Of a DNA stretch of 64,000 bases, positions 1 through 64,000 are shown one piece after another. Numbering within the stretch: position 1 is the first letter of the stretch; each line of letters starts with the position of its first letter. The notes beneath the pieces were generated by a model. That model made no database searches. It was given only the letters and a program-made list of their open reading frames with translations, and was not told the origin of the DNA. This stretch comes from Mytilus galloprovincialis. Its lineage: Eukaryota; Mollusca; Bivalvia; Mytilida; Mytilidae. The stretch lies in contig NC_134848.1 in the NCBI RefSeq assembly GCF_965363235.1, positions 61,838,181 to 61,902,180 of the forward strand, read 5' to 3'. The translations under genes and the position numbers were made by a program.

Positions 1-215
1 TGGCACCCAAAATAACTTTATGTTTTGTCGATAGCCTGGTTTATAATCAGTGTTTTAATCGACGAAACTTGATCAGAAATTTCTATCCTGATAGAATTAA
101 TATATTTTCGTTTACGACAGACTTTTATTTTCATAACCGTTAACCAAATTGATGTGTTGACTCTTTTATATTATTATGTACATGGCGAATAAGGGTGTAA
201 ATACACTGTGTATAT

Positions 216-2036
216 GTTACAGTAAATACGTGAAATTAGGAATTACACGTAATTACTAAACATTTCAGTAAATACCTGTACTTACTAGTCAATTCAGTAA
301 TTACATGTATTTACTAGTTGTTTCAGTGATTACTGGTATTCACTGATATTTTTACAGCTATTTACTAACTTGATATTTTTGTTTACAAATTATAGACATA
401 ATTCAAGATATCAAAAAAGAAAGTAAATGAGAAGGGATTTTTAGGGCTTACTTAAGGATTAAGGATTATAAGGCACATTAAAAGTGCATACTCTTTAGTG
501 TTTGTGAACTGAAACTGGAAAATGGTTGTTTTTGAGCATTTTCAGCATGGAAGACAATGATTTCAATACAAAATGGAGAAAAAACATTTTTGAGAATTTA
601 AACAGCTCTTTTTTTAAGATAGAGATTAGATTATGCCAAATTAGGTTAAATGATCTTGATAATTCTTCGAATCTAATGATTATGTTAAATTAAAATCTCC
701 ATCAGGCATACTTTGCATATCAATTTGGGCAATGCCATGAGTTAAATTCCTTATACAAAATAGGTTGAACTACAACTTCTTTTGTCAGACATTTGCGATG
801 AAGCTGACATTCTTCACAAACAAATTTATACAAATGGATTAAGAGTCACATTTTCATATTTCTGTATTTCTGTGTTTCTCTTTTTTAATGAGTTTTACAA
901 GACCTCCGAACTGAACCTGCAACAAAATGTTATCATCGTTTCTACCTGTATAAGAATGATCTTTTGTGGATTGAATAAGTCAACTGAATGGTTCATCCCT
1001 TTTCTGTTACTTTCAATGTTGACATTCTTTTCCTTTTCGTCGAACCTAAAAGTCGCAAAAGCGAGACATAGGAAACCAACCTTAGTTCCGTCGCCAGTGG
1101 CGTTCACAAATATTCACTCTGTGGTGATTTTTTTTTTTTTTAATTTTGATAACTTTCTTGAATTATCCTTGATTTCTACCAATCTCTAACAGGACCTTGT
1201 TTATGATCAAAAGACAAATTTCAAGAAGAAAATTTGTAAAATATAAAATCAAGTTTTTCCGTATTTTTCTTATAAATGGACTTAGTTTTTATGCCAGTTA
1301 AGATTATGTTCACACTGTGGTTACATGTTTTTAAATTTAAATAACATTCTCAAAATATCCTAGATTTTACCAAACTTGGACAAAAGCTTGTTTATGATCA
1401 TAAGAATGATAATATCCAGAAGTAAAGTGATTGTCTGTATAATCACTGAAGCATGACTGGCGCCCCCCTTTTAGGTCATTCAGCAGGCCCCCCAAGCACA
1501 AAAAAGTTCTGGATCTGCCACAGTCGGTAACCCATCCCCAGCTATGGGTTGAATTGGAGGTCAAATGAATATGTATTCAATGAGGTCCATTTATTAACTT
1601 GCAAGTGCACAACTCATCAACCATGTTTCTCAGCTTACTTAACAAAATAGAAACAGATAGGCTGCTGAAAGTAAATAAAACTTCACTATATCATTTTCAT
1701 TAATGATTTAACATCAACGAAAATCATATTTTTTTTTAAATTTCGTAGCTAATGCACCTATTGCAAAAAGTTGCATTTTAGGCTGATCCCTTTTTAAGAG
1801 TACTCAATGGTTTTCTAGTTAGTATTACCATAACTTTTGATCAGTTGACCATATTACAACAGTGTTTTTACAGTTAGTAAATAGGCGTAAAAATTCATTT
1901 TAAAATTAGTAATTACTAGTTATTACTGGGCCGATTTTAGGAATTACTTGTATTTACTAAGTGCATCGGGAATTACATGTAATTCCTAAATTTTAGTAAT
2001 TACATGTAATTCCAAATTTCACCTATTTACTGTAAC
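216..2036. mobile_element. 1.8-kb element with long inverted terminal repeats
   Basis: The left end starts GTTACAGTAAATACGTGAAA and continues with aattac/gtaattac units. The right end, reverse-complemented, starts GTTACAGTAAATAGGTGAAA and has the same continuation. Subterminal copies of short palindromic motifs (aattacatgtaatt) are repeated several times at each side. Flanks are alternating TA, so the target duplication is ambiguous. A GGATC-type repeat (1441-1527) is nested within. No transposase ORF was recognised; the 135-codon ORF at 782-1189 has no domain. Confidence 0.65.
1441..1527 (-). mobile_element. GGCGGATCC-type short TIR element, partial copy 3
   Basis: The reverse complement reads GGCAGATCCAGAACTTTTTT, a G-rich middle, then 'agtcatgcttcagtgatt'. 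One end is missing. It is nested in the 216-2036 TIR element. Confidence 0.65.
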
Positions 2037-4132
2037 ATATATACATGTATATATCAACGTGGTCCGTATTCGTCAACTTAACTTTTAAACAAGAGTTCGC
2101 ACGCTTTACTAATCAGGACTGAATATTTGTTGAACGTTTTTATTTATTAAATACATGGATTTTTCTCTATATATAACAAATACTTAGCAGTTTTTGGGTC
2201 CAAATAATGAATTTTGAACAATGGTATGAGAACAAATTAAGATGAAAATGCACAGAGATAAGAATGTAGAGATGTGAGTTATACGTCAATGAGACAACAA
2301 TCATCAGAACTAAAAAAATAATCGCTCTATTTGTTTATCTCACGAAGCCAACATCTAAAATCGTTAATTTGGAATATTTTGAATACATACATGTCTGGTA
2401 GACTTTAGACAAAATTGGTTTTCAGTAAGGCCAACAATATCCCCTGAATTTATTTAACATCATAGTCATCATGTTTCAAACAGTTTTTGTCGATCATTTT
2501 TTTGGGGGGCCAATCCAGCCGACCGTGCAGATAAGATGATATACTCCACGGCTCCTGTGAAAGTTTTCTTGTTGAGTAAAGAAAGGGGAAATACGCCTTT
2601 ACGTTATCTAAGGTTTGTAGCTTTTAAAATATAACCAGTGATTTTTTTTTTTATATTTCAGGATTTATCTTAAATTATACAATTATTTGGAGAAATGCAT
2701 TTAACAATGTTTTAATGATGATATTTGATTATTTCTTTTATACAACTTTTATATATTTGAGACTGCTTTGACATATTGTGTAAACACCTGTATTATGTTG
2801 AACACTATATTTTTCCTTCTAAGTGTACTATGTGTTTTCTTATTGTTTGATTGCTGTCTTATTGACGTTTAACCAATATGGTATCGACTCTGTTAGATCC
2901 CATACTACGTTGTCCCTTGATTCGTTTGCAGACAATTGTATGTCAATATTGCCCGGACGGTGGCGGTTTCAGAGGAGGGAAGGGGCAAACTAATAACTTT
3001 ATAAGGGGGCCATATTAAAATTCTAAGCATTTACAACACATGTAACTCATTAATGGGGGCCTTGTCCCTTGTCCCTTGCAAATCTGCATTTGGTTGAAAT
3101 CATGTCTTATGTTGGAATTTAAACCAACTTTCGTTATCCAGTATTACGCAGACCTTGGATTTTTATGGTGAAGTTTTTTAGTTCTCCCTATATTTATCAA
3201 CCTTTCCGTGTACTATATTTTATGTTGCAACGTTGGTAGGAGATTGGCAAATGATAATGTTTCCATTTCACACAAAGTGTAAAGTTTGAAAATTATCTGT
3301 AACTTCTGTGTCTTCTTAGTGAAACCAGTATCATGAGTATGCCTGTTCCTTATCGAGACCAAAGACAGGCCTACATAGGAACATGGAAATGAAGGAACGG
3401 GAAGTTGCAGAAGAAAAGGGGGAGGGTTAATGCGATATGTTGGAAAAGTGTTTTCACCGATTTTTACTTGGAGTAAATGGAGGGAAGTGGAAATTAATTA
3501 CCCACTTAAACCCTCTCCTTTGGCCTTGTGAGCTACCGGTGTAGTGTGTCTTCTGATATGAAACTACCAAAGTTACCAGGGATGGTTTTACCAGTTGATT
3601 AAAGCAGCAATAGAAAAGAGACATAGCACATATTTACCTGTGAGTCTATCATTTCAACCTTTTCTCGTACAGTCAATACGTTTTACTTTTATCAGCTGTA
3701 CAATCAAAAATCTGATGTCGTTTATTTACGAAATGATAGCTGCGTGTTGACTTTATATCAGACTTTCACATAAAAGTTGTTTTTTTCTTTTGTCAAAGTT
3801 TTAAAATATTAAAATTCCAAATTTTTTATTTTGTAAACTTTGAAAACTTCACCAAATAATTAGAATTTTAAAATCATCGTTTTAAAATATAGAAGTTAAG
3901 ATTTTTAACAATCTTTGAAAATACTAAACTGAACGTTTAGTTTTTATCATTCTCCTTTTTAGAAGTTAAGTAAGAAGCGAACTAGAAGGAAACGAAATGA
4001 AAATTACCAAATTAAACAAAAACAAAAAACAATATTTTCTGTTTAGAACTAATTTAAATAAAAAATATAAAACAAGAGGCTAACTTGCGACCTATCGACT
4101 TAGTAATAACCGGGTTTGTAAAAACATGAGCA
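2037..4132. other. Intergenic, no gene seen
   Basis: AT-rich, with scattered G-runs ('aagggggccatatt', 'atgggggccttgtc' near 3000-3060) that look like decayed dispersed repeats. No ORF with a domain and no splice-supported exon. Confidence 0.6.
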
Positions 4133-4330
4133 ACACGACGGGTGCCATATGTGCACTGCGGTAGGATCTACTTACCTTCTCGAGCACCTGTGATCACCCG
4201 CAGTTTTTTGTACATTCTGTGTCGTTCAGTTTTTAGTTTTCTATGTTGTATTTTATGTACTATTGCTAGTCACTTGGTCTTCTTGATTAGACCCAAAAAA
4301 AGAGTATTGTGTCTTTTATTTATCTGAAAT
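4133..4330 (+). repeat. Dispersed repeat 'gtgccatatgtg...acctgtgatcaccc'
   Basis: A copy of a family also at 11290-11430 (minus strand) and about 62060-62260 (plus). Shared phrases: 'gtgccacatgtggagcagga' type start, 'cttacc.t.c.gagcacct' and 'gttttctatgttgtgtt'. It carries a short spurious ORF. Confidence 0.6.
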
Positions 4331-4489
4331 TCAGCAAAAAAAGAATTGACTCATGATTGTAACTTTTCAGAAAACACATATAAATTCAGATAAATGGGTT
4401 GTCTAAATGTATGACGATTGATTTCCGTAAATAAAGGCAACAGTAGTATACCGCTGTTCAAAACTCGTAAATCTATGAACAAAAAACAA

Positions 4490-4800
4490 AATTTGGGTAA
4501 CAAACTAAAACTGAGGGAAACGCATTAAATATAAGAGGAGAACAACGACACAACATTAAAATGTAACATACACAGAAACGGACTAACCATTAGACAGAAT
4601 CCGATGAGAATAACAAATATAACATCAAAACCAAATACATGAATTTGGGATAGAAAAGTACCGTGACACGTCTTATAGTAATGTGAATTCACACTCAAAT
4701 ATAAGAGAAAACAAACGACACAACGGAAACACAACGTTAAAATGTTACACACACAGAAACGAACTATAATATAACAATGGCCATTGAAATGAAATACTGA
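4490..4800 (+). repeat. Dispersed repeat with internal duplication (aacgacacaac...)
   Basis: Two related halves share 'aaatataagag(g)agaacaacgacacaac', 'ttaaaatgt.acacacacag' and 'aaacg.act'. I recognise it as a common mussel interspersed repeat; non-coding. Confidence 0.6.
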
Positions 4801-5214
4801 AAAAGATTTTCGGGTCAACAAACTTTAAAAACAATATTTAAAGGACGAGGAAAACGTTTTCTTTCATTGGAAAATTAGTAATTAATAAAAATTATAAATA
4901 AGATTAAGTGCAAACATGTAGTTTGCAGTAGGGTACAGTGTTTTGATACGTCTTGCTTAACACGTTTCAAATAATAATACTACGAGTCATATTATGCAAT
5001 TCATGTATATTTTCCAATCTGTTTTTTTTTCATTCTTTTCCAATGTAGTATATTATACTACTCTATATAACTACACTAGCAGTAAGCCTTGGAACTGTGT
5101 CACTGGTTTATTTATAAACTTTGTTAATTGATCAGGAAGTACATTTCCCAGCAAGTACATTCGGATGAAAAATACTCATGTGCCAACAAAGACAAATGTG
5201 AACAAACGTAAATT

Positions 5215-5515
5215 GTATTCCAAATTCTTTACATTTCACATTATCAATATGATGACAAATAGCATGTGACTATTTCACCAAATGTTTACTGCATTGTGAT
5301 GTCGAACAATACGCATATGAAGAACGAAAAAGATATGGGTCCCTTGTTAATTTCAAGAAGAATTTGTCCCTTTCCCTGATAAAAAAAAGAAGGAATGGCT
5401 AGGAGTGGAATCCTATCTGCGGCATGGTGTTGAAGATGGGGAAACTAGCTTCTGTACGCGAACTTGAAATGTTATGTTAGGTGTCTCGATACTAATATAT
5501 GAGATATTGGGTTTT
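5215..5515 (+). repeat. Duplicated 300-bp block, copy A
   Basis: Shares long stretches with 9865-10165, including 'gcatatgaagaa', 'atatgggtc.cttgtt.attt', 'caagaagaatttgtc', 'ggcatggtgttgaagatggg' and 'aaactagctt'. About 80-85% alike by eye. Confidence 0.8.
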
Positions 5516-6879
5516 ATCGCTAATTTGTGCATTTTTCCTTTGATATTTTTTTGTGATAATTTTCATATCATGCTACTCATTTGAGATGGAAAATTATCGC
5601 TAAAAACTAAGCATGCACGTGGCGTTGCTAACGAAATTGATATGCAATTGACAATTTAAATAGCGATAACTCGATTGACTTTCTCGCTTGAGCCGGGACT
5701 CTCGTTTAGATGATCACCGACAATAAATGCTACGACAATGAAAATACCCAATTCTTATTTGGTTATAATCTTAATTTCGATGTACCATGTCTTCTGATTG
5801 GCTGAAGGTTTTTATTTTTTTTTCAGTTCATAGGCACGATTTTGGTATGTGGCCGTGACGACAGCAAAAATTTTTTTATGATTTACTTATTAAAAAAAAA
5901 AGGTTTAATTAAATTATAAGGAATGGATGTAATATATTGATCTGCTTTTTCGAAATAACATAAAAAAAATGTGGTTCACCATTTTCACTTACCCGCTAGT
6001 TAATCAGAGTGTTCCACATCTTTCATGATATAACTTCACAGAAAGTCATAATATTACACTGTCTTCATTAAAAAGTAATAAATTTATTAAACACAAACTA
6101 CTTCTTTTGTTACATTTACTGCTGAATTCACATATAGGCATGATAGGGCTAAGGTCAAAGGATTATACATTAAAACATGCAATGACACATTTTAAGCGTA
6201 TGAGACGACATGCATTAAATTTAAAACATGAAATCCCTATATTTTAGTTAAATATTCAAATATTAATACAATACATTTCCATTTTAAAACACATAAGCGA
6301 TTTAGAAAATGTAGAAACAAAATCAACATGCCAAAATTGGAGCTTATTATAAAAAATTATATTTCAAGTTTTAACTTATTATAATAATTGAAACTTTGTA
6401 TGAGACAAACGTTGTTTTCTCCCGTGTCCGTTTTGACACGAAGCGTCTAAGACAGAAAACTCCACTTTGATCCAATATATCAATTAAAATATAAATTTTC
6501 CCAATATTGTGGTATATCCCATTTGCCTCGACTGTTTATTTTCAATAAGAATCAAATATCAAGTTGTTTTTATAGTTGCTTTTATTATTTATATCGTAAT
6601 TGTTGTTAAGTCTATTGTTATTTTAGAATACAGTTTGGGTGATTGAGTACATGAAACTCCTTTCATCTGTAGTGTGAGTTGTCAGACGTTTATCAATCTA
6701 TATATTTAACTATTTTTCACAAGTGTGGCTTGTTGGTTGGCCTTCAATCATCGGGATTTTACTTTTTTCTTAATAGGAGTGAGTTATCAGGCCTATATCA
6801 TTGTATATTAAGCTGTTATTTACTTCTCTTGTAGTTCCCAGCATTTTCTACATCATTACAGATAGTATATATCGCTGAA
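5516..6879. other. Intergenic, nothing recognisable
   Basis: AT-rich sequence with short hairpins and homopolymer runs. I saw no exon, RNA gene or clear repeat boundary. Confidence 0.55.
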
Positions 6880-7080
6880 GATTGATTTATTTGCCAGGCC
6901 TGTGACTTCTGTGACAGAAAACTCGACATAGGTATAGTGATCCAGGGGCGGCGGCGGCGTGAACTAACTACTTAAAAGCTTAATATTTCAAAAGGTAAAA
7001 GCACTGGATGCTTCATACTTTGTGTATTTATGCCGTATGTTCTGAGGTTTCCGTCTGCCATATGTCCTTTGTCATTGATG
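6880..7080 (+). repeat. Tandem-like duplicated block, copy A (GGCGGCGGCGGCG)
   Basis: Matches 7245-7450 at about 90%: 'cctgtgacttctgtgaca', 'aactcgacataggtat', 'ggcggcggcggcgtg' and 'ccgtctgccatatgtccttt'. The unit spacing is about 360 bp. Confidence 0.85.
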
Positions 7081-7244
7081 TGATTTTCATAGTTCAGTGA
7101 CTATTTGATTCCTAACTTATTATGAGAATTATGATAACTGTATTTGGTAAATGCGTATCTTGTATGGTCGTCATGCCCGTCGGACAGTTTTCACTTGACC
7201 TCGACCATTTTACGGTTCATTGCACCCTGTGAAGTTTAAGTGAT

Positions 7245-7450
7245 TTGATCTGTTTTATTTGCCAAGCCTGTGACTTCTGTGACATAAAACTCGACATAGG
7301 TATCGTGATCCAGTGGCGGCGGCGGCGTGCACTAACTACTTTAAAGCTAGATATTTCAAAAGGTAGAAGATCTGGATGCTCCATACTTTGTGTATTTATG
7401 CCATATGTTCCGATTTTTCCGTCTGCCATATGTCCTTTGTCATTATTCAT
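7245..7450 (+). repeat. Tandem-like duplicated block, copy B
   Basis: Second copy of the 6880 block. The overlapping ORFs on both strands here are not supported as genes, because copy A does not keep them open. Confidence 0.85.
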
Positions 7451-9864
7451 GATACCTGCTATTAAAGTATATATTTATGGCATGATTGTAAGGGTATATG
7501 TTTGCAGGTATCATCTGACATAAACTTTATTTTCATCGATAGTTAATCCATGTATCTAATGATTTTAAAGTGTACATGTCTGTCTGTATGAAAGAGTTTT
7601 GAAAAAAGCCCCTCAAATTGTACAAATGGTAAAAAGCATTTGGATCTTAATCATAAATTTAGGTAAATAGTTATTTACGGTATTCTTTTGACGTATTTGT
7701 CCGACAGTTGCTATTTACACACATTTTGTAACAAAAGTATATCTGCTCTTTTACCCTCGGAGATATGTTCATGCATGAGTAATCTTGTTGTGTAATGCCT
7801 TGGATCATATCTAGATCTGAATGACGAAAATTCATAATGCGGCTATATCAACTGTTTTCCTATATTGCACTAAATTCGAGTATTTTGAAGGATTGTAACT
7901 TTTGATGCCAGATGTTTTTTATTTATATTTAACATTGTCACGTTACCAATAAAACATCACATATTATCGTTACCAGTGTAAAATTCTTTTTACGTCGTCT
8001 TTTTCTCAGCGCATTTTAAAATGCCGACAAATACAAGACAGTTTAGACCAGTGATAGATAAAAGGTGAAGTCTGTACGATCTTGTCTTTCTAACACTAAC
8101 TAGTAAGTCTGTAAACCAAGAAAAAAATAAAATGTGTATAAATAATTGTTTTCTAGAATAAGTCTTATTTCATATTTCATGTATGTGTAGTAATGCTTCA
8201 TTTTGACTGTTAAACCTTTAGGAATGTTCACAGTGTCTGAAATATAATTTGTTTTCAACGTTTATCGAAACAAAAATCACATGATTTTGAAATATATTCC
8301 AAATTAAAACGTTTAACGGTTCAAACGGACAATAAAAGGAGTTTCTCAATAAAAAGCTGCACTTGTTGCTGTGATTTTGTTTTATTATTTTTCGATTTCT
8401 AGGAAAATTGCAATTGTTTCTTTTTCATTAAGAATCTCTGCTGAATCTACTCCATGTATATAGACTCGTATCTCTTGACTTGATAATTATTACGTTTCAG
8501 TAAAATAAAGCTAATATGAAAAAATATCACTTTTTTTCTCTTAAATTTCAACAGTTTTTGGAAAGGCATGTCTGTTTATGTTAATTAATAAAGAGCAACT
8601 GGTGAGTGTTGTTTAGCCTGAAAAAAATTCTGCGTACTAAATAAAAATATCTGTCTTTTTGGTGATTTTAATAGCCTTAACATCTGACTTGTTCAGCATT
8701 AGCATTCGTAAAATAATATGCTTCAATTTATATCCTACAATTATTTCCAATTTTTCAGATATAGACCACTAGTTATTTAAAGAGAAAGATGTATGAAAAT
8801 AGCAACTATTTTGAACCTCAAATTGTAAAAAATGTAAAACCATTTTGATTCTCATTGTAAATAAACAGAGGGATATAATTTAAACGATTTTGTTTACATG
8901 CGATTTTATAGTATCCCTTTAACGTTATATCCTAATATCAATCAAAATTTTATCATTATCAAATCACATGTTCTTAACAGAAAAAAGAGGTATGATAAAA
9001 CTAGCCATTTGGCCCCTCAAATTGTAAAAATGGTAACATCATTTTAATTCTAATCATGAATAAACAGAGGGTTATTTTACAAGCGATTTATAGTATCCCT
9101 TTACCGTTATATCCTAATATCAATCTAAATTATAAAAAGGGTAAAATCATTTTTATTTTATTGAAAAATGAACAGAGCTTTAAATTTCTTGACGACTATT
9201 TGTTTTCATATTTAACGTTGCGATGCTGCCAATTTATCATTATATATTTACGTCACCAGTGCCAAATTATGTTGACATCGTCTAAATGTTTCAACAAAAT
9301 TTCTTATATTATCAAGTACATGTAAGTTGTTTACCCACATAAAGATATACTTCGATGGCTTAGGTGACCATGACATGATTTTCATCATGCATTAAAATTG
9401 ATGAGGATGCATGTATTGACTCATGTGATTGTATGTTGTTAGATAAACTAAGTATTTCCGTTTCTGGACTGAAAAGTTGTGAGATAAGCTATGTATTTCG
9501 GTTTCTTGACGGAAGACATGATTGTTAACTTAGCTGGTAATACAGTTGTATTTGTGCAATTTACGTCTTAACAATAATTTTGAATCGTTAATTGTTTTTG
9601 TCTATTAAGTTTTTTCTCTGTTCTCGTTAGTAAACTTTTAATTTGACACTAGAACATACAGGTTTGTATATTTTCATGTTGTACTGTTACCCCGCTTTTC
9701 CAGATCTGTCCGGAAGGGTTTAGTGCGCACAGGCATGTTTATCCCTGCCACTTCAATGTGTGCCTGTAGTCCAGTGGTTGTCGTTATATAAATTTTTTTA
9801 TGTCTGTCATATTTTTTTTCGAAATTGTTTTGTTATACATTAGACCGTTAGTTTCTTTACATTT

Positions 9865-10165
9865 GACATTATAAATATAATGACTAATATCATGTTACTA
9901 TTGATAAATTCAATTCCTCCTAATGTTTACTGCATTTTGACATGTTTAATGTCGAACAAAATGCATATGAAGAATGAATAAGATATGGGTCTCTTGTTTA
10001 TTTCAAGAAGAATTTGTCACTTATCCTGATTAAAAAACAGCAGGAATGGGTTTGAGGGGGATCCTGTCTGTGGCATGGTGTTGAAGATGGGAAAACTAGC
10101 TTTTTTATACGAACTTGAAATATTATGTTAGATGTATCGGTACCAATAAATGAGCCATTGGGTTT
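9865..10165 (+). repeat. Duplicated 300-bp block, copy B
   Basis: Partner of 5215-5515 in the same orientation, 4.65 kb away. Neither has an ORF across the block. Confidence 0.8.
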
Positions 10166-11289
10166 TATATAATGGATTGGAATATGTCACAGTTCATTCA
10201 CATCCCAAGTCGGCAGTGCAAATCAATAAATGTCAACACATTGGTAAATTAAATATTCATTTAAAACAATCCAAATATGAAAATGACATAAACAATATAT
10301 CTGATTACTTTTAAAAATACAAATGTAGTTTTTGTACTCTCGTTTTCATATACAAACGGAGTCACTTCATTAAACAAATCTTTCTTTAAATACCAAAAAG
10401 CGTTGTTAACAACACAGTGTGTAATGGTCATATTATCAACAGAAATTAGATAACAGATTGATTCCATTTATCAAAAGGAAAATTGTTTATCCCCATGAGC
10501 TATTAAAAAAGAATGAAATGTTTAAATATTCTTGTTTGCAATTAATTGACTTCAACCCATTATTCACAGGTTATTGACAGAACGTAATAATTATTGTCAT
10601 AGTTATCAGTTTATGTGAGGAACTCGATTGTTAAATTCCGTTTGTAAGATATTCAAGAATATAGATTTAACAGTATTTTTTAGAAATATGTTTCTTTGAT
10701 TTTGCATAATTTGCGGTCTATATTTTGTTTACAAAATCTTTTAACTGTACATGCATTCGTTATTAACCTCCACATGCATGATTAATTATGTCGCGACCTG
10801 ATAAAATAGTAACAAATGTAATGATTCTTTCTAGGGTTTTTCATGAGACTTCAAATAATCTTTAGTTTGAATTATCTACTCCTGGTGTAAAATAATAACC
10901 GTAGTTCGAACTAAACTTAAAAAAAAAAATTAAAACCTGGATTACTCGATTTTTCCGACATGCTATTAATAATCTTAGGCATTCGGCTTCTATATGTTTT
11001 AAGTTACCTAAATATTTATAATTTTGGTACAATTTTTTCCAATGATTGATGAATATTAATGCCTTAATGTCCAGTAGGAAATATTAGAATGTTAGGGATG
11101 AGTATCTGTTTTATACAAGACTAGCTTTAAAATAAATAGATACATGATATATTATGGTGACGATTTATTTTATGTGTTTTTTATAATGTAAAACTAACAG
11201 GACAACGATATAGCCTATTTTAGTTTTATAGATATGCAAATATCTCTAATTTATCAACAATCAAATGATGTAGTTAAAATATCAAAATT

Positions 11290-11430
11290 TAGATGAAATA
11301 AGTGATGGCTAAAAATGAAAATGACAAACAGACAAACAATAGTACACATGACACAACAAAAACTAGGAGTAATTTCAGGTGCTCCGGAAGGGTAAGCAGA
11401 TCCTGCTCCACATGTGGCACCCGTCGTGTT
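11290..11430 (-). repeat. Dispersed repeat, minus copy of the 4133 family
   Basis: On the minus strand: 'gcaacacgacgggtgccaca', 'ggagcaggatctgcttaccc' and 'ttccggagcacctgaaatta', the same order as at 4133. Confidence 0.6.
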
Positions 11431-11952
11431 GCTTTTGAGATAACAAATCCGGTAAATAGTCTAATTCGGTAGGTCACATTTATTATGTTGACCGCGTCTT
11501 TTTCTCTGCGCATTCCAAAATGAAGTTCCTTTCCTACATAAAGATATACTTTGATTGCAGTTATCATGCATAATTGTGATAATGTATTGATTGACTCATG
11601 TATTCAACATTTGTTTTCTAGAAAATGCCGACAAATACAAGACAGTTTAGACCAATGATAGATAAAAGGTGAAGTTTGTACGAGCTTGTCTTTTTAACAC
11701 TAACTAGTAAGTCTGAAAACCAAGAAAAAATAAAATTGATATAAATAATTGTCTTCGAAAATAAGTCTTATTTCATATTTCATATATTTGTAGTAATGCT
11801 CCATTTTGACTGTTAAACCTTTATGAATGTTCACAGTTTCTAAAATATAATTTGTTTTCAACGTTGATCCAAACAAAAATTAAATGATTTTGTAATATTC
11901 AAAATTAATACTTTTAACTCACTTCCTCTTTTGTGGTTTAAACTGACAATAA

Positions 11953-12035
11953 ACGCCAAGGGTAAAATAATTGAATATAAATGCCCAACCCATGGTTAAA
12001 TGAAAACAAATCTACGGCTGCCGTGAATTATTTCC
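11953..12035 (-). repeat. Inverted copy of the 17665-17745 segment
   Basis: 'gggtaaaataattgaatata' and 'aaatctacggctgccgtgaa' are the reverse complement of the segment at 17665-17745, about 93% alike, so the array also holds inverted units. Confidence 0.8.
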
Positions 12036-13345
12036 GACCATTTTGAACCTCAAATTGTAAAAATGGTAAATTCATTTGGATTCTAATCGTGAACATGTTG
12101 AATAAGCAGAGGGATATAATTTAAACGATTTTTTTTACAAGCGATTTATAGTATTCCTTTAACGTTATATCCTAATATCAATCTCAATTTTATCATTCTT
12201 AAAGCACATGTTATTTACAGGAAAAGAGGTATGATATAAGCTTTACATTTCTTGATGACTATTCTTTTTCACATTCAACGTTACGATGCTGCCAATTTAA
12301 GCTTATATATTTACGTCAAAAGTAACAAATTATGTTGACATCGTCTAAATATTTCAACGGAAGTTCTTTTAGTATCAAGTACATGTAAGCTGTTTTCTAA
12401 CATAAAGATATACTTTGATGGGATAGGTGACCATGAAATTTATTTTTATCATGCACTAAGATTGCGTAGGATGCATGTATTGACTCGTGTTATTGTATGT
12501 TGTTAGATAAACTAAGTATTTCCGTTTCTGGACGGAAGATTTGATAGATAAACTAAGTATTTCGGTTTCTTGACGGAAGACATGATTGTAAACTTAGCTG
12601 GTAATACCGTTGTATTTGTGCAAATTACGTCTTAACAATAATTTTATATTTTTTAATTAAGTTTTTTTCTCTTTTCTCGTTCGTAAATTATTAGTTTGAC
12701 ACTAGAACACACCCGCATTATCATGATTATCGCGGGTCCGTGACTGAATTTAAGTACCTTTGTCTTATTGTTAACCTGGTTTGTAGTATTTGTATTTCCA
12801 CCCGAGACATTTATGCTGATTGTAAGGTTTACATGTTTGTCTATGTTCATGTTGTACTGTTACATCGCTGTTCCAGATCTGTCCGCAAGGGTTAAGTGCG
12901 CACAAGCATGTTTATCCCCCCACTTTAATGTGTGCCTGTAGTCCAGCGGTTGTCGTTGGTTTATGTCTGACATATTTCTTTTTCGAAATTGTGTTGTTAT
13001 AATTTTCTAATTTGAATTTACATTACTCATGTCGTGGTCTTTTATAGCCTTTACCATATGGGTGTTTATCATTGTTAAAAGTCGTACGATCGCCTTTAAT
13101 TGCTCACATTAACTTTATTTTAACTCTGTTGGATAGTTATCAAATTGGAAATGATATCCTATCTCTTTATTTTTATGTTATCTTTAAAATCTAAAAATTA
13201 ATATCGAAACCTGTTTACAGACTTATAGTAAATGAATATAAAACAAATCGTTTTTAAGTAGATTTTATTTGTAACACATAAAACATTTAAAAGTTTTAAG
13301 GTTTCAGCTGATATCGGTTTATGTCAATTCTGTATTCTGTTTCCC

Positions 13346-13500
13346 GGCAAACGGACGTCAAATAGAAAAGCTAAAAATGATTTGACGTCGATTAGGGAAG
13401 CCAAAATTGACCGTCGATTTGAAATGTTATTTTATTGTGACGTCCGATTTGGACGTCGATTTGATGAATGGACGTCGATTAGAGACTGGACGTCGATCTG
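13346..13500 (+). repeat. Cluster of GACGTC-containing short repeats
   Basis: GACGTC occurs six times in about 150 bp, mostly as gacgtcgattt or gacgtcgattag, with irregular spacing and 'attgaccgtcgattt' as a further variant. Confidence 0.7.
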
Positions 13501-15929
13501 AGTCTTACATATATATTGGAGCTATTTTGTTCATCAAACAGATATTTTCACACATGAACAATCTTCTTTTGTAAATCCTTGGCTCATATCTAAATATTAA
13601 TGGTAATGTCTCTTCATCAGGCTCTTTCAACAGTTTTTACAGTGTTGCAATTTCAAGAAGTTGAAAGCTTTAAATTTCTTGATGACAATTTCTTTTTCAT
13701 TTAACTTACTATGCTGCCAATTTATCATCGTATATTAACTTTAATAGTGACAAATTATGTTGACATCGTCTAAATGTTTCAACGTATTTATTAAATAATT
13801 CAAGTTGTTTTCCACATAAAGATATACTTTGATGGATTAGGTGAGCATGAAATGATTTTGATGATGCATGTTTTGACTCATGTTATTGTATCTTGATAGA
13901 TAAACGAAGTATTCAGTATCTGAACGGAATACAGGCTTGTAAAATTACCTGGTAAAACTGTTGTATTTGTGCAATTTACGTCTTTTACAATAATTTGTAA
14001 TCGTCCATTTTCTTTTGTCTGTCTTTTTCCGGTAGTAAACCTTTCGTATGACACTAGAACACACTCGCATCATCGCGGGTCCGTTACTGAATAAAAGAAC
14101 CTTTGTCTTCATTTTAACCTGTTTTGTTGTATTTGTATTGCCATCTGAGCAATTTATGCTGAGTGTAAGGTATACAGTTGTGTCTATGTTAAGCATTAGC
14201 ATTCGCAAAATAATATTAATTTTTTTGCAAAGGTACCATTTCTGTACTCAAAATCTGTAGTATTGAGTATTTACTTTGAATATTTAGTAACATTTCTTTA
14301 CTGTAAATTATTGTAATTTTTAGGTTTCTGTATCGAACAGTACTTGGTTTGTATTAACAAAATCTGGTACAAAAAAAATACCAACAGTGATCACAGTATT
14401 CCATGTTTGAAAATGATATCTTGAAGAGATTTGAAATAGACAAACTTTTAAAATGCTGAAATTTAAATGTTGTAACCAAAAATCTGACAAACTTAAATTT
14501 CAAGTACAAATCAAGTACTGTAAAATACAGGTACCTAAATATAACAATAATTCTAAAGTAACACAATAGTACTGAATATCAAAAGTATATTTCCAGTACA
14601 AAGACATTGAACTTACGATGCTGCCCATTTATCATCGTATATTAACTTCAACAGTGCCAAATTATGTTGACATCGTCTAAATGTTTCAACGTTGTTTTTT
14701 TAAAATAATTCAAGTTGTGTTCCACATAAAGATATACTTTGATGGATTAGGTGAATATGAAATTAATTTGATGATGCATGTATAGACTCATGTTATTGTA
14801 TCTTGATAGATAAACTAAGTATTCAGTATCTGGACGGAAGACATGCTTGTAAATTTAGCTGGTTAAACAGTTGTATTTGTGCAACTTACGTCTTTACAAT
14901 AATTTGTAATCGTCCATTTTCTTTTGTCTGTTTAGTCTTTTCTCTTTGATAAACTTTTCGTATGACACTAAAACACACTCGCATCATCGCGGGTCCGTTA
15001 CTGAATTAAAGAACCTTTGTCTTAATTTAAACCTGGTTTGTTGTATTTGTATTGTCATCTGATAAAGTTATGCTCATTGTACGTAAGGTGAACAATTGTC
15101 TCTACTTAAAAATCTGGCTGTTTCATCCTGGTCTGTTTATCTTACTACAAACACAAACGATAAACTTAATTTACTTTTTAACTAATTAACTAAAATCAAA
15201 AGGGGTATTGCCGTGAAAGAAAATAGACTTGTTGTTATTTGGATGGAGAGTTGTCTCATTGGCACTCACACCACATCTTTCTATATCTATTGTTAACTAG
15301 TGTACTATAATGTAAATAATAACATAGATATAAAACAACTACTCGAATAGTTTCAGGTTCTCCTGATAGAGGAGGGATTTACAGAAGGTAACAGGTAGGG
15401 CAACCGGAAACTGCATGTGACATTTTATTGGTATCGGTATATCGGATTCGACCTGGAATTTGTTAAATATTGGTTAAATTTATTATGTAGACACAAAAGG
15501 GCCTGGAATGGTGTAAGTTTTAAACAGCACCATTGTCCTATATTATTTAATATGTAGTTGAATTCTTTGATTCGTCGTTTTTAGGTCTGTCGGCTAACAA
15601 ATTCGATCGCGGTATTTTAGCATTTTATATTATTATAAACTAAGAGATAGAGGAGTTTCTCAGTTTGTGTCATAGTAGACAGACACTTTGATTTATAATA
15701 CCAAGACATTATAATCCGAAACGACGTACGCCAGTTTAATTCAATAACCTAGTTGATAATTGCTATTATGTTCATTACATGGTTGATGAGTATGAGTGAA
15801 TGAGTATATGTTGTAGAGCGCTTAGGGTAATTTTGATATTATATAATGCCCATATATAAATACCGTATAATAACTCATGTTTTCTGGATAAAAGATAAAC
15901 CAAAAGGCGTTGATGAAAAGGAAGCTATA

Positions 15930-16210
15930 ATAAAACAAGATGTGGTATGATAACCAATGAGACAACTCTCTACAAGAGACCAAAATGACAGAGATATTAA
16001 CAGCTATAGGTCACCGTACGACATTCAACAATGAGCAAAACCCATACCACATAGTCGGCTATAAATGGCCCCGAAATGACAAATGTAAAACAATTCAAAC
16101 GAGAAAACTAACAGTCTTATTTATGTACAAAATATGAAAGAAAAACAAATATGTAACACATAAACAAACGACAACCACTGAATTACAGGCTCCTGACTTG
16201 GGACAGAAAC
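15930..16210 (+). repeat. Dispersed mussel-type repeat (caatgagacaactctc family)
   Basis: 'gatgtggtatgataaccaat', 'gagacaactctctacaagag', 'accgtacgacattcaacaat' and 'caactgaattacaggctcct' type phrases. The reverse complement of its left end recurs alone at 15242, 29712 and 56305 as 'gttgtctcattggca...ccacatctt'. Confidence 0.65.
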
Positions 16211-18685
16211 ATACTTATCTTTTCCTGTGATTGTTTATTTATGAAGAACATGGCTTCCTGATAAACAACAACTTCACAACAATTTACAGTTTTTACTATA
16301 TTTCGTCAAGTCCTTGATTATAGATAATTAAACTTGTTTTGTTGGTGATTTATACAGCTTTAACATCTGAATTTTTCGGCAATACCATTCACAAAAATAT
16401 ACCAATTGGGTGCTAAAATTTTCTGATTAGAAATCGACATTGTTTTACTTTGATGTGCTAAAAAATGAAATGTGATCAGACTAAAAGAGCTTGTTATATA
16501 CATATAGCAACTATTTTACCCCTCAAGTTGTAAAAATGAAAAAAAAAATTGATTTTAATTATGAATGAACAGAGAAATAATTTAGTTGTTTGGCAAAGCA
16601 CTGCTTTTTACGCACATTTTTGGGAACAATATATATGAGCTAATTATTTACTCAAAAAGATAGTTTCAAGCATGAACAATCTTTTGGTGTAATGCCTTGG
16701 GTCATATCATAATCATGATGAGGCTATTTCAACAGGTTTTTTTTCAAATTTTGCACGAAATTCTAGACGTTTAAAGCCATAAACTTATTGGTGTCATATT
16801 TTTTTATTTAAAGTTACCTCGTTGCAAATGAAATTTCACATTTTAACGTCACTAGTGCCAAATTCTGTTGACATCGTCTTTTTCTCAGCGCATTCTAACA
16901 TGAATTTCTTTTCTACATAAAGACATATTTTGATAGCATAGACCATAAATGATGTTTATGATGTATTCATTGTCTCTTCTTATTTTACAGAAAAGTTTTA
17001 CGACAAATACGACGTTTTTACCAATCATACCAAAAATGTCAAGTTTGTAAAATCTTGTCGTGTTTACACCAGCTAGAAAATTATATCAACCAGAATAAAA
17101 AATAAATGAATGTTTGTCTAATTTGTATGCTTTAAAATAAATCTGATTGCTTTATTTTGACTGTTAAACCCCCATGAATATTCAGAGTATCCGGAATATA
17201 ATTTGTTTCAACCTTGATTGATACAAAAAAACACCTGGCTTTGAAATACTGCAAATTAAGGTGTTAAACGCACCTCCTCTTTTGTGGATAAAACGGAAAT
17301 GAATAATGAATAAAACGCTGCACGTTTTACTGTGATTGTCTATTGTGAACATGGATCGATTATAAACAACATCAAGATAAGGTACCGTATTAATCATATT
17401 TAGTCTACATTAATAAAAAAAAATTACTAATTACTGTACTAAATGATATGAGCTTTGATCTAGCAACACGTAAAGTAACATTAATTTCTCCGTGTGTTTT
17501 ATCTTTTGTATATTTGTTTATCCTTTGGTATAGTTGTTTTGTGACCTTTCACTATTCTGCTTATATAGGCTTGTGTATTTTGATATATTTGACAATTTTT
17601 TGCAAAGAATTGCCATTTACACATATTTTCGAACAATATGGTGTAGGTGTAAAATTAAGAAATAATTCATGGCAGCCGTAGATTTGTTTTCATTTAACCA
17701 TGTGTCGGGCATTTATATTCGATTATTTTACCCTGAGCGCTTCTAACAGGGCGATTTCGGCAATTTTGTTAATATGAGCTAATCTGTTTATCCAAAAAGA
17801 TGTTTTCACATGAACAATATTCTTCGATGAATCCTTGACTAATAACTAAATAGTAATGTCAAGGTCTCATTAGGAGGCTATTTCAACAGTATTTGCAGTT
17901 ATGAACTAATTTCAAGAAGTTTGAAGCAATAAAATTCTTGGTGCTACATTTTTCAAATTTAACGTTATGATGTTGCTAATGTGTCATCACATGTCAACGA
18001 TACCAGTGAGTCATTGGATCATATCTAAAAACTGTTGGCAATGTCTCCTATTGAAGCTATTTTAAAAGTTTTGTCCAGTCTTACAATTTCAGGAAATTTA
18101 ACGTTTCAATGCTGCCACTTTATCGTCATATATTAACTACACCAGTGTTTCTGTTAAGTTAATGGACTTGTAGTATGACATTATTCATTTCTAGTTCATT
18201 CTAATGATCATAGTCGTGCTTTCCCTGACTGCTGATGACCTTCTTACACGTGATCAATAGGATATTGGATTTGTACTAATTGGTTTTTATGTCATAGATA
18301 CCAAATAATATTACATAGATTTTTTTTTATTGGTTCTCAACTAGCGTTCAGTAATTGCAACTACTTCAAAATATGACCGTGGTGCTTTTGGTTTAAATTG
18401 TTTAATATATTATACATCTTTTAAAAACAGACAACATAATGGCCCATGAAAATACAAACAAATATAGCAACAAACTGTACTGAAAACTATAGATTGAGTA
18501 GCATAAACTCGGTGAAAAAGGAGTGAACTCAGATAATCCAGTAGAATCTGGAGTTCCTTGACAACGTCGAAATCTATCAGGAACTTTAAAAAATCATTGG
18601 TTTTATCAATTTACTGTATCATATTTCAGCATGCTCTTTATGGTTTCAGACAAACAGCATTAATTTTCAGAAAAAGTTGAAGGCC

Positions 18686-21600
18686 ATGGAACTATCAATG
18701 TACATTTGTTTTATAATGATTGCTTTCATGTTTTCCGGGCGACCAGCTCTGCAGACAGGGAAATCTGTTCTTGAGCTATTTCCAGAGTTCGATAATTTGA
18801 AACAACACTATCAGGATATCCAGGCTCAATTAGCAGTCGTTCAATCGAGGCAGAGTGGTAAGTTTATTTAAGCTGGAATTGTGACGATGGGATCAAACAG
18901 AAAGATGTGCAATAAAAGCCATGATTCCTAAGATACATAAATGGTTAAAAAGAGACGAAAGCTACCAAGGCGAAATTCAAATATCATCAATCAAAGAGAA
19001 ACTGAAATCCTCCTTGTGGCAAAAGTGTGAAAGACGACGAAACCACAAATATGTCAACAAAACAATACTTAGAAAAGTAAAGATAAGGCAATACAAGTCC
19101 AACCAAAAACTGCGGAATGGAAAATCAGATCCGGCTTAACTGGTGTCACACGTCAATAAATTATTCTATTATTTTCAAATCAAGTTTTATATATTTAAAT
19201 CATTATTGAATAGAGTTAAAACTATTCAATAGTCATTGTATCAATATGAAGTGTAGCGTAATTGTACCGACCATTTGATATTAAGATTAAAGGGGTACTA
19301 GCTGTCAAATTCATGGTCACCGATTTGACTCAAATTCTCATATTTGATTTATGACAATGTAAAACATTTATCCAAACTATCAAAAGTCTAAAATAAATAA
19401 TTTACAGAGCATGGGGTAGATAATATATAGGTTCGTTTCGTGTGTATTTTAGTCCAGACGTCATCTAATTAACTATCGATTTTACCTCAGATGACCATAT
19501 AAGCGATGTAAACATAAATAAATATATGAATAAATTAAACCAACACGTGCAATTGGATTTTTATAGGTCTGTTTGAATTTATTTTATAGATTAAAAATAG
19601 ATGTTTCTCATTGTTTTCAACCGTATAAGAATTATTGTATGTGCATCGAATTAGTAATCAAATGATTTACCGTAGTTTCACTTTCATTGTTGACATTCTT
19701 TTTCTTTAAATAACCAGTACACGTACAATGTATGCGTTGTCAATCTTTAGCTAGGGGTTAAATTTAAGTTCACATGAATACGGATTTAAAGAGGTCGACT
19801 CATTCACTTGCAAGTGAATTACTAATTATCAATGTTTCTTGGCGTAATTTGACAAAATTGAACCTTTTTGGCTACAAAAAGCGAATTGTTATTTCACTAT
19901 TTCACTTTCATTATTGATTGAACAGAAAAAAATCAAAACTTTAGATGTTTTATATATCTCGTAGCTAGTGCCCCTTTAAAATCGCATAATAATATTTACA
20001 ATAATGACTTAATATGTTAGATTTTTGTTATCATCCTATTATTATCAGGTTTCTTGTTGCATAATATCATGTTGTGCAACGATGGAAATTTCTCTTATAT
20101 GAATGTTTACAAAAAAAACCTAACGTTTCCTGTACGAAATGTGACGCCTGTTAATGACAAGGAAACCAGCCGTAGAAATCATACTTTGTTCTAGCGTCAT
20201 TGACGTCTTGAAGGAATGCATGGTTAGGCGTCAATACGCGGAAAGCAAGCGTTATTGAGGCTGAAACCAGGCGTAAAAATAGGCGTTATATTTGAATGAG
20301 TACGCCTGATCGACAGAAAGCAAGGCGTCATATGCAAATGAGTACGCCTGGTCAATAAATAAATCAGACGTAATATGCTTACATAATACATGTACTACAC
20401 TTAAATTGGATCAGTGTATTACTCTAGCAGTGTACTTTGAATATTTGATACAAATTTGTACTTTCGCTTAAATTTTTCATTGTTTGACAATTATAACTAA
20501 AAATGCAATGACAATACTGCAATGTATCTTGTGAAATACGTTTTTACGCCGGTAGAAAATTTAAGCCTTACTTATTTCAATTTACGTCAGCTTTACCACT
20601 TTTTGTTACGCCTGGAAGTGCTACAAATTTACTTTTCCTGCTGCCTTCCGCCTGGATCTAGGCACGTAACTACCACATACGCATAGTTAACGCGACACAT
20701 CCAGGGGTAGTACGCCATACGATTTCGAACGGGTTACCTTAAAAGCAATATTTTATGAAATATGCTTATACGTGTTAAAGTGTTCAGAACATGCATACTG
20801 ATAACCGACACACTTATGTCTGCCTGCATGATATTAACTGATATAATTATAAAACGTCTTAATTGGAACTAATAATATAATTATAAAATTCTCACTCACC
20901 ATGCTCGTCCGAATTCAAAGTATGTCTGTACTAAATTTCTTAGTTTAAATAAGACAGGAAAATAATGTAGATGTTGTTGTTCGCAGTAACTTGTACTTTT
21001 CTTCGTTAATCCTCCGCAACGGAGCACCCGTGTCACACAGTAGTAAAATATAAAAACCTTATCTTTATAAAGGATATATTTACAGCAGGCCATTATTTAT
21101 CTTTTAAGTATACTTTAAATGAACATTTGTTTTCAAAGGATATTTTAACAAGGTGTTAATAAAGAAATAGTAATATTGATGATAAAAAATTTACAGCGAT
21201 AGATTTAATTGCATTAATTTTATGTATATAGTAACTCATAAAATATAAAGTACTCACTTAAAGTTACTCAAACCCTAAAATTATAACGATTTGATGTAAA
21301 GCAAAGTAGCTTCTACATGTTTGTAAATGATACATGTAATAGTGTCCTCACTCTGTCGTTCTTATCTTAATATAGACTCTCAACCCTTATCTGATATGTT
21401 ATTCCAAAAATTAAATTCAATAAAACTTGAAATAAAAATCAAAATATAAAATATAAATATACAGCCATAATAATGTGTGACCATTGGGTGAAGATCACTT
21501 TATATAGTCTTAATCTGCTTTTGTCATGTTTAGTTTTGAAAATATAGATAACATGTTTAACCATATTAAACAACATGAGAATCCAAATTTCAAACGAAAA

Positions 21601-23747
21601 GAAAAATATTTTAAAATTAGTAGACAATGTAGATTGTTCATGCATTGTCAGAAAATATTTGTAAAATGGCATCCTGATTCAGCAGCCAAAAAGACTGCTA
21701 AAGTTTTTATTTAAGAAGAAGTATTATATGTGATTTATTATAATTCTTTCCAAACAAATTTCAGTGTTAATGTTATGCGTGTTATTGAACAAGATATTTT
21801 TTCAAAGACGCGATGAGACATGGTGTTTCTACTTCCATACAAAAAAATAGACACTTCTTACATAGTACTCGCATACTAAGATTCAGTATTCGTCGCTGGA
21901 TACCAATTATCGTAAGTTTCGTGGGAGCAGATGAACCACGAATTCGGATGTTCAACGAATAACATATTTGCAATAGGCTAAGTATACACAGATTGACAAA
22001 ATCGCGAAAATCAAATATCTACAAAAATGCACTTTTCAGTAATCCATAAACATTAATACCCACAAAGATACATGAGTCCACAGTGTAAAAACAGCTAGTT
22101 CAAAGCCAAAATCAGATTTGATAATTGTTTAGCATTTAACACATTTATAACAATAAAAGATTAAAATCATTAACCAGATAGTAATATCGTTTTGCTGCAG
22201 AAATAAATCCAAATGTTGGCTATGTCAATATGTTATGGCTGTTTTGTAGCTCGTGGTACCACATACGTCAGATGGTCACGTACGCAGTGTTCTGGTAACC
22301 AAACAGAATTAGTATATTCAGGTAGCTTAACCCAGATTTTTTTTCTCAATCGATTTATGAATTTCGAACAGGGTATAGTACTGTTGCCTTCATTTAACTA
22401 TCTTAAAGCATTTTAAACACTCCATACTCTTAATTTTTATTGATTGTAATAATATTTGCTGCTAAAGCTATTCATTCATCCTTGATGTTTCCCTACATGA
22501 ATATTATGCATAAGGAATGTGCGGTGGAGAAAAGGTAGCTGGTGTTGTGAAAAAATGACACATATATTCAAATATTGATATATTAATAGTTCATAAGTAC
22601 GATAATAGTATTAAGAATATGCAAAACAAACATAACAATTTATACATCCTTAACAGTGTCATCTTCGCCACTTTCTAATTACTATTTAGTATTGAACAAT
22701 GGGATCACTTACCAATAGCCAACGACTAACACATGTTATTTCAATGCAAATGTTTAAAAGTAAGCAAAACGTCAGCAGGTTTGAATAAGTACATGTAATT
22801 TTGCATATTTAACAGCAAGGGCATCTCTGTCACACGATGATGACGGCTGTACCCATATTTTGACTATTTTATTTATTATGTCTGTTTAGTTCACGCATCA
22901 TTGTAAATATAACGGAATTTAATGAGACTGTCATCAAAGTGAGAGGGTTAGCGCTATAAAACCAGGTTTAATCCACCATTTTCTACATTTGAAATTGCCT
23001 GTACCAAGTCAGGAAGATGACAGTTCTCCTCCATTTGTTTTTGATGTGTTTTGTTATTTGATTTTGCCATGTGATTATGGACTTTCCGAATTGATTTTCC
23101 TCTAAGTTCAGAACTTTTGTGAATTACTTTTCACATGGACTTATACTTATTTTGTATTTTTATCCTCAATAGCTCCTTCAGTATATCTAGTTTTACCGAA
23201 AGAGAGACAATGTTTCTGTACACTTCCATATTTATAATCAATATGTATTTTATTCATGTGGTGTTTTATATATTTCTGTACAGGCTTTGCAGGTGGTGGA
23301 AAGTATGATGAGTCAGGGTCAGCAGCAGAACCAGTCTGTCTACCAAAGGATCCTGATTTTGTCAAGACTAGTGGCGGTAGCAGTGGTCATATGTATGGAG
23401 CTGAATTTAATAGTAAAGTCTTTGCTTCAAATTGTGTGGACCAAGACGTACCATGTGCTGTCTGTAGAGTGAAGCAGGCCTCCAGTGTTATAATGATACC
23501 AGGGAAGAACAGGTGCTATACAGGATGGAACATGGAGTACCATGGATATCTAGCTTCAAACTACTTTAGTTTTGTTGCTGCAGGGTCATTTGTCTGTATT
23601 GATATACAACCTGAATATGTCAGTGGTGGATCATCATGGAACGGCAACAGTAAACATTTTTATGCCGTTATAGCTCAATGTGGAGTACTTAAATGTCCAC
23701 CGTACAAAAACAACTACCCACTTACATGTGTTGTTTGTTCAAAATAA
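18686..23747 (+). CDS. Secreted short-chain collagen C4-like protein lacking collagen repeats (3 coding exons)
   Basis: Coding exons are 18686-18857, 22250-22321 and 23284-23747 (708 nt, 235 residues plus TAA), all bounded by GT/AG and in phase. Exon 1 gives a signal peptide (hydrophobic residues 5-17, then Ser-Gly-Arg-Pro) and a short helix-prone stretch (about 29-57, with FDNLKQHYQDIQAQL). Exons 2-3 give the conserved domain: GTTYVRW (60-66), then DQDVPCAVCR, a MIPG...CYTGW...EYHGYL block, CGVLKCPPY and a terminal LTCVVCSK. From knowledge of the family this is the C-terminal domain of mollusc proteins annotated 'short-chain collagen C4-like'. Those usually have Gly-X-Y repeats before this domain; I see none in the exons or in intron 1. 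An acceptor-like AG at 18669-18670 just before the ATG suggests an upstream 5'UTR exon. A TTG nine bases upstream is in frame, but the ATG is the better start. AATAAA occurs at 23833-23838. Likely extracellular; ligand unknown. Confidence 0.85.
19291..19975. mobile_element. TTAA-flanked non-autonomous TIR element (about 685 bp)
   Basis: It begins AGGGGTACTAGCT directly after TTAA (19287-19290) and ends AGCTAGTGCCCCT directly before TTAA (19976-19979). TTAA target duplication is characteristic of piggyBac-type transposons, but the terminal bases are not the classic piggyBac ones, so the superfamily is inferred. It has no coding capacity. It lies in intron 1 of the C4-like gene. A diverged fragment of similar sequence appears near 1590-1760. 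Confidence 0.65.
20090..20700. repeat. Region rich in (A)GGCGTAA / TTACGCC(T) motifs
   Basis: At least ten copies of GGCGT or ACGCC motifs in both orientations ('accaggcgtaaaaataggcg', 'gagtacgcctggtcaataaa', 'ttacgcctgg'). A small related cluster is at 58790-58925. It lies in intron 1 of the C4-like gene. Confidence 0.55.
22820..23110 (-). repeat. Dispersed repeat, minus copy (partner at 40150-40420)
   Basis: The reverse complement matches 40150-40420 over about 270 bp, for example 'gacttggtacaggca' and 'ggttttatagcgct'. It lies in intron 2 of the C4-like gene. Confidence 0.8.
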
Positions 23748-23838
23748 AAACTAAATTCAATAGTAATTGATGTTTGATATCAGAGTTGATTAAATGTTAC
23801 TGCTATTGAATATCGTATGAAATTTGTGAAGAAATAAA

Positions 23839-25139
23839 ATGTTGGTAAGAATTAATGGTTTAATTTTTAAATAAACTCATTAATTGTGTATGCCTTCTTT
23901 AAAATTGAATGATATACATTTAATAATTCGGAACTTTTGATAATGTATTCTGATATTACATCACTTGTGTAGGAAACTGATCGAATAAAAAAAATGAAAG
24001 GGCAAAGTAGAGTACATAGTTGAAGAGGCGTATCTGCATGTAATTTTTAAGTTGTGTTTCTAGATTGTAGATAACGGGCTTCATAGTTCTTAGTAAGCTC
24101 ATTGCATAAACAGTGTATGTGAAGTGCGGATCCTAAAATACCATTTTCACTGTATATGCCATGCATTTCTGATGTAGAATGGTAAATAAACAGACGAAAA
24201 AATTATGATTTTTTAAAGAAAATGAAGAAAATTGTTCACATGTATTATATTTAGTAATAAATAATACAAGTTATACAAAATAAGAGATGGGAACGGGTTT
24301 TTTAACGCACCGAGAGCCATCCATACGTGAAATATATACCGAAATAGGTGAATATTTAGGACGTTGTACGAACAAATCGTGCAGGTGATAAAAAACTAGC
24401 AGGAAAGATGTAGTTGCAAAAACATATTCATTACAACACAATTATTAATGTTGTATAACGTAGAATAGCTTTTGTTATTCAGTTTGCCCATATTGTATTG
24501 AATTCCACTATAATGCTATCTTTATGCAAGTCATGTTTACTGTTGAATAATGATACTTTACTTTCATTTTCACTGTAGAGCGATTCATTAGTATTGTATA
24601 TGCGGTGCATTTTCACTGCATGAATTTTATTAATTTTTATGCATTAAATTCCAAATTCAGCCGACTTGCACAAACAATAATTAAAGTAATAAAAGGATTT
24701 GATAGTGCTGACTTTGAGATGAAAAGTTTGATTGAACACTCCAATAAATTCAAAAGAATTGATATTTATTTCAAATAAAACACATCGTTGTCATAATATA
24801 ACAATATGTGGATCATTTCAGAGTTGAAAGTGTTTTTAGATTAATGCAAAAATTAATGCATGCCAATTTGATAAAATTCAGGTTTCTGCAGTAGTCATTA
24901 TACGCATGTGCAAACAAATTTTATCATTGGATTTCGAGTATTGGTCTATTCACCAATCAGAAGAAGCATGTCATAGATTTTTTTATAATTCATCAGAATC
25001 TTTATTTAAAGTGTAGTTATATTTATCCAATGCATTGCAACTTCATCACTGAATACGTACATCTCGCATGTCTATCGAAATAGAATAGGATAAAAGGGGA
25101 TAAAAACAACAATACTTTCTAATATTTTTTTTATAAATC
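23839..25139. other. Downstream of the C4-like gene, nothing recognisable
   Basis: Contains the 3' flank after the AATAAA at 23833, then AT-rich sequence. 'catgcatttctgatgtagaa' near 24160 has an inverse near 27305-27330 ('ctacatcagaaatgaac'), suggesting one more long inverted pair around the intervening repeats. Confidence 0.5.
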
Positions 25140-25700
25140 ACTTCTTGACCAATTTCAATGACGTTTTGAAGTAAGATTTTTTTATTTTGGGTCCGGTTTT
25201 AAATTGGCCCACAGGGTCCAAAATAAAATTTGAGGTTCTTTGGTAGGCTGAATCCGTACATGATTGTGTTTATTATTATTTTTTTTAATTTTTGGCCCAT
25301 TTAACAAGTTTGTGGGGTCCAAGCTGTCAAGAAATAAATTCTTTTGGATTTCAACAACAGTTCAATACTTGGGGTACTTTGGAATGCTGAATCTAACCGT
25401 GTTTTTAAATTTGGGATTTTGGTATTTTGGGCCAAGTTATCGAAATGGTCCACATTGAGGCCCAAAGGGTCCGAAATTCAACATTTTTTTGATTTCATCA
25501 AAAATGAAGTCTAGCTTGAATGTTGTGTACATACTTACCCCAAACTGTTCAGGGTTCGACCTCTGCGGTAGTATCAAGGGTGCTATACAACACGTACATC
25601 ATGTTCCAATACAACTTTATCAGTATACGTTTTTGACAGGTAAAGTTTGCCCTACACAACTTGACTTGCATTTCAAGCTTTAATGACTTTGGATAATTAT
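25140..25700 (+). repeat. Dispersed repeat with tandem halves (ggtccaaaat...gctgaatc)
   Basis: Two or three units contain 'ggcccacagggtccaaaata', 'ggtactttggaatgctgaat' and 'tttggcccat', then 'actgttcagggttcgacctc'. The last phrase recurs inverted at 26290-26325 ('gcagagatcgaaccctgaac'), so the element may have two ends here. Confidence 0.6.
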
Positions 25701-25777
25701 ATGTCACATTGTCGTTTCATTTTATACAGTAAAGAACATGCAAGCAATAATCGAGCTAAAAACTATCTTTCCTTCAG

Positions 25778-25986
25778 AATATGGATGTTGAGGCATTTGG
25801 GGGCTCAACAATAGGGGAGGCAAGTGAAGATGAATCACAGAAAAAAGAACTAAAGTTAAGGAGGGGTCTTCATACCAATGCACGTATTGTCCTTTCAAGA
25901 CAAAATGGGTAGCTAGTTTTCCCAGGCATAAGAAGATCCACACTAATGGGTTAAAGAAATGTGACCAGTGTGAATTAAAATTTTAA
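25778..25986 (+). pseudogene. Broken exon of a C2H2 zinc-finger gene
   Basis: After a good acceptor (tttccttcag) the frame reads MDVEAFGGSTIGEASEDESQ and continues to about 25870. A change of frame then gives a perfect C2H2 finger: Cys-X2-Cys-X12-His-X3-His (CTYCPFKTKWVASFPRHKKIH) followed by the start of a second (KKCDQCEL) and a stop. The two parts are in different frames, so the sequence is decayed or has an unseen splice. No partner exons were found nearby. A dispersed repeat begins 90 bp downstream. Confidence 0.6.
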
Positions 25987-26075
25987 GACTTCTCAATAAG
26001 CATAACAACTGATAGCATGGAGAAGCCTGATTTGTACTCATTGTTCCAAACACTTCAAAAGCAGAACTGGGCAGT

Positions 26076-26202
26076 GGCGGATCCAGAACTTTTTGTCAGG
26101 CGGGCCCGATGGCTGACCTAAAGGGGGGTTGGGGGTTCAAGTCATGCTTCAGTGATTCCCTTTATAATCAACCAAATTTTTCCAAGGCCCCCTGGATACG
26201 CC
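26076..26202 (+). mobile_element. GGCGGATCC-type short TIR element, copy 2
   Basis: GGCGGATCCAGAACTTTTTG at the left, 'catgcttcagtgattccctt' inside, and a mutated right end GGATACGCC. Same order as copy 1. Confidence 0.75.
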
Positions 26203-26454
26203 TAGGCTGGCATAGCTTACCATATGAAGAAAGCAACAGGAAATTTTAATCACATCTGCTCGTTTTATAATAAAACATTAAAAATGCTTCGCTGACCGCA
26301 GAGATCGAACCCTGAACAGTTGGGGCAAATTTGGACATAGTATTAAAGCTTGATACTATCTGAATTTGGATTGTGATAAAATTTATGACGTTATATAGGT
26401 TTCTGAGACAATGTAAATGTGGTCGAAGATCTTAAATCGTATGCGCAATACTGT

Positions 26455-27110
26455 GCAACTAAAGGTTTCTTCCCGCCCATAACATTTTGTTTTCCTTCTA
26501 GGATAAATAACCATCAAACCAAATCCCAGTCGTTCCTTTCTGGTAATGAACCTTGTAGTACAATTTTAGAGAGGTCCATACACTTGAACACAAGATATTG
26601 TCTGGAAACTAGAAAAATGTTTGTTTTGCCATTTCTTTTGCCCCTAATTTCTGCATGTTTGGGGCAATTATCCCCGAACAAAATCCCAGTCATCCATTTG
26701 TGATAATGCGAAAAAAATCCAAAAACGTACATATAAGTAATTATCCGGAAACTACAAACATGATTGTTTTTTGTTCCTTCATTCCTAAACTGTTAGTACC
26801 ATAACCCCAAAATGAAACCTAACATTCTATTTGTGGTATTGAACACTGTGGTACAATTTCAGAACAATCAAAATTCTTATACACAAGTAATTATCCTAAA
26901 ACTAAAAACATGCTTCTTTTATGCCCCTTTTTCGTAAACGGTTGGAACCATCACCCCCAGCATTATCCCAACCTTCCTTTTGTGGTATTGAACCTTCTTT
27001 AAAATTTATATAGATCCATTCACTTAAATTAAAGTTGATCGGAAACCAAATGGGTCTTCGGACGACGCAGACGATAACGACATCATAGCAATATACGAAC
27101 CGGAAAAAAA
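26455..27110 (+). repeat. Diverged tandem array, unit about 160-170 bp
   Basis: Recurring phrases show three to four units: 'aatcccagtc.ttcctttct', 'tgaaccttgtagtacaattt', 'acacttgaacacaagatatt' and 'ggaaactagaaa'. It closes with 'gacgacgcagacgataacga', an ending I associate with a widespread bivalve repeat. No coding potential. Confidence 0.65.
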
Positions 27111-27239
27111 ACATTGCGGGGAAACATTTCAGTTTACAGTTCACACATGTCAATACTGTGTGAAAACATATAAATGGCCAGCCAGTTTCTATAGACATAT
27201 ACAAGTTATAAATAGATTTACATATTAAAGAAATCAAAT

Positions 27240-30200
27240 AAGTTTTTCATTTGTTGCAAGTCTAATTATTTCATTAATCTACAATAAAAAATTCATCGCA
27301 TTTTCGAAAATTCTACATCAGAAATGAACGCCATACAGTGATAATTCATCGCATCTATAGTGAAAATGGATCGCTTTTAATAACTGATAGTCTATGTTAT
27401 GTTGCTTTTATTACACATATTTTAACGTTAATACTGTTATTTTACATTAAAAATACACATCATAATGAAATTATGTTAATATTTAGCTTCAAATCAATTA
27501 TTTTGGTATTTTCAAAACGTAAACAAATAAAGTTTTCCCATGATCCTTTATTCTACAATGAACATACTCGCATACAACATTGAAAATGACCTGACTGGAT
27601 TCGCACTTTATATACACTGCTATAGTAGTCAGTTGATATTTGTTATTCAATCATTGAAACGTTATGTACAATGTATATGTCAGAAGCCTGTTCTTCAGTG
27701 GTTGTCGTTGAATATCATATTATTTTGTTTTTCGTTTATTGTTTTGTACATACATCAGACCATTCGATTCCTCGTTTTATTTTTTTTTTGACATTCGTCT
27801 TGTCTTGAAATTTTCATTGCTATGTACAATGTACATGATTTTGTTCACTGTTGAAAGATTTACGATGATCTGAAGCTGCTAGCCAGTTACGCATTTCGGG
27901 AGAGATGTGTCTCGTGAGCAATGGTATGAACGGTATATATGCTAGACCGGAGCTGTACATTTTCCCCTTAACAACTTTTATGCACTTTTTGAAAAAGGTA
28001 ACCGACACGTTGAATTTGTTCATATGGGCACCAACTTCATAGCTTGAATATTAATTTTTACATCGCGATGACCATGAGGGCATTCCGATATATTGTTGCC
28101 ATAGAGATTTGACTTTCGTTTTTGACTGGTAACCGATCGTATAAATACGCGGATATCGTCGAGTGCAAAATAACAGTTCTTATCGCTTGTTATAAATTCA
28201 CTTCTTCAATGAATACTCATAAGATCAGAAATTGATAATACGAAAATATTATGTCGTTAGAAATATTTATATGCATTAAAATCTATGCACACGTACAGAA
28301 AATTTGTGATAACGCATGCGGAAGAATATTACAAGAAAGTTTTTTTGGGAAAATATGAATGTCTACTCAAATCCAATCTATTGGAAAAATCGAATTGTTA
28401 AAAAAGAGTGTCCACCATGCACTTGTACTGCACTTTTATTAGAATCGTAGAATAGAATGATATACAATTGGATGAAAATTATACATACATGTAACTGCGA
28501 TATACAATTATTAATATAATATATAACAACAAATCAGAGTATACGTATTTGTATAACCACAATAATAATAGATATTAAAGCAGTGAAGTTGAATTCCTTG
28601 TCATTTATTCATCATCCACGCACGAACTTGTCTCAGAAAAAATATATCTCTGTACATAAACCTCAGTTTTCCGGTATAGAAATGTGATTTTTTTTTCTGA
28701 GACAAGTGCTTGTGATCTTCCACAGGAACTTGCGGTCATTCGAGGTTCAGTACTTCAGTACTTTGATTATTCTTTTAAAACAATGTAAAAACGAAACCAA
28801 AAAGATTGAAACCGAAAACATAAAAATAATCAGATGAATGTCAAAGAAGATTTAGTGTAAACCGATACTCAGTTATATGTTGAAAATGGCAGTGCTGACC
28901 CAAAAATATTGTATATTATAAAAAAAAAGCATGAAATGCATTCCTGGTCCATAGTTGTTTGTTTGAGAAAGCACTGATCTATGTAAACATGCACATATAG
29001 CAGTTACTTAAAAAAAATCACATCTAGTAAAAAAAAAACCTGTATTATTCAAAATCGGATTTCGACCTGCTGGTAATCTGTGAGGTAGGTATTGGTCTGT
29101 GTAAGAGTTTTCCATACAGCACGTATTTCTTTTTAAACATGATGCACATTTTATAAAGTTTTTTTGTTACAGATTTTTCAAATAATGCTTTATTTAACAT
29201 TTCCCATAAAATCGGGATTGTCTTTTGATGTTAAGATTGTGGACTATATATATATATAACTTATACGTTAAAATAAATAATATGAATTAAAATGTAATTA
29301 TAAGTCACTGTTTAATTTTTTTTTTAAATAAAACCAAATGCTGGGACTTTTATATTAACGTTAGTATTATAGGCCCAGGATTAAAGTGTTGATAAAATAA
29401 GATTATGAAAAGAAAATTGGCTTGTGATATACTAACTACATCTTTCACATAATCAAAGACAAATCAAGAAGCATTTGAATATTAACGTTAATTGAGGGAG
29501 CGAAATTACCAAATTACAACAAACAGAATAAACATATAATTGGGGAAAAGAGACAGAAACAAGAAACGAAATATTTACAATTTCACTAGCAAACATAGGA
29601 GACGTCTTCTGGCAGAGAGAACATTCATTTGCGTAATTTTAAGAAATAGAAGAAACTGATTGTTGAAGGCTGTACAGTAACCTATAGTTGTTAATTTCTG
29701 TGTCATTTGAGTTGTCTCATTGGCAATCATACCACATCTTCTTTTTTATATATTTAAATCATTTTACAAGGCATCTAATTGTCATTTTGTGCTATTGTTG
29801 CAGGCAATTCTTCGCAAAAATAAAAAAATGTTCATGTATCTAAAATTTTATTTTAATTCAATGGAATTTTGCATTTGCACCGGCTTGAAAAAATAAAACC
29901 ATATAAAGAAGCAACTTTGAACATCTCTTTACTTTAGGGAGCTACCATTTAATTTTTATAGGGGAGGGGGCTAGGATGAAATTTGAAAAAAATAGGCAGG
30001 ACAGGAGTTTTGAGTAAAAAAAAAAGGCAGGATGAGACACTTGCAAAAAAAAAAGTCAGGATAAACTAAAAAAAAAAAGGCAGGACCGAACAGAGTGAAA
30101 AATAAAAAGGCAGGACAGAGATTACAGCTAAAAAATAAAATAGAGGAATTTTTTTTAATTTTGATAAATATTTACAGCAAAAAAATGCGATTTTTTCTTA

Positions 30201-30600
30201 ATTCATGACCATTTGATAAATATGAGTTATTTCTGAATAAAAAATGCATATTTTTTTAGGATAGTTTTTAAAATACAAAAATTACAAGTTATTTAACAAA
30301 AAACAGTTTGTGTTTATCTTTAAAAAAAAAAAGAGTCAAAATCATCGTTTTATTAGGAACGTCGTGTAACGCTGAGTAGCACCAATACCGTGTGTAACGT
30401 CACAGTTCATGTAGTTATATCTTTGAAAATTTATTGTTACATTAGTACGTTGCATACGTATTCTGTTTAGATCGTGGGTGATTAGTTGAAGTCGCACAAT
30501 TTCTTGTCCAATTAAAAATATTCTTCTATTTTCCTGTTACCCAATCACATTCAACATAACATCCGAATTTTGAAACCAAGTTGTTTACATCATGGCTGCC
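27240..30600. other. Intergenic, low-complexity and repeat fragments
   Basis: AT-rich. It has a duplicated exact word 'ctgagacaagtgcttg' / 'cgaacttgtctcagaaaa' facing each other at about 28620 and 28700, a (TA) tract at 29248, and the A-rich repeat at 29940. ORFs up to 83 codons show no domain. Confidence 0.5.
29940..30130 (+). repeat. A-rich tandem (aaaaaggcaggac)n
   Basis: Five units of aaaa(n)ggcaggac/atgagaca with variable A runs, after 'ggggagggggctaggatgaa'. Confidence 0.7.
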
Positions 30601-31379
30601 TAACACAACTTTTAACAATATTTAGATTGAAATTTTCTTATCTACATTTGATAAGTGTGCACTACCTTAAAAAGTAATTGCATAACACATTTAGTGTTAA
30701 ACATTCACTCAGCATAGTAATTTATGAAAAGGTATAAAATTGAAACATTGCAAACACTGAATAATATTTTGGTTCATGTCTTGACTTGCAAGTGCAGTCC
30801 GAAATTGACATAATTGTTCATACGAGTTACCAAGTGTTTAATTTTTTTTTAGAAAAGTTTACATTTATAGGTCTTGATAGGCTTTCCCAAATTGATTAAA
30901 ACATGAAATGTAATTGCAATATTCATCCCCAGGTCTTTTTTTTTTTGTCTGAAAAAAGATGGACAATCCTCAAATTTATCTTAAGGTGGCGCCTGTTGGC
31001 ATGTAGTCCAAGATTACTCTGATGTCCAACAGCTGATTTGCCAGTCAAGCTGGGGCCGTGCTACATCAGAGCTTGTCCAATATCAAAAAATGAATATTTG
31101 CCCATCCAAAATAGATGTGCTGCTTCGTTGCTTCTAGTACTGACTAACGGCCTTGGAATTATATAAATCGGGTATCAATTTGTTCATTTATCTCTTCATT
31201 TATGTAAGTTTCACCTACATTTTGTACCTGCCATCCTTTATTTTCTCATATTTAGACAGTTTACACAGTGACCCATGTAATGGACTATGGGAGTTGATGT
31301 GTGCAAATGACCCTAGGGCACTACCTCGTTCATTTACGATGCAAATAATGTAAATGTCCACAGTTGCATGACTCTATGG

Positions 31380-31740
31380 CGTTGGTTTAGCCTACTCTGT
31401 TCTTGTACATGTAGTAGTTGAGTTCTGTATAGCTAGTTCTTTTTTGGGCGAATACACTGAAATGTCTTTTAGCATGTTTAGTGGGAAAATCATACATAAT
31501 TGAGTGTTTTGTAGTTGGTATTTTTTCGAAAAGGTTGCTGCCTCTCAGATATTTCCCATCTTCTCTGCCATTTTTCTCCTGTACTTTTATATACTGCCTG
31601 TTTGACGTCTTGTAATGTTATGATGTTGTTTTCGAATCCAGTGGTTGTTTTTTTGCTTTCTGTGCTGCTGTTTTTGCAAGGATGTCAGCTTCGTCATTGC
31701 CAGCTGAAAAAATGTATATTGGCATGTCCTGGTGCATGTG
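31380..31740 (-). pseudogene. Fossil LINE segment: RNase H end and C-terminal region
   Basis: On the minus strand, pieces in shifting frames read PGHANI, then SAGNDEADILAKTAAQKAKK (the end of a retroelement RNase H, where the last Asp of the active site falls in N-D-E-A-D), then VYKSTGEKWQRRWEISER, then SYTELNYYMYKNRVG and ESCNCG. Together they match the order seen in I-type LINEs with RNase H. Several frameshifts and stops show it is long dead. It is a different lineage from the LINE at 49.6-54.1 kb, which lacks RNase H. Confidence 0.55.
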
Positions 31741-31769
31741 GTGTCCATTATATAATTACATGATTTAGT

Positions 31770-32875
31770 ACTTTTTGCCCAAGATGCTCAATGTTTTCTT
31801 TATTTCTCTTATTTCTCTATTTGATATTATAGTTAACCCTTTTTTAGGGGCGTAAGACAGCTCAGACAATATATTAAAGGACATTTTAACTTTCTAATTA
31901 GTTTTAAATGAGACTCTCAGTAAAAACTCTACTGGTCTATGAGGAGGTTGACATTTTGTGAGGACATGCATTGTATTGCACAAACAAACTATCAGGAAAA
32001 AAAGATATTTGTATTAAAAAGTATATCTAGATTAACATGCTTTCATGTACACAAAATGTATAGCTTACTATACTATGCAATTTTAGAAATTTATCACATC
32101 CGTAATTAAGCTAGGATTTCAAAATGGCATTTTAATTGTGAAATGATTATATGAAAAGGGCATGTTTTAATAAAGATATTAATCAAACATTGTCTAAAAA
32201 ATAAAAATATTCATTGAATCACTGTTTATAATAAACATGATATACACGTAGAACATGAATAGCCCAGATTAAACTATCTGTCTACTTTTTATGCTCAAAA
32301 ACTTGTCAACCACCTTGTCACACACGTTTATAAACATGATAAAGCATTGCTTGTCACAGGTTAGCTTTATATGCAGAATGTTTTGCAGGGTTTCCTGCTT
32401 CATTTTGTTTCTATGGTCACACTTTACAAGTTTAACCTGGGAAAACCCCTTTCTGTCTCTGCTGTGCTTAATGGCAATACAGCAGCTGTGCTCAGTAAAT
32501 TCACAATGTTAGGAGATAGTGAACAGTAAAAATTTGTATTAACATGATTAAAAAAATATGAGAGGCACCCTACCTACCCTACTATAAACACCCTATTGAA
32601 CTTTTCCCATAATTCAAAAGACACAAACATAATAATTCTAAAACCTGAAGTACATGTATGTAGACATATACAATGTATCTCAGAATATCGTAAGTCATGT
32701 AAGTAGGTAACTCAATGCTAGGAAAAAATAAAAACGAGTTACATTGAATCGTCCTTTATTTTTAAAGTTTTGTTATTTTCGTTTTAAAAGTGAGGGCAGG
32801 CAAAGGCAAATATATATCTTACTTTACCATGCAATTTTACAATTTATCACATTTAAGTGCCAATTTATTTTTCAG
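31770..32875. other. Upstream flank of POC5, 5'UTR exon not located
   Basis: The POC5 start codon lies 25 bp after an acceptor, so a non-coding first exon and the promoter should lie here or further left. I could not choose between candidates: there is no convincing TATA box and no CpG-rich stretch. Confidence 0.45.
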
Positions 32876-32899
32876 AATTGATTGAAAATCAGGCCAACC

Positions 32900-35800
32900 A
32901 TGTCTACCTTAGATTTAAGTGAGCCAGAATTGCCACCTGATTCACCTGGAAGTTCAGTATCCACAAGACTTATGGTAAATTATTTCCCTGAATTTTGAAG
33001 GAATGTCCTATATGTTTAATATAATATTGTGTATATATATATATATATATATATATACAACTCGTCTAAACATCAACCCAACAATGTTAGATCTGTAAAT
33101 TTGCTTTCGCAAATTTTTGGTTCTTCCCTCGCCGGGATTCGAACCCATGCTACTGTGATATCGTGACACCAAATCGCCTGCACTGCAGCCGTCCCGCTAG
33201 ACCACACGACCACCTGGGCTCTCAAAAAAAGAGCTTTCGCTGGCCGTGTGTTACCTTTCCTCGTCAGTTTTAATCTAGCGGCGTACTACAGTACATGATA
33301 TATAAGGCATGAAGATGTTATTGTTACAGATCAGCTAAATTATCTATAGTAAAGGATCCTACAAATTATGTCATGTATGTTTTCAATACATAAAATGAAA
33401 AACTGGATGAATTGTGCAAATCTTGAAAATACATTAATTATGGCCCCACCAAGTGGCGGATTGCCCTATACGTCTAGTCTTGTAACAAATGATGTCCTCT
33501 TTTTATCTAGTGACTGTTATGATTTCCTAGTTTATATTTGACACGTATATTAACCAACACCAGATGGTTTCATTACGTATGGACAACTTTCTAGGTCAAA
33601 GGTCAAGGGTCAAAAACTTTGGTTTCAGTTGACAATCCCATGTACAATGGTAAAGATTGTGTTCTTGAGTTCTAACCATTTTATGATTCCAAGTATATAC
33701 TTGACATGAATATTAACCAAAAATAGAGAGTGTGTCATAATGTATGCACAACTTCCTAGGTCAAGGTCAAAACTTTGGTTTTCATTGATTTTCTAAACAT
33801 TGGTAATAATGAATATTTAACTGAATGACAGTATTTGTTGTTAGAATTCTAAGTGTTGATTTATTTACAGGATGAATATGAGGAATTGCTGAAGTATGCT
33901 GTAGTTGTACCTAAATATGATCAGAGCAGATTACCTAAAACCCTAACAGACATAAGAGAGTCTTTTCCTCAAAATAGACCAGAACCTAGACAGGAAACCA
34001 TGGTAACAGTTACTAGGGAGAGACAAACAGGTAGCACAAGTAAAAGTTTGATAACATATACATCATTATGTGTGTATATCAGTTTCAACTTATGTATGAA
34101 TTTGTCCTTGTTTGTACTGGTCCAGTTTAAGCCTTTTATCATTTATTTGTGTTCAATATAATATTTTTATGTTTAAATTCATATATTCAATGTCATTATA
34201 ACATAGAAAAAATCACAATACATTCAATAGTAGCATTCAACATGAAGATAATTACATCAGCTATTTAACATATGTACTGTGGATTCATTTATTTTCATGG
34301 ATACCAATTTTCGTGGATTGAGATAAACTTGCACCTTTGTGGATATTTAATTTCATGGTTTTTGCAAAGTCTGCATATTAACCTTAAGGAAATATGTAAT
34401 TCGTTGATCATTTAAATTCGTGGTTCTCCTGTACCCACGAAATCCACAAAATTTGGTATCCAACGAATGATAATGAATCTACAGTAATTTATGTATGTCT
34501 TTAGATGCTTACACTATATATCATGGTTTAAATTGTTCCTCATGTGAAAACATTAATAAGCAAAGTCATGTTAAGTTATGTTTTAATAGACCACTTTCAA
34601 GTTCATCCGTCACCGGAAAAAAATCGTCAATTATATGTGCCTTTATGACATCATTTACCAGATAGAGGGGTTGCCTGTATCCCTGCACTATTCACGTTCA
34701 ACAAGCGTCTTAGTGATCGCTATTGTGCAGGATAAACTAGAAATAATGTTTGTTCCGTAGGTACTTAATGACAGTGCCTTAATGACAGCAATGCTGATTG
34801 TCAATTTTGAGAATTCAATTTCCCAAATAATTCGTACAACATAAAATTAAAGTTTTCCAACCATTCGCTCAACATTGGAATGGAAGTGACGACGCCCCTA
34901 AACGCACAAATGACATTCAGAGTTTTTGACGGAAATGCATCGAACTTGAAAGTTGTCTAATAAACAAACACAACATATTATATATACTGAAAATGCTTCC
35001 ACTATTTTGAGTCCATATCGACACAAAAGACAAGTGCATGGCAAAATCTGACTGACTTTCTGAAACAATACTATAAAAATTCAGTACTTATGTTATTTGT
35101 GAACAAAACAAAACAGTTTTAACTATAACCACTGGTGTGGTCACTTCCAAATCCTGGATAACTTACATGACTTAAACCCAGTGAAATTAGCTTGTATTTA
35201 TTCTGACCACCAAGTCAAATATTGATAATCGTTACACAACCTATTTGAAAGCCTCATATTAAGATCATTGCACAATCTTTCAAACTGTATTTACTTGGTG
35301 CACATAAACTCATTTACACAATATATTATGCACATTCCGTAATGGTAGAATAAAGAAACCATGTTACTTTTACTGCTAGCACCTGTAATCTAAGTTTTTA
35401 CATAGAATTATTATGCTCAAATGTAAAACAACAAATGCAGTTTAAGTACAATGTACTGTCAAATTTGACACACATTTTGTTCATTACTGATATATTCATG
35501 TGTTACAGATTCTAGTTCCAATCCTGTCATTGTCAAGGTAACCAGAGAAACAGGGTTACCAGATTTTGGAGGTCATAGTCCTATAGGAAGTAAACATGAA
35601 GATGACAGACTGAATGATGATACAGGGAGTGTTGAAGAATTCCTTACCAGAGACAAAGGTAACTATTGGTTAACAGGGAACTCCTCCAGAGACAAAGGTA
35701 ACTATTGGTTATCTAACATTCTAAGGAACTCCTCAAGAGACAAAGATAACTATTGGTTATCTAGGGAACTCTTCCAGAGACAAAGGTAACTATTGGTTAA

Positions 35801-38800
35801 CAGGGAACTCCTCCAGAGACAAAGGAAACTATTGGTTACCTAAAGAATTCCTTACCAGAGACAAATGTAACTATTGGTAAACAGGGAACTCTTCCAGAGA
35901 CAAAGATAACTATTGGTTATCTAGGAAACTCCTCCAGAGACAAAGGTAACTATTGGTTACCTTAAGAATTCCTTACCAGAGACAAAGGCAACTATTGGTT
36001 ATCTAGGGAACTCCTCTAGAAACAAAGATAACTATTGGTTACTGTGAAAGTAATTTTATTCTTGGGGTACCAATATCGTGGTTTTCGTGAACGACTTTAT
36101 CCACTAATTTAAGTGTCCAATGAAATAAAACAACCATTGTCCAAATCAAGACATGGAAAGATACCCATGTACGTTTGACTATTGTTCTGATTTAGAGAAT
36201 ATATTGAATAACGCCAAATCTGATAATACTATAATATTAGTTACAGGGCTAATGCACTATGAACTACAACTGCATGCAGGATTATATCCATTTAATCTTA
36301 AATAACCTAAACTCATAAAAATATTTTTGATCGATGGAAGTCAGCTTTCTGGTATTGATATGCTAATATGATAAAGTGTTCATGTTATATCCTCATAGTT
36401 CTCGTACATATGGGAAGAAATAATTTCATGCTGGGCTTGATTTTGATAAGAATATATATTGTCCTTCGTAGAACATATATTGCACTTGCAAGCTCGGGCA
36501 ATATAAAATTCTACTCCGGACAATATTCATGCAATAATCGTATAATATACCAAGACAAGCAAGACTAGGTATAGCAGTACTGTTAGGAGTATTAGTACAA
36601 TGTTAAAGTTGGAAAAATTTGTTTTGTTGAAGATTCCCCAAATAGTCAAAAAATAACATAAGGACCTAAGAGCTACAGTTCTGCAGCTATCTTAGACTAC
36701 TAAATATGGCTGATATACATGAAAATTGTCATGTAATACATGTAATAATCTATAGATATTGTTTTAAAAAAAAATTATTGCTTGCTTTTGTAGGAAAACA
36801 GAAAACACAAAAGTTCTCGGCCCCCCAATTTTTGTCCCGTGTGACAGATGGACTTGATAAAGAAACCAGTCGGATATCTCAGAAAGAAACCAGTCACTTA
36901 TCTCAGAAAGAGGTTGAAATAGAGGAGTCAGAATATAACTTTACAGCAACAGTGGACCAAGATGTTACTAAGATGGAAAATCTCATGGACCATTGGTGTC
37001 TGGACCTGAAAAGAAATGTCATGGTAACAACATGTTACATATAAGGCTTTTATTCTCAACGCTCAAATTTATACTTGTTTGGCTTTCTAACTATTTTGAT
37101 CTGAGCGTCACTGATGAGTCTTATGTAGACAAAACCCGTGTCTGGCGTATCAAATTATAAGCCTGGTACCTTTGATAACTATTCTATCAAATTGTATCTT
37201 CAAGTTGGTTATTTTTTTGATCTCATACTGCACATGCACTGTAATGAAGTGAGCTGTGTCAAATATTAATCGACCTTATGCAAATGAATAAACACATCTT
37301 TTAACCTATTTCATGTTGAAAAAATCTCTGAAAAAACTGTAATAGTTTAAAGATTGAATTGGTTTTTTATAAGAACCAAACAAAACATAACTCATCTACA
37401 ACTATTTTTTCGTAATTGATTGTTCCAAAATCAATCAAAGTCATGTACATGTATATGTAAATATGTGCACTTACATAAGGATGATTTCTGTCCGATGCAG
37501 CTCAAGTATTGTCAAAGGAGTTTTAATTAAAGGTTATCTGCTTGAAGGTGTTCAATTTTATATTTCTTCCAAAGGACTTATTATATTGGTTTATCATATA
37601 TTTAGTACAGCAATTTTGTATATCTAATAAAGGTTCTTTTTTCCAGTCTGTATCACCTACCCTGTATCACATAGCTAAACCCGTATCGCATACCCCGTAT
37701 CGCATACCTGGCGTGACGTCATAATTTAAATGACGTCAACGTTTGACCTATGACGTCCAGTTGCTGCATTTTCAGGCTTAGGGAAAAAATGATTTCTATT
37801 AAAAAAAAACGTCCTATCATTTCAACTAAAATCGATTTTTTTCCAAATAATTATTACCCAGTAACTTGACGAGCGATTTGTATTTAAAATAATTTAAAAA
37901 GTTTGTTTCTGCACAAATGCATTTTTTTACAATTTTAATTTGGTTTTAAAAAATATATGATAAACAGAATAATACATGGCAAAATCCGTATCACACGCCG
38001 TATCACCCTCGACCAATATCATCCCTCGGGCCTAAAGGCCCTCATGCTGATATTGGTATCTCGGGATGATACGGCATATGATACGGATATTGCCATGCAT
38101 TATTCTCTATATAAACAATAATGGAAATGTCAACATTTGTATAACAGAAAACTTTGGCAAATAGTATTTTCTTCCAAATTTCCTTGCTTTTTTTTTTATT
38201 ATCTTTTTTATCAACTGGCACATTTTTAAAGGTTTTTTTTACCCTGAAAATATTTTTTTTTTTTTTTTAAGTAAATAGAGAAAATGTACTAATTGCTGAT
38301 AAAACCAAAATTCTGAGTTATAGCGAAATAACTTGTATTACAACATGTTACCAATAGAGGTGATTGGGGAAATTATTTGCTTAAAGAATAAATTAATTTG
38401 GTGCTGAAACAATTCTATATATAATACGATAGTATTTTCATCAAATTGACTCACATTTGTAGGCAGAATTCAGCCAATCCAAAATCAGAATTGTGGAACA
38501 TGGAAGACAACAGCTAATCAGAGAACAAGAAAAGTAGGTTCTCTAATTTTTGTGTTATTTTCACATTTCCTGACCGGTGTGAGAAAAATATTTCTCCTCA
38601 CTAGTGAAAAATCTGTTCTCAGCAAATGATTGGTTGAAATTTAATTATGGCGTCAAAATGTTTTGTTTTCTTCTGAATTTTCCTATTGAGACGTCATGAA
38701 AAAAGGCAACCATGCCTGATGGTGTCGCATATAAAGAACACAAGTTTCTGAAAATCTTTGAAAAAGAATAATAAAAATCATCAGAGAAACAGATTCCGAC

Positions 38801-41800
38801 AATATAACTCGTGTATTACGATATTTCTCCACTCTCGACAGTTTAATTTTAATTATTTAAAAAGCTCGGCAAGCTTCGCGCTTTAAATAATAAAATTGAA
38901 CTGTCTCGAGTGGAGAAATATCGTAATAGTTTTGTTGCAGTGTAGGAATCTATATTTCTATATTAAGATCAATTGTCATATCAGTTCTTTAATTAACTTC
39001 CTGGATAAACAGTAACATAAATTTACCATGTGACTTCATGTTATTTGAAGTGATGATGAAATAAATAAAGGACCAGCGTCTAACCAAATTTTAATGATGA
39101 ATAAAACTAAAAGTAGGGAATGTGTAATTCTAATGCAATTATTTTGTATCAAGGATTCTGATTGGATGACAGTTAGTGTAAAATTCTCTATCTCCTTGTC
39201 TGTAACTAAGGAAGTCGACATTTTGAATTGCTGAATGTATTGTCTATTGACATGTAATTTCTACAATAATAAGCAAAACAACTCACATGTTGCACCTAAA
39301 AATCTTCTTTTTATCAAACTTTATTACATTCTGAAGCGGCACAGAAGCCAGAAAACGCCCGGTGTTTATGTTTGACACCGGAAGCATACCTATGACGTCA
39401 CCTAGTGTAGGGACCAAAGAAGATAACATCTTTTTTGCGGAATTTTCTTTAATGAAGATTTTACACTGAAATAATGATTGAAATTTAATGTGAACTTGTT
39501 TTGCATTAGAATAGAGATAACTGTATTGTATTTGAAGCTTTTGCGGACGTCCATCGGTAGTTTTACTGTCGCAAATACCCGTTTACCTGTCTCCGCTCCG
39601 CGTCGCCAGGTAAACTAAATTTGCGACAGTAAAACTACCGATGAACGTCCTTAAAGCTTCAAATACAATACAGTTATCTCTTAAATGGATAGCAACAAAA
39701 TAACTAATGAAACAAATCTTGAACAATAGCATGAATAGTAAGGGCCTTCAAAGGTTACTGTGGATTAATTATTTATTGTTGGATACTAATTTTCATGGTT
39801 TCTTGTTTACCCAGGAACCACTAATTTTGATGTACAATGAATTACAAATTTTCAATAAGAATGTATGCAGACTATGGCAGAACCAGGAAACCAAATATCA
39901 ATGAAAATGCAAGTTTTCTGCAATTAACAAAATTGCTACTCACAAAAATAAATGAATCCACAGTATTTAGCTATATGAAAAGTTAATAACTAAAGTATTG
40001 AAAAGAAACCAACATCCAACTCCTCCAGGAAAACAGACACAGAAACAGCACACAGTCTATATAGCATGATAGTGTACAGGCATAAAGTGCGGTTGGGATA
40101 AACCAGCCTTAAACATACCTTGCCCACACTAACCTATTTGTGAAAGACACCGTAAAATCACAAAAATACTGAACTGAAAGTCCATAATCACATGGCAAAA
40201 TCAAATAAAAAAACACATCAAAAACGAATTGACAAGAACTGTCATATTCCTGACTTGGTACAGGCATTTTCAAATGTAGAAAATGGTGGATTGAACCTGG
40301 TTTTATAGCGCTAAACCTCTCACTTTTACAACAGTCTCATCAAATTCAGTTATATTTACAACGATGCGTGAACAAAACCGACATAATAAATAAAATAGTC
40401 AAAGTACGGGTACGGCAATCATCACTGTTACAATATAAAACAAACAATTTTACCAAAAAAGAACACAAGCATCTATCAAATTAAAAACACATTCATTGCA
40501 GAAGATTTTTACGTCACATAGAAATAAATTTAGTCGTTCAATGTTTACACACCATAAAATGATTTTTTTATAGGATCTAATGCCTCTGAGGAATGTTGAT
40601 CATTCTTATTTCCCATTAATCATGTTAATGTTTATGTGCCTTGTGTGAACAAATTCCAAATTATGATTACATATCCGCCCTTTCACATTGAAGTTGTTTT
40701 TGATTTTACCAGTAATTTAGAGTGCTATATATATTTGTATAAAAAGTAAGCCAATTGGAAGTCATTAATCAATTTGCCATTTCAGAATCTTATCCTTTTT
40801 GGGGTGATAGTAAAAAATGTACACGAAAACTGTGTGATTTGTTATAAATATATATGACTACATTAGATGTATGTTTCATTATAACATGTTATTCTGATTG
40901 GCTACACTGCAATCTCGCATTATTCTTTAAACAATTGCATTACACAATAAAATGTATCATTCATGATGACACGAGGTCCCACAATAAAGTGCACAGGTAA
41001 ATTAAATTAAAAAGTGCACAGGTAAATTAAATTAAAAACTTGATAAAAATCGTGTTTCCATGATCCTAGCTAATAAATGTAATTATAAGTATTGAATGCT
41101 TCTTTTTGTAACTTCATAGGGTTGTTAAAGCCTTGACCGTGTGCACAATTTTAGAATGGAGCACTTCTGGGCTTCATACAAAATGTACTTCGGTCAACGC
41201 TTTTACACCTTTTACACCCCAATGAAGTTACAGAAAGAAGCATTATAAACTGGAAATTCAACCAATGACATGACATTATTTTTCATGTTGGCAATATCAA
41301 CAAAATTACACAGTACTTAAGCATGTTTAGATGAAATGACGAATGACTGATTACCTATATTGCACTAAAACATGTTTTCAATCTATTTTAAATCAGACAT
41401 GCTGCAGAAAAGAATCAAATCCTGAATGAAATGGAGAGTCTGAAGGAACTATTACACACCTACGAACAGTCACTGGAGCGTAAAGATCAGGTCATATCAA
41501 ATCTTACACATGCCATGCAGAAACAGAGAGAAAAGATTGAAATGCTCAAAAAATTTAACGAATGGAAAGTTAAACACATTGACAGGAAAAGGGAGGTAAG
41601 ACTGGCACAAATGGTCTTTTTTATGCCCCATATATGGGCATTATGTTTTCTGGTCCGTGTGTTCGTTTGTTCGTCTGTCCCGCTTCAGGTTAAAGTTTTT
41701 GGTCGAGGTAGTTTTTGATGAATTGAAGTCTAATCAACTTGAAACTTTGTTAACATGTTCCCTATGATGAATGATGAATGAAAATGTATATATTTATAGG

Positions 41801-44800
41801 TTATAAATTGATTCCCCATGTCAAAAGTCATTCATTTTCTCATTTGATTCGTTAAAAAATATTGTTTCAGATTTTTGCTGGCAAACTAGCAGAAAAACAT
41901 TATGAGAGAAAACTATCACAGAAAATCTGGGATTCTTGGCATTCAGTTATTGTTGATAAATGGCGCCAACGAGTGGAGAAGGCATGTCAAGCCAAGGCAC
42001 AGGAAGTCTGCATCAATCTCACAAATGAATACGAGACTAAAGTCAAATCGGTATGTTAAATTTGATTATTATTAATATCTAAAACACATATTTTAATTTT
42101 ATTTTTAATTTTAGTTTCTTTTATATTTTTCAGAGTTTAGTATGACATCCATTATCACTGAACTAGTACATATGTTTGTTTAGGGGCCAGATAAAGGACG
42201 CCTCCAGGTGCAGAATTTCATCTCTGTATTGAATACCCATTGGTGGCCTTCAGCTTTTTTCTGCTCTTCGATCGGGATGTTGTCTCTTTGACACATGTAT
42301 TCCCCATTTCCATTCTCAATTTTATTATTGTGATACTGGTGAATATATATATATATATATATCCATTCCTAATTATATAAACATATGTTTTGAATGTTTA
42401 TGAATGCACAAAGTTTACATTTCAACAAAGACAATGGTTTCTAAAATGTTTTGCATCAATTTAGGATTTTGATGTCAGAGCTTTGGTCTTGCATATCATC
42501 CTAACAAAAATGTCCTCCTGATTTTTTACAGCAACTTTAATTTGAAAACAACCAATTGTTGTGCAGGAAAGTTGAAATAACCTACTCTAAATTCAAAAAT
42601 TGTTGCCATGTTTTTATTATTGCCAAAAATTATAATGGCATTAATTTAAACTGGCATTTTGATTTTTTTTATATGACTTAAACAGAATTTTTCGCAATAT
42701 TGCAAAAATTAAAATCACATTTTTGTGGCAATCATAAATGCACACAATAATTTCTGAATTTACAGTATTGAAAATAAGGCTCAGATATTTTTTCTCTTAA
42801 TCTCTCTTATAAGAAAGTTTAATTGGCTCTTTGTGACCAAGATGGAAGCAAAAAATGTATAGGATCATCAGTCGTCAGGGTTTTTTCACTGCATTTTTGT
42901 GTTAAATAAATATGATGACCTATAGCTGTCAATTTCTGTGTGAGTTGGTTTCTTCTTGAGAGTTGCCTCAATGTTAATGTTACCACATCTTTCTTAATTT
43001 TAAATACAATTGTAACCAATGGGAAGTAACTCCAACTTTTTAAAATTCTTTAATGTACAGTTTATATATATGATACTTATTATTTTAAAATCACCAATAT
43101 TTATTAATGAAGTATTCAGTTATTCAAGTACCTAAAAACGTCAGAAAGGAAACAAATTACAGTAAATTGAAAACAAATTTATACGCACAAAAGTATTTTT
43201 AGCAAGTCATAATGAAACTTATTGATTTGAATCTTAGTCATGTTAGTGATGAATTCTTTTACAATTTTTAAAGGTAAGAATATATGTCTGAGAAGGAATT
43301 GAAACAGTTTTATAGGATGTTTTACCTCAAATCTACTAAGGTTTCAAAAGACTTCTAAATAGTCTTTTTCCAGAAATCAAGAAACAATGTTAATGTTCAT
43401 GTTTAACATGTGTAATAAACATAGTATTTGAGACCAAGCATTTCAAGACAAGAATTCATAAAATTATATTTTTTATCTAATTATTTTGTGTCTGATGACT
43501 ACATTTGTAGGCTTTTCATTTTGTATGGGATGTTTATAGTATTCCTTGTATCATTGCAGTTAACAGAAGCATTAGAGGAAGCCAGGACAGAAGTGTCAAA
43601 GTTACATCAAGAACGTGATCGTTATGAAGAAACCATGAAAAAGGCTTTCATGCGAGGAGTGTGTGCCCTCAACCTTGAAGCTATGACCATGTTTCAACCT
43701 CAAGATGACCAGAGACCCGAACAAGGTAAGGTTGTAATATGTTATTTTCCATCACTTGAATTTTGAAGTTTGTCAACAATTTAAAGAAGTTATATGTTTT
43801 CCCTTAACATGCTTAATTATTGAGCATAAAAATAACATACTGTGGATTCCTTAATATTCGTTGGATACTAATTTTTGTGGATTTCGTGATTTCGGGGGAA
43901 TCATGAATTTAAATATTCAACAAATTACAAATGTTATAAAGGAATGTATGCATACTTTGCCATAACCCAGAAATTAAATATCCACCATATGCAAGTTTCC
44001 CTCAAACCACGAAAGTTTGTACCCACAAAAATAAATGTATCAACAGTAATTGAAAAAATAATTCTTTTTGCATTGGTTGATTGATGACTATCTTGTGGCA
44101 CCCAAATTTTATTGATGTAAGGAGCCCTAGTGTCTTTATTGATGTAAGGAGCCCTAGTGTCTTTATTGATGTAAGGAGCCCTAGTGTCTTTATTGATGTA
44201 AGGAGCCCCAGTGTCTTTTGCTTTGAGTTCTGTCAATTTTCAATCAAGAATTAAGACACCAGATTCCTTCCTTTTGATTTTCACTCAGGAACATAAACAC
44301 ATGAACATAAACACAAACACATTGACATCAACATTATTTTATTAACAAAATAAAATAAAGAGCTTAAACACAAAACTTAATATATTCTAATATCGACCTT
44401 ACTTCAGATCTCGAAATCCAAGGTTAAAAACATGATATCCTTAGGTCCCGAATTTAGAGAAATTTAACACCACAAATCCCAACATCCTGCAATTTGAAAC
44501 AAGAATTTCCAGATTCCAAAATGATCAATATCGAAATCCAGAGCTTTAAAACACCAATCCCACCAATCCCACCAATCCCAGAGTCCACATAAAGGTCCAC
44601 CCAACCCACACACCCCATCTATAACTTACCGATAAATATTAAACTTTGTACCTGCTATAGTTAGCACATTGTAATAGTGATTTTTTATTATTTAAGGTCC
44701 TGGCGGTCACATATCTTCAGATTTTTCTGACAATCTTAATGGTAGTATACCAGAGAAAGATTATAGTGCTCCAAAAACAATCCCCCAGGAACCAATATAC

Positions 44801-46574
44801 ACAACAGATCCTAGGAATGACCTGGCACCGCCAAAAATAATCACCAGTCAGGGAGCCAGACCTTCATCAGCTACAAGTGTCAGGTCTAAAGCATCGGTGA
44901 GTATATTATAAAGGAGAGAGCATGAAGGGTTGTTCCATTAATCATGCATAGTACAGTGACCTACCATTCACACTGGGACATAGTCTGATAAATCATAAGC
45001 ATCCTTGATGTCTGACATTGGTTGTCATGATTTTTGGCTTGTATGCTGACTTTGGTCAATACAACGAATCAAATGCCCATGAAAAAACAATTTTTCATTG
45101 ATCCATGAAAATTTGTCCAAAGAAAATAGATAAATTCACAGAACATTTTAAATATTAATATAAAATTATTCTATAGACATTGTTGCATGTTTTTTATGGA
45201 CCACGTCAAAACGTCAAGGTCAGTCTATTTAAACATGTTAGATATCTTTAAACATGTTAAATATCGCTTCTCTTATTCAGTTAAAGTAGTAAATACAACT
45301 TTTTATGTTATCTTCTAGGTATGCAGTAAGACTAATACAACATCTTCCAGTAAAGGAAAAGTGTTGTCTACCAGAATTACAGCCAAGACCGACTCTGGAC
45401 GTACCACATCTAGTTTGGGCAGAAATCCTACCCTTGACCCTCCAATGAGTTCTGTTATTGTAGAAAGACATCCTCCGGTTAATAAGGTAAAGTAATGAAA
45501 TAACTAAGATGTTTTTATTATTGGGAAAAATTAGACAGGGTTATAATCGCAATAATTTACACTCTCATTTTGTAATTTTTTTTATGAATTAGACAGGATT
45601 TTTCTCAATATCGCAAAAATTATAATCGCATTTTAGTCTAAAATGACAAAATGGCAATAATACAACTTACAACTACATTAAGCACCATGTGTCGCATAGG
45701 ACGCGAACGAAAGGGCAATAATAAATGCACCCAATCATTTCTTAATTTACAGTAATGAAAAGGAACTGTGTGTTAGAAGTTTCCTTTGTTGAAAGTCAAA
45801 TTTCATGAATTTGCATTTTTATGTGAGAAAAAAATATTTTTTTTAGAACCTTAATTTTTTATTTGACTAAAGTATTTTGTTTTTATTTTCCAACTTCTTT
45901 AAAAAAAACAACATAGTGAATCTGAACAAAATATTAAAAATTTTCCCCCTTTCCGAAATTTTGCAGAAAAAGGAGGTGAATATTCATTTCTGGATGAAAC
46001 TTAACCATAAAGTACTGGTAACAATAGAACAACAATTAAAAAAAGATTTAGGAAAATATCTGACAATGAAGTACCAATAGTATTTCACTTCACAACTTTA
46101 AAGTTAACATCAATAAGAAAAATGTTTATATGTTTCGGAGTTTAGTGTGATGTCCTTTTTCACTGAACTAGTAAACATTTTAGTTAAGTGCCAGCTGGAG
46201 CCCGCATCCGGATGAGGGATTTTCTGGCTTAGTTGAAGATTCATTGTCAGCCATGGGTTGTTTTCTGCTCTTTGGTGAGCTTGTTGTCTCTTTGACACAT
46301 TCCTTTTCTCAATTTTATTAGTTGTCTTTTACATTATTGAAGCTGTTCAAAATGCTTTCATGAAAAATAATGCTGATGAATTTTTTTACATATATATTTA
46401 AACCACTATCTATTTTAGGAAACAATCGGACAGGCAACAGCAGGAAGACATCCACGACAAACATCAACCATAGAGAACTATACACAGGCAGGAATCATTC
46501 ATCGGCGGATTGCTGGACAATCTGGTTCCGTGACGATATCACCAAATATACAAACTGTTAAAGTTGTTGACTGA
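32900..46574 (+). CDS. POC5: Centriolar protein POC5 orthologue (11 coding exons)
   Basis: Coding exons: 32900-32974, 33871-34030, 35509-35658, 36794-37023, 38463-38533, 41397-41595, 41871-42050, 43560-43725, 44697-44896, 45319-45486, 46419-46574. They sum to 1755 nt, 584 residues plus TGA, close to human POC5 (575). Every junction is GT-AG and keeps frame. POC5 binds centrin in the centriole lumen and is needed for centriole elongation and the inner scaffold. Family features seen: N-terminal DEYEELLKYA (26-35); three Trp-centred Sfi1-like centrin-binding repeats around Trp196 (KMENLMDHW), Trp285 (KIEMLKKFNEW) and Trp318 (IWDSWHSVIVDKW); coiled coil across 210-380; the signature MKKAFMRGVCALNLEAM from 381; a Ser/Thr/Pro-rich tail; PPMSSVIVE; and a C-terminal KVVD as in vertebrates. 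An acceptor AG at 32874-32875 implies a 5'UTR exon upstream that I could not place. Possible poly(A) signals: ATTAAA 46706, AATAAA 47032. Exon 5 is 71 nt, so skipping it breaks frame. Confidence 0.96.
33032..33222 (-). mobile_element. tRNA-derived SINE with (TA)n tail
   Basis: Read on the minus strand it has a pol III A box TGGTCTAGCGGG (33193-33204) and a B box GGTTCGAATCC (33135-33145), a non-tRNA body with the hairpin AAATTTGCGAAAGCAAATTT, and a (TA)n tail at 33032-33057. It lies in POC5 intron 1, antisense to the gene. Confidence 0.85.
34275..34486. mobile_element. MITE copy 1 (TACTGTGGATTC family)
   Basis: A 212-bp element in POC5 intron 2. It begins TACTGTGGATTCATTTATTT and ends with the inverted counterpart (aatgaatctacagta). 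The interior keeps phrases such as 'ggataccaattttcgtgg' and 'cccacgaaatccac'. Two more copies of almost the same length lie in other POC5 introns. Confidence 0.85.
34587..34959. mobile_element. TIR element (TAGACCACTTTCAAGTTC family), about 373 bp
   Basis: The left end TAGACCACTTTCAAGTTC and the reverse complement of the right end TAGACAACTTTCAAGTTC match at 17 of 18 bases. Both flanks read TAA or AATAA, consistent with a short AT-rich target duplication. It lies in POC5 intron 2, 100 bp after MITE copy 1. No ORF. Confidence 0.7.
35640..36046 (+). repeat. Minisatellite derived from the POC5 exon 3 end and donor site
   Basis: About ten units of 38-47 bp carry CCAGAGACAAAGGTAACTAT and TGGTTA. 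The first unit is the real junction: exon 3 ends ...AGAGACAAAG at 35658 and the intron begins GTAACTATT. Later copies keep a GT donor in some units (for example 35698 and 35786) and lose it in others (GATAAC, GGAAAC). Confidence 0.92.
37060..37190 (+). repeat. Dispersed repeat (gagcgtcactgatgagtctt)
   Basis: 'gatctgagcgtcactgatga', 'gtcttatgtagacaaaaccc' and 'gtctggcgtatcaaattata': I recognise it as a frequent mussel repeat. It lies in POC5 intron 4. A weakly related piece is at 63850-63960. Confidence 0.6.
37966..38106. repeat. Palindrome 1: 141-bp near-perfect hairpin (POC5 intron 4)
   Basis: The left arm (AGAATAATACATGGCAAAAT, then CCGTATCACACGCCGTATCA) pairs with the right arm ending GATACGGATATTGCCATGCA then TTATTCT. 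The centre folds as GGGCC-taaa-GGCCC inside CCAATATCA/TGATATTGG. Confidence 0.9.
38815..38927. repeat. Palindrome 2: 113-bp near-perfect hairpin (POC5 intron 5)
   Basis: The left arm ATTACGATATTTCTCCACTC matches the reverse complement of the right end, and the match continues through cgacagtttaattttaatta to a short loop around aagctcggcaagctt. Arms are about 48 bp with few mismatches. Confidence 0.92.
39513..39681. repeat. Palindrome 3: 169-bp near-perfect hairpin (POC5 intron 5)
   Basis: Arms of about 75 bp: AGAGATAACTGTATTGTATT then tgaagcttttgcggacgtcc, mirrored by ggacgtTcatcgg and the inverse ending AATACAGTTATCTCT. The loop is GC-rich (ctccgctccgcgtcgcc). Confidence 0.93.
39756..39965. 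mobile_element. MITE copy 2 (TACTGTGGATTC family)
   Basis: A 210-bp copy in POC5 intron 5, with TACTGTGGATTAATTATTTA at the left end and aatgaatccacagta at the right. It starts 75 bp after the large palindrome at 39513-39681. Confidence 0.85.
40150..40420 (+). repeat. Dispersed repeat, plus copy (partner at 22820-23110)
   Basis: 'cataatcacatggcaaaatc', 'cctgacttggtacaggcatt', 'ggattgaacctggttttata' and 'acaacgatgcgtgaacaaaa'. It lies in POC5 intron 5. Non-coding. Confidence 0.8.
40985..41037 (+). repeat. 26-bp direct duplication
   Basis: aaagtgcacaggtaaattaa then attaa occurs twice in tandem without mismatch in POC5 intron 5, 60 bp before palindrome 4. A recent duplication. Confidence 0.9.
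41095..41244. repeat. Palindrome 4: 150-bp inverted repeat (POC5 intron 5)
   Basis: AATGCTTCTTTTTGTAACTT at the left mirrors AAGTTACAGAAAGAAGCATT at the right. Inside, gttgttaaagccttgaccg mirrors cggtcaacgcttttacac, with a small duplication (ttttacacc twice) in the right arm. Less perfect than the other three. Confidence 0.8.
41620..41770 (+). mobile_element. Truncated copy of the (TCGT)n dispersed element
   Basis: 'tatgccccatatatgggcat' followed by a short TTCG/TCTG tract and 'gttaaagtttttggtcgagg', matching the element at 57.7 kb. It begins 25 bp after the donor of POC5 exon 6. Confidence 0.75.
42131..42331 (+). repeat. Dispersed repeat copy A in POC5 intron 7
   Basis: Shares 'gagttta', 'cactgaacta', 'ttttctgctctt', 'ttgtctctttgacaca' and 'tctcaattttatt' with 46137-46318. 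The end resembles the 'ttgtctcattggca' repeat family. Confidence 0.75.
43838..44048. mobile_element. MITE copy 3 (TACTGTGGATTC family)
   Basis: A 211-bp copy in POC5 intron 8, with TACTGTGGATTCCTTAATAT at the left and an inverted end (atgtatcaacagta) at the right that is more diverged. A 27-bp tandem repeat begins about 60 bp downstream. Confidence 0.8.
44112..44222 (+). repeat. 27-bp tandem repeat, four copies
   Basis: ttgatgtaaggagccctagt plus gtcttta, four almost identical units in POC5 intron 8. As 27 is a multiple of three, the minus strand shows a repeating nine-residue ORF (Asp-Thr-Arg-Ala-Pro-Tyr-Ile-Asn-Lys), which I take as an artefact. Confidence 0.92.
44543..44582 (+). repeat. 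Short (accaatccc)n tandem repeat
   Basis: Three to four 9-bp units, accaatccc, in POC5 intron 8 about 120 bp before exon 9. Confidence 0.75.
46137..46318 (+). repeat. Dispersed repeat copy B in POC5 intron 10
   Basis: Partner of the 42131 copy, slightly shorter. It ends 100 bp before the acceptor of POC5 exon 11. Confidence 0.75.
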
Positions 46575-48329
46575 TCGGCATTTAGTTATAGCATTTATGT
46601 ATTATGATGTGTATGAACAAGATGGTTATGATGATGCATGAAAAAGAAAAAATAGAGGTGTTTTGGACTTTACATTATGTGTGAACTTTAACAGTCCCAC
46701 AGAGCATTAAAAAACTTTTTACTCAATAGTCTTAACGTAAACATTATTCCTCTTTATTTAAAGTTATGAAATATTTTCAAGAAAATCTTGTGTTTTTTTG
46801 TAGAGAATTTAAGATTAAAAAAAAAAAAAATGGCCTAACAATCAGCACAGAAAAATTGTTGTTGATAAGATTCTTTCATTTGGTCTTTACTGGATAGTTT
46901 TTGCATTGGCAATCAGACCACATTCTTATTTTTAAACAATATATAGATTTTTTCTCCATCACAAGGAGGTCATGTCTAGATTTTGACAATTTTTCTCGCT
47001 GAAAATGTTAATATGCATTAATGCCAGGTAAAATAAAGGTTAAACTTAGGTTCACATCCTTTGGAAAAAAGAGCTGTGCACAATGCTCGGGGGTCTAGAT
47101 GGGGTTACAGAATAGAGAATATTTGTGAAAGAGCAGAGTAATAGGCTTAAATTACAAAGAATAGAGAAAAATAGGGCAAAAAAATAAAGAATGGAAAGTA
47201 CTTAGATATAAAGAATTGAGAACAATGAGCAAAAGTTATATACAAATAGATAAAATTGACCTATATAATTATGAATACAGAATTAAAAGACCCCCTGTCC
47301 AGACTCTCGAAGTGTGGTGTATTGTCTCCCTGTGTGAAGATAATTTTTGCCAAACTGTAGAAGATAGATTGTTCAGATGGAATGATAATAGCGGTAGATA
47401 ATGTTTTTTATATGTGTATCTTTGTAACTGTTGGAGCTGATTTATGATTCAAGGATGTTCTCTCCCATTTAGTTTTGAAGTTTGCCATATATTTGGAATC
47501 CTCTGGTTTTACGCATGTAGGTTCATTAAAAAATTTGCTCTCTTACCCCTACTTTTCTTTTCAAAGTGTTATTATGTATAATTTAAAAAGCTATATTTCA
47601 AAATCTTAAAAACAGATGTGAAACTGATGACAGGTAAACGTCTGACAGAAACAATGCATCTGTGTAAGTCTGTGTAATGATACTACAAATTAGCTCTTAA
47701 AACTATTGTATAAACTATAAAGAAATTACTGTGATATTTATTTTATTTTATATATTGATTTTAATTTATTTGTTAAATTTCTCTTAATCCCTACATAAAG
47801 TTAATCAGTGCTGATAATATCGTTGTCTTGATAGAATGCAAAATTAATCATTTACCCCAAGTGGTATGAAAAATTAAAATATATGGAGTTGTCAAAGACA
47901 GCAAACCAACTTTTTGTTCCGCCATGTTGTATATATATGTCTTCAAAATATCCTACTTATATTTACTCATGTTCATAAAAGGGATGTATAGAGAGATTTC
48001 ACATTATCTTATTAACAATTTCATTTTTAACATATTTTGCAAATGTATGTTGTGTTAAAAGTTGTATCAACATTAAAACGCATTTTAAACATTTTATTAA
48101 TTGTTTTTTTGTTGTTTACAATTGAGAAGCATTGGTAAATTCTAACAATATAGGTTAAGAGGAAAATATATTGTTATAAATGTTATTGAAGTCTGCCTTG
48201 CATTAGACTGGCTTGCTAAACAGGATTTTAAGGACTAGTTTACTGGTAAAATGAATGCAGGAAGACATATCACCCTACCAAGGACACACTATTCAGATAG
48301 GAGTAAAAGTGTGAAGGACGACAACTCCA
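46575..48329. other. POC5 3' flank
   Basis: The stop codon at 46572-46574 is followed by AT-rich sequence with ATTAAA at 46706 and AATAAA at 47032 as candidate poly(A) signals, then the agaatagagaaaaa-type repeat and plain AT-rich DNA to the start of the minisatellite. Confidence 0.5.
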
Positions 48330-48855
48330 CCTATGATTTCAGTGGCAGAATAACTTGATTTCAATGTCAGAAAAATTAGATATAAATGTTCGAATAACTG
48401 GATTTTAATGTCTGAATAACTGAATCTCAGTGTCTGCATAACTGAATCTCAGTGCCAGAATAACTGAATCTTATTATGTGTGAATAACTGAATCTCAATG
48501 TCTGAATAACTGATTCTCAGTTTCTGAATAACTGAATTTCAGAGTATGACTAACTGAATTTCAGTGTTTGGATAACTTGAATTCTGTGTCTGAATAACTA
48601 GAGCTCAGTGTCTGGAAAACTGAATCTCAGTGTCTGGAAAACTGAATCTCAGTGTCTGAATGACTGAATATCTGTGCTAGAATAACTGAACCTTAAAATG
48701 TGAATAACTGAATCTCAATGCCTTAATAACTGAATCACAATGTCTGAATAACTGAATCACAATGTCTGAATAACTGATTCTCAGTTTGTGTCTGAATAAC
48801 TGGATCTTTGAATAACTAGATAATTGTGTCTGAATAACCGGATCTATGTCTAAAT
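48330..48855 (+). repeat. 22-bp minisatellite (aataactgaatctcagtgtc), first block
   Basis: Roughly 24 units of aataactgaatctcagtgtc plus tg, diverging at 10-30% of positions. It is downstream of POC5 and non-coding. It is interrupted at 48861 by a GGATCC-type element. Confidence 0.92.
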
Positions 48856-48860
48856 AAACT

Positions 48861-49033
48861 GGCGGATCCAGAATTTTTCATAAAAAGGGGGAAGGGGGGG
48901 GGTGTGCCTGACATAAGGGCGCCCTGTCCAGTCATGCATCAGTGATTCCCTATATAAACAAACCAAAAATTCCCAACGAAAGGGGGTCCCAGCCCCCCCC
49001 CCCCCCCCCCCCCCCCCCCTCCTTGGATCCGCC
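48861..49033 (+). mobile_element. GGCGGATCC-type short TIR element, copy 1
   Basis: Starts GGCGGATCCAGAA and ends TTGGATCCGCC (short inverted ends). The body has G-rich then C-rich parts, including about 30 consecutive C at 48990-49019, and 'catgcatcagtgattcccta'. It is nested in the 22-bp minisatellite, so it is younger than the array. Confidence 0.75.
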
Positions 49034-49039
49034 TATGAT

Positions 49040-49520
49040 AAATGAATCTGGGTCTGTATAAATTGATCTCAGGATCTGAATAACTGGATATATGTGTCTG
49101 AAAAGAAACTTGATATCTGTGTATTATTATCTTAAATTACCGGATATGTCAACAACTGGACTTCTGTATGAATAAAGGGATCTTATTTTAAGAACAAGTG
49201 GAATCTTAGTATCTGTGTCTAAATAACTGAATCTATGTCTAAAAACCCGAATACGTGTCTAAATAAATAAATCTGTGTCTGAATTACGGAATCTGTGTAT
49301 ATTTAACAGAATTTGTGTCTAAATAAACGAATCTGTGCCTATTTAACAGAATGTGTGTAAATAACCGAATCTGCGTCTAATTAACAGAATATCTGTCTAA
49401 ATAACCGAATCTGCGTCTAATTAACAGAATATCTGTCTAAATAACAGAATCTGTGTCTAATTAACCGAAAATGCGTCTAAATAACCGAATCTGTGTCTTA
49501 ATAACTGGATCTAAAAATAT
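49040..49520 (+). repeat. Minisatellite, second, more diverged block
   Basis: Units of about 20 bp (tctaaataaccgaatctgcg and variants) continue the 48.3-kb array after the nested insertion. They contain higher-order pairs near 49370-49450, where a 50-bp block is repeated almost exactly. Another two units follow the LINE at 54133-54180. Confidence 0.85.
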
Positions 49521-49798
49521 AGTGTATAGTTAAATGGATTTCGATATATCTAGTTTTGGTATTGCTGGATATTATATAATAAAATGAATGAATGAATAAA
49601 TAATTTATTAAAGTGCAACCTGAATTGCCATTATATAATACATATGATATGAACATTGTTATTTTCAGCCAGCCTTATAGGCTTACGAAGCACTGTCATT
49701 TTAAAACATTATTATACATGTATAGCTACATTTGAATTGATATAAAATATTAAGTTTTACAGTTTTTACGTCGTGTAGTTTTGTTAAAGTAAAAATGT

Positions 49799-52700
49799 TT
49801 ATATAACATCTTGTCTTATCCTTAAACAGTCTATGATAAAGTTTGCCAACGTTTTCGGGTTGCTGATTAACAGTTCTTTTAGTGTTTCTTCTGGGGAGTC
49901 AAAGTCAACTGAGATGAGTTCTCGTCTGAGTTCGCTCCTTCTAACAGAGTAACGGTTACACAAAAACAAAAAGTGGATTTCATCTTCAGTCACATTGGAG
50001 TTGCACACTTTACAGATTCTCCGGTCGGCTGGAATATTTCGATATCGACCACGTTCGACTTCTAAAGGTAGTGTACCGCATCGAATTCTAGCTATACTCG
50101 ATCGCTGTTTTCTGGACAAGAACTTTTTAACATACGGTTCAGTACAAAATTCGGTCTTAAGTCACTTGTATGTTCTTAGTTTTGGCATGTTCTGAACATT
50201 AATAATCCATTCACTTTTAAAAGTATCTACCAGTTTAGTTTTAACGGATTCAATTACGTATTTTGTTGAGATCGTATCGTGGTTGTTTGTACAGTTAATT
50301 AAGGCTGATAGACCACTATTGTTCAATATTGTTTTAACACTGTTGAACCAGGTGTTCTTGTAGCGTGTGGAAAGATCGGTATCACAAAGGAATACTTTAC
50401 GACTGATCCTGAAATCAGACAATTTCATAAGTCTACACCATAAACGAACTATATTACATTGATTGTTTACAAATATAGAAGTCCATCCCATATCACCTGT
50501 TATTGCTGGAATCGGCGAGGTTTTTCCAACACCCAAGAAAGTTCGGATTGCTCTATACTGGAGTCTTTCAAGTACATCAAAACGCTTTGATCCCCACACC
50601 CCTGACGCATAGTCCATTACAGGGATAACCGTATTTTCGAATATCTTTGTATATGTAGCAAAGTCCATATTACCCATATGAATGTATTTTGAGGTAAGTG
50701 ATCCAAGCGCTCTACTAGCTGCTGTTGAGAGCTCTTTCACAGAAACAGCGTAGTCCATATCTTCGGATATCATTAAGCCTAGATAGCGGTATTTATTTGC
50801 AAAATCAATCCGGGTATTTCCAAGCATAAATTCTGAATCACATCTAGTGGCGGAAGCTTTCCGAATATGCATGATCTTCGTTTTATCAATATTGACATGT
50901 AAACAAAATAACTTTGTCCATTTATGTAGAGTTTCCAGCTGAGTTTGTAAACCATGAACACTTTCAGATATAAACACAATATCATCTGCATACAGTAAGC
51001 AACTGACCATATCATTTCCAATTGGAACTCCATAAGATAGACTGTTAATCTCTGGCACTAAGCTGTCTATGAATAAAGCGAAAAGTGTCGGAGCGAGGTT
51101 GTCACCTTGACGAACACCAGAATCTATTGAGAACCATTCCGTGAGTATACCAGGCGATAATCGGACAGCAACTTTTAGTTTTGAATAAAGACATCTGATC
51201 GTTTTGAACATATTCCCAGATATTCCTGAACTTAAAAGTTTATTCCACAAGATAGTGTGGTTGACCGAGTCAAACGCTTTACTAAAGTCGACAAAACATA
51301 AGAATGTATCCAAATACATCAGTTTTCTATTTCGCAGAATTGTGCACAAAGAATAAATATGATCAAGACATGACCTTAGACGCCTAAATCCATTTTGTTC
51401 TTCGCTCAGTAAATTGTTGTTCTCGAGATATCTTACAAGTCTTTCGTTCATTATTTGACTAAAAACTTTAGCGACAGTTGACATTAGACTTATGCCTCTA
51501 TATCCCAACGGGTCACGATAATCCTTTCCGTTCTTTAATATCGGACAAATAATGCTTTGACACCACATATCAGGTACTACACCATGTAAGAAGCAAACGT
51601 TATATAACTCATGAAGAATGGAAGTCAAATTGTTACTTTTTAAAATTTCATTGGGGATGTTGTCGATTCCAACTGCTTTGCCATTCTTTAAACTTTGCAA
51701 TGCACGTTTTGTTTCTTCCAGTGAGATCGGATCGTTCATGAGTTGTAAATCCGTATCAATTGTTTCGGTAGAAGGATTGAGAGCTTCATATTCATGTTCT
51801 AACTGTTCGTTTAGTTGCTGTATTTGCTCAATAAATCCAGAGTCGGCTTGCTGGATCTCGCTGGAAAAGAGTTTTGAATATTCCGACTTCCATCTAGACA
51901 AAATATCATTTGGGTTACTAGAGACACTTCCATCATCCATTATCACGCTATCGATATTTGTATTAGCTTTTCCCGGACCAAGTTTATTTACTTCCCGCCA
52001 GAACTCTTTTGGATTAGTACGGTTAAGTGTTTTAATATTATTAAGTCTCTTAGCTTTATATTTCCGTTCTTCCTGGCGTAAACGTTTGTCAAATTGTCGC
52101 CTTTTTTCTTTAAATGTGTTTTTCAAATTGTTTTTCAGTCGCCTGTCTCCTTTAAAATGTAAATAGTTTTTCTCTGCTTTGTTCGTAATTATTAATAAGT
52201 CTCTTAATTCGTTGTTCCAGTATGGCTTTGCGTTTCGTCGTTTGTGTTTGTTAGAGCTTGGTGTGAAGTCTATGTAGTCCATGTTGTCGTCCATTTCATT
52301 GTGAAGAGCGTCAATGAGGGTTTCATAAATAGTGTTTATTCTTCCGCCAATGTTACGAACATCAAGTATTGAGTCAACCACATGTTCAAGACACCTTGTG
52401 CATCGCTCACTCGCGAATAAACCTTGTGGTATTGCGGAAACATTATATTTACGTGAAGATTGATATTTCATACCTTTAGAGCTAGTTTCACATCTATTAA
52501 GCCTTTCGTTGCGGATTCTTTCATATTCCGAGATATTTAGTGTACAAGTTAATATTGAGTGATCCGGTATTCGTGAGTTCGTTGCTAGTTGGATGTCATA
52601 ATCAATTAACAAGGAAGAAATCAGTTTTACTTCAAAGTTACAAACATTCGGAAGTACTGTGTATGGAACAATCATATAGTCAACTACTGATTTCCCGATT

Positions 52701-53392
52701 GGTGAAACATACGTAAAATCGTCCTTTGAGGGATCCCCACGCCCATTTAACATGCAACATTTTGAGTCCTTCAAAAAGTCTAATAAGAAATCACCAAATG
52801 CATTCCGTGTGTCGTCTATAGGTTGGCGTGAAGGTAGATGATCTAGGGAGTCATTAAAATCCTGAAGACCTCCAACTCGCCCATTAAAGTCACCGCATAT
52901 AAAAATCGGATTCTCAGAACTATACAGGTACATTTGAGAAAGAAGATAGTCATAAAACTCCTGTGCAATGTTACCTCTACATGATCGTTCGGGTTGTAAA
53001 TAGCACACGCATAAATATATACATAGATCTGGGTCATGCTTCCCTTTTAAATAAATCCATAAGATGTCATCTCTACTATCATCTAGAATATCAACTTCAA
53101 AATTGTCATAAACTGAGTTTTTTACTAAAAATCCGATTCCCCCACTTCCACGCCATGCCTTGTTTGAAATTAGTTTTCTATTATTTCCAATCCATTTAAA
53201 ACCTTCTAGAATTAAACTTTGATCATTTCTCAAATGACTTTCGCAAATTCCAACTATATCATAGTTCATTGCCGTTAAAATATTTTCCCTTAAATTTCGA
53301 CTATCATCATTTTGTCGTGTCATATACCAACCATTACAATTCCAACTAGCTATGTTTAATTTAGCATCGTTACTATTTGACTGGCTTAAATG
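49799..53392 (-). pseudogene. LINE ORF2 endonuclease-reverse transcriptase with one in-frame stop
   Basis: The frame is open from the codon after the ORF1 stop (53392) to TGA at 50162-50164, then continues in the same frame to TAA at 49799: about 1198 codons with a single nonsense codon. N-terminal AP endonuclease: ASWNCNGW (upstream of the first ATG at 53323), GICESH, ICGDFNGRVGG, VVDYMIV and the PDHS catalytic histidine motif. Reverse transcriptase: LKNGKAVGIDNIPNE, GYRGISLMS, QNGFRRLRS, FVDFSKAFD (51269-51295), SGVRQGDNLAP, and the catalytic YADD at 50981-50992. After the stop the knuckle has CKVC...HFLFLC (C-X2-C-X9-H-X4-C). The TGA probably arose by point mutation, though readthrough cannot be excluded. 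No RNase H domain is seen. Confidence 0.9.
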
Positions 53393-54120
53393 TTAATTTG
53401 TTTTCTGAGTTACACGTCCGCCCTTGAATTGGAGCGCTGGAATAGATTTAATTATTTGTCTCATGTTTGCTTCATGCATTCTTTCTTGTCGCGAGCGGTC
53501 TGTTTCTATATAGATGTTTTTGTACCCATCAATGTCTTTTAATTTCGTTTGTTCTTCAGGACGTCTATGCGTTGCTTTTCGTCTGCGAATGTGACAATGA
53601 CTGGTTTCGGACGTGATGTATTGCCCGCGTTAACTGTCCCGTTATTAGGATTACCGATCCGTTGAGCGTTGACTACACTAAATTCTAATCCTAAAGCATT
53701 TAACAGTTCGGTAATATATGTCTTTAGGCCATCGGTATCTACACCATCGGATTTAATGTTTTTAAATACAAGTTTTGACTGAACACTTTCCTCGATGACG
53801 GTCGATTGTGTATTGACAGTAGCTTGTTGATTTAATTCAAAATTAGACATCTTAATTTCTAATTCCTTTATTTTGTTATCAACCTGGGCGAATTCTAATG
53901 ACATTTCATCTTTTAATGTTTTCATATTCATCTTTATTTCGTCTGTAAATTTTATTTCCATGTTTGTAATTCTCTGTTCGAGAGACATTCTCAGGGAATC
54001 TTGATTTTGTTTAATTGTCATCATTAACTCATAAAGGTCATTATTGGATATCGTGTGATCAGGCTGAGGCTGGGAATAGGTTTTCTCTGGATTGAAAGAC
54101 ATAGTTAGGTTTATTGGCAA
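53393..54120 (-). pseudogene. LINE ORF1 (nucleic-acid-binding protein), frameshifted near its 3' end
   Basis: From the ATG at 54118-54120 the frame runs 193 codons to TAA at 53539. Residues about 30-105 are a long heptad-rich coiled coil; residues 115-190 look like the RNA-recognition part of L1-type ORF1 proteins (KLVFKNIKSDGVDTDGLKTY, then PKPVIVTFADEKQRIDVLKN). Just before the stop, another frame continues with convincing coding sequence (KLKDIDGYKNIYIETDRSRQ, ending VTQKTN) to TAA at 53393-53395, so a small indel around 53545-53560 broke an ORF of roughly 240 codons. In LINEs this protein coats the RNA and chaperones target-primed reverse transcription. Confidence 0.8.
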
Positions 54121-54180
54121 AGAATATATGAAAGCTGAATCTCAGTGTCTGAATAACTGGATACCGGTATCTAAATAACT

Positions 54181-55009
54181 GCACTGCTAAATTCATATTT
54201 GTATATAAATGTATCTACTCCTTTACCAGAAAATTAATATTAAAAAGGCAACCAATTGACAATTTGTGCATTACTAGGAACTCGGAACAACTATGTGATA
54301 TGTTGCGAAGTTCAATCGACGGCAAACATTAACAGCGGCAGCAGTCTATTCTCGCTCATTCTACTCTTTTTTCTTGAATACTGCAGTATAAACTTTCAAT
54401 ATTCATTATTCATTACTAAAAGTTGAATAAAGCATACTGAATAATGATCAATTTGTTTTTGTCGTTATTAAATTGGGGGGGGGGGGGGGTGAATGGACAT
54501 TATTCAGCGAGATTCAATAATGTGTATGCATCCCTGGACATGTAAACTGATTCAGTTATTGGAAAATGTGGAGAACAAATATTAAAACATAGCCCATACT
54601 TGAGACAGACTCTTAATAGTATAACGATAAAATGCTAATGACATAATCGTATATGTTTGAATACACCAATTTTACTATGCAATTGAAAACAAAGGATATG
54701 GTGCATCGATGTGGCTTCACTGTCAAATCTGAACTGCGACATTGAGGGTTAGGAGTTAGAGGGTGACATTGAGACTGGACTCCTCATTTAAAGGACCTTT
54801 GCCGTTTAGAAATGTGCAAAACCGATTGGTCAGTTTAGGACTGTCTTATTTTTAACAAGAATGTTACGGTGGTCAAACAGGCACGAATCTATCCATTTTT
54901 GATAGAAAGTCCAAACACATGCAAGGCATACAAATAGCGGGGATTCCAACCATATGTCCCTTATAAAAGCCACACTACTAGTATCAGTCAAACAAAAAGG
55001 GGTAAATCT
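54181..55009. other. Intergenic between minisatellite and T-rich repeat
   Basis: Contains a 13-G run (about 54476-54489) and hairpin-like 'ttcaatattcattattcatt' / 'ttattcagcgagattcaata' around it. No gene. Confidence 0.5.
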
Positions 55010-55300
55010 ATCCTTGTTTACCTATTATTATATCTTTAAATTCTTTATATTTTGGCAACCTATTATTGTCGATTTTTTATTTTAGTTTTTTCTCTATTCT
55101 TTATTTTTTGTAGAAGTCAGTTTTTTAATTCTTTATTTTCTGTGCTAGTCCATTGATTTAATTTTTATTTTTTTCCCATTTTCCCTGTTTTCTTTTTTCT
55201 TTCTGTCCTCTAAAAAATGACTTTATATTTTGGCACCCCATTATTCTCTACCTTTTATTTTTGTTCATGTCAATTTTCTCTATTCTACATTTTTGCTCAT
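55010..55300 (+). repeat. T-rich degenerate repeat (attctttattttttg)
   Basis: Repeated 'tctattctttattttt' and 'ttggca(a/c)cc.attattctc' phrases. The inverse (agaatagagaaaaataggg) is at 47100-47225 and 63260-63390. The ORFs in all three places are by-products of low complexity. Confidence 0.6.
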
Positions 55301-55539
55301 TATTTGCCTATCCATAAGTTCATAAATAACAACATTGACCACACTGACAAAACAACATATCTCTATGTTTTCGATTTAAAGACTAACACATGCGTCATAA
55401 AAATAAACGATAGGTCATAAATTTCATATCTTTACATACACATACTCTTATGGAACCCACCAAAACTATTTTCATTGTAGTATTGTCTCATTGAGAAGGA
55501 TCATTCCATAACCGATATGTCTTAGGTCTATACGGGTAC

Positions 55540-56195
55540 ATCTTCCATTCGGCAATCCTCGGTAGAATCCGCTACTCCCCTTCTATTCTTAGATGAGGGT
55601 ACGGAATCGGCCGAGTTGAGACGAATGGGGTATCTTCAATATGTATATGCTATATTCATTGTTTCTCCAACTTGACAAAACCTCCAGTGGCAAATATTTC
55701 ATGGATATTCCGGACGAGAACAACATACTTATAATTCTCAAAAGCATATATTTTACCATAGAACAAGGGTGAAGGGCGCTGCGGCTCATCTGAAGTGCCA
55801 CTAAAATGTATGTTATATTGGATATGGACAGACATTTTATCTTACAAAATGTCACTTTCCGATCTCTTTAAAGAGATTCAAATGGATTTTTTTTTCTGTA
55901 GAGTGTGTCTCGCTTGTGCTTCCCGAGCCAACATGCCAACAAATGTAACATCCACATTCAGTCTAGACATGACTACGCATTTATACGAATTTCAGCATCC
56001 CTCATAGCCAAATGGACTTTTCTTGCGGTCGGGGAACCATGTATTTAAATTGGGAATACGTTGCATTGAAATATGAAAATCGTTCTAAGATGCATCGACC
56101 AATCGGCAATCCTCGGGTGAATCCGCTACCTCTATCCGTATGAAGGTACGGAATCGACCTAGTTGTGACGAATGGTGCATCGACATGCCAGAATC
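55540..56195 (+). repeat. Duplicated block 'atcggcaatcctcgg...gaatccgcta'
   Basis: 55547-55640 and 56100-56195 share 'cggcaatcctcgg', 'gaatccgctac', 'aggtacggaatcg' and 'agttg.gacgaatgg', about 85% alike, in the same orientation. Confidence 0.75.
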
Positions 56196-56204
56196 TTTGA
56201 TGTA

Positions 56205-56775
56205 CACCATTCGTACCTAAATCATTGTTCGGACTCAAATCTTTGTTGTGCATTGTAAGGCCGTATTTTGACCTATAATTGTTACCTTTTTGTACATTGC
56301 GACTTGTATGAAGAGTTATCTCATTGGCACATATACCACATCTTCATATTTATACAGAATCTTTTCTGTGCATTGATCGGACCAGAATCTATATTTTAAT
56401 TTGAATTGCACGGAACTGAAATGTGTGTTGTGCACTGTTTGGACCAAATCTAGTTTGTTCAATGTTCGGGCCAGATTCCTGTTTGGACCATAATCTTCTT
56501 TGTGAATCACTCGGACTAAACCAGAAATATTTGTTGTTCATTGTTTGTACCGTGATTTTTGCGTATTTTGTCGTAGCAGAACTCTTTGTTGTACATTATT
56601 TTGATCAGAAATCTAAGTTGTGCGTTTTGGGATTCGAATCTTATTTTACGCATTTCTTGGACTAGAATATTCAACTTGTGCATTATTCAGACCGGTAATT
56701 ATTTTGTACATTTCGCGGACCAGAATAATACCATGTGCTTTGTTCAGACAAGAATCTTTGTTATGCATGTGCGTT
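56205..56775 (+). repeat. Degenerate tandem motif (ttgtgcattgttcggaccag)
   Basis: A loose 28-bp motif, ttgttgtgcattgttcggac then cagaatct, recurs about 12-15 times with heavy divergence and short insertions. Confidence 0.6.
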
Positions 56776-57325
56776 TACAATTGAATTTTTCATCCTAATT
56801 TGATAAGATCAGTAACACAAAAAAATGTGCATATTTTTTATAAAGTTTCTGTTATAATAATTCACATCAGATTAAGTCTCTGGTCGATTAAGAACTTGTT
56901 GTATGTCCATACAGTCACGTGTACAACTACATACGGTTGAAGTCTAAACATTTCTTCTTTTATTTCGAATTTGAATGTTCCAAAATCAACCGAATTCTAA
57001 TATGTGTACATTTATGCGTGAAGATTCAGCTTGCGTATTAATCTTAAATATTTAAAAAAAAAAATGCATATTTTTTGTTTTTACTTTTGTACCGTCTAAT
57101 TGCTATCCCATGAACGAAATGTTTCATTGAGGATTTAGTCACTTCTTAAATTTCTAAGCAAATGCATGTATGAACGAAAGAACGCGAGTATTACCGACCA
57201 TTTTATCAAAAATAAAAAACGGGAATCAATATAATCATATTTCCGATTAAATTACGTCACTATAATTTTGGCAACGTTAGCTAAGGGCCAGATATTGTGT
57301 AAACATCCGACGGGAGAATCATGTT

Positions 57326-60300
57326 ATGAAATTCAGGATTATTTTTGTGACGATCCTATATATAAATATAACAGGTAAGCTCAATAAATGACAAAATTGG
57401 TCCAGTAACAAGAGCTTGTAACTTTAATTATATGTACAATGTCACAAACTATTTTGCAGGATTGCTTCCCTTGATAAATGTAGTAGATACTTAGCCAGCC
57501 ATAAACGGTTGAGTTAAAGAAGTAATTCTTTGGCTCAGTCGGTATACGCACTGCCTTGTATCACAGAAGTCCGGGGTTCGAGTCCAGTTAGAGACGAAGA
57601 TAATTCTATAAGAAGAATTATGCTCTCCGTTACACTATCATGTGGGGTTCATTTATCCCGGTATTATTTTTTACAATAATGACGTCTTGAATGCAATAGT
57701 TTGCTTTCTATGCCCCATTTAAGGGCATTATGTTTTCTGGTCTGTGCGTCCGTCCGTTCGTTCGTTCGTCCGTCCGTTCGTTCGTTCGTCCGTTCGTTCG
57801 TCCGTTCGTTCGTTCGTTCGTTCGTCCGTCCGTTGTACCGTCCGTCCGTTCGTCGTACCGTTCGTCCGTCGTACCGTCCGTCCCACTTCATGTTAAAGTT
57901 TTTGGTCGAGGTAGTTTTTGATGAAGTTGAAGTCCAATCAACTTGAAACTTAGTACACATGTTCCCTATGATTTGATCTTTTTAATTTCAATGCCAAATT
58001 AGAGATTCCCCAAAGGTCCACTGAACACAGAAAATGATTGTGCGGATGGGGCATCCGTGAACTAGGCGGACACATTCTTGTTTTCAGAAGTTTTTTATAC
58101 CTCCATTTTCCGTACTTTTAATAAGCAATGAAGATAAATTTGACTTCGACAATAACTAAGTACATTTCAATTGCAGTCATGTCATTTTTATTTTCTTGTA
58201 GCGCAGTATTCTTTATATATAAAAGATGAAACCGTTTCAACAGAAAACAAGGGGGTTAACCAAAGTCATACGATCGACCAGTTACACATACAGAATACAA
58301 CACCAATAATCTCCAGTGAACGCGATTCTGTTTTACAAAGACCCGAAACGTTGCCGAGTACAAACATTTCCAGGAAAAAGCGTCGACGTCGGCGGTACGA
58401 TTATGAAGACTCACATGACTGGAATTACGATTTGGATGATTTAGATTACGACGAAAATAACGTGAGTACTACTGACTAATACATGTAATAGTGATGCTAG
58501 GCTTGTTCCCTCCATGTAAAACTAGTATTCAGCTTGCCTCCGAACTACACATGTATTGAAAACTTGTAAAAAAACAGCCGGGTAATCGACTAGTATGCTG
58601 AGTCATGCTTCTTGTCTTACATTGGGCTGTCGATCTATTAGGATAGAGAAGTAATTTATAGAACTAATATAATATTGATATAATAGTGTTTCGTATGGTC
58701 ATGGTTATTTTGTAGATTTGTTGTACCGTAAGTATCCTAGAAATAAAAAAAAAAAAAAAAAAAAAAATCAAAATCAAAATCATGCCCGCAATCTGGCGTT
58801 TACCAGGCGTAACTTGTAATTTTCGGTCCAGTTCCGGCCATTAATGAATGATGATATGTTTTAATACATAACAGTGACAGGCGTTGATAAAAGTGTTTAA
58901 CTTGGCGTAAATTGAAATATGCCAGTTGTAAATTTAGATTTATGTATATACCACTTATGTCAAATTCAAAAGGGGAATCACTCTCATATATACTAGTAGA
59001 GTCTCAGTGTCGCTTCGGTTAAAATATACCGGAGCAGCTTGAGGATTAAACAAGCAATTTGAAGAAGATTAATTGTCGATTTCTTGTACGTTTGAAAGAA
59101 GTTGTGCACACAAGATAAACAGTGTTCGGGGAGAAAACTCTTACACAGATTTTTCCACTTTAAATTGATAGGGTCAAATTTAAAAGCGGTTAAACTGTTC
59201 TTTAACATATACCAAATAATTACACTCTAGAAAAATCGATCCGGCCCAAAGTCGATCTGTCCCAAGTCGAACCGGCCCACGTCGATCCGGCCCTACGTCG
59301 ATCACGTTAAAATTAATTGTGTATCAGCTTGAGAATAGGCTTGTGCCGTTGTTAAACACTTCGTTATGACACAGGATGACACTTATAAGGATCACAGTCA
59401 ATTGAAAATAATGCTGATTAATGTTGATTGCTGTTGATTGTACTAAATTCTTTTATAGTATGTTTTTATTATAATAATACCCAATAATCTTGAAAACTTA
59501 TAATGAAAACGTTATTAACATAGTTGTTTTATATTCATCCAATGAAAATATTCGTCAAAGGCCAACTTTTTTTAACGGTACAGCTTTCACATTATTATAA
59601 AATTCATAAACATACATCTTCCTTTTTATTCCTTATAAATATATTTTTTTATTGGGACCGGATCGACTTTGAATATGGGGCCGGATCGACGTGGGCTGGA
59701 TCGACGTGGGGCCGGATCGACATGAAAGCCCACACATCTACCGCAATAAAAAAGGTATTAAACTTGTCTTGTAAGATCTCAATACTTCCCTATAACTTTA
59801 GAAAATGTAAAAAACATCACAGCTATAAGCACTCAGTTATTATAAGCACCGCAATTATTTAATCATTTACTTGTACATTTAATTTCAGAAAGAAGCAATG
59901 ATATCTGTCATAACAAAGAACTGGAAAACACTGTTATTTAAAGCATTTGTTTGTTTATGTTTTTTCTGCTTCATTGTTTGTTGTTGTTACGTGTGTTGTA
60001 AGAACATGTGCCGGACCATCTGTGCCTTCTGTGGTCTGTTCTTTTCTAACTGTTTCAACATATGTAGACTATGTGGATGTATCAAGGACGATCCTGGTAC
60101 GTATTTTTCATGTTGTGTGGGCGTATATGGGATGAGTCAGGTACTTATTTTTAGGGACGATCCAGGTACGTAGTTCTTAAGTGATGTGGACGTATCAAAG
60201 GTACGATACAGGTCCGTATTTCTTAAGTTATGTGAACGTACCAGGGGACGATCCAGGTACGTATTTCTTAAGTTATATGGACGTATTAGTGAACGACTCA

Positions 60301-61038
60301 GGTACGTATTTCTTAAGTTATGTGGACGTATCAAAGACGACCAAGGTACAGAGTTTTTAAGTTATGTGGGGCGTATCGGGGGGGGGGGGGGGGGCGATCA
60401 AGGTATGATTTTCTTAAATTATGTGGACGTATTAGTGAACGACTCGGGTACGTATTTCTTAAGTTATGTGGACGTATCAAAGACGACCCAGGTACAGAGT
60501 TCTTAAGTTATCTAGGGCGTATCGGGGGCGATCAATGTATTGTTTTCTTAAGTTATGCGGATGTATCGTGGACGATCTATGTATTCTATAGCTACCCATT
60601 TTAATATAAATATGGTAAACAATATGTATAGATGTAGACGTTCTTAACAATATCTGTAGACGTTCTAAACAATATATGTAGACGTTCTAAACAATATCTG
60701 TAGACGTTCTAAACAATATCTGTAGACGGTCTAAACAATATCTGTAGAATTCTAAACAATATATGTAGACGTTCTAAACAATATATGTAGACGTTCCGAA
60801 CAATACATGTAACCGTAGATGTTCTAAAAAATATATGTAGACTAGGTGGTGCGTTTTAACCTTTTCATTATCTTCAGAAATCATGTTATTTTTAGCTTAC
60901 AACCAGATGAAGTTTATATGCAAAGCTATGGGAATGGAACTTGACTATAAGACCTACCAGAACATGAAGCAAAGTCTTGAAGAGACAATTATAGAACAGG
61001 GCTCTGATCCGAACAACCTAGCAAAGATAGCGGGCTAA
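57326..61038 (+). CDS. Orphan single-pass membrane protein, Cys-rich juxtamembrane (4 coding exons)
   Basis: Coding exons are 57326-57374, 58202-58461, 59889-60096 and 60878-61038 (678 nt, 225 residues plus TAA), all GT-AG and in phase (1, 0, 1). I recognise no family. Seen: a short signal peptide (1-17, MKFRIIFVTILYINITA); an ectodomain (18-113) with N-glycosylation sequons at Asn36, Asn48 and Asn71; a polybasic run KKRRRRR at 75-81 resembling a proprotein-convertase site; an acidic Tyr/Asp stretch at 82-101; a membrane segment about 118-140; and 15 cysteines between residues 125 and 167, inside and just after the membrane, suited to S-acylation or metal binding. The soluble tail (173-225) is mixed-charge and helix-prone. 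A type I topology is inferred. A poly(A) signal AATAAA lies at 61148-61153. The introns are full of repeats, and the exon 3 end is the seed of a minisatellite in intron 3. The splice model is by eye, without transcript support. Confidence 0.72.
57515..57650 (+). mobile_element. tRNA-like SINE head
   Basis: The A box TGGCTCAGTCGG (57531-57542) and B box GGTTCGAGTCC (57575-57585) fit consensus exactly and are 44 bp apart, as in a true tRNA. The T stem and acceptor stem do not pair, so it is more likely a SINE than a working tRNA gene. It lies in intron 1 of the orphan membrane gene. The 3' limit is uncertain. Confidence 0.6.
57708..58075 (+). mobile_element. Dispersed element with (TCGT/TCCG)n microsatellite
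   Basis: It starts 'tatgccccatttaagggcat', runs into about 130 bp of TTCG/TCCG repeats (57748-57885), then 'ttaaagtttttggtcgaggt', and ends 'gatggggcatccgtgaac'. A shorter copy lies in POC5 intron 6. The long ORFs on both strands here, rich in Arg/Ser/Val or Thr/Asn/Glu, are artefacts of the microsatellite. Confidence 0.75.
59230..59730. mobile_element. Inverted-repeat element with GTCGATCCGGCCC subrepeats
   Basis: The left side (59236-59305) carries four or five copies of a 15-18 bp unit (GTCGATCCGGCCCA and variants). The right side (59655-59730) carries the same unit inverted (GGGGCCGGATCGACGTGG). The AT-rich middle has no ORF with a domain. It lies in intron 2 of the orphan membrane gene. 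Confidence 0.7.
60075..60575 (+). repeat. Minisatellite derived from the orphan gene exon 3 end and donor site
   Basis: About ten units, usually 44-45 bp, of the form ttatgtggacgtatcaaaga then cgacccaGGTACGTATTTCT. The first unit is the end of exon 3 (tatgtggatgtatcaaggac, gatcctG) plus donor GTACGT at 60097. GTACGT is intact in at least five units (60097, 60166, 60257, 60302 and 60449). A run of 17 G interrupts at about 60368. Confidence 0.92.
60618..60845 (+). repeat. 22-bp tandem repeat (gtagacgttctaaacaatat)
   Basis: About ten units of gtagacgttctaaacaatat plus two variable bases, with small length variants, in intron 3 of the orphan membrane gene. It ends about 30 bp before the acceptor of exon 4. 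Confidence 0.9.
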
Positions 61039-61478
61039 ATACAACAAGAATAGTAAACCATTAAAGTTGCACGGAATCCAGAGAAAATTTATAGGTTGAC
61101 GCAGAGAGTTAGATTCGATCCACACGAAAAACATGTATACATTAGCAAATAAAATCAATCAAAATAAAATAAAAATAGGATGAAGCCAACTATAGGAATG
61201 ACAGCAAGAAACTGCAAAAAAACATGAGCTTAGACTATTATTATGACGAAAGATTATGTTATGAGGTTTCCTGCAATAAAACTATTTCATCACTACCTAC
61301 TGCAAAATCGAAAAGAATGGTTTTGTATGGTTAAAACAAATAAAATGATTTGTTAAATTATTATTTGTGCATAATTCCACAATAGCATTTGTAAGTTCTC
61401 CTCTTAACACGCACCATGTTGTAATCAGGAAACAGATCGGTAGGAACGATGTCAGAACTATGTGTCCGGGCAGGGACC

Positions 61479-62045
61479 CTACGGGGCGCCGAATGGGACT
61501 TGAACTTTGAAGTAAATTTTGTCTACACAAAAATAAACACAAAATTGAATTTTATCATTTTGTGTAGACAAAATTGACTTTTGTGACAAAAATGACTTTT
61601 GAAACACAAAATTGACTTTTGTGACAAAAATGACTTTTGAAACACAAAATTGACTTTTGTGTTAAATTTCCACTTCTGTTTAACAAAACTCAATTTTGTC
61701 TACACAAAAATAAACACAAAATTGAATTTTGTGACAAAATCTCAGTTTTGTATGCAAATTAGTTCACAGAATCCAAACTTAACTAATTTGCATACAAAAT
61801 TGACTTTTATCGCCCAATTTTCAAATTAGGTAACAAAAGTAAAGTCTGTGTTACAAAAATGATTTTTTTCATGACAAAAGTAACTTTTGTCTACTGAAAG
61901 ATAATTTTGTATGACAAAATTTAAATGTAGTATGCTACAAATTTTGTTAAACTGTACTCATTTTTGTTGAACAAAACTCACTTTTGTCCGTACAAAATTG
62001 AATTTCGAGTACAAAACCATAAGAGTCCCATTCGGCGCCCCGTAG
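61479..62045. mobile_element. 567-bp TIR element with perfect 22-bp inverted ends
   Basis: The left end (61479-61500, CTACGGGGCGCCGAATGGGA then CT) is the exact reverse complement of the right end (62024-62045). Flanks show a duplication: ACC outside these ends, or GACCC if the element is taken as TACGGGG...CCCCGTA. The GC-rich ends contrast with an AT-rich body made of alternating units such as ACAAAATTGACTTTTGTG, themselves partly palindromic. No ORF, so non-autonomous. It sits inside a dispersed repeat that resumes at 62060. Confidence 0.88.
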
Positions 62046-62059
62046 ACCCAGGATGATAT

Positions 62060-62260
62060 GTTTTCATGTGGACTGTGGAGCAGGATTCGCTTACCCTTTC
62101 CGGTATTTTGGTAGGAACCGTGTTGCTTTGTCGTGAGTTTTCTATGTTGTGTTCTGTCTACTGTTGATCTTGTTTGTTTTTGTCATGGCATTGTACGTTT
62201 GGATTTATGGGTTTGAATATTCCTTTTGTATCTTTTCCCCCTCCTTTACAATTTCCCATC
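62060..62260 (+). repeat. Dispersed repeat, third copy of the 4133 family
   Basis: 'gtggagcaggattcgcttac' through 'gttttctatgttgtgttctg' to 'gtcatggcattgtacgtttg'. The TIR element at 61479-62045 has inserted just upstream. Confidence 0.55.
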
Positions 62261-62289
62261 CTGCTTTGTATGAGATAGTTGCCACTGAG

Positions 62290-62370
62290 CAGACATACCA
62301 AATCATCACTATCGTCGTCATCATCACCATCATCATCGTCGTCGTCGTCATCATTTATATCATCATTATT
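62290..62370 (+). repeat. (TCA/TCG)n trinucleotide microsatellite
   Basis: About 25 units of tca, tcg and cac. The acidic (Asp-run) ORF on the minus strand and the Ile/Val-run ORF on the plus strand here arise from it. Confidence 0.9.
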
Positions 62371-62429
62371 ATAATCGTCATAGATATTTATCTGACATAT
62401 ACCCATACAGTTCGTTCATAGAGTGGCAG

Positions 62430-64000
62430 AATCAGGGGGAATTAACTTAATATATTAAAAGACCTTTGAATTGACAAAAGAAAAAGGGTAACACAAGCGA
62501 CTTTACGAACGCAAGATCTACAGTGAAAAAGGGGATAAATTCTTTGAAGTACTGTTTCGAACTTTTAGCTTGCATTCATTATTGCAATTGTTTAAAAATG
62601 GATAGAAATGCGAGACGAATTATTGCAATTTCAGGAAATGTTGCATGTTATACATTTATTTCCCGTGTCTGATGGAGATATTGATTACACTACCAATATG
62701 TATAAACAAAGGTACAAAAATAATAATTGTAGCCGTTGTGAAGATATACCATCAAAATAGTCAACAAACCAGACCGAAACAACTAACAAAACCAAGATGC
62801 AGCCTACCAAAATGGCGTCCTGCACCTGTCCCTGACACACTGTAGTAATATTCAAACGCTCACCAAACGCCTTCGGGTCGATCGTGCGAGGGCTGTATTA
62901 ATAGCCATTCAATGTCGTTAAAAACTTCCATTTGATGAACTTTTATCACTTTTATCAATAACCTGGGACGATAATCCTGATGTGTCATTTTGGTTATAAT
63001 GGTAAAAATGACACTAACCGATCAATCTCTGTTCGTGAAATATCATATTTCAGGAGTTTCACATTCAAAACAGTGCTAATAAAGTTTAACTCAATTTATT
63101 TAATCTCATGGTATATATTCTAATTTATGCATTGATAAATGGCAAAGTTTGATATTTCAATTAATTGTTTGATGCTTCGGATGAATAGTGCATTTAGGCA
63201 ATATTATATGAGGGTTTACAGAACAGCAAATTCTGAGTAAAACAAGTTTTGAAAAAGGGCGAAACCATAAATATTAGCGTAACGAAATTATAAAGAATAG
63301 GGAAAAGTAATATAAAAAAATAGAGAATAATGGGGTGCTGACTTATAAAGAAAAGAGAACAATTGTCAAAATATATAAGGTATGAAGAAAGAGTTGTCGA
63401 AAATATTAGAGAATAAAAACTTAAGGACCGCATTCAAATCCTCGTATATGGTTCTTAGTCCACATCATTTTTCGACAATTTCTTTCACGAACTTCATATT
63501 GTGTGTACTTTTTAATACCACGATCTACAGCGGTGACCAACAAAGTTACATGAATGATAGACGAGTATTCTTTAGAATTTTTCAAGAAATGTCGTATACT
63601 AGGATTTTCATATATATCACATAATTATTTCTAGAAAGTAAAACATTCGGCACAAAATATCACAAAATTGTTCCTAGAAATGTCAATATTCATCACAAAA
63701 TATCACAAAATTTATGCCATGGCTTTGATTCTTTCATGTTTCCTTTCAATGCTTTAGACGTTCCTCTCTGAAATATACAACAACATTATGACGAAAGTGT
63801 ACTTCTTATTATTGCTTCAGATGTAATAACATTAATGTACCAGTTTTACTGGACTAGATGCGCTTTCGACTATTTATGTCTCTTCAGTGATGCCCGCGGC
63901 CAAAATATATGTAAGCACCAACCTTATAAAAACATTAAAGAGCTTATAAAAGAAAGCAGGTCACATTAGAAATGTTAGGGCTTGTTCAAACCCTACCCAA
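62430..64000. other. Right end of the window, no gene seen
   Basis: AT-rich, with a copy of the agaatagagaaaa-type repeat (63260-63390), tandem 'tcacaaaatatcacaaaatt' near 63650-63715, and a weak relative of the 37060 repeat at 63850-63960. A short ORF at 63382-63624 has no recognisable domain. Confidence 0.5.

Follow-up and report, generated by a model that had tools for sequence, protein, structure and literature searches.

How does a minisatellite come to lie across a 5′ splice site, and what does it leave for the splicing machinery to choose from? The question is raised by a small gene, predicted to encode a membrane protein, in the 64-kb stretch of DNA analysed here (the window; G+C content 32.6%), where the end of exon 3 runs into a tandem array of units of about 45 bp. 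An array that crosses a donor amounts to a natural experiment in the choice of a 5′ splice site, in that near-identical sites compete within one intron, and the copy number of such arrays may vary between individuals. If they were commoner at donors than expected by chance, they would offer a simple route to longer introns and to short in-frame protein tails.

A tandem array across the exon 3 donor

The gene occupies 58202-61038 on the + strand, and in translation its exons 2, 3 and 4 share one open frame. Exon 2 (58202..58461), whose 5′ edge was placed by eye from the TTTTCTTGTAG acceptor, is open, ends at the donor AAC/GTGAGT (58462) and passes into exon 3 in phase 0. Exon 3 (59889..60096) encodes a hydrophobic and cysteine-rich stretch, its product ending in ...CRLCGCIKDDP, and finishes in phase 1 at CTG/GTACGT. 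Its join to exon 4, GAC GAT CCT G/GTACGT ... CTTCAG/AA ATC, keeps the frame continuous; exon 4 (60878..61038) is the last coding exon by translation, with a TAA stop at 61036-61038, and AATAAA is found 3′ of it at 61148, 61163, 61275 and 61339. The exon 3 boundary at 60096 is a prediction based on frame continuity across exons 2, 3 and 4; among the 19 GT sites in phase 1 that were listed for 59900-60180, those at 60097 and 60166 alone reach 9/11 in U1 pairing, and the next best reaches 6. As to the protein family, the Pfam model PBP1_TM matched below its cut-off (E 0.00047, 20.8 bits against 27.8) over a basic and acidic stretch, and we have taken this match as a matter of composition. Intron 2 holds 15-bp arrays of TCGATCCGGCCCAAG (59236-59303) and of its near reverse complement (59676-59721), about 370 bp apart.

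The tandem array in intron 3 is real: TRF reports a period of 45 and 9.2 copies at 60154-60577, and by alignment the first units reach back to about 60070, inside exon 3. The exon tail, with its donor GTACGTATTT, is followed by about 11 degenerate intronic copies. When the units are aligned at the donor position, there are 12 in-register sites from 60097 to 60581 (a 13th listed site, 60201, is out of register and was excluded from the 12). The first unit has an exonic part of 27 nt (60070..60096, + strand), assigned from the unit alignment and a 22/25 match, and holds the predicted 5′ splice site of a coding exon. The match is between exon positions 60070-60094 and 60465-60489, and none of 500 dinucleotide shuffles gave one as good. 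The intronic part of the array, with the 11 further in-register sites, was placed at 60097..60590 (+ strand) from TRF, the site list and the unit alignment, its end being set by eye (the TRF end is 60577). Within it TRF also finds a 146-bp higher-order duplication, two copies at 91% identity (60244..60528, + strand).

An earlier note on this DNA had described the end of exon 3 and its donor as the first and founding unit of the array. We can support the former, in the sense of a 5′ edge unit, and not the latter. Against the intronic consensus the exon unit matches at 37/47 positions and the 11 intronic units at 28/47 to 44/47. The middle units are mostly nearest the consensus, at 38 to 44 of 47, except for one that bears a poly-G run and has the lowest value of all (28/47), and the outer units are more diverged, at 37, 33 and 33 at one end and 36 and 31 at the other. 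Edge units are usually among the most diverged in minisatellites, and the position of the exon unit does not establish it as the founder.

Predicted donors and reading frames

The hexamer GTACGT is kept at five of the 12 in-register sites, namely 60097 (the exon's own donor), 60166, 60257, 60302 and 60448, which agrees with the earlier note's figure of at least five units. We scored U1 pairing as the number of matches, out of 11, to the consensus MAG/GTAAGTAT. The exon donor and the sites at 60141, 60166, 60212 and 60448 score 9, and those at 60257 and 60302 score 10, so that seven sites of at least 9/11 lie within 60097-60600 with the exon's own donor counted; further units retain donor-like sequence. 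For comparison, the whole window holds on both strands 36 sites scoring at least 9, of which 12 lie inside the two arrays considered here (this one and that of the POC5-like gene, below; both exon donors counted), and nine sites scoring at least 10, of which six lie inside the two arrays (exon donors counted).

When six downstream donors were translated, only the second GTACGT donor (60166..60171, + strand) proved both in frame and open: its use adds 69 nt, or 23 residues, with no stop, and an in-frame TAG follows just beyond, as the earlier note had claimed. The donor at 60141 is open and shifts the frame, and those at 60212, 60257, 60302 and 60448 lie past a stop. Judged by frame, an isoform could be made through 60166, and among the donors tested it is the only one predicted to give an intact alternative protein; use of the wider ladder is likewise a prediction. 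A more general proposal, that a 45-nt unit length preserves the frame between many units, is weak. The steps between successive sites are 44, 25, 46, 45, 45, 44, 57, 45, 44, 45 and 44, and because only five of these 11 are multiples of three, the proposal is correct for those five and the unit length is not a general frame-keeper.

The remainder of intron 3

Intron 3 is 781 nt long and about 92% tandem repeat (494 + 222 = 716 nt, with the array ends placed partly by eye). The earlier reading missed both this near-total repeat content and a second array, of 22-bp units, at 60628..60849 (+ strand), for which the TRF end of 60811 was extended by eye to take in a last copy that resembles the exon. 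This copy, 60830-60849, matches exon positions 60057-60076, just upstream of the first array, at 18/20, which was equalled in 0 of 500 and 0 of 1000 shuffles. The margin is thin: the score of 30 compares with 29 for the top scorer among 1342 strand-tiles in the rest of the window, and a query cut down to what lies upstream of the 45-bp homology scores 25, a value equalled by 12 of 1284 strand-tiles. On this similarity a common source for the last copy and the exon stretch is likely. The 22-bp and 45-bp consensus units themselves share only a 10/11-nt match, with a score that 17 of 1000 letter shuffles reached. We also considered that the terminal 22-bp copy might extend past the donor into the original start of the intron, and rejected this, as 166 of 1000 shuffles did as well. 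The nucleotides of intron 3 in neither array are 37 between the arrays and the last 28 before exon 4; the latter (60850..60877, + strand) comprise a branch-like TTTTAAC, a pyrimidine tract and the CAG acceptor, identified from sequence and frame continuity.

Origin of the array

We think it probable that this is a minisatellite of the ordinary sort, which arose when sequence across a donor was duplicated in tandem and which left a ladder of competing donors behind it. In the history that we propose, a segment of about 45 bp over the exon 3/intron 3 border (some 27 nt exonic and 18 nt intronic) would have been duplicated in tandem and would then have expanded within the intron into a minisatellite by slippage or unequal exchange. 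Constraint from coding and from splicing would have preserved the exon copy, while the other copies drifted and were partly homogenised, presumably including one duplication of a three-unit block. The nearby exon stretch probably seeded the 22-bp array, and as a result almost the whole intron would now be repeat, leaving as unique sequence the branch point, the pyrimidine tract and the acceptor. Because each unit would have carried a donor, intron 3 came to hold a ladder of U1 sites. The first donor would give the main protein, 60166 could give the form that is 23 residues longer, and donors further down would lead to a stop, with the RNA probably going to decay.

The direction of this history, from exon to intron, we infer from the coding sequence: the cysteine-rich pattern of the protein runs on into the repeated stretch (CRLCGCIKDDP), and this favours the exon as the source. 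In the reverse case, the array would have arisen in the intron and the exon would later have been extended by adopting one of the array's donors, so that its last residues would be intron-derived. Such a capture would fit the quality of the donors, since those of the array are among the best U1 matches of the window and the array-side exon donors of the two genes score 10 and 9, compared with a range of 6 to 9 among the remaining ten predicted donors (the 9 being reached by one of them); it would fit, too, with six of the 11 intronic units being nearer the consensus than the exon unit is. However, it does not account for the cysteine-rich pattern continuing across the repeated stretch, nor for the apparent recurrence, at 60830-60849, of exon sequence that lies upstream of the 45-bp homology. 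We consider capture unlikely, and retain duplication out of the exon as our model.

A second gene and the question of chance

The window holds a companion case, in a gene with exons predicted from about 32875 to 46574 that we take to be POC5-like. The name rests on motifs, since no Pfam model was matched above cut-off by a 179-aa piece put together from three predicted exons. Predicted exon 3 of this gene (35509..35658, + strand), assigned from frame and phases, ends at the donor AAG/GTAACT (35659). This donor lies within the first unit of an array (35634..36041, + strand) that has 40-bp units and a higher-order unit of 121 bp, identified from TRF and from copies of the exon end; its start was moved back by eye from the TRF start of 35647. 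Within the intron, the last 24 nt of the exon recur at 100% identity at 35964-35987, and a further copy at 35843-35865 has 23 of them, again at 100%, so the earlier note was right that two genes in the window have this event in common. Of four downstream donors tested, that at 35698 adds 39 nt in frame, that at 35786 is open and out of frame, and those at 35867 and 35946 lie past a stop. The two arrays are alike in that the first unit of each includes about 25 exon nucleotides and a single alternative donor is in frame; they differ in that the POC5-like array has a 40-bp unit and exon-end copies that are still 100% identical.

A common origin of the two arrays was looked for and rejected: the best match between them is 11 nt, equalled by 14 of 200 shuffles, and by as many for the reverse strand. 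When the two consensus units are aligned in register with softer scoring, the score is 14 against a mean of 7.1, with 28 of 2000 as good, and we take this score to be driven mostly by the donor itself. As sequences, the units appear not clearly related.

Other features of the POC5-like gene and its surroundings may be recorded here. A predicted coding exon carries a 24-bp tandem duplication at 36859-36911 (KETSRISQ / KETSHLSQ). An intron has a 27-bp array at 44108-44218, 4.1 copies at 98%, whose unit holds GATGTAAGG and through which a frame is open on each strand. At 35690-35760 neighbouring units of the donor-spanning array fold together as RNA with a donor in the stem (z -3.85, one of 200 shuffles as good). 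Elsewhere in the window, a non-LTR retroposon on the minus strand has Pfam RVT_1 and Exo_endo_phos matches above cut-offs (50165-53392). One long frame of its region, 50165-54141, encodes both endonuclease and reverse transcriptase, and upstream of that frame another is open. Near the retroposon, and close to each other, lie arrays of 22 bp (48335-48807) and 20 bp (49211-49505), with units GTGTCTGAATAACTGAAT and GTGTCTAAATAACCGAAT that are alike by eye.

From the two cases the earlier note had suggested that a recurrent mechanism, not chance, was at work. Our placement tests used 10 arrays (at least three copies, period at least 15), obtained from 45 overlapping TRF rows by merging rows of the same array, with starts moved by eye to 35634 and 60070 and ends to 60590 and 60849; they used 12 donors and 13 acceptors, our own predictions on the + strand for the two genes of the window. 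All of these tests are post hoc, in a window where both cases had already been noticed. With starts extended by alignment, two of the 10 arrays begin across a predicted donor. The chance of at least two arrays with a donor in the first unit is P=0.0015 with random placement, 0.0010 with exon interiors barred and 0.0088 with five arrays kept within genes. For donors in the first unit or acceptors in the last, the values are P=0.0063 and 0.0058. When an array need only overlap a predicted donor or acceptor somewhere, P is 0.006 with exons avoided and 0.168 with free placement. All of these values depend on the two array starts that were shifted into exons by hand; with raw TRF starts one of the 10 arrays has a donor in its first unit (P=0.054). 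By positions, a downstream copy with a score of 30 or more was found for about 3.6% of 3000 positions drawn at random, which for two of 12 donors corresponds to P=0.066. In the mirror search at exon starts none of the 13 acceptors scored above 20, compared with 48 and 31 for the two array donors.

These figures bear on the suggestion that tandem duplication starts preferentially at donors here through a splice-linked process, for example via RNA:DNA hybrids or template switching. The first-unit tests and the silence of the acceptors speak for it; the raw-start, by-position and free-overlap values, the post hoc choice of cases within one 64-kb window and the possibility that exons merely tolerate arrays at their edges only speak against it. 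Template switching as such gained no support from any test run, and donor hairpins as a shared cause were rejected, since of six stretches folded, five, at z -0.35 to 0.57, were no stronger than shuffles and only the POC5-like stretch at 35690-35760 stood out. Because P varies with the null, from 0.001 to 0.17, and the tests are post hoc, we leave the claim of a recurrent mechanism open, leaning against it, and regard a splice-linked mechanism as very unlikely. The broader generalisation, that minisatellites here arise by preference across 5′ splice sites, with introns growing out of the ends of the exons before them and bearing ladders of donors in competition (intron 3 being almost entirely of this making, and both genes having one early in-frame donor), seems to us likewise very unlikely, if a shade less so. 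That intron 3 was itself born by repeated duplication of an exon segment with a proto-splice site would suit its high repeat content and the two tandem-repeat introns reported as gains in fission yeast (PMC3629103), but we regard it as very unlikely too. The acceptor has its own pyrimidine tract, and the end of exon 3 has no similarity to exon 4 and the following bases (as good a match came from 245 of 500 shuffles), although under the simple AGGT model the same exon segment is expected on both sides of the intron.

Comparison with known systems

Duplication across a donor, our preferred origin for the exon 3 array, has relatives among described systems. Among the titles listed in a literature search that took in few subscription journals, none concerned arrays across donors in bivalves or a genome-wide survey of them. 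In fission yeast, SPOG_01682 and SOCG_00815 have introns made of 24-nt tandem repeats similar to nearby exons, with an AGGC proto-splice site in the units (PMC3629103). Those introns were identified as gains by comparison of related species, whereas intron 3 is known here from one sequence, and the exon following it is not similar to the repeat. A review has covered intron gain in which exon segments that bear AGGT are duplicated (PMC4974935).

Among molluscs, an abalone TSSK1-like gene has an intronic minisatellite with a 27-bp unit and a copy number that varies between individuals (PMC6905558), so variable intronic minisatellites are known in this phylum. Its likeness to intron 3 is that of a molluscan gene with an intronic minisatellite. 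Coding repeats and separate splice choices have been described for a prawn lectin family (PMC7536079).

The closest likeness is to the human gene IFI6, although in unit length the two differ, 45 nt for the exon 3 array against about 12 nt in IFI6. The exon 3 array is further set apart by the 27 coding nucleotides that it takes from the exon and by the second array that follows. The multiple donors of the minisatellite in IFI6 (G1P3, 6-16) were reported by Turri, Cuin and Porter (1995, Nucleic Acids Res 23:1854). Three mRNA species arise from that gene, with two of the repeat units further downstream acting as donors (PMC4526556). Donor use is thus reported for IFI6, whereas in the exon 3 array it is only predicted. 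Both are minisatellites that supply several splice donors, putative ones in the case of the exon 3 array, which shares the anatomy of IFI6 and lacks the exon 4 similarity expected under the simple AGGT model. By this analogy, a minisatellite across a donor is an arrangement of a kind already known from one human gene.
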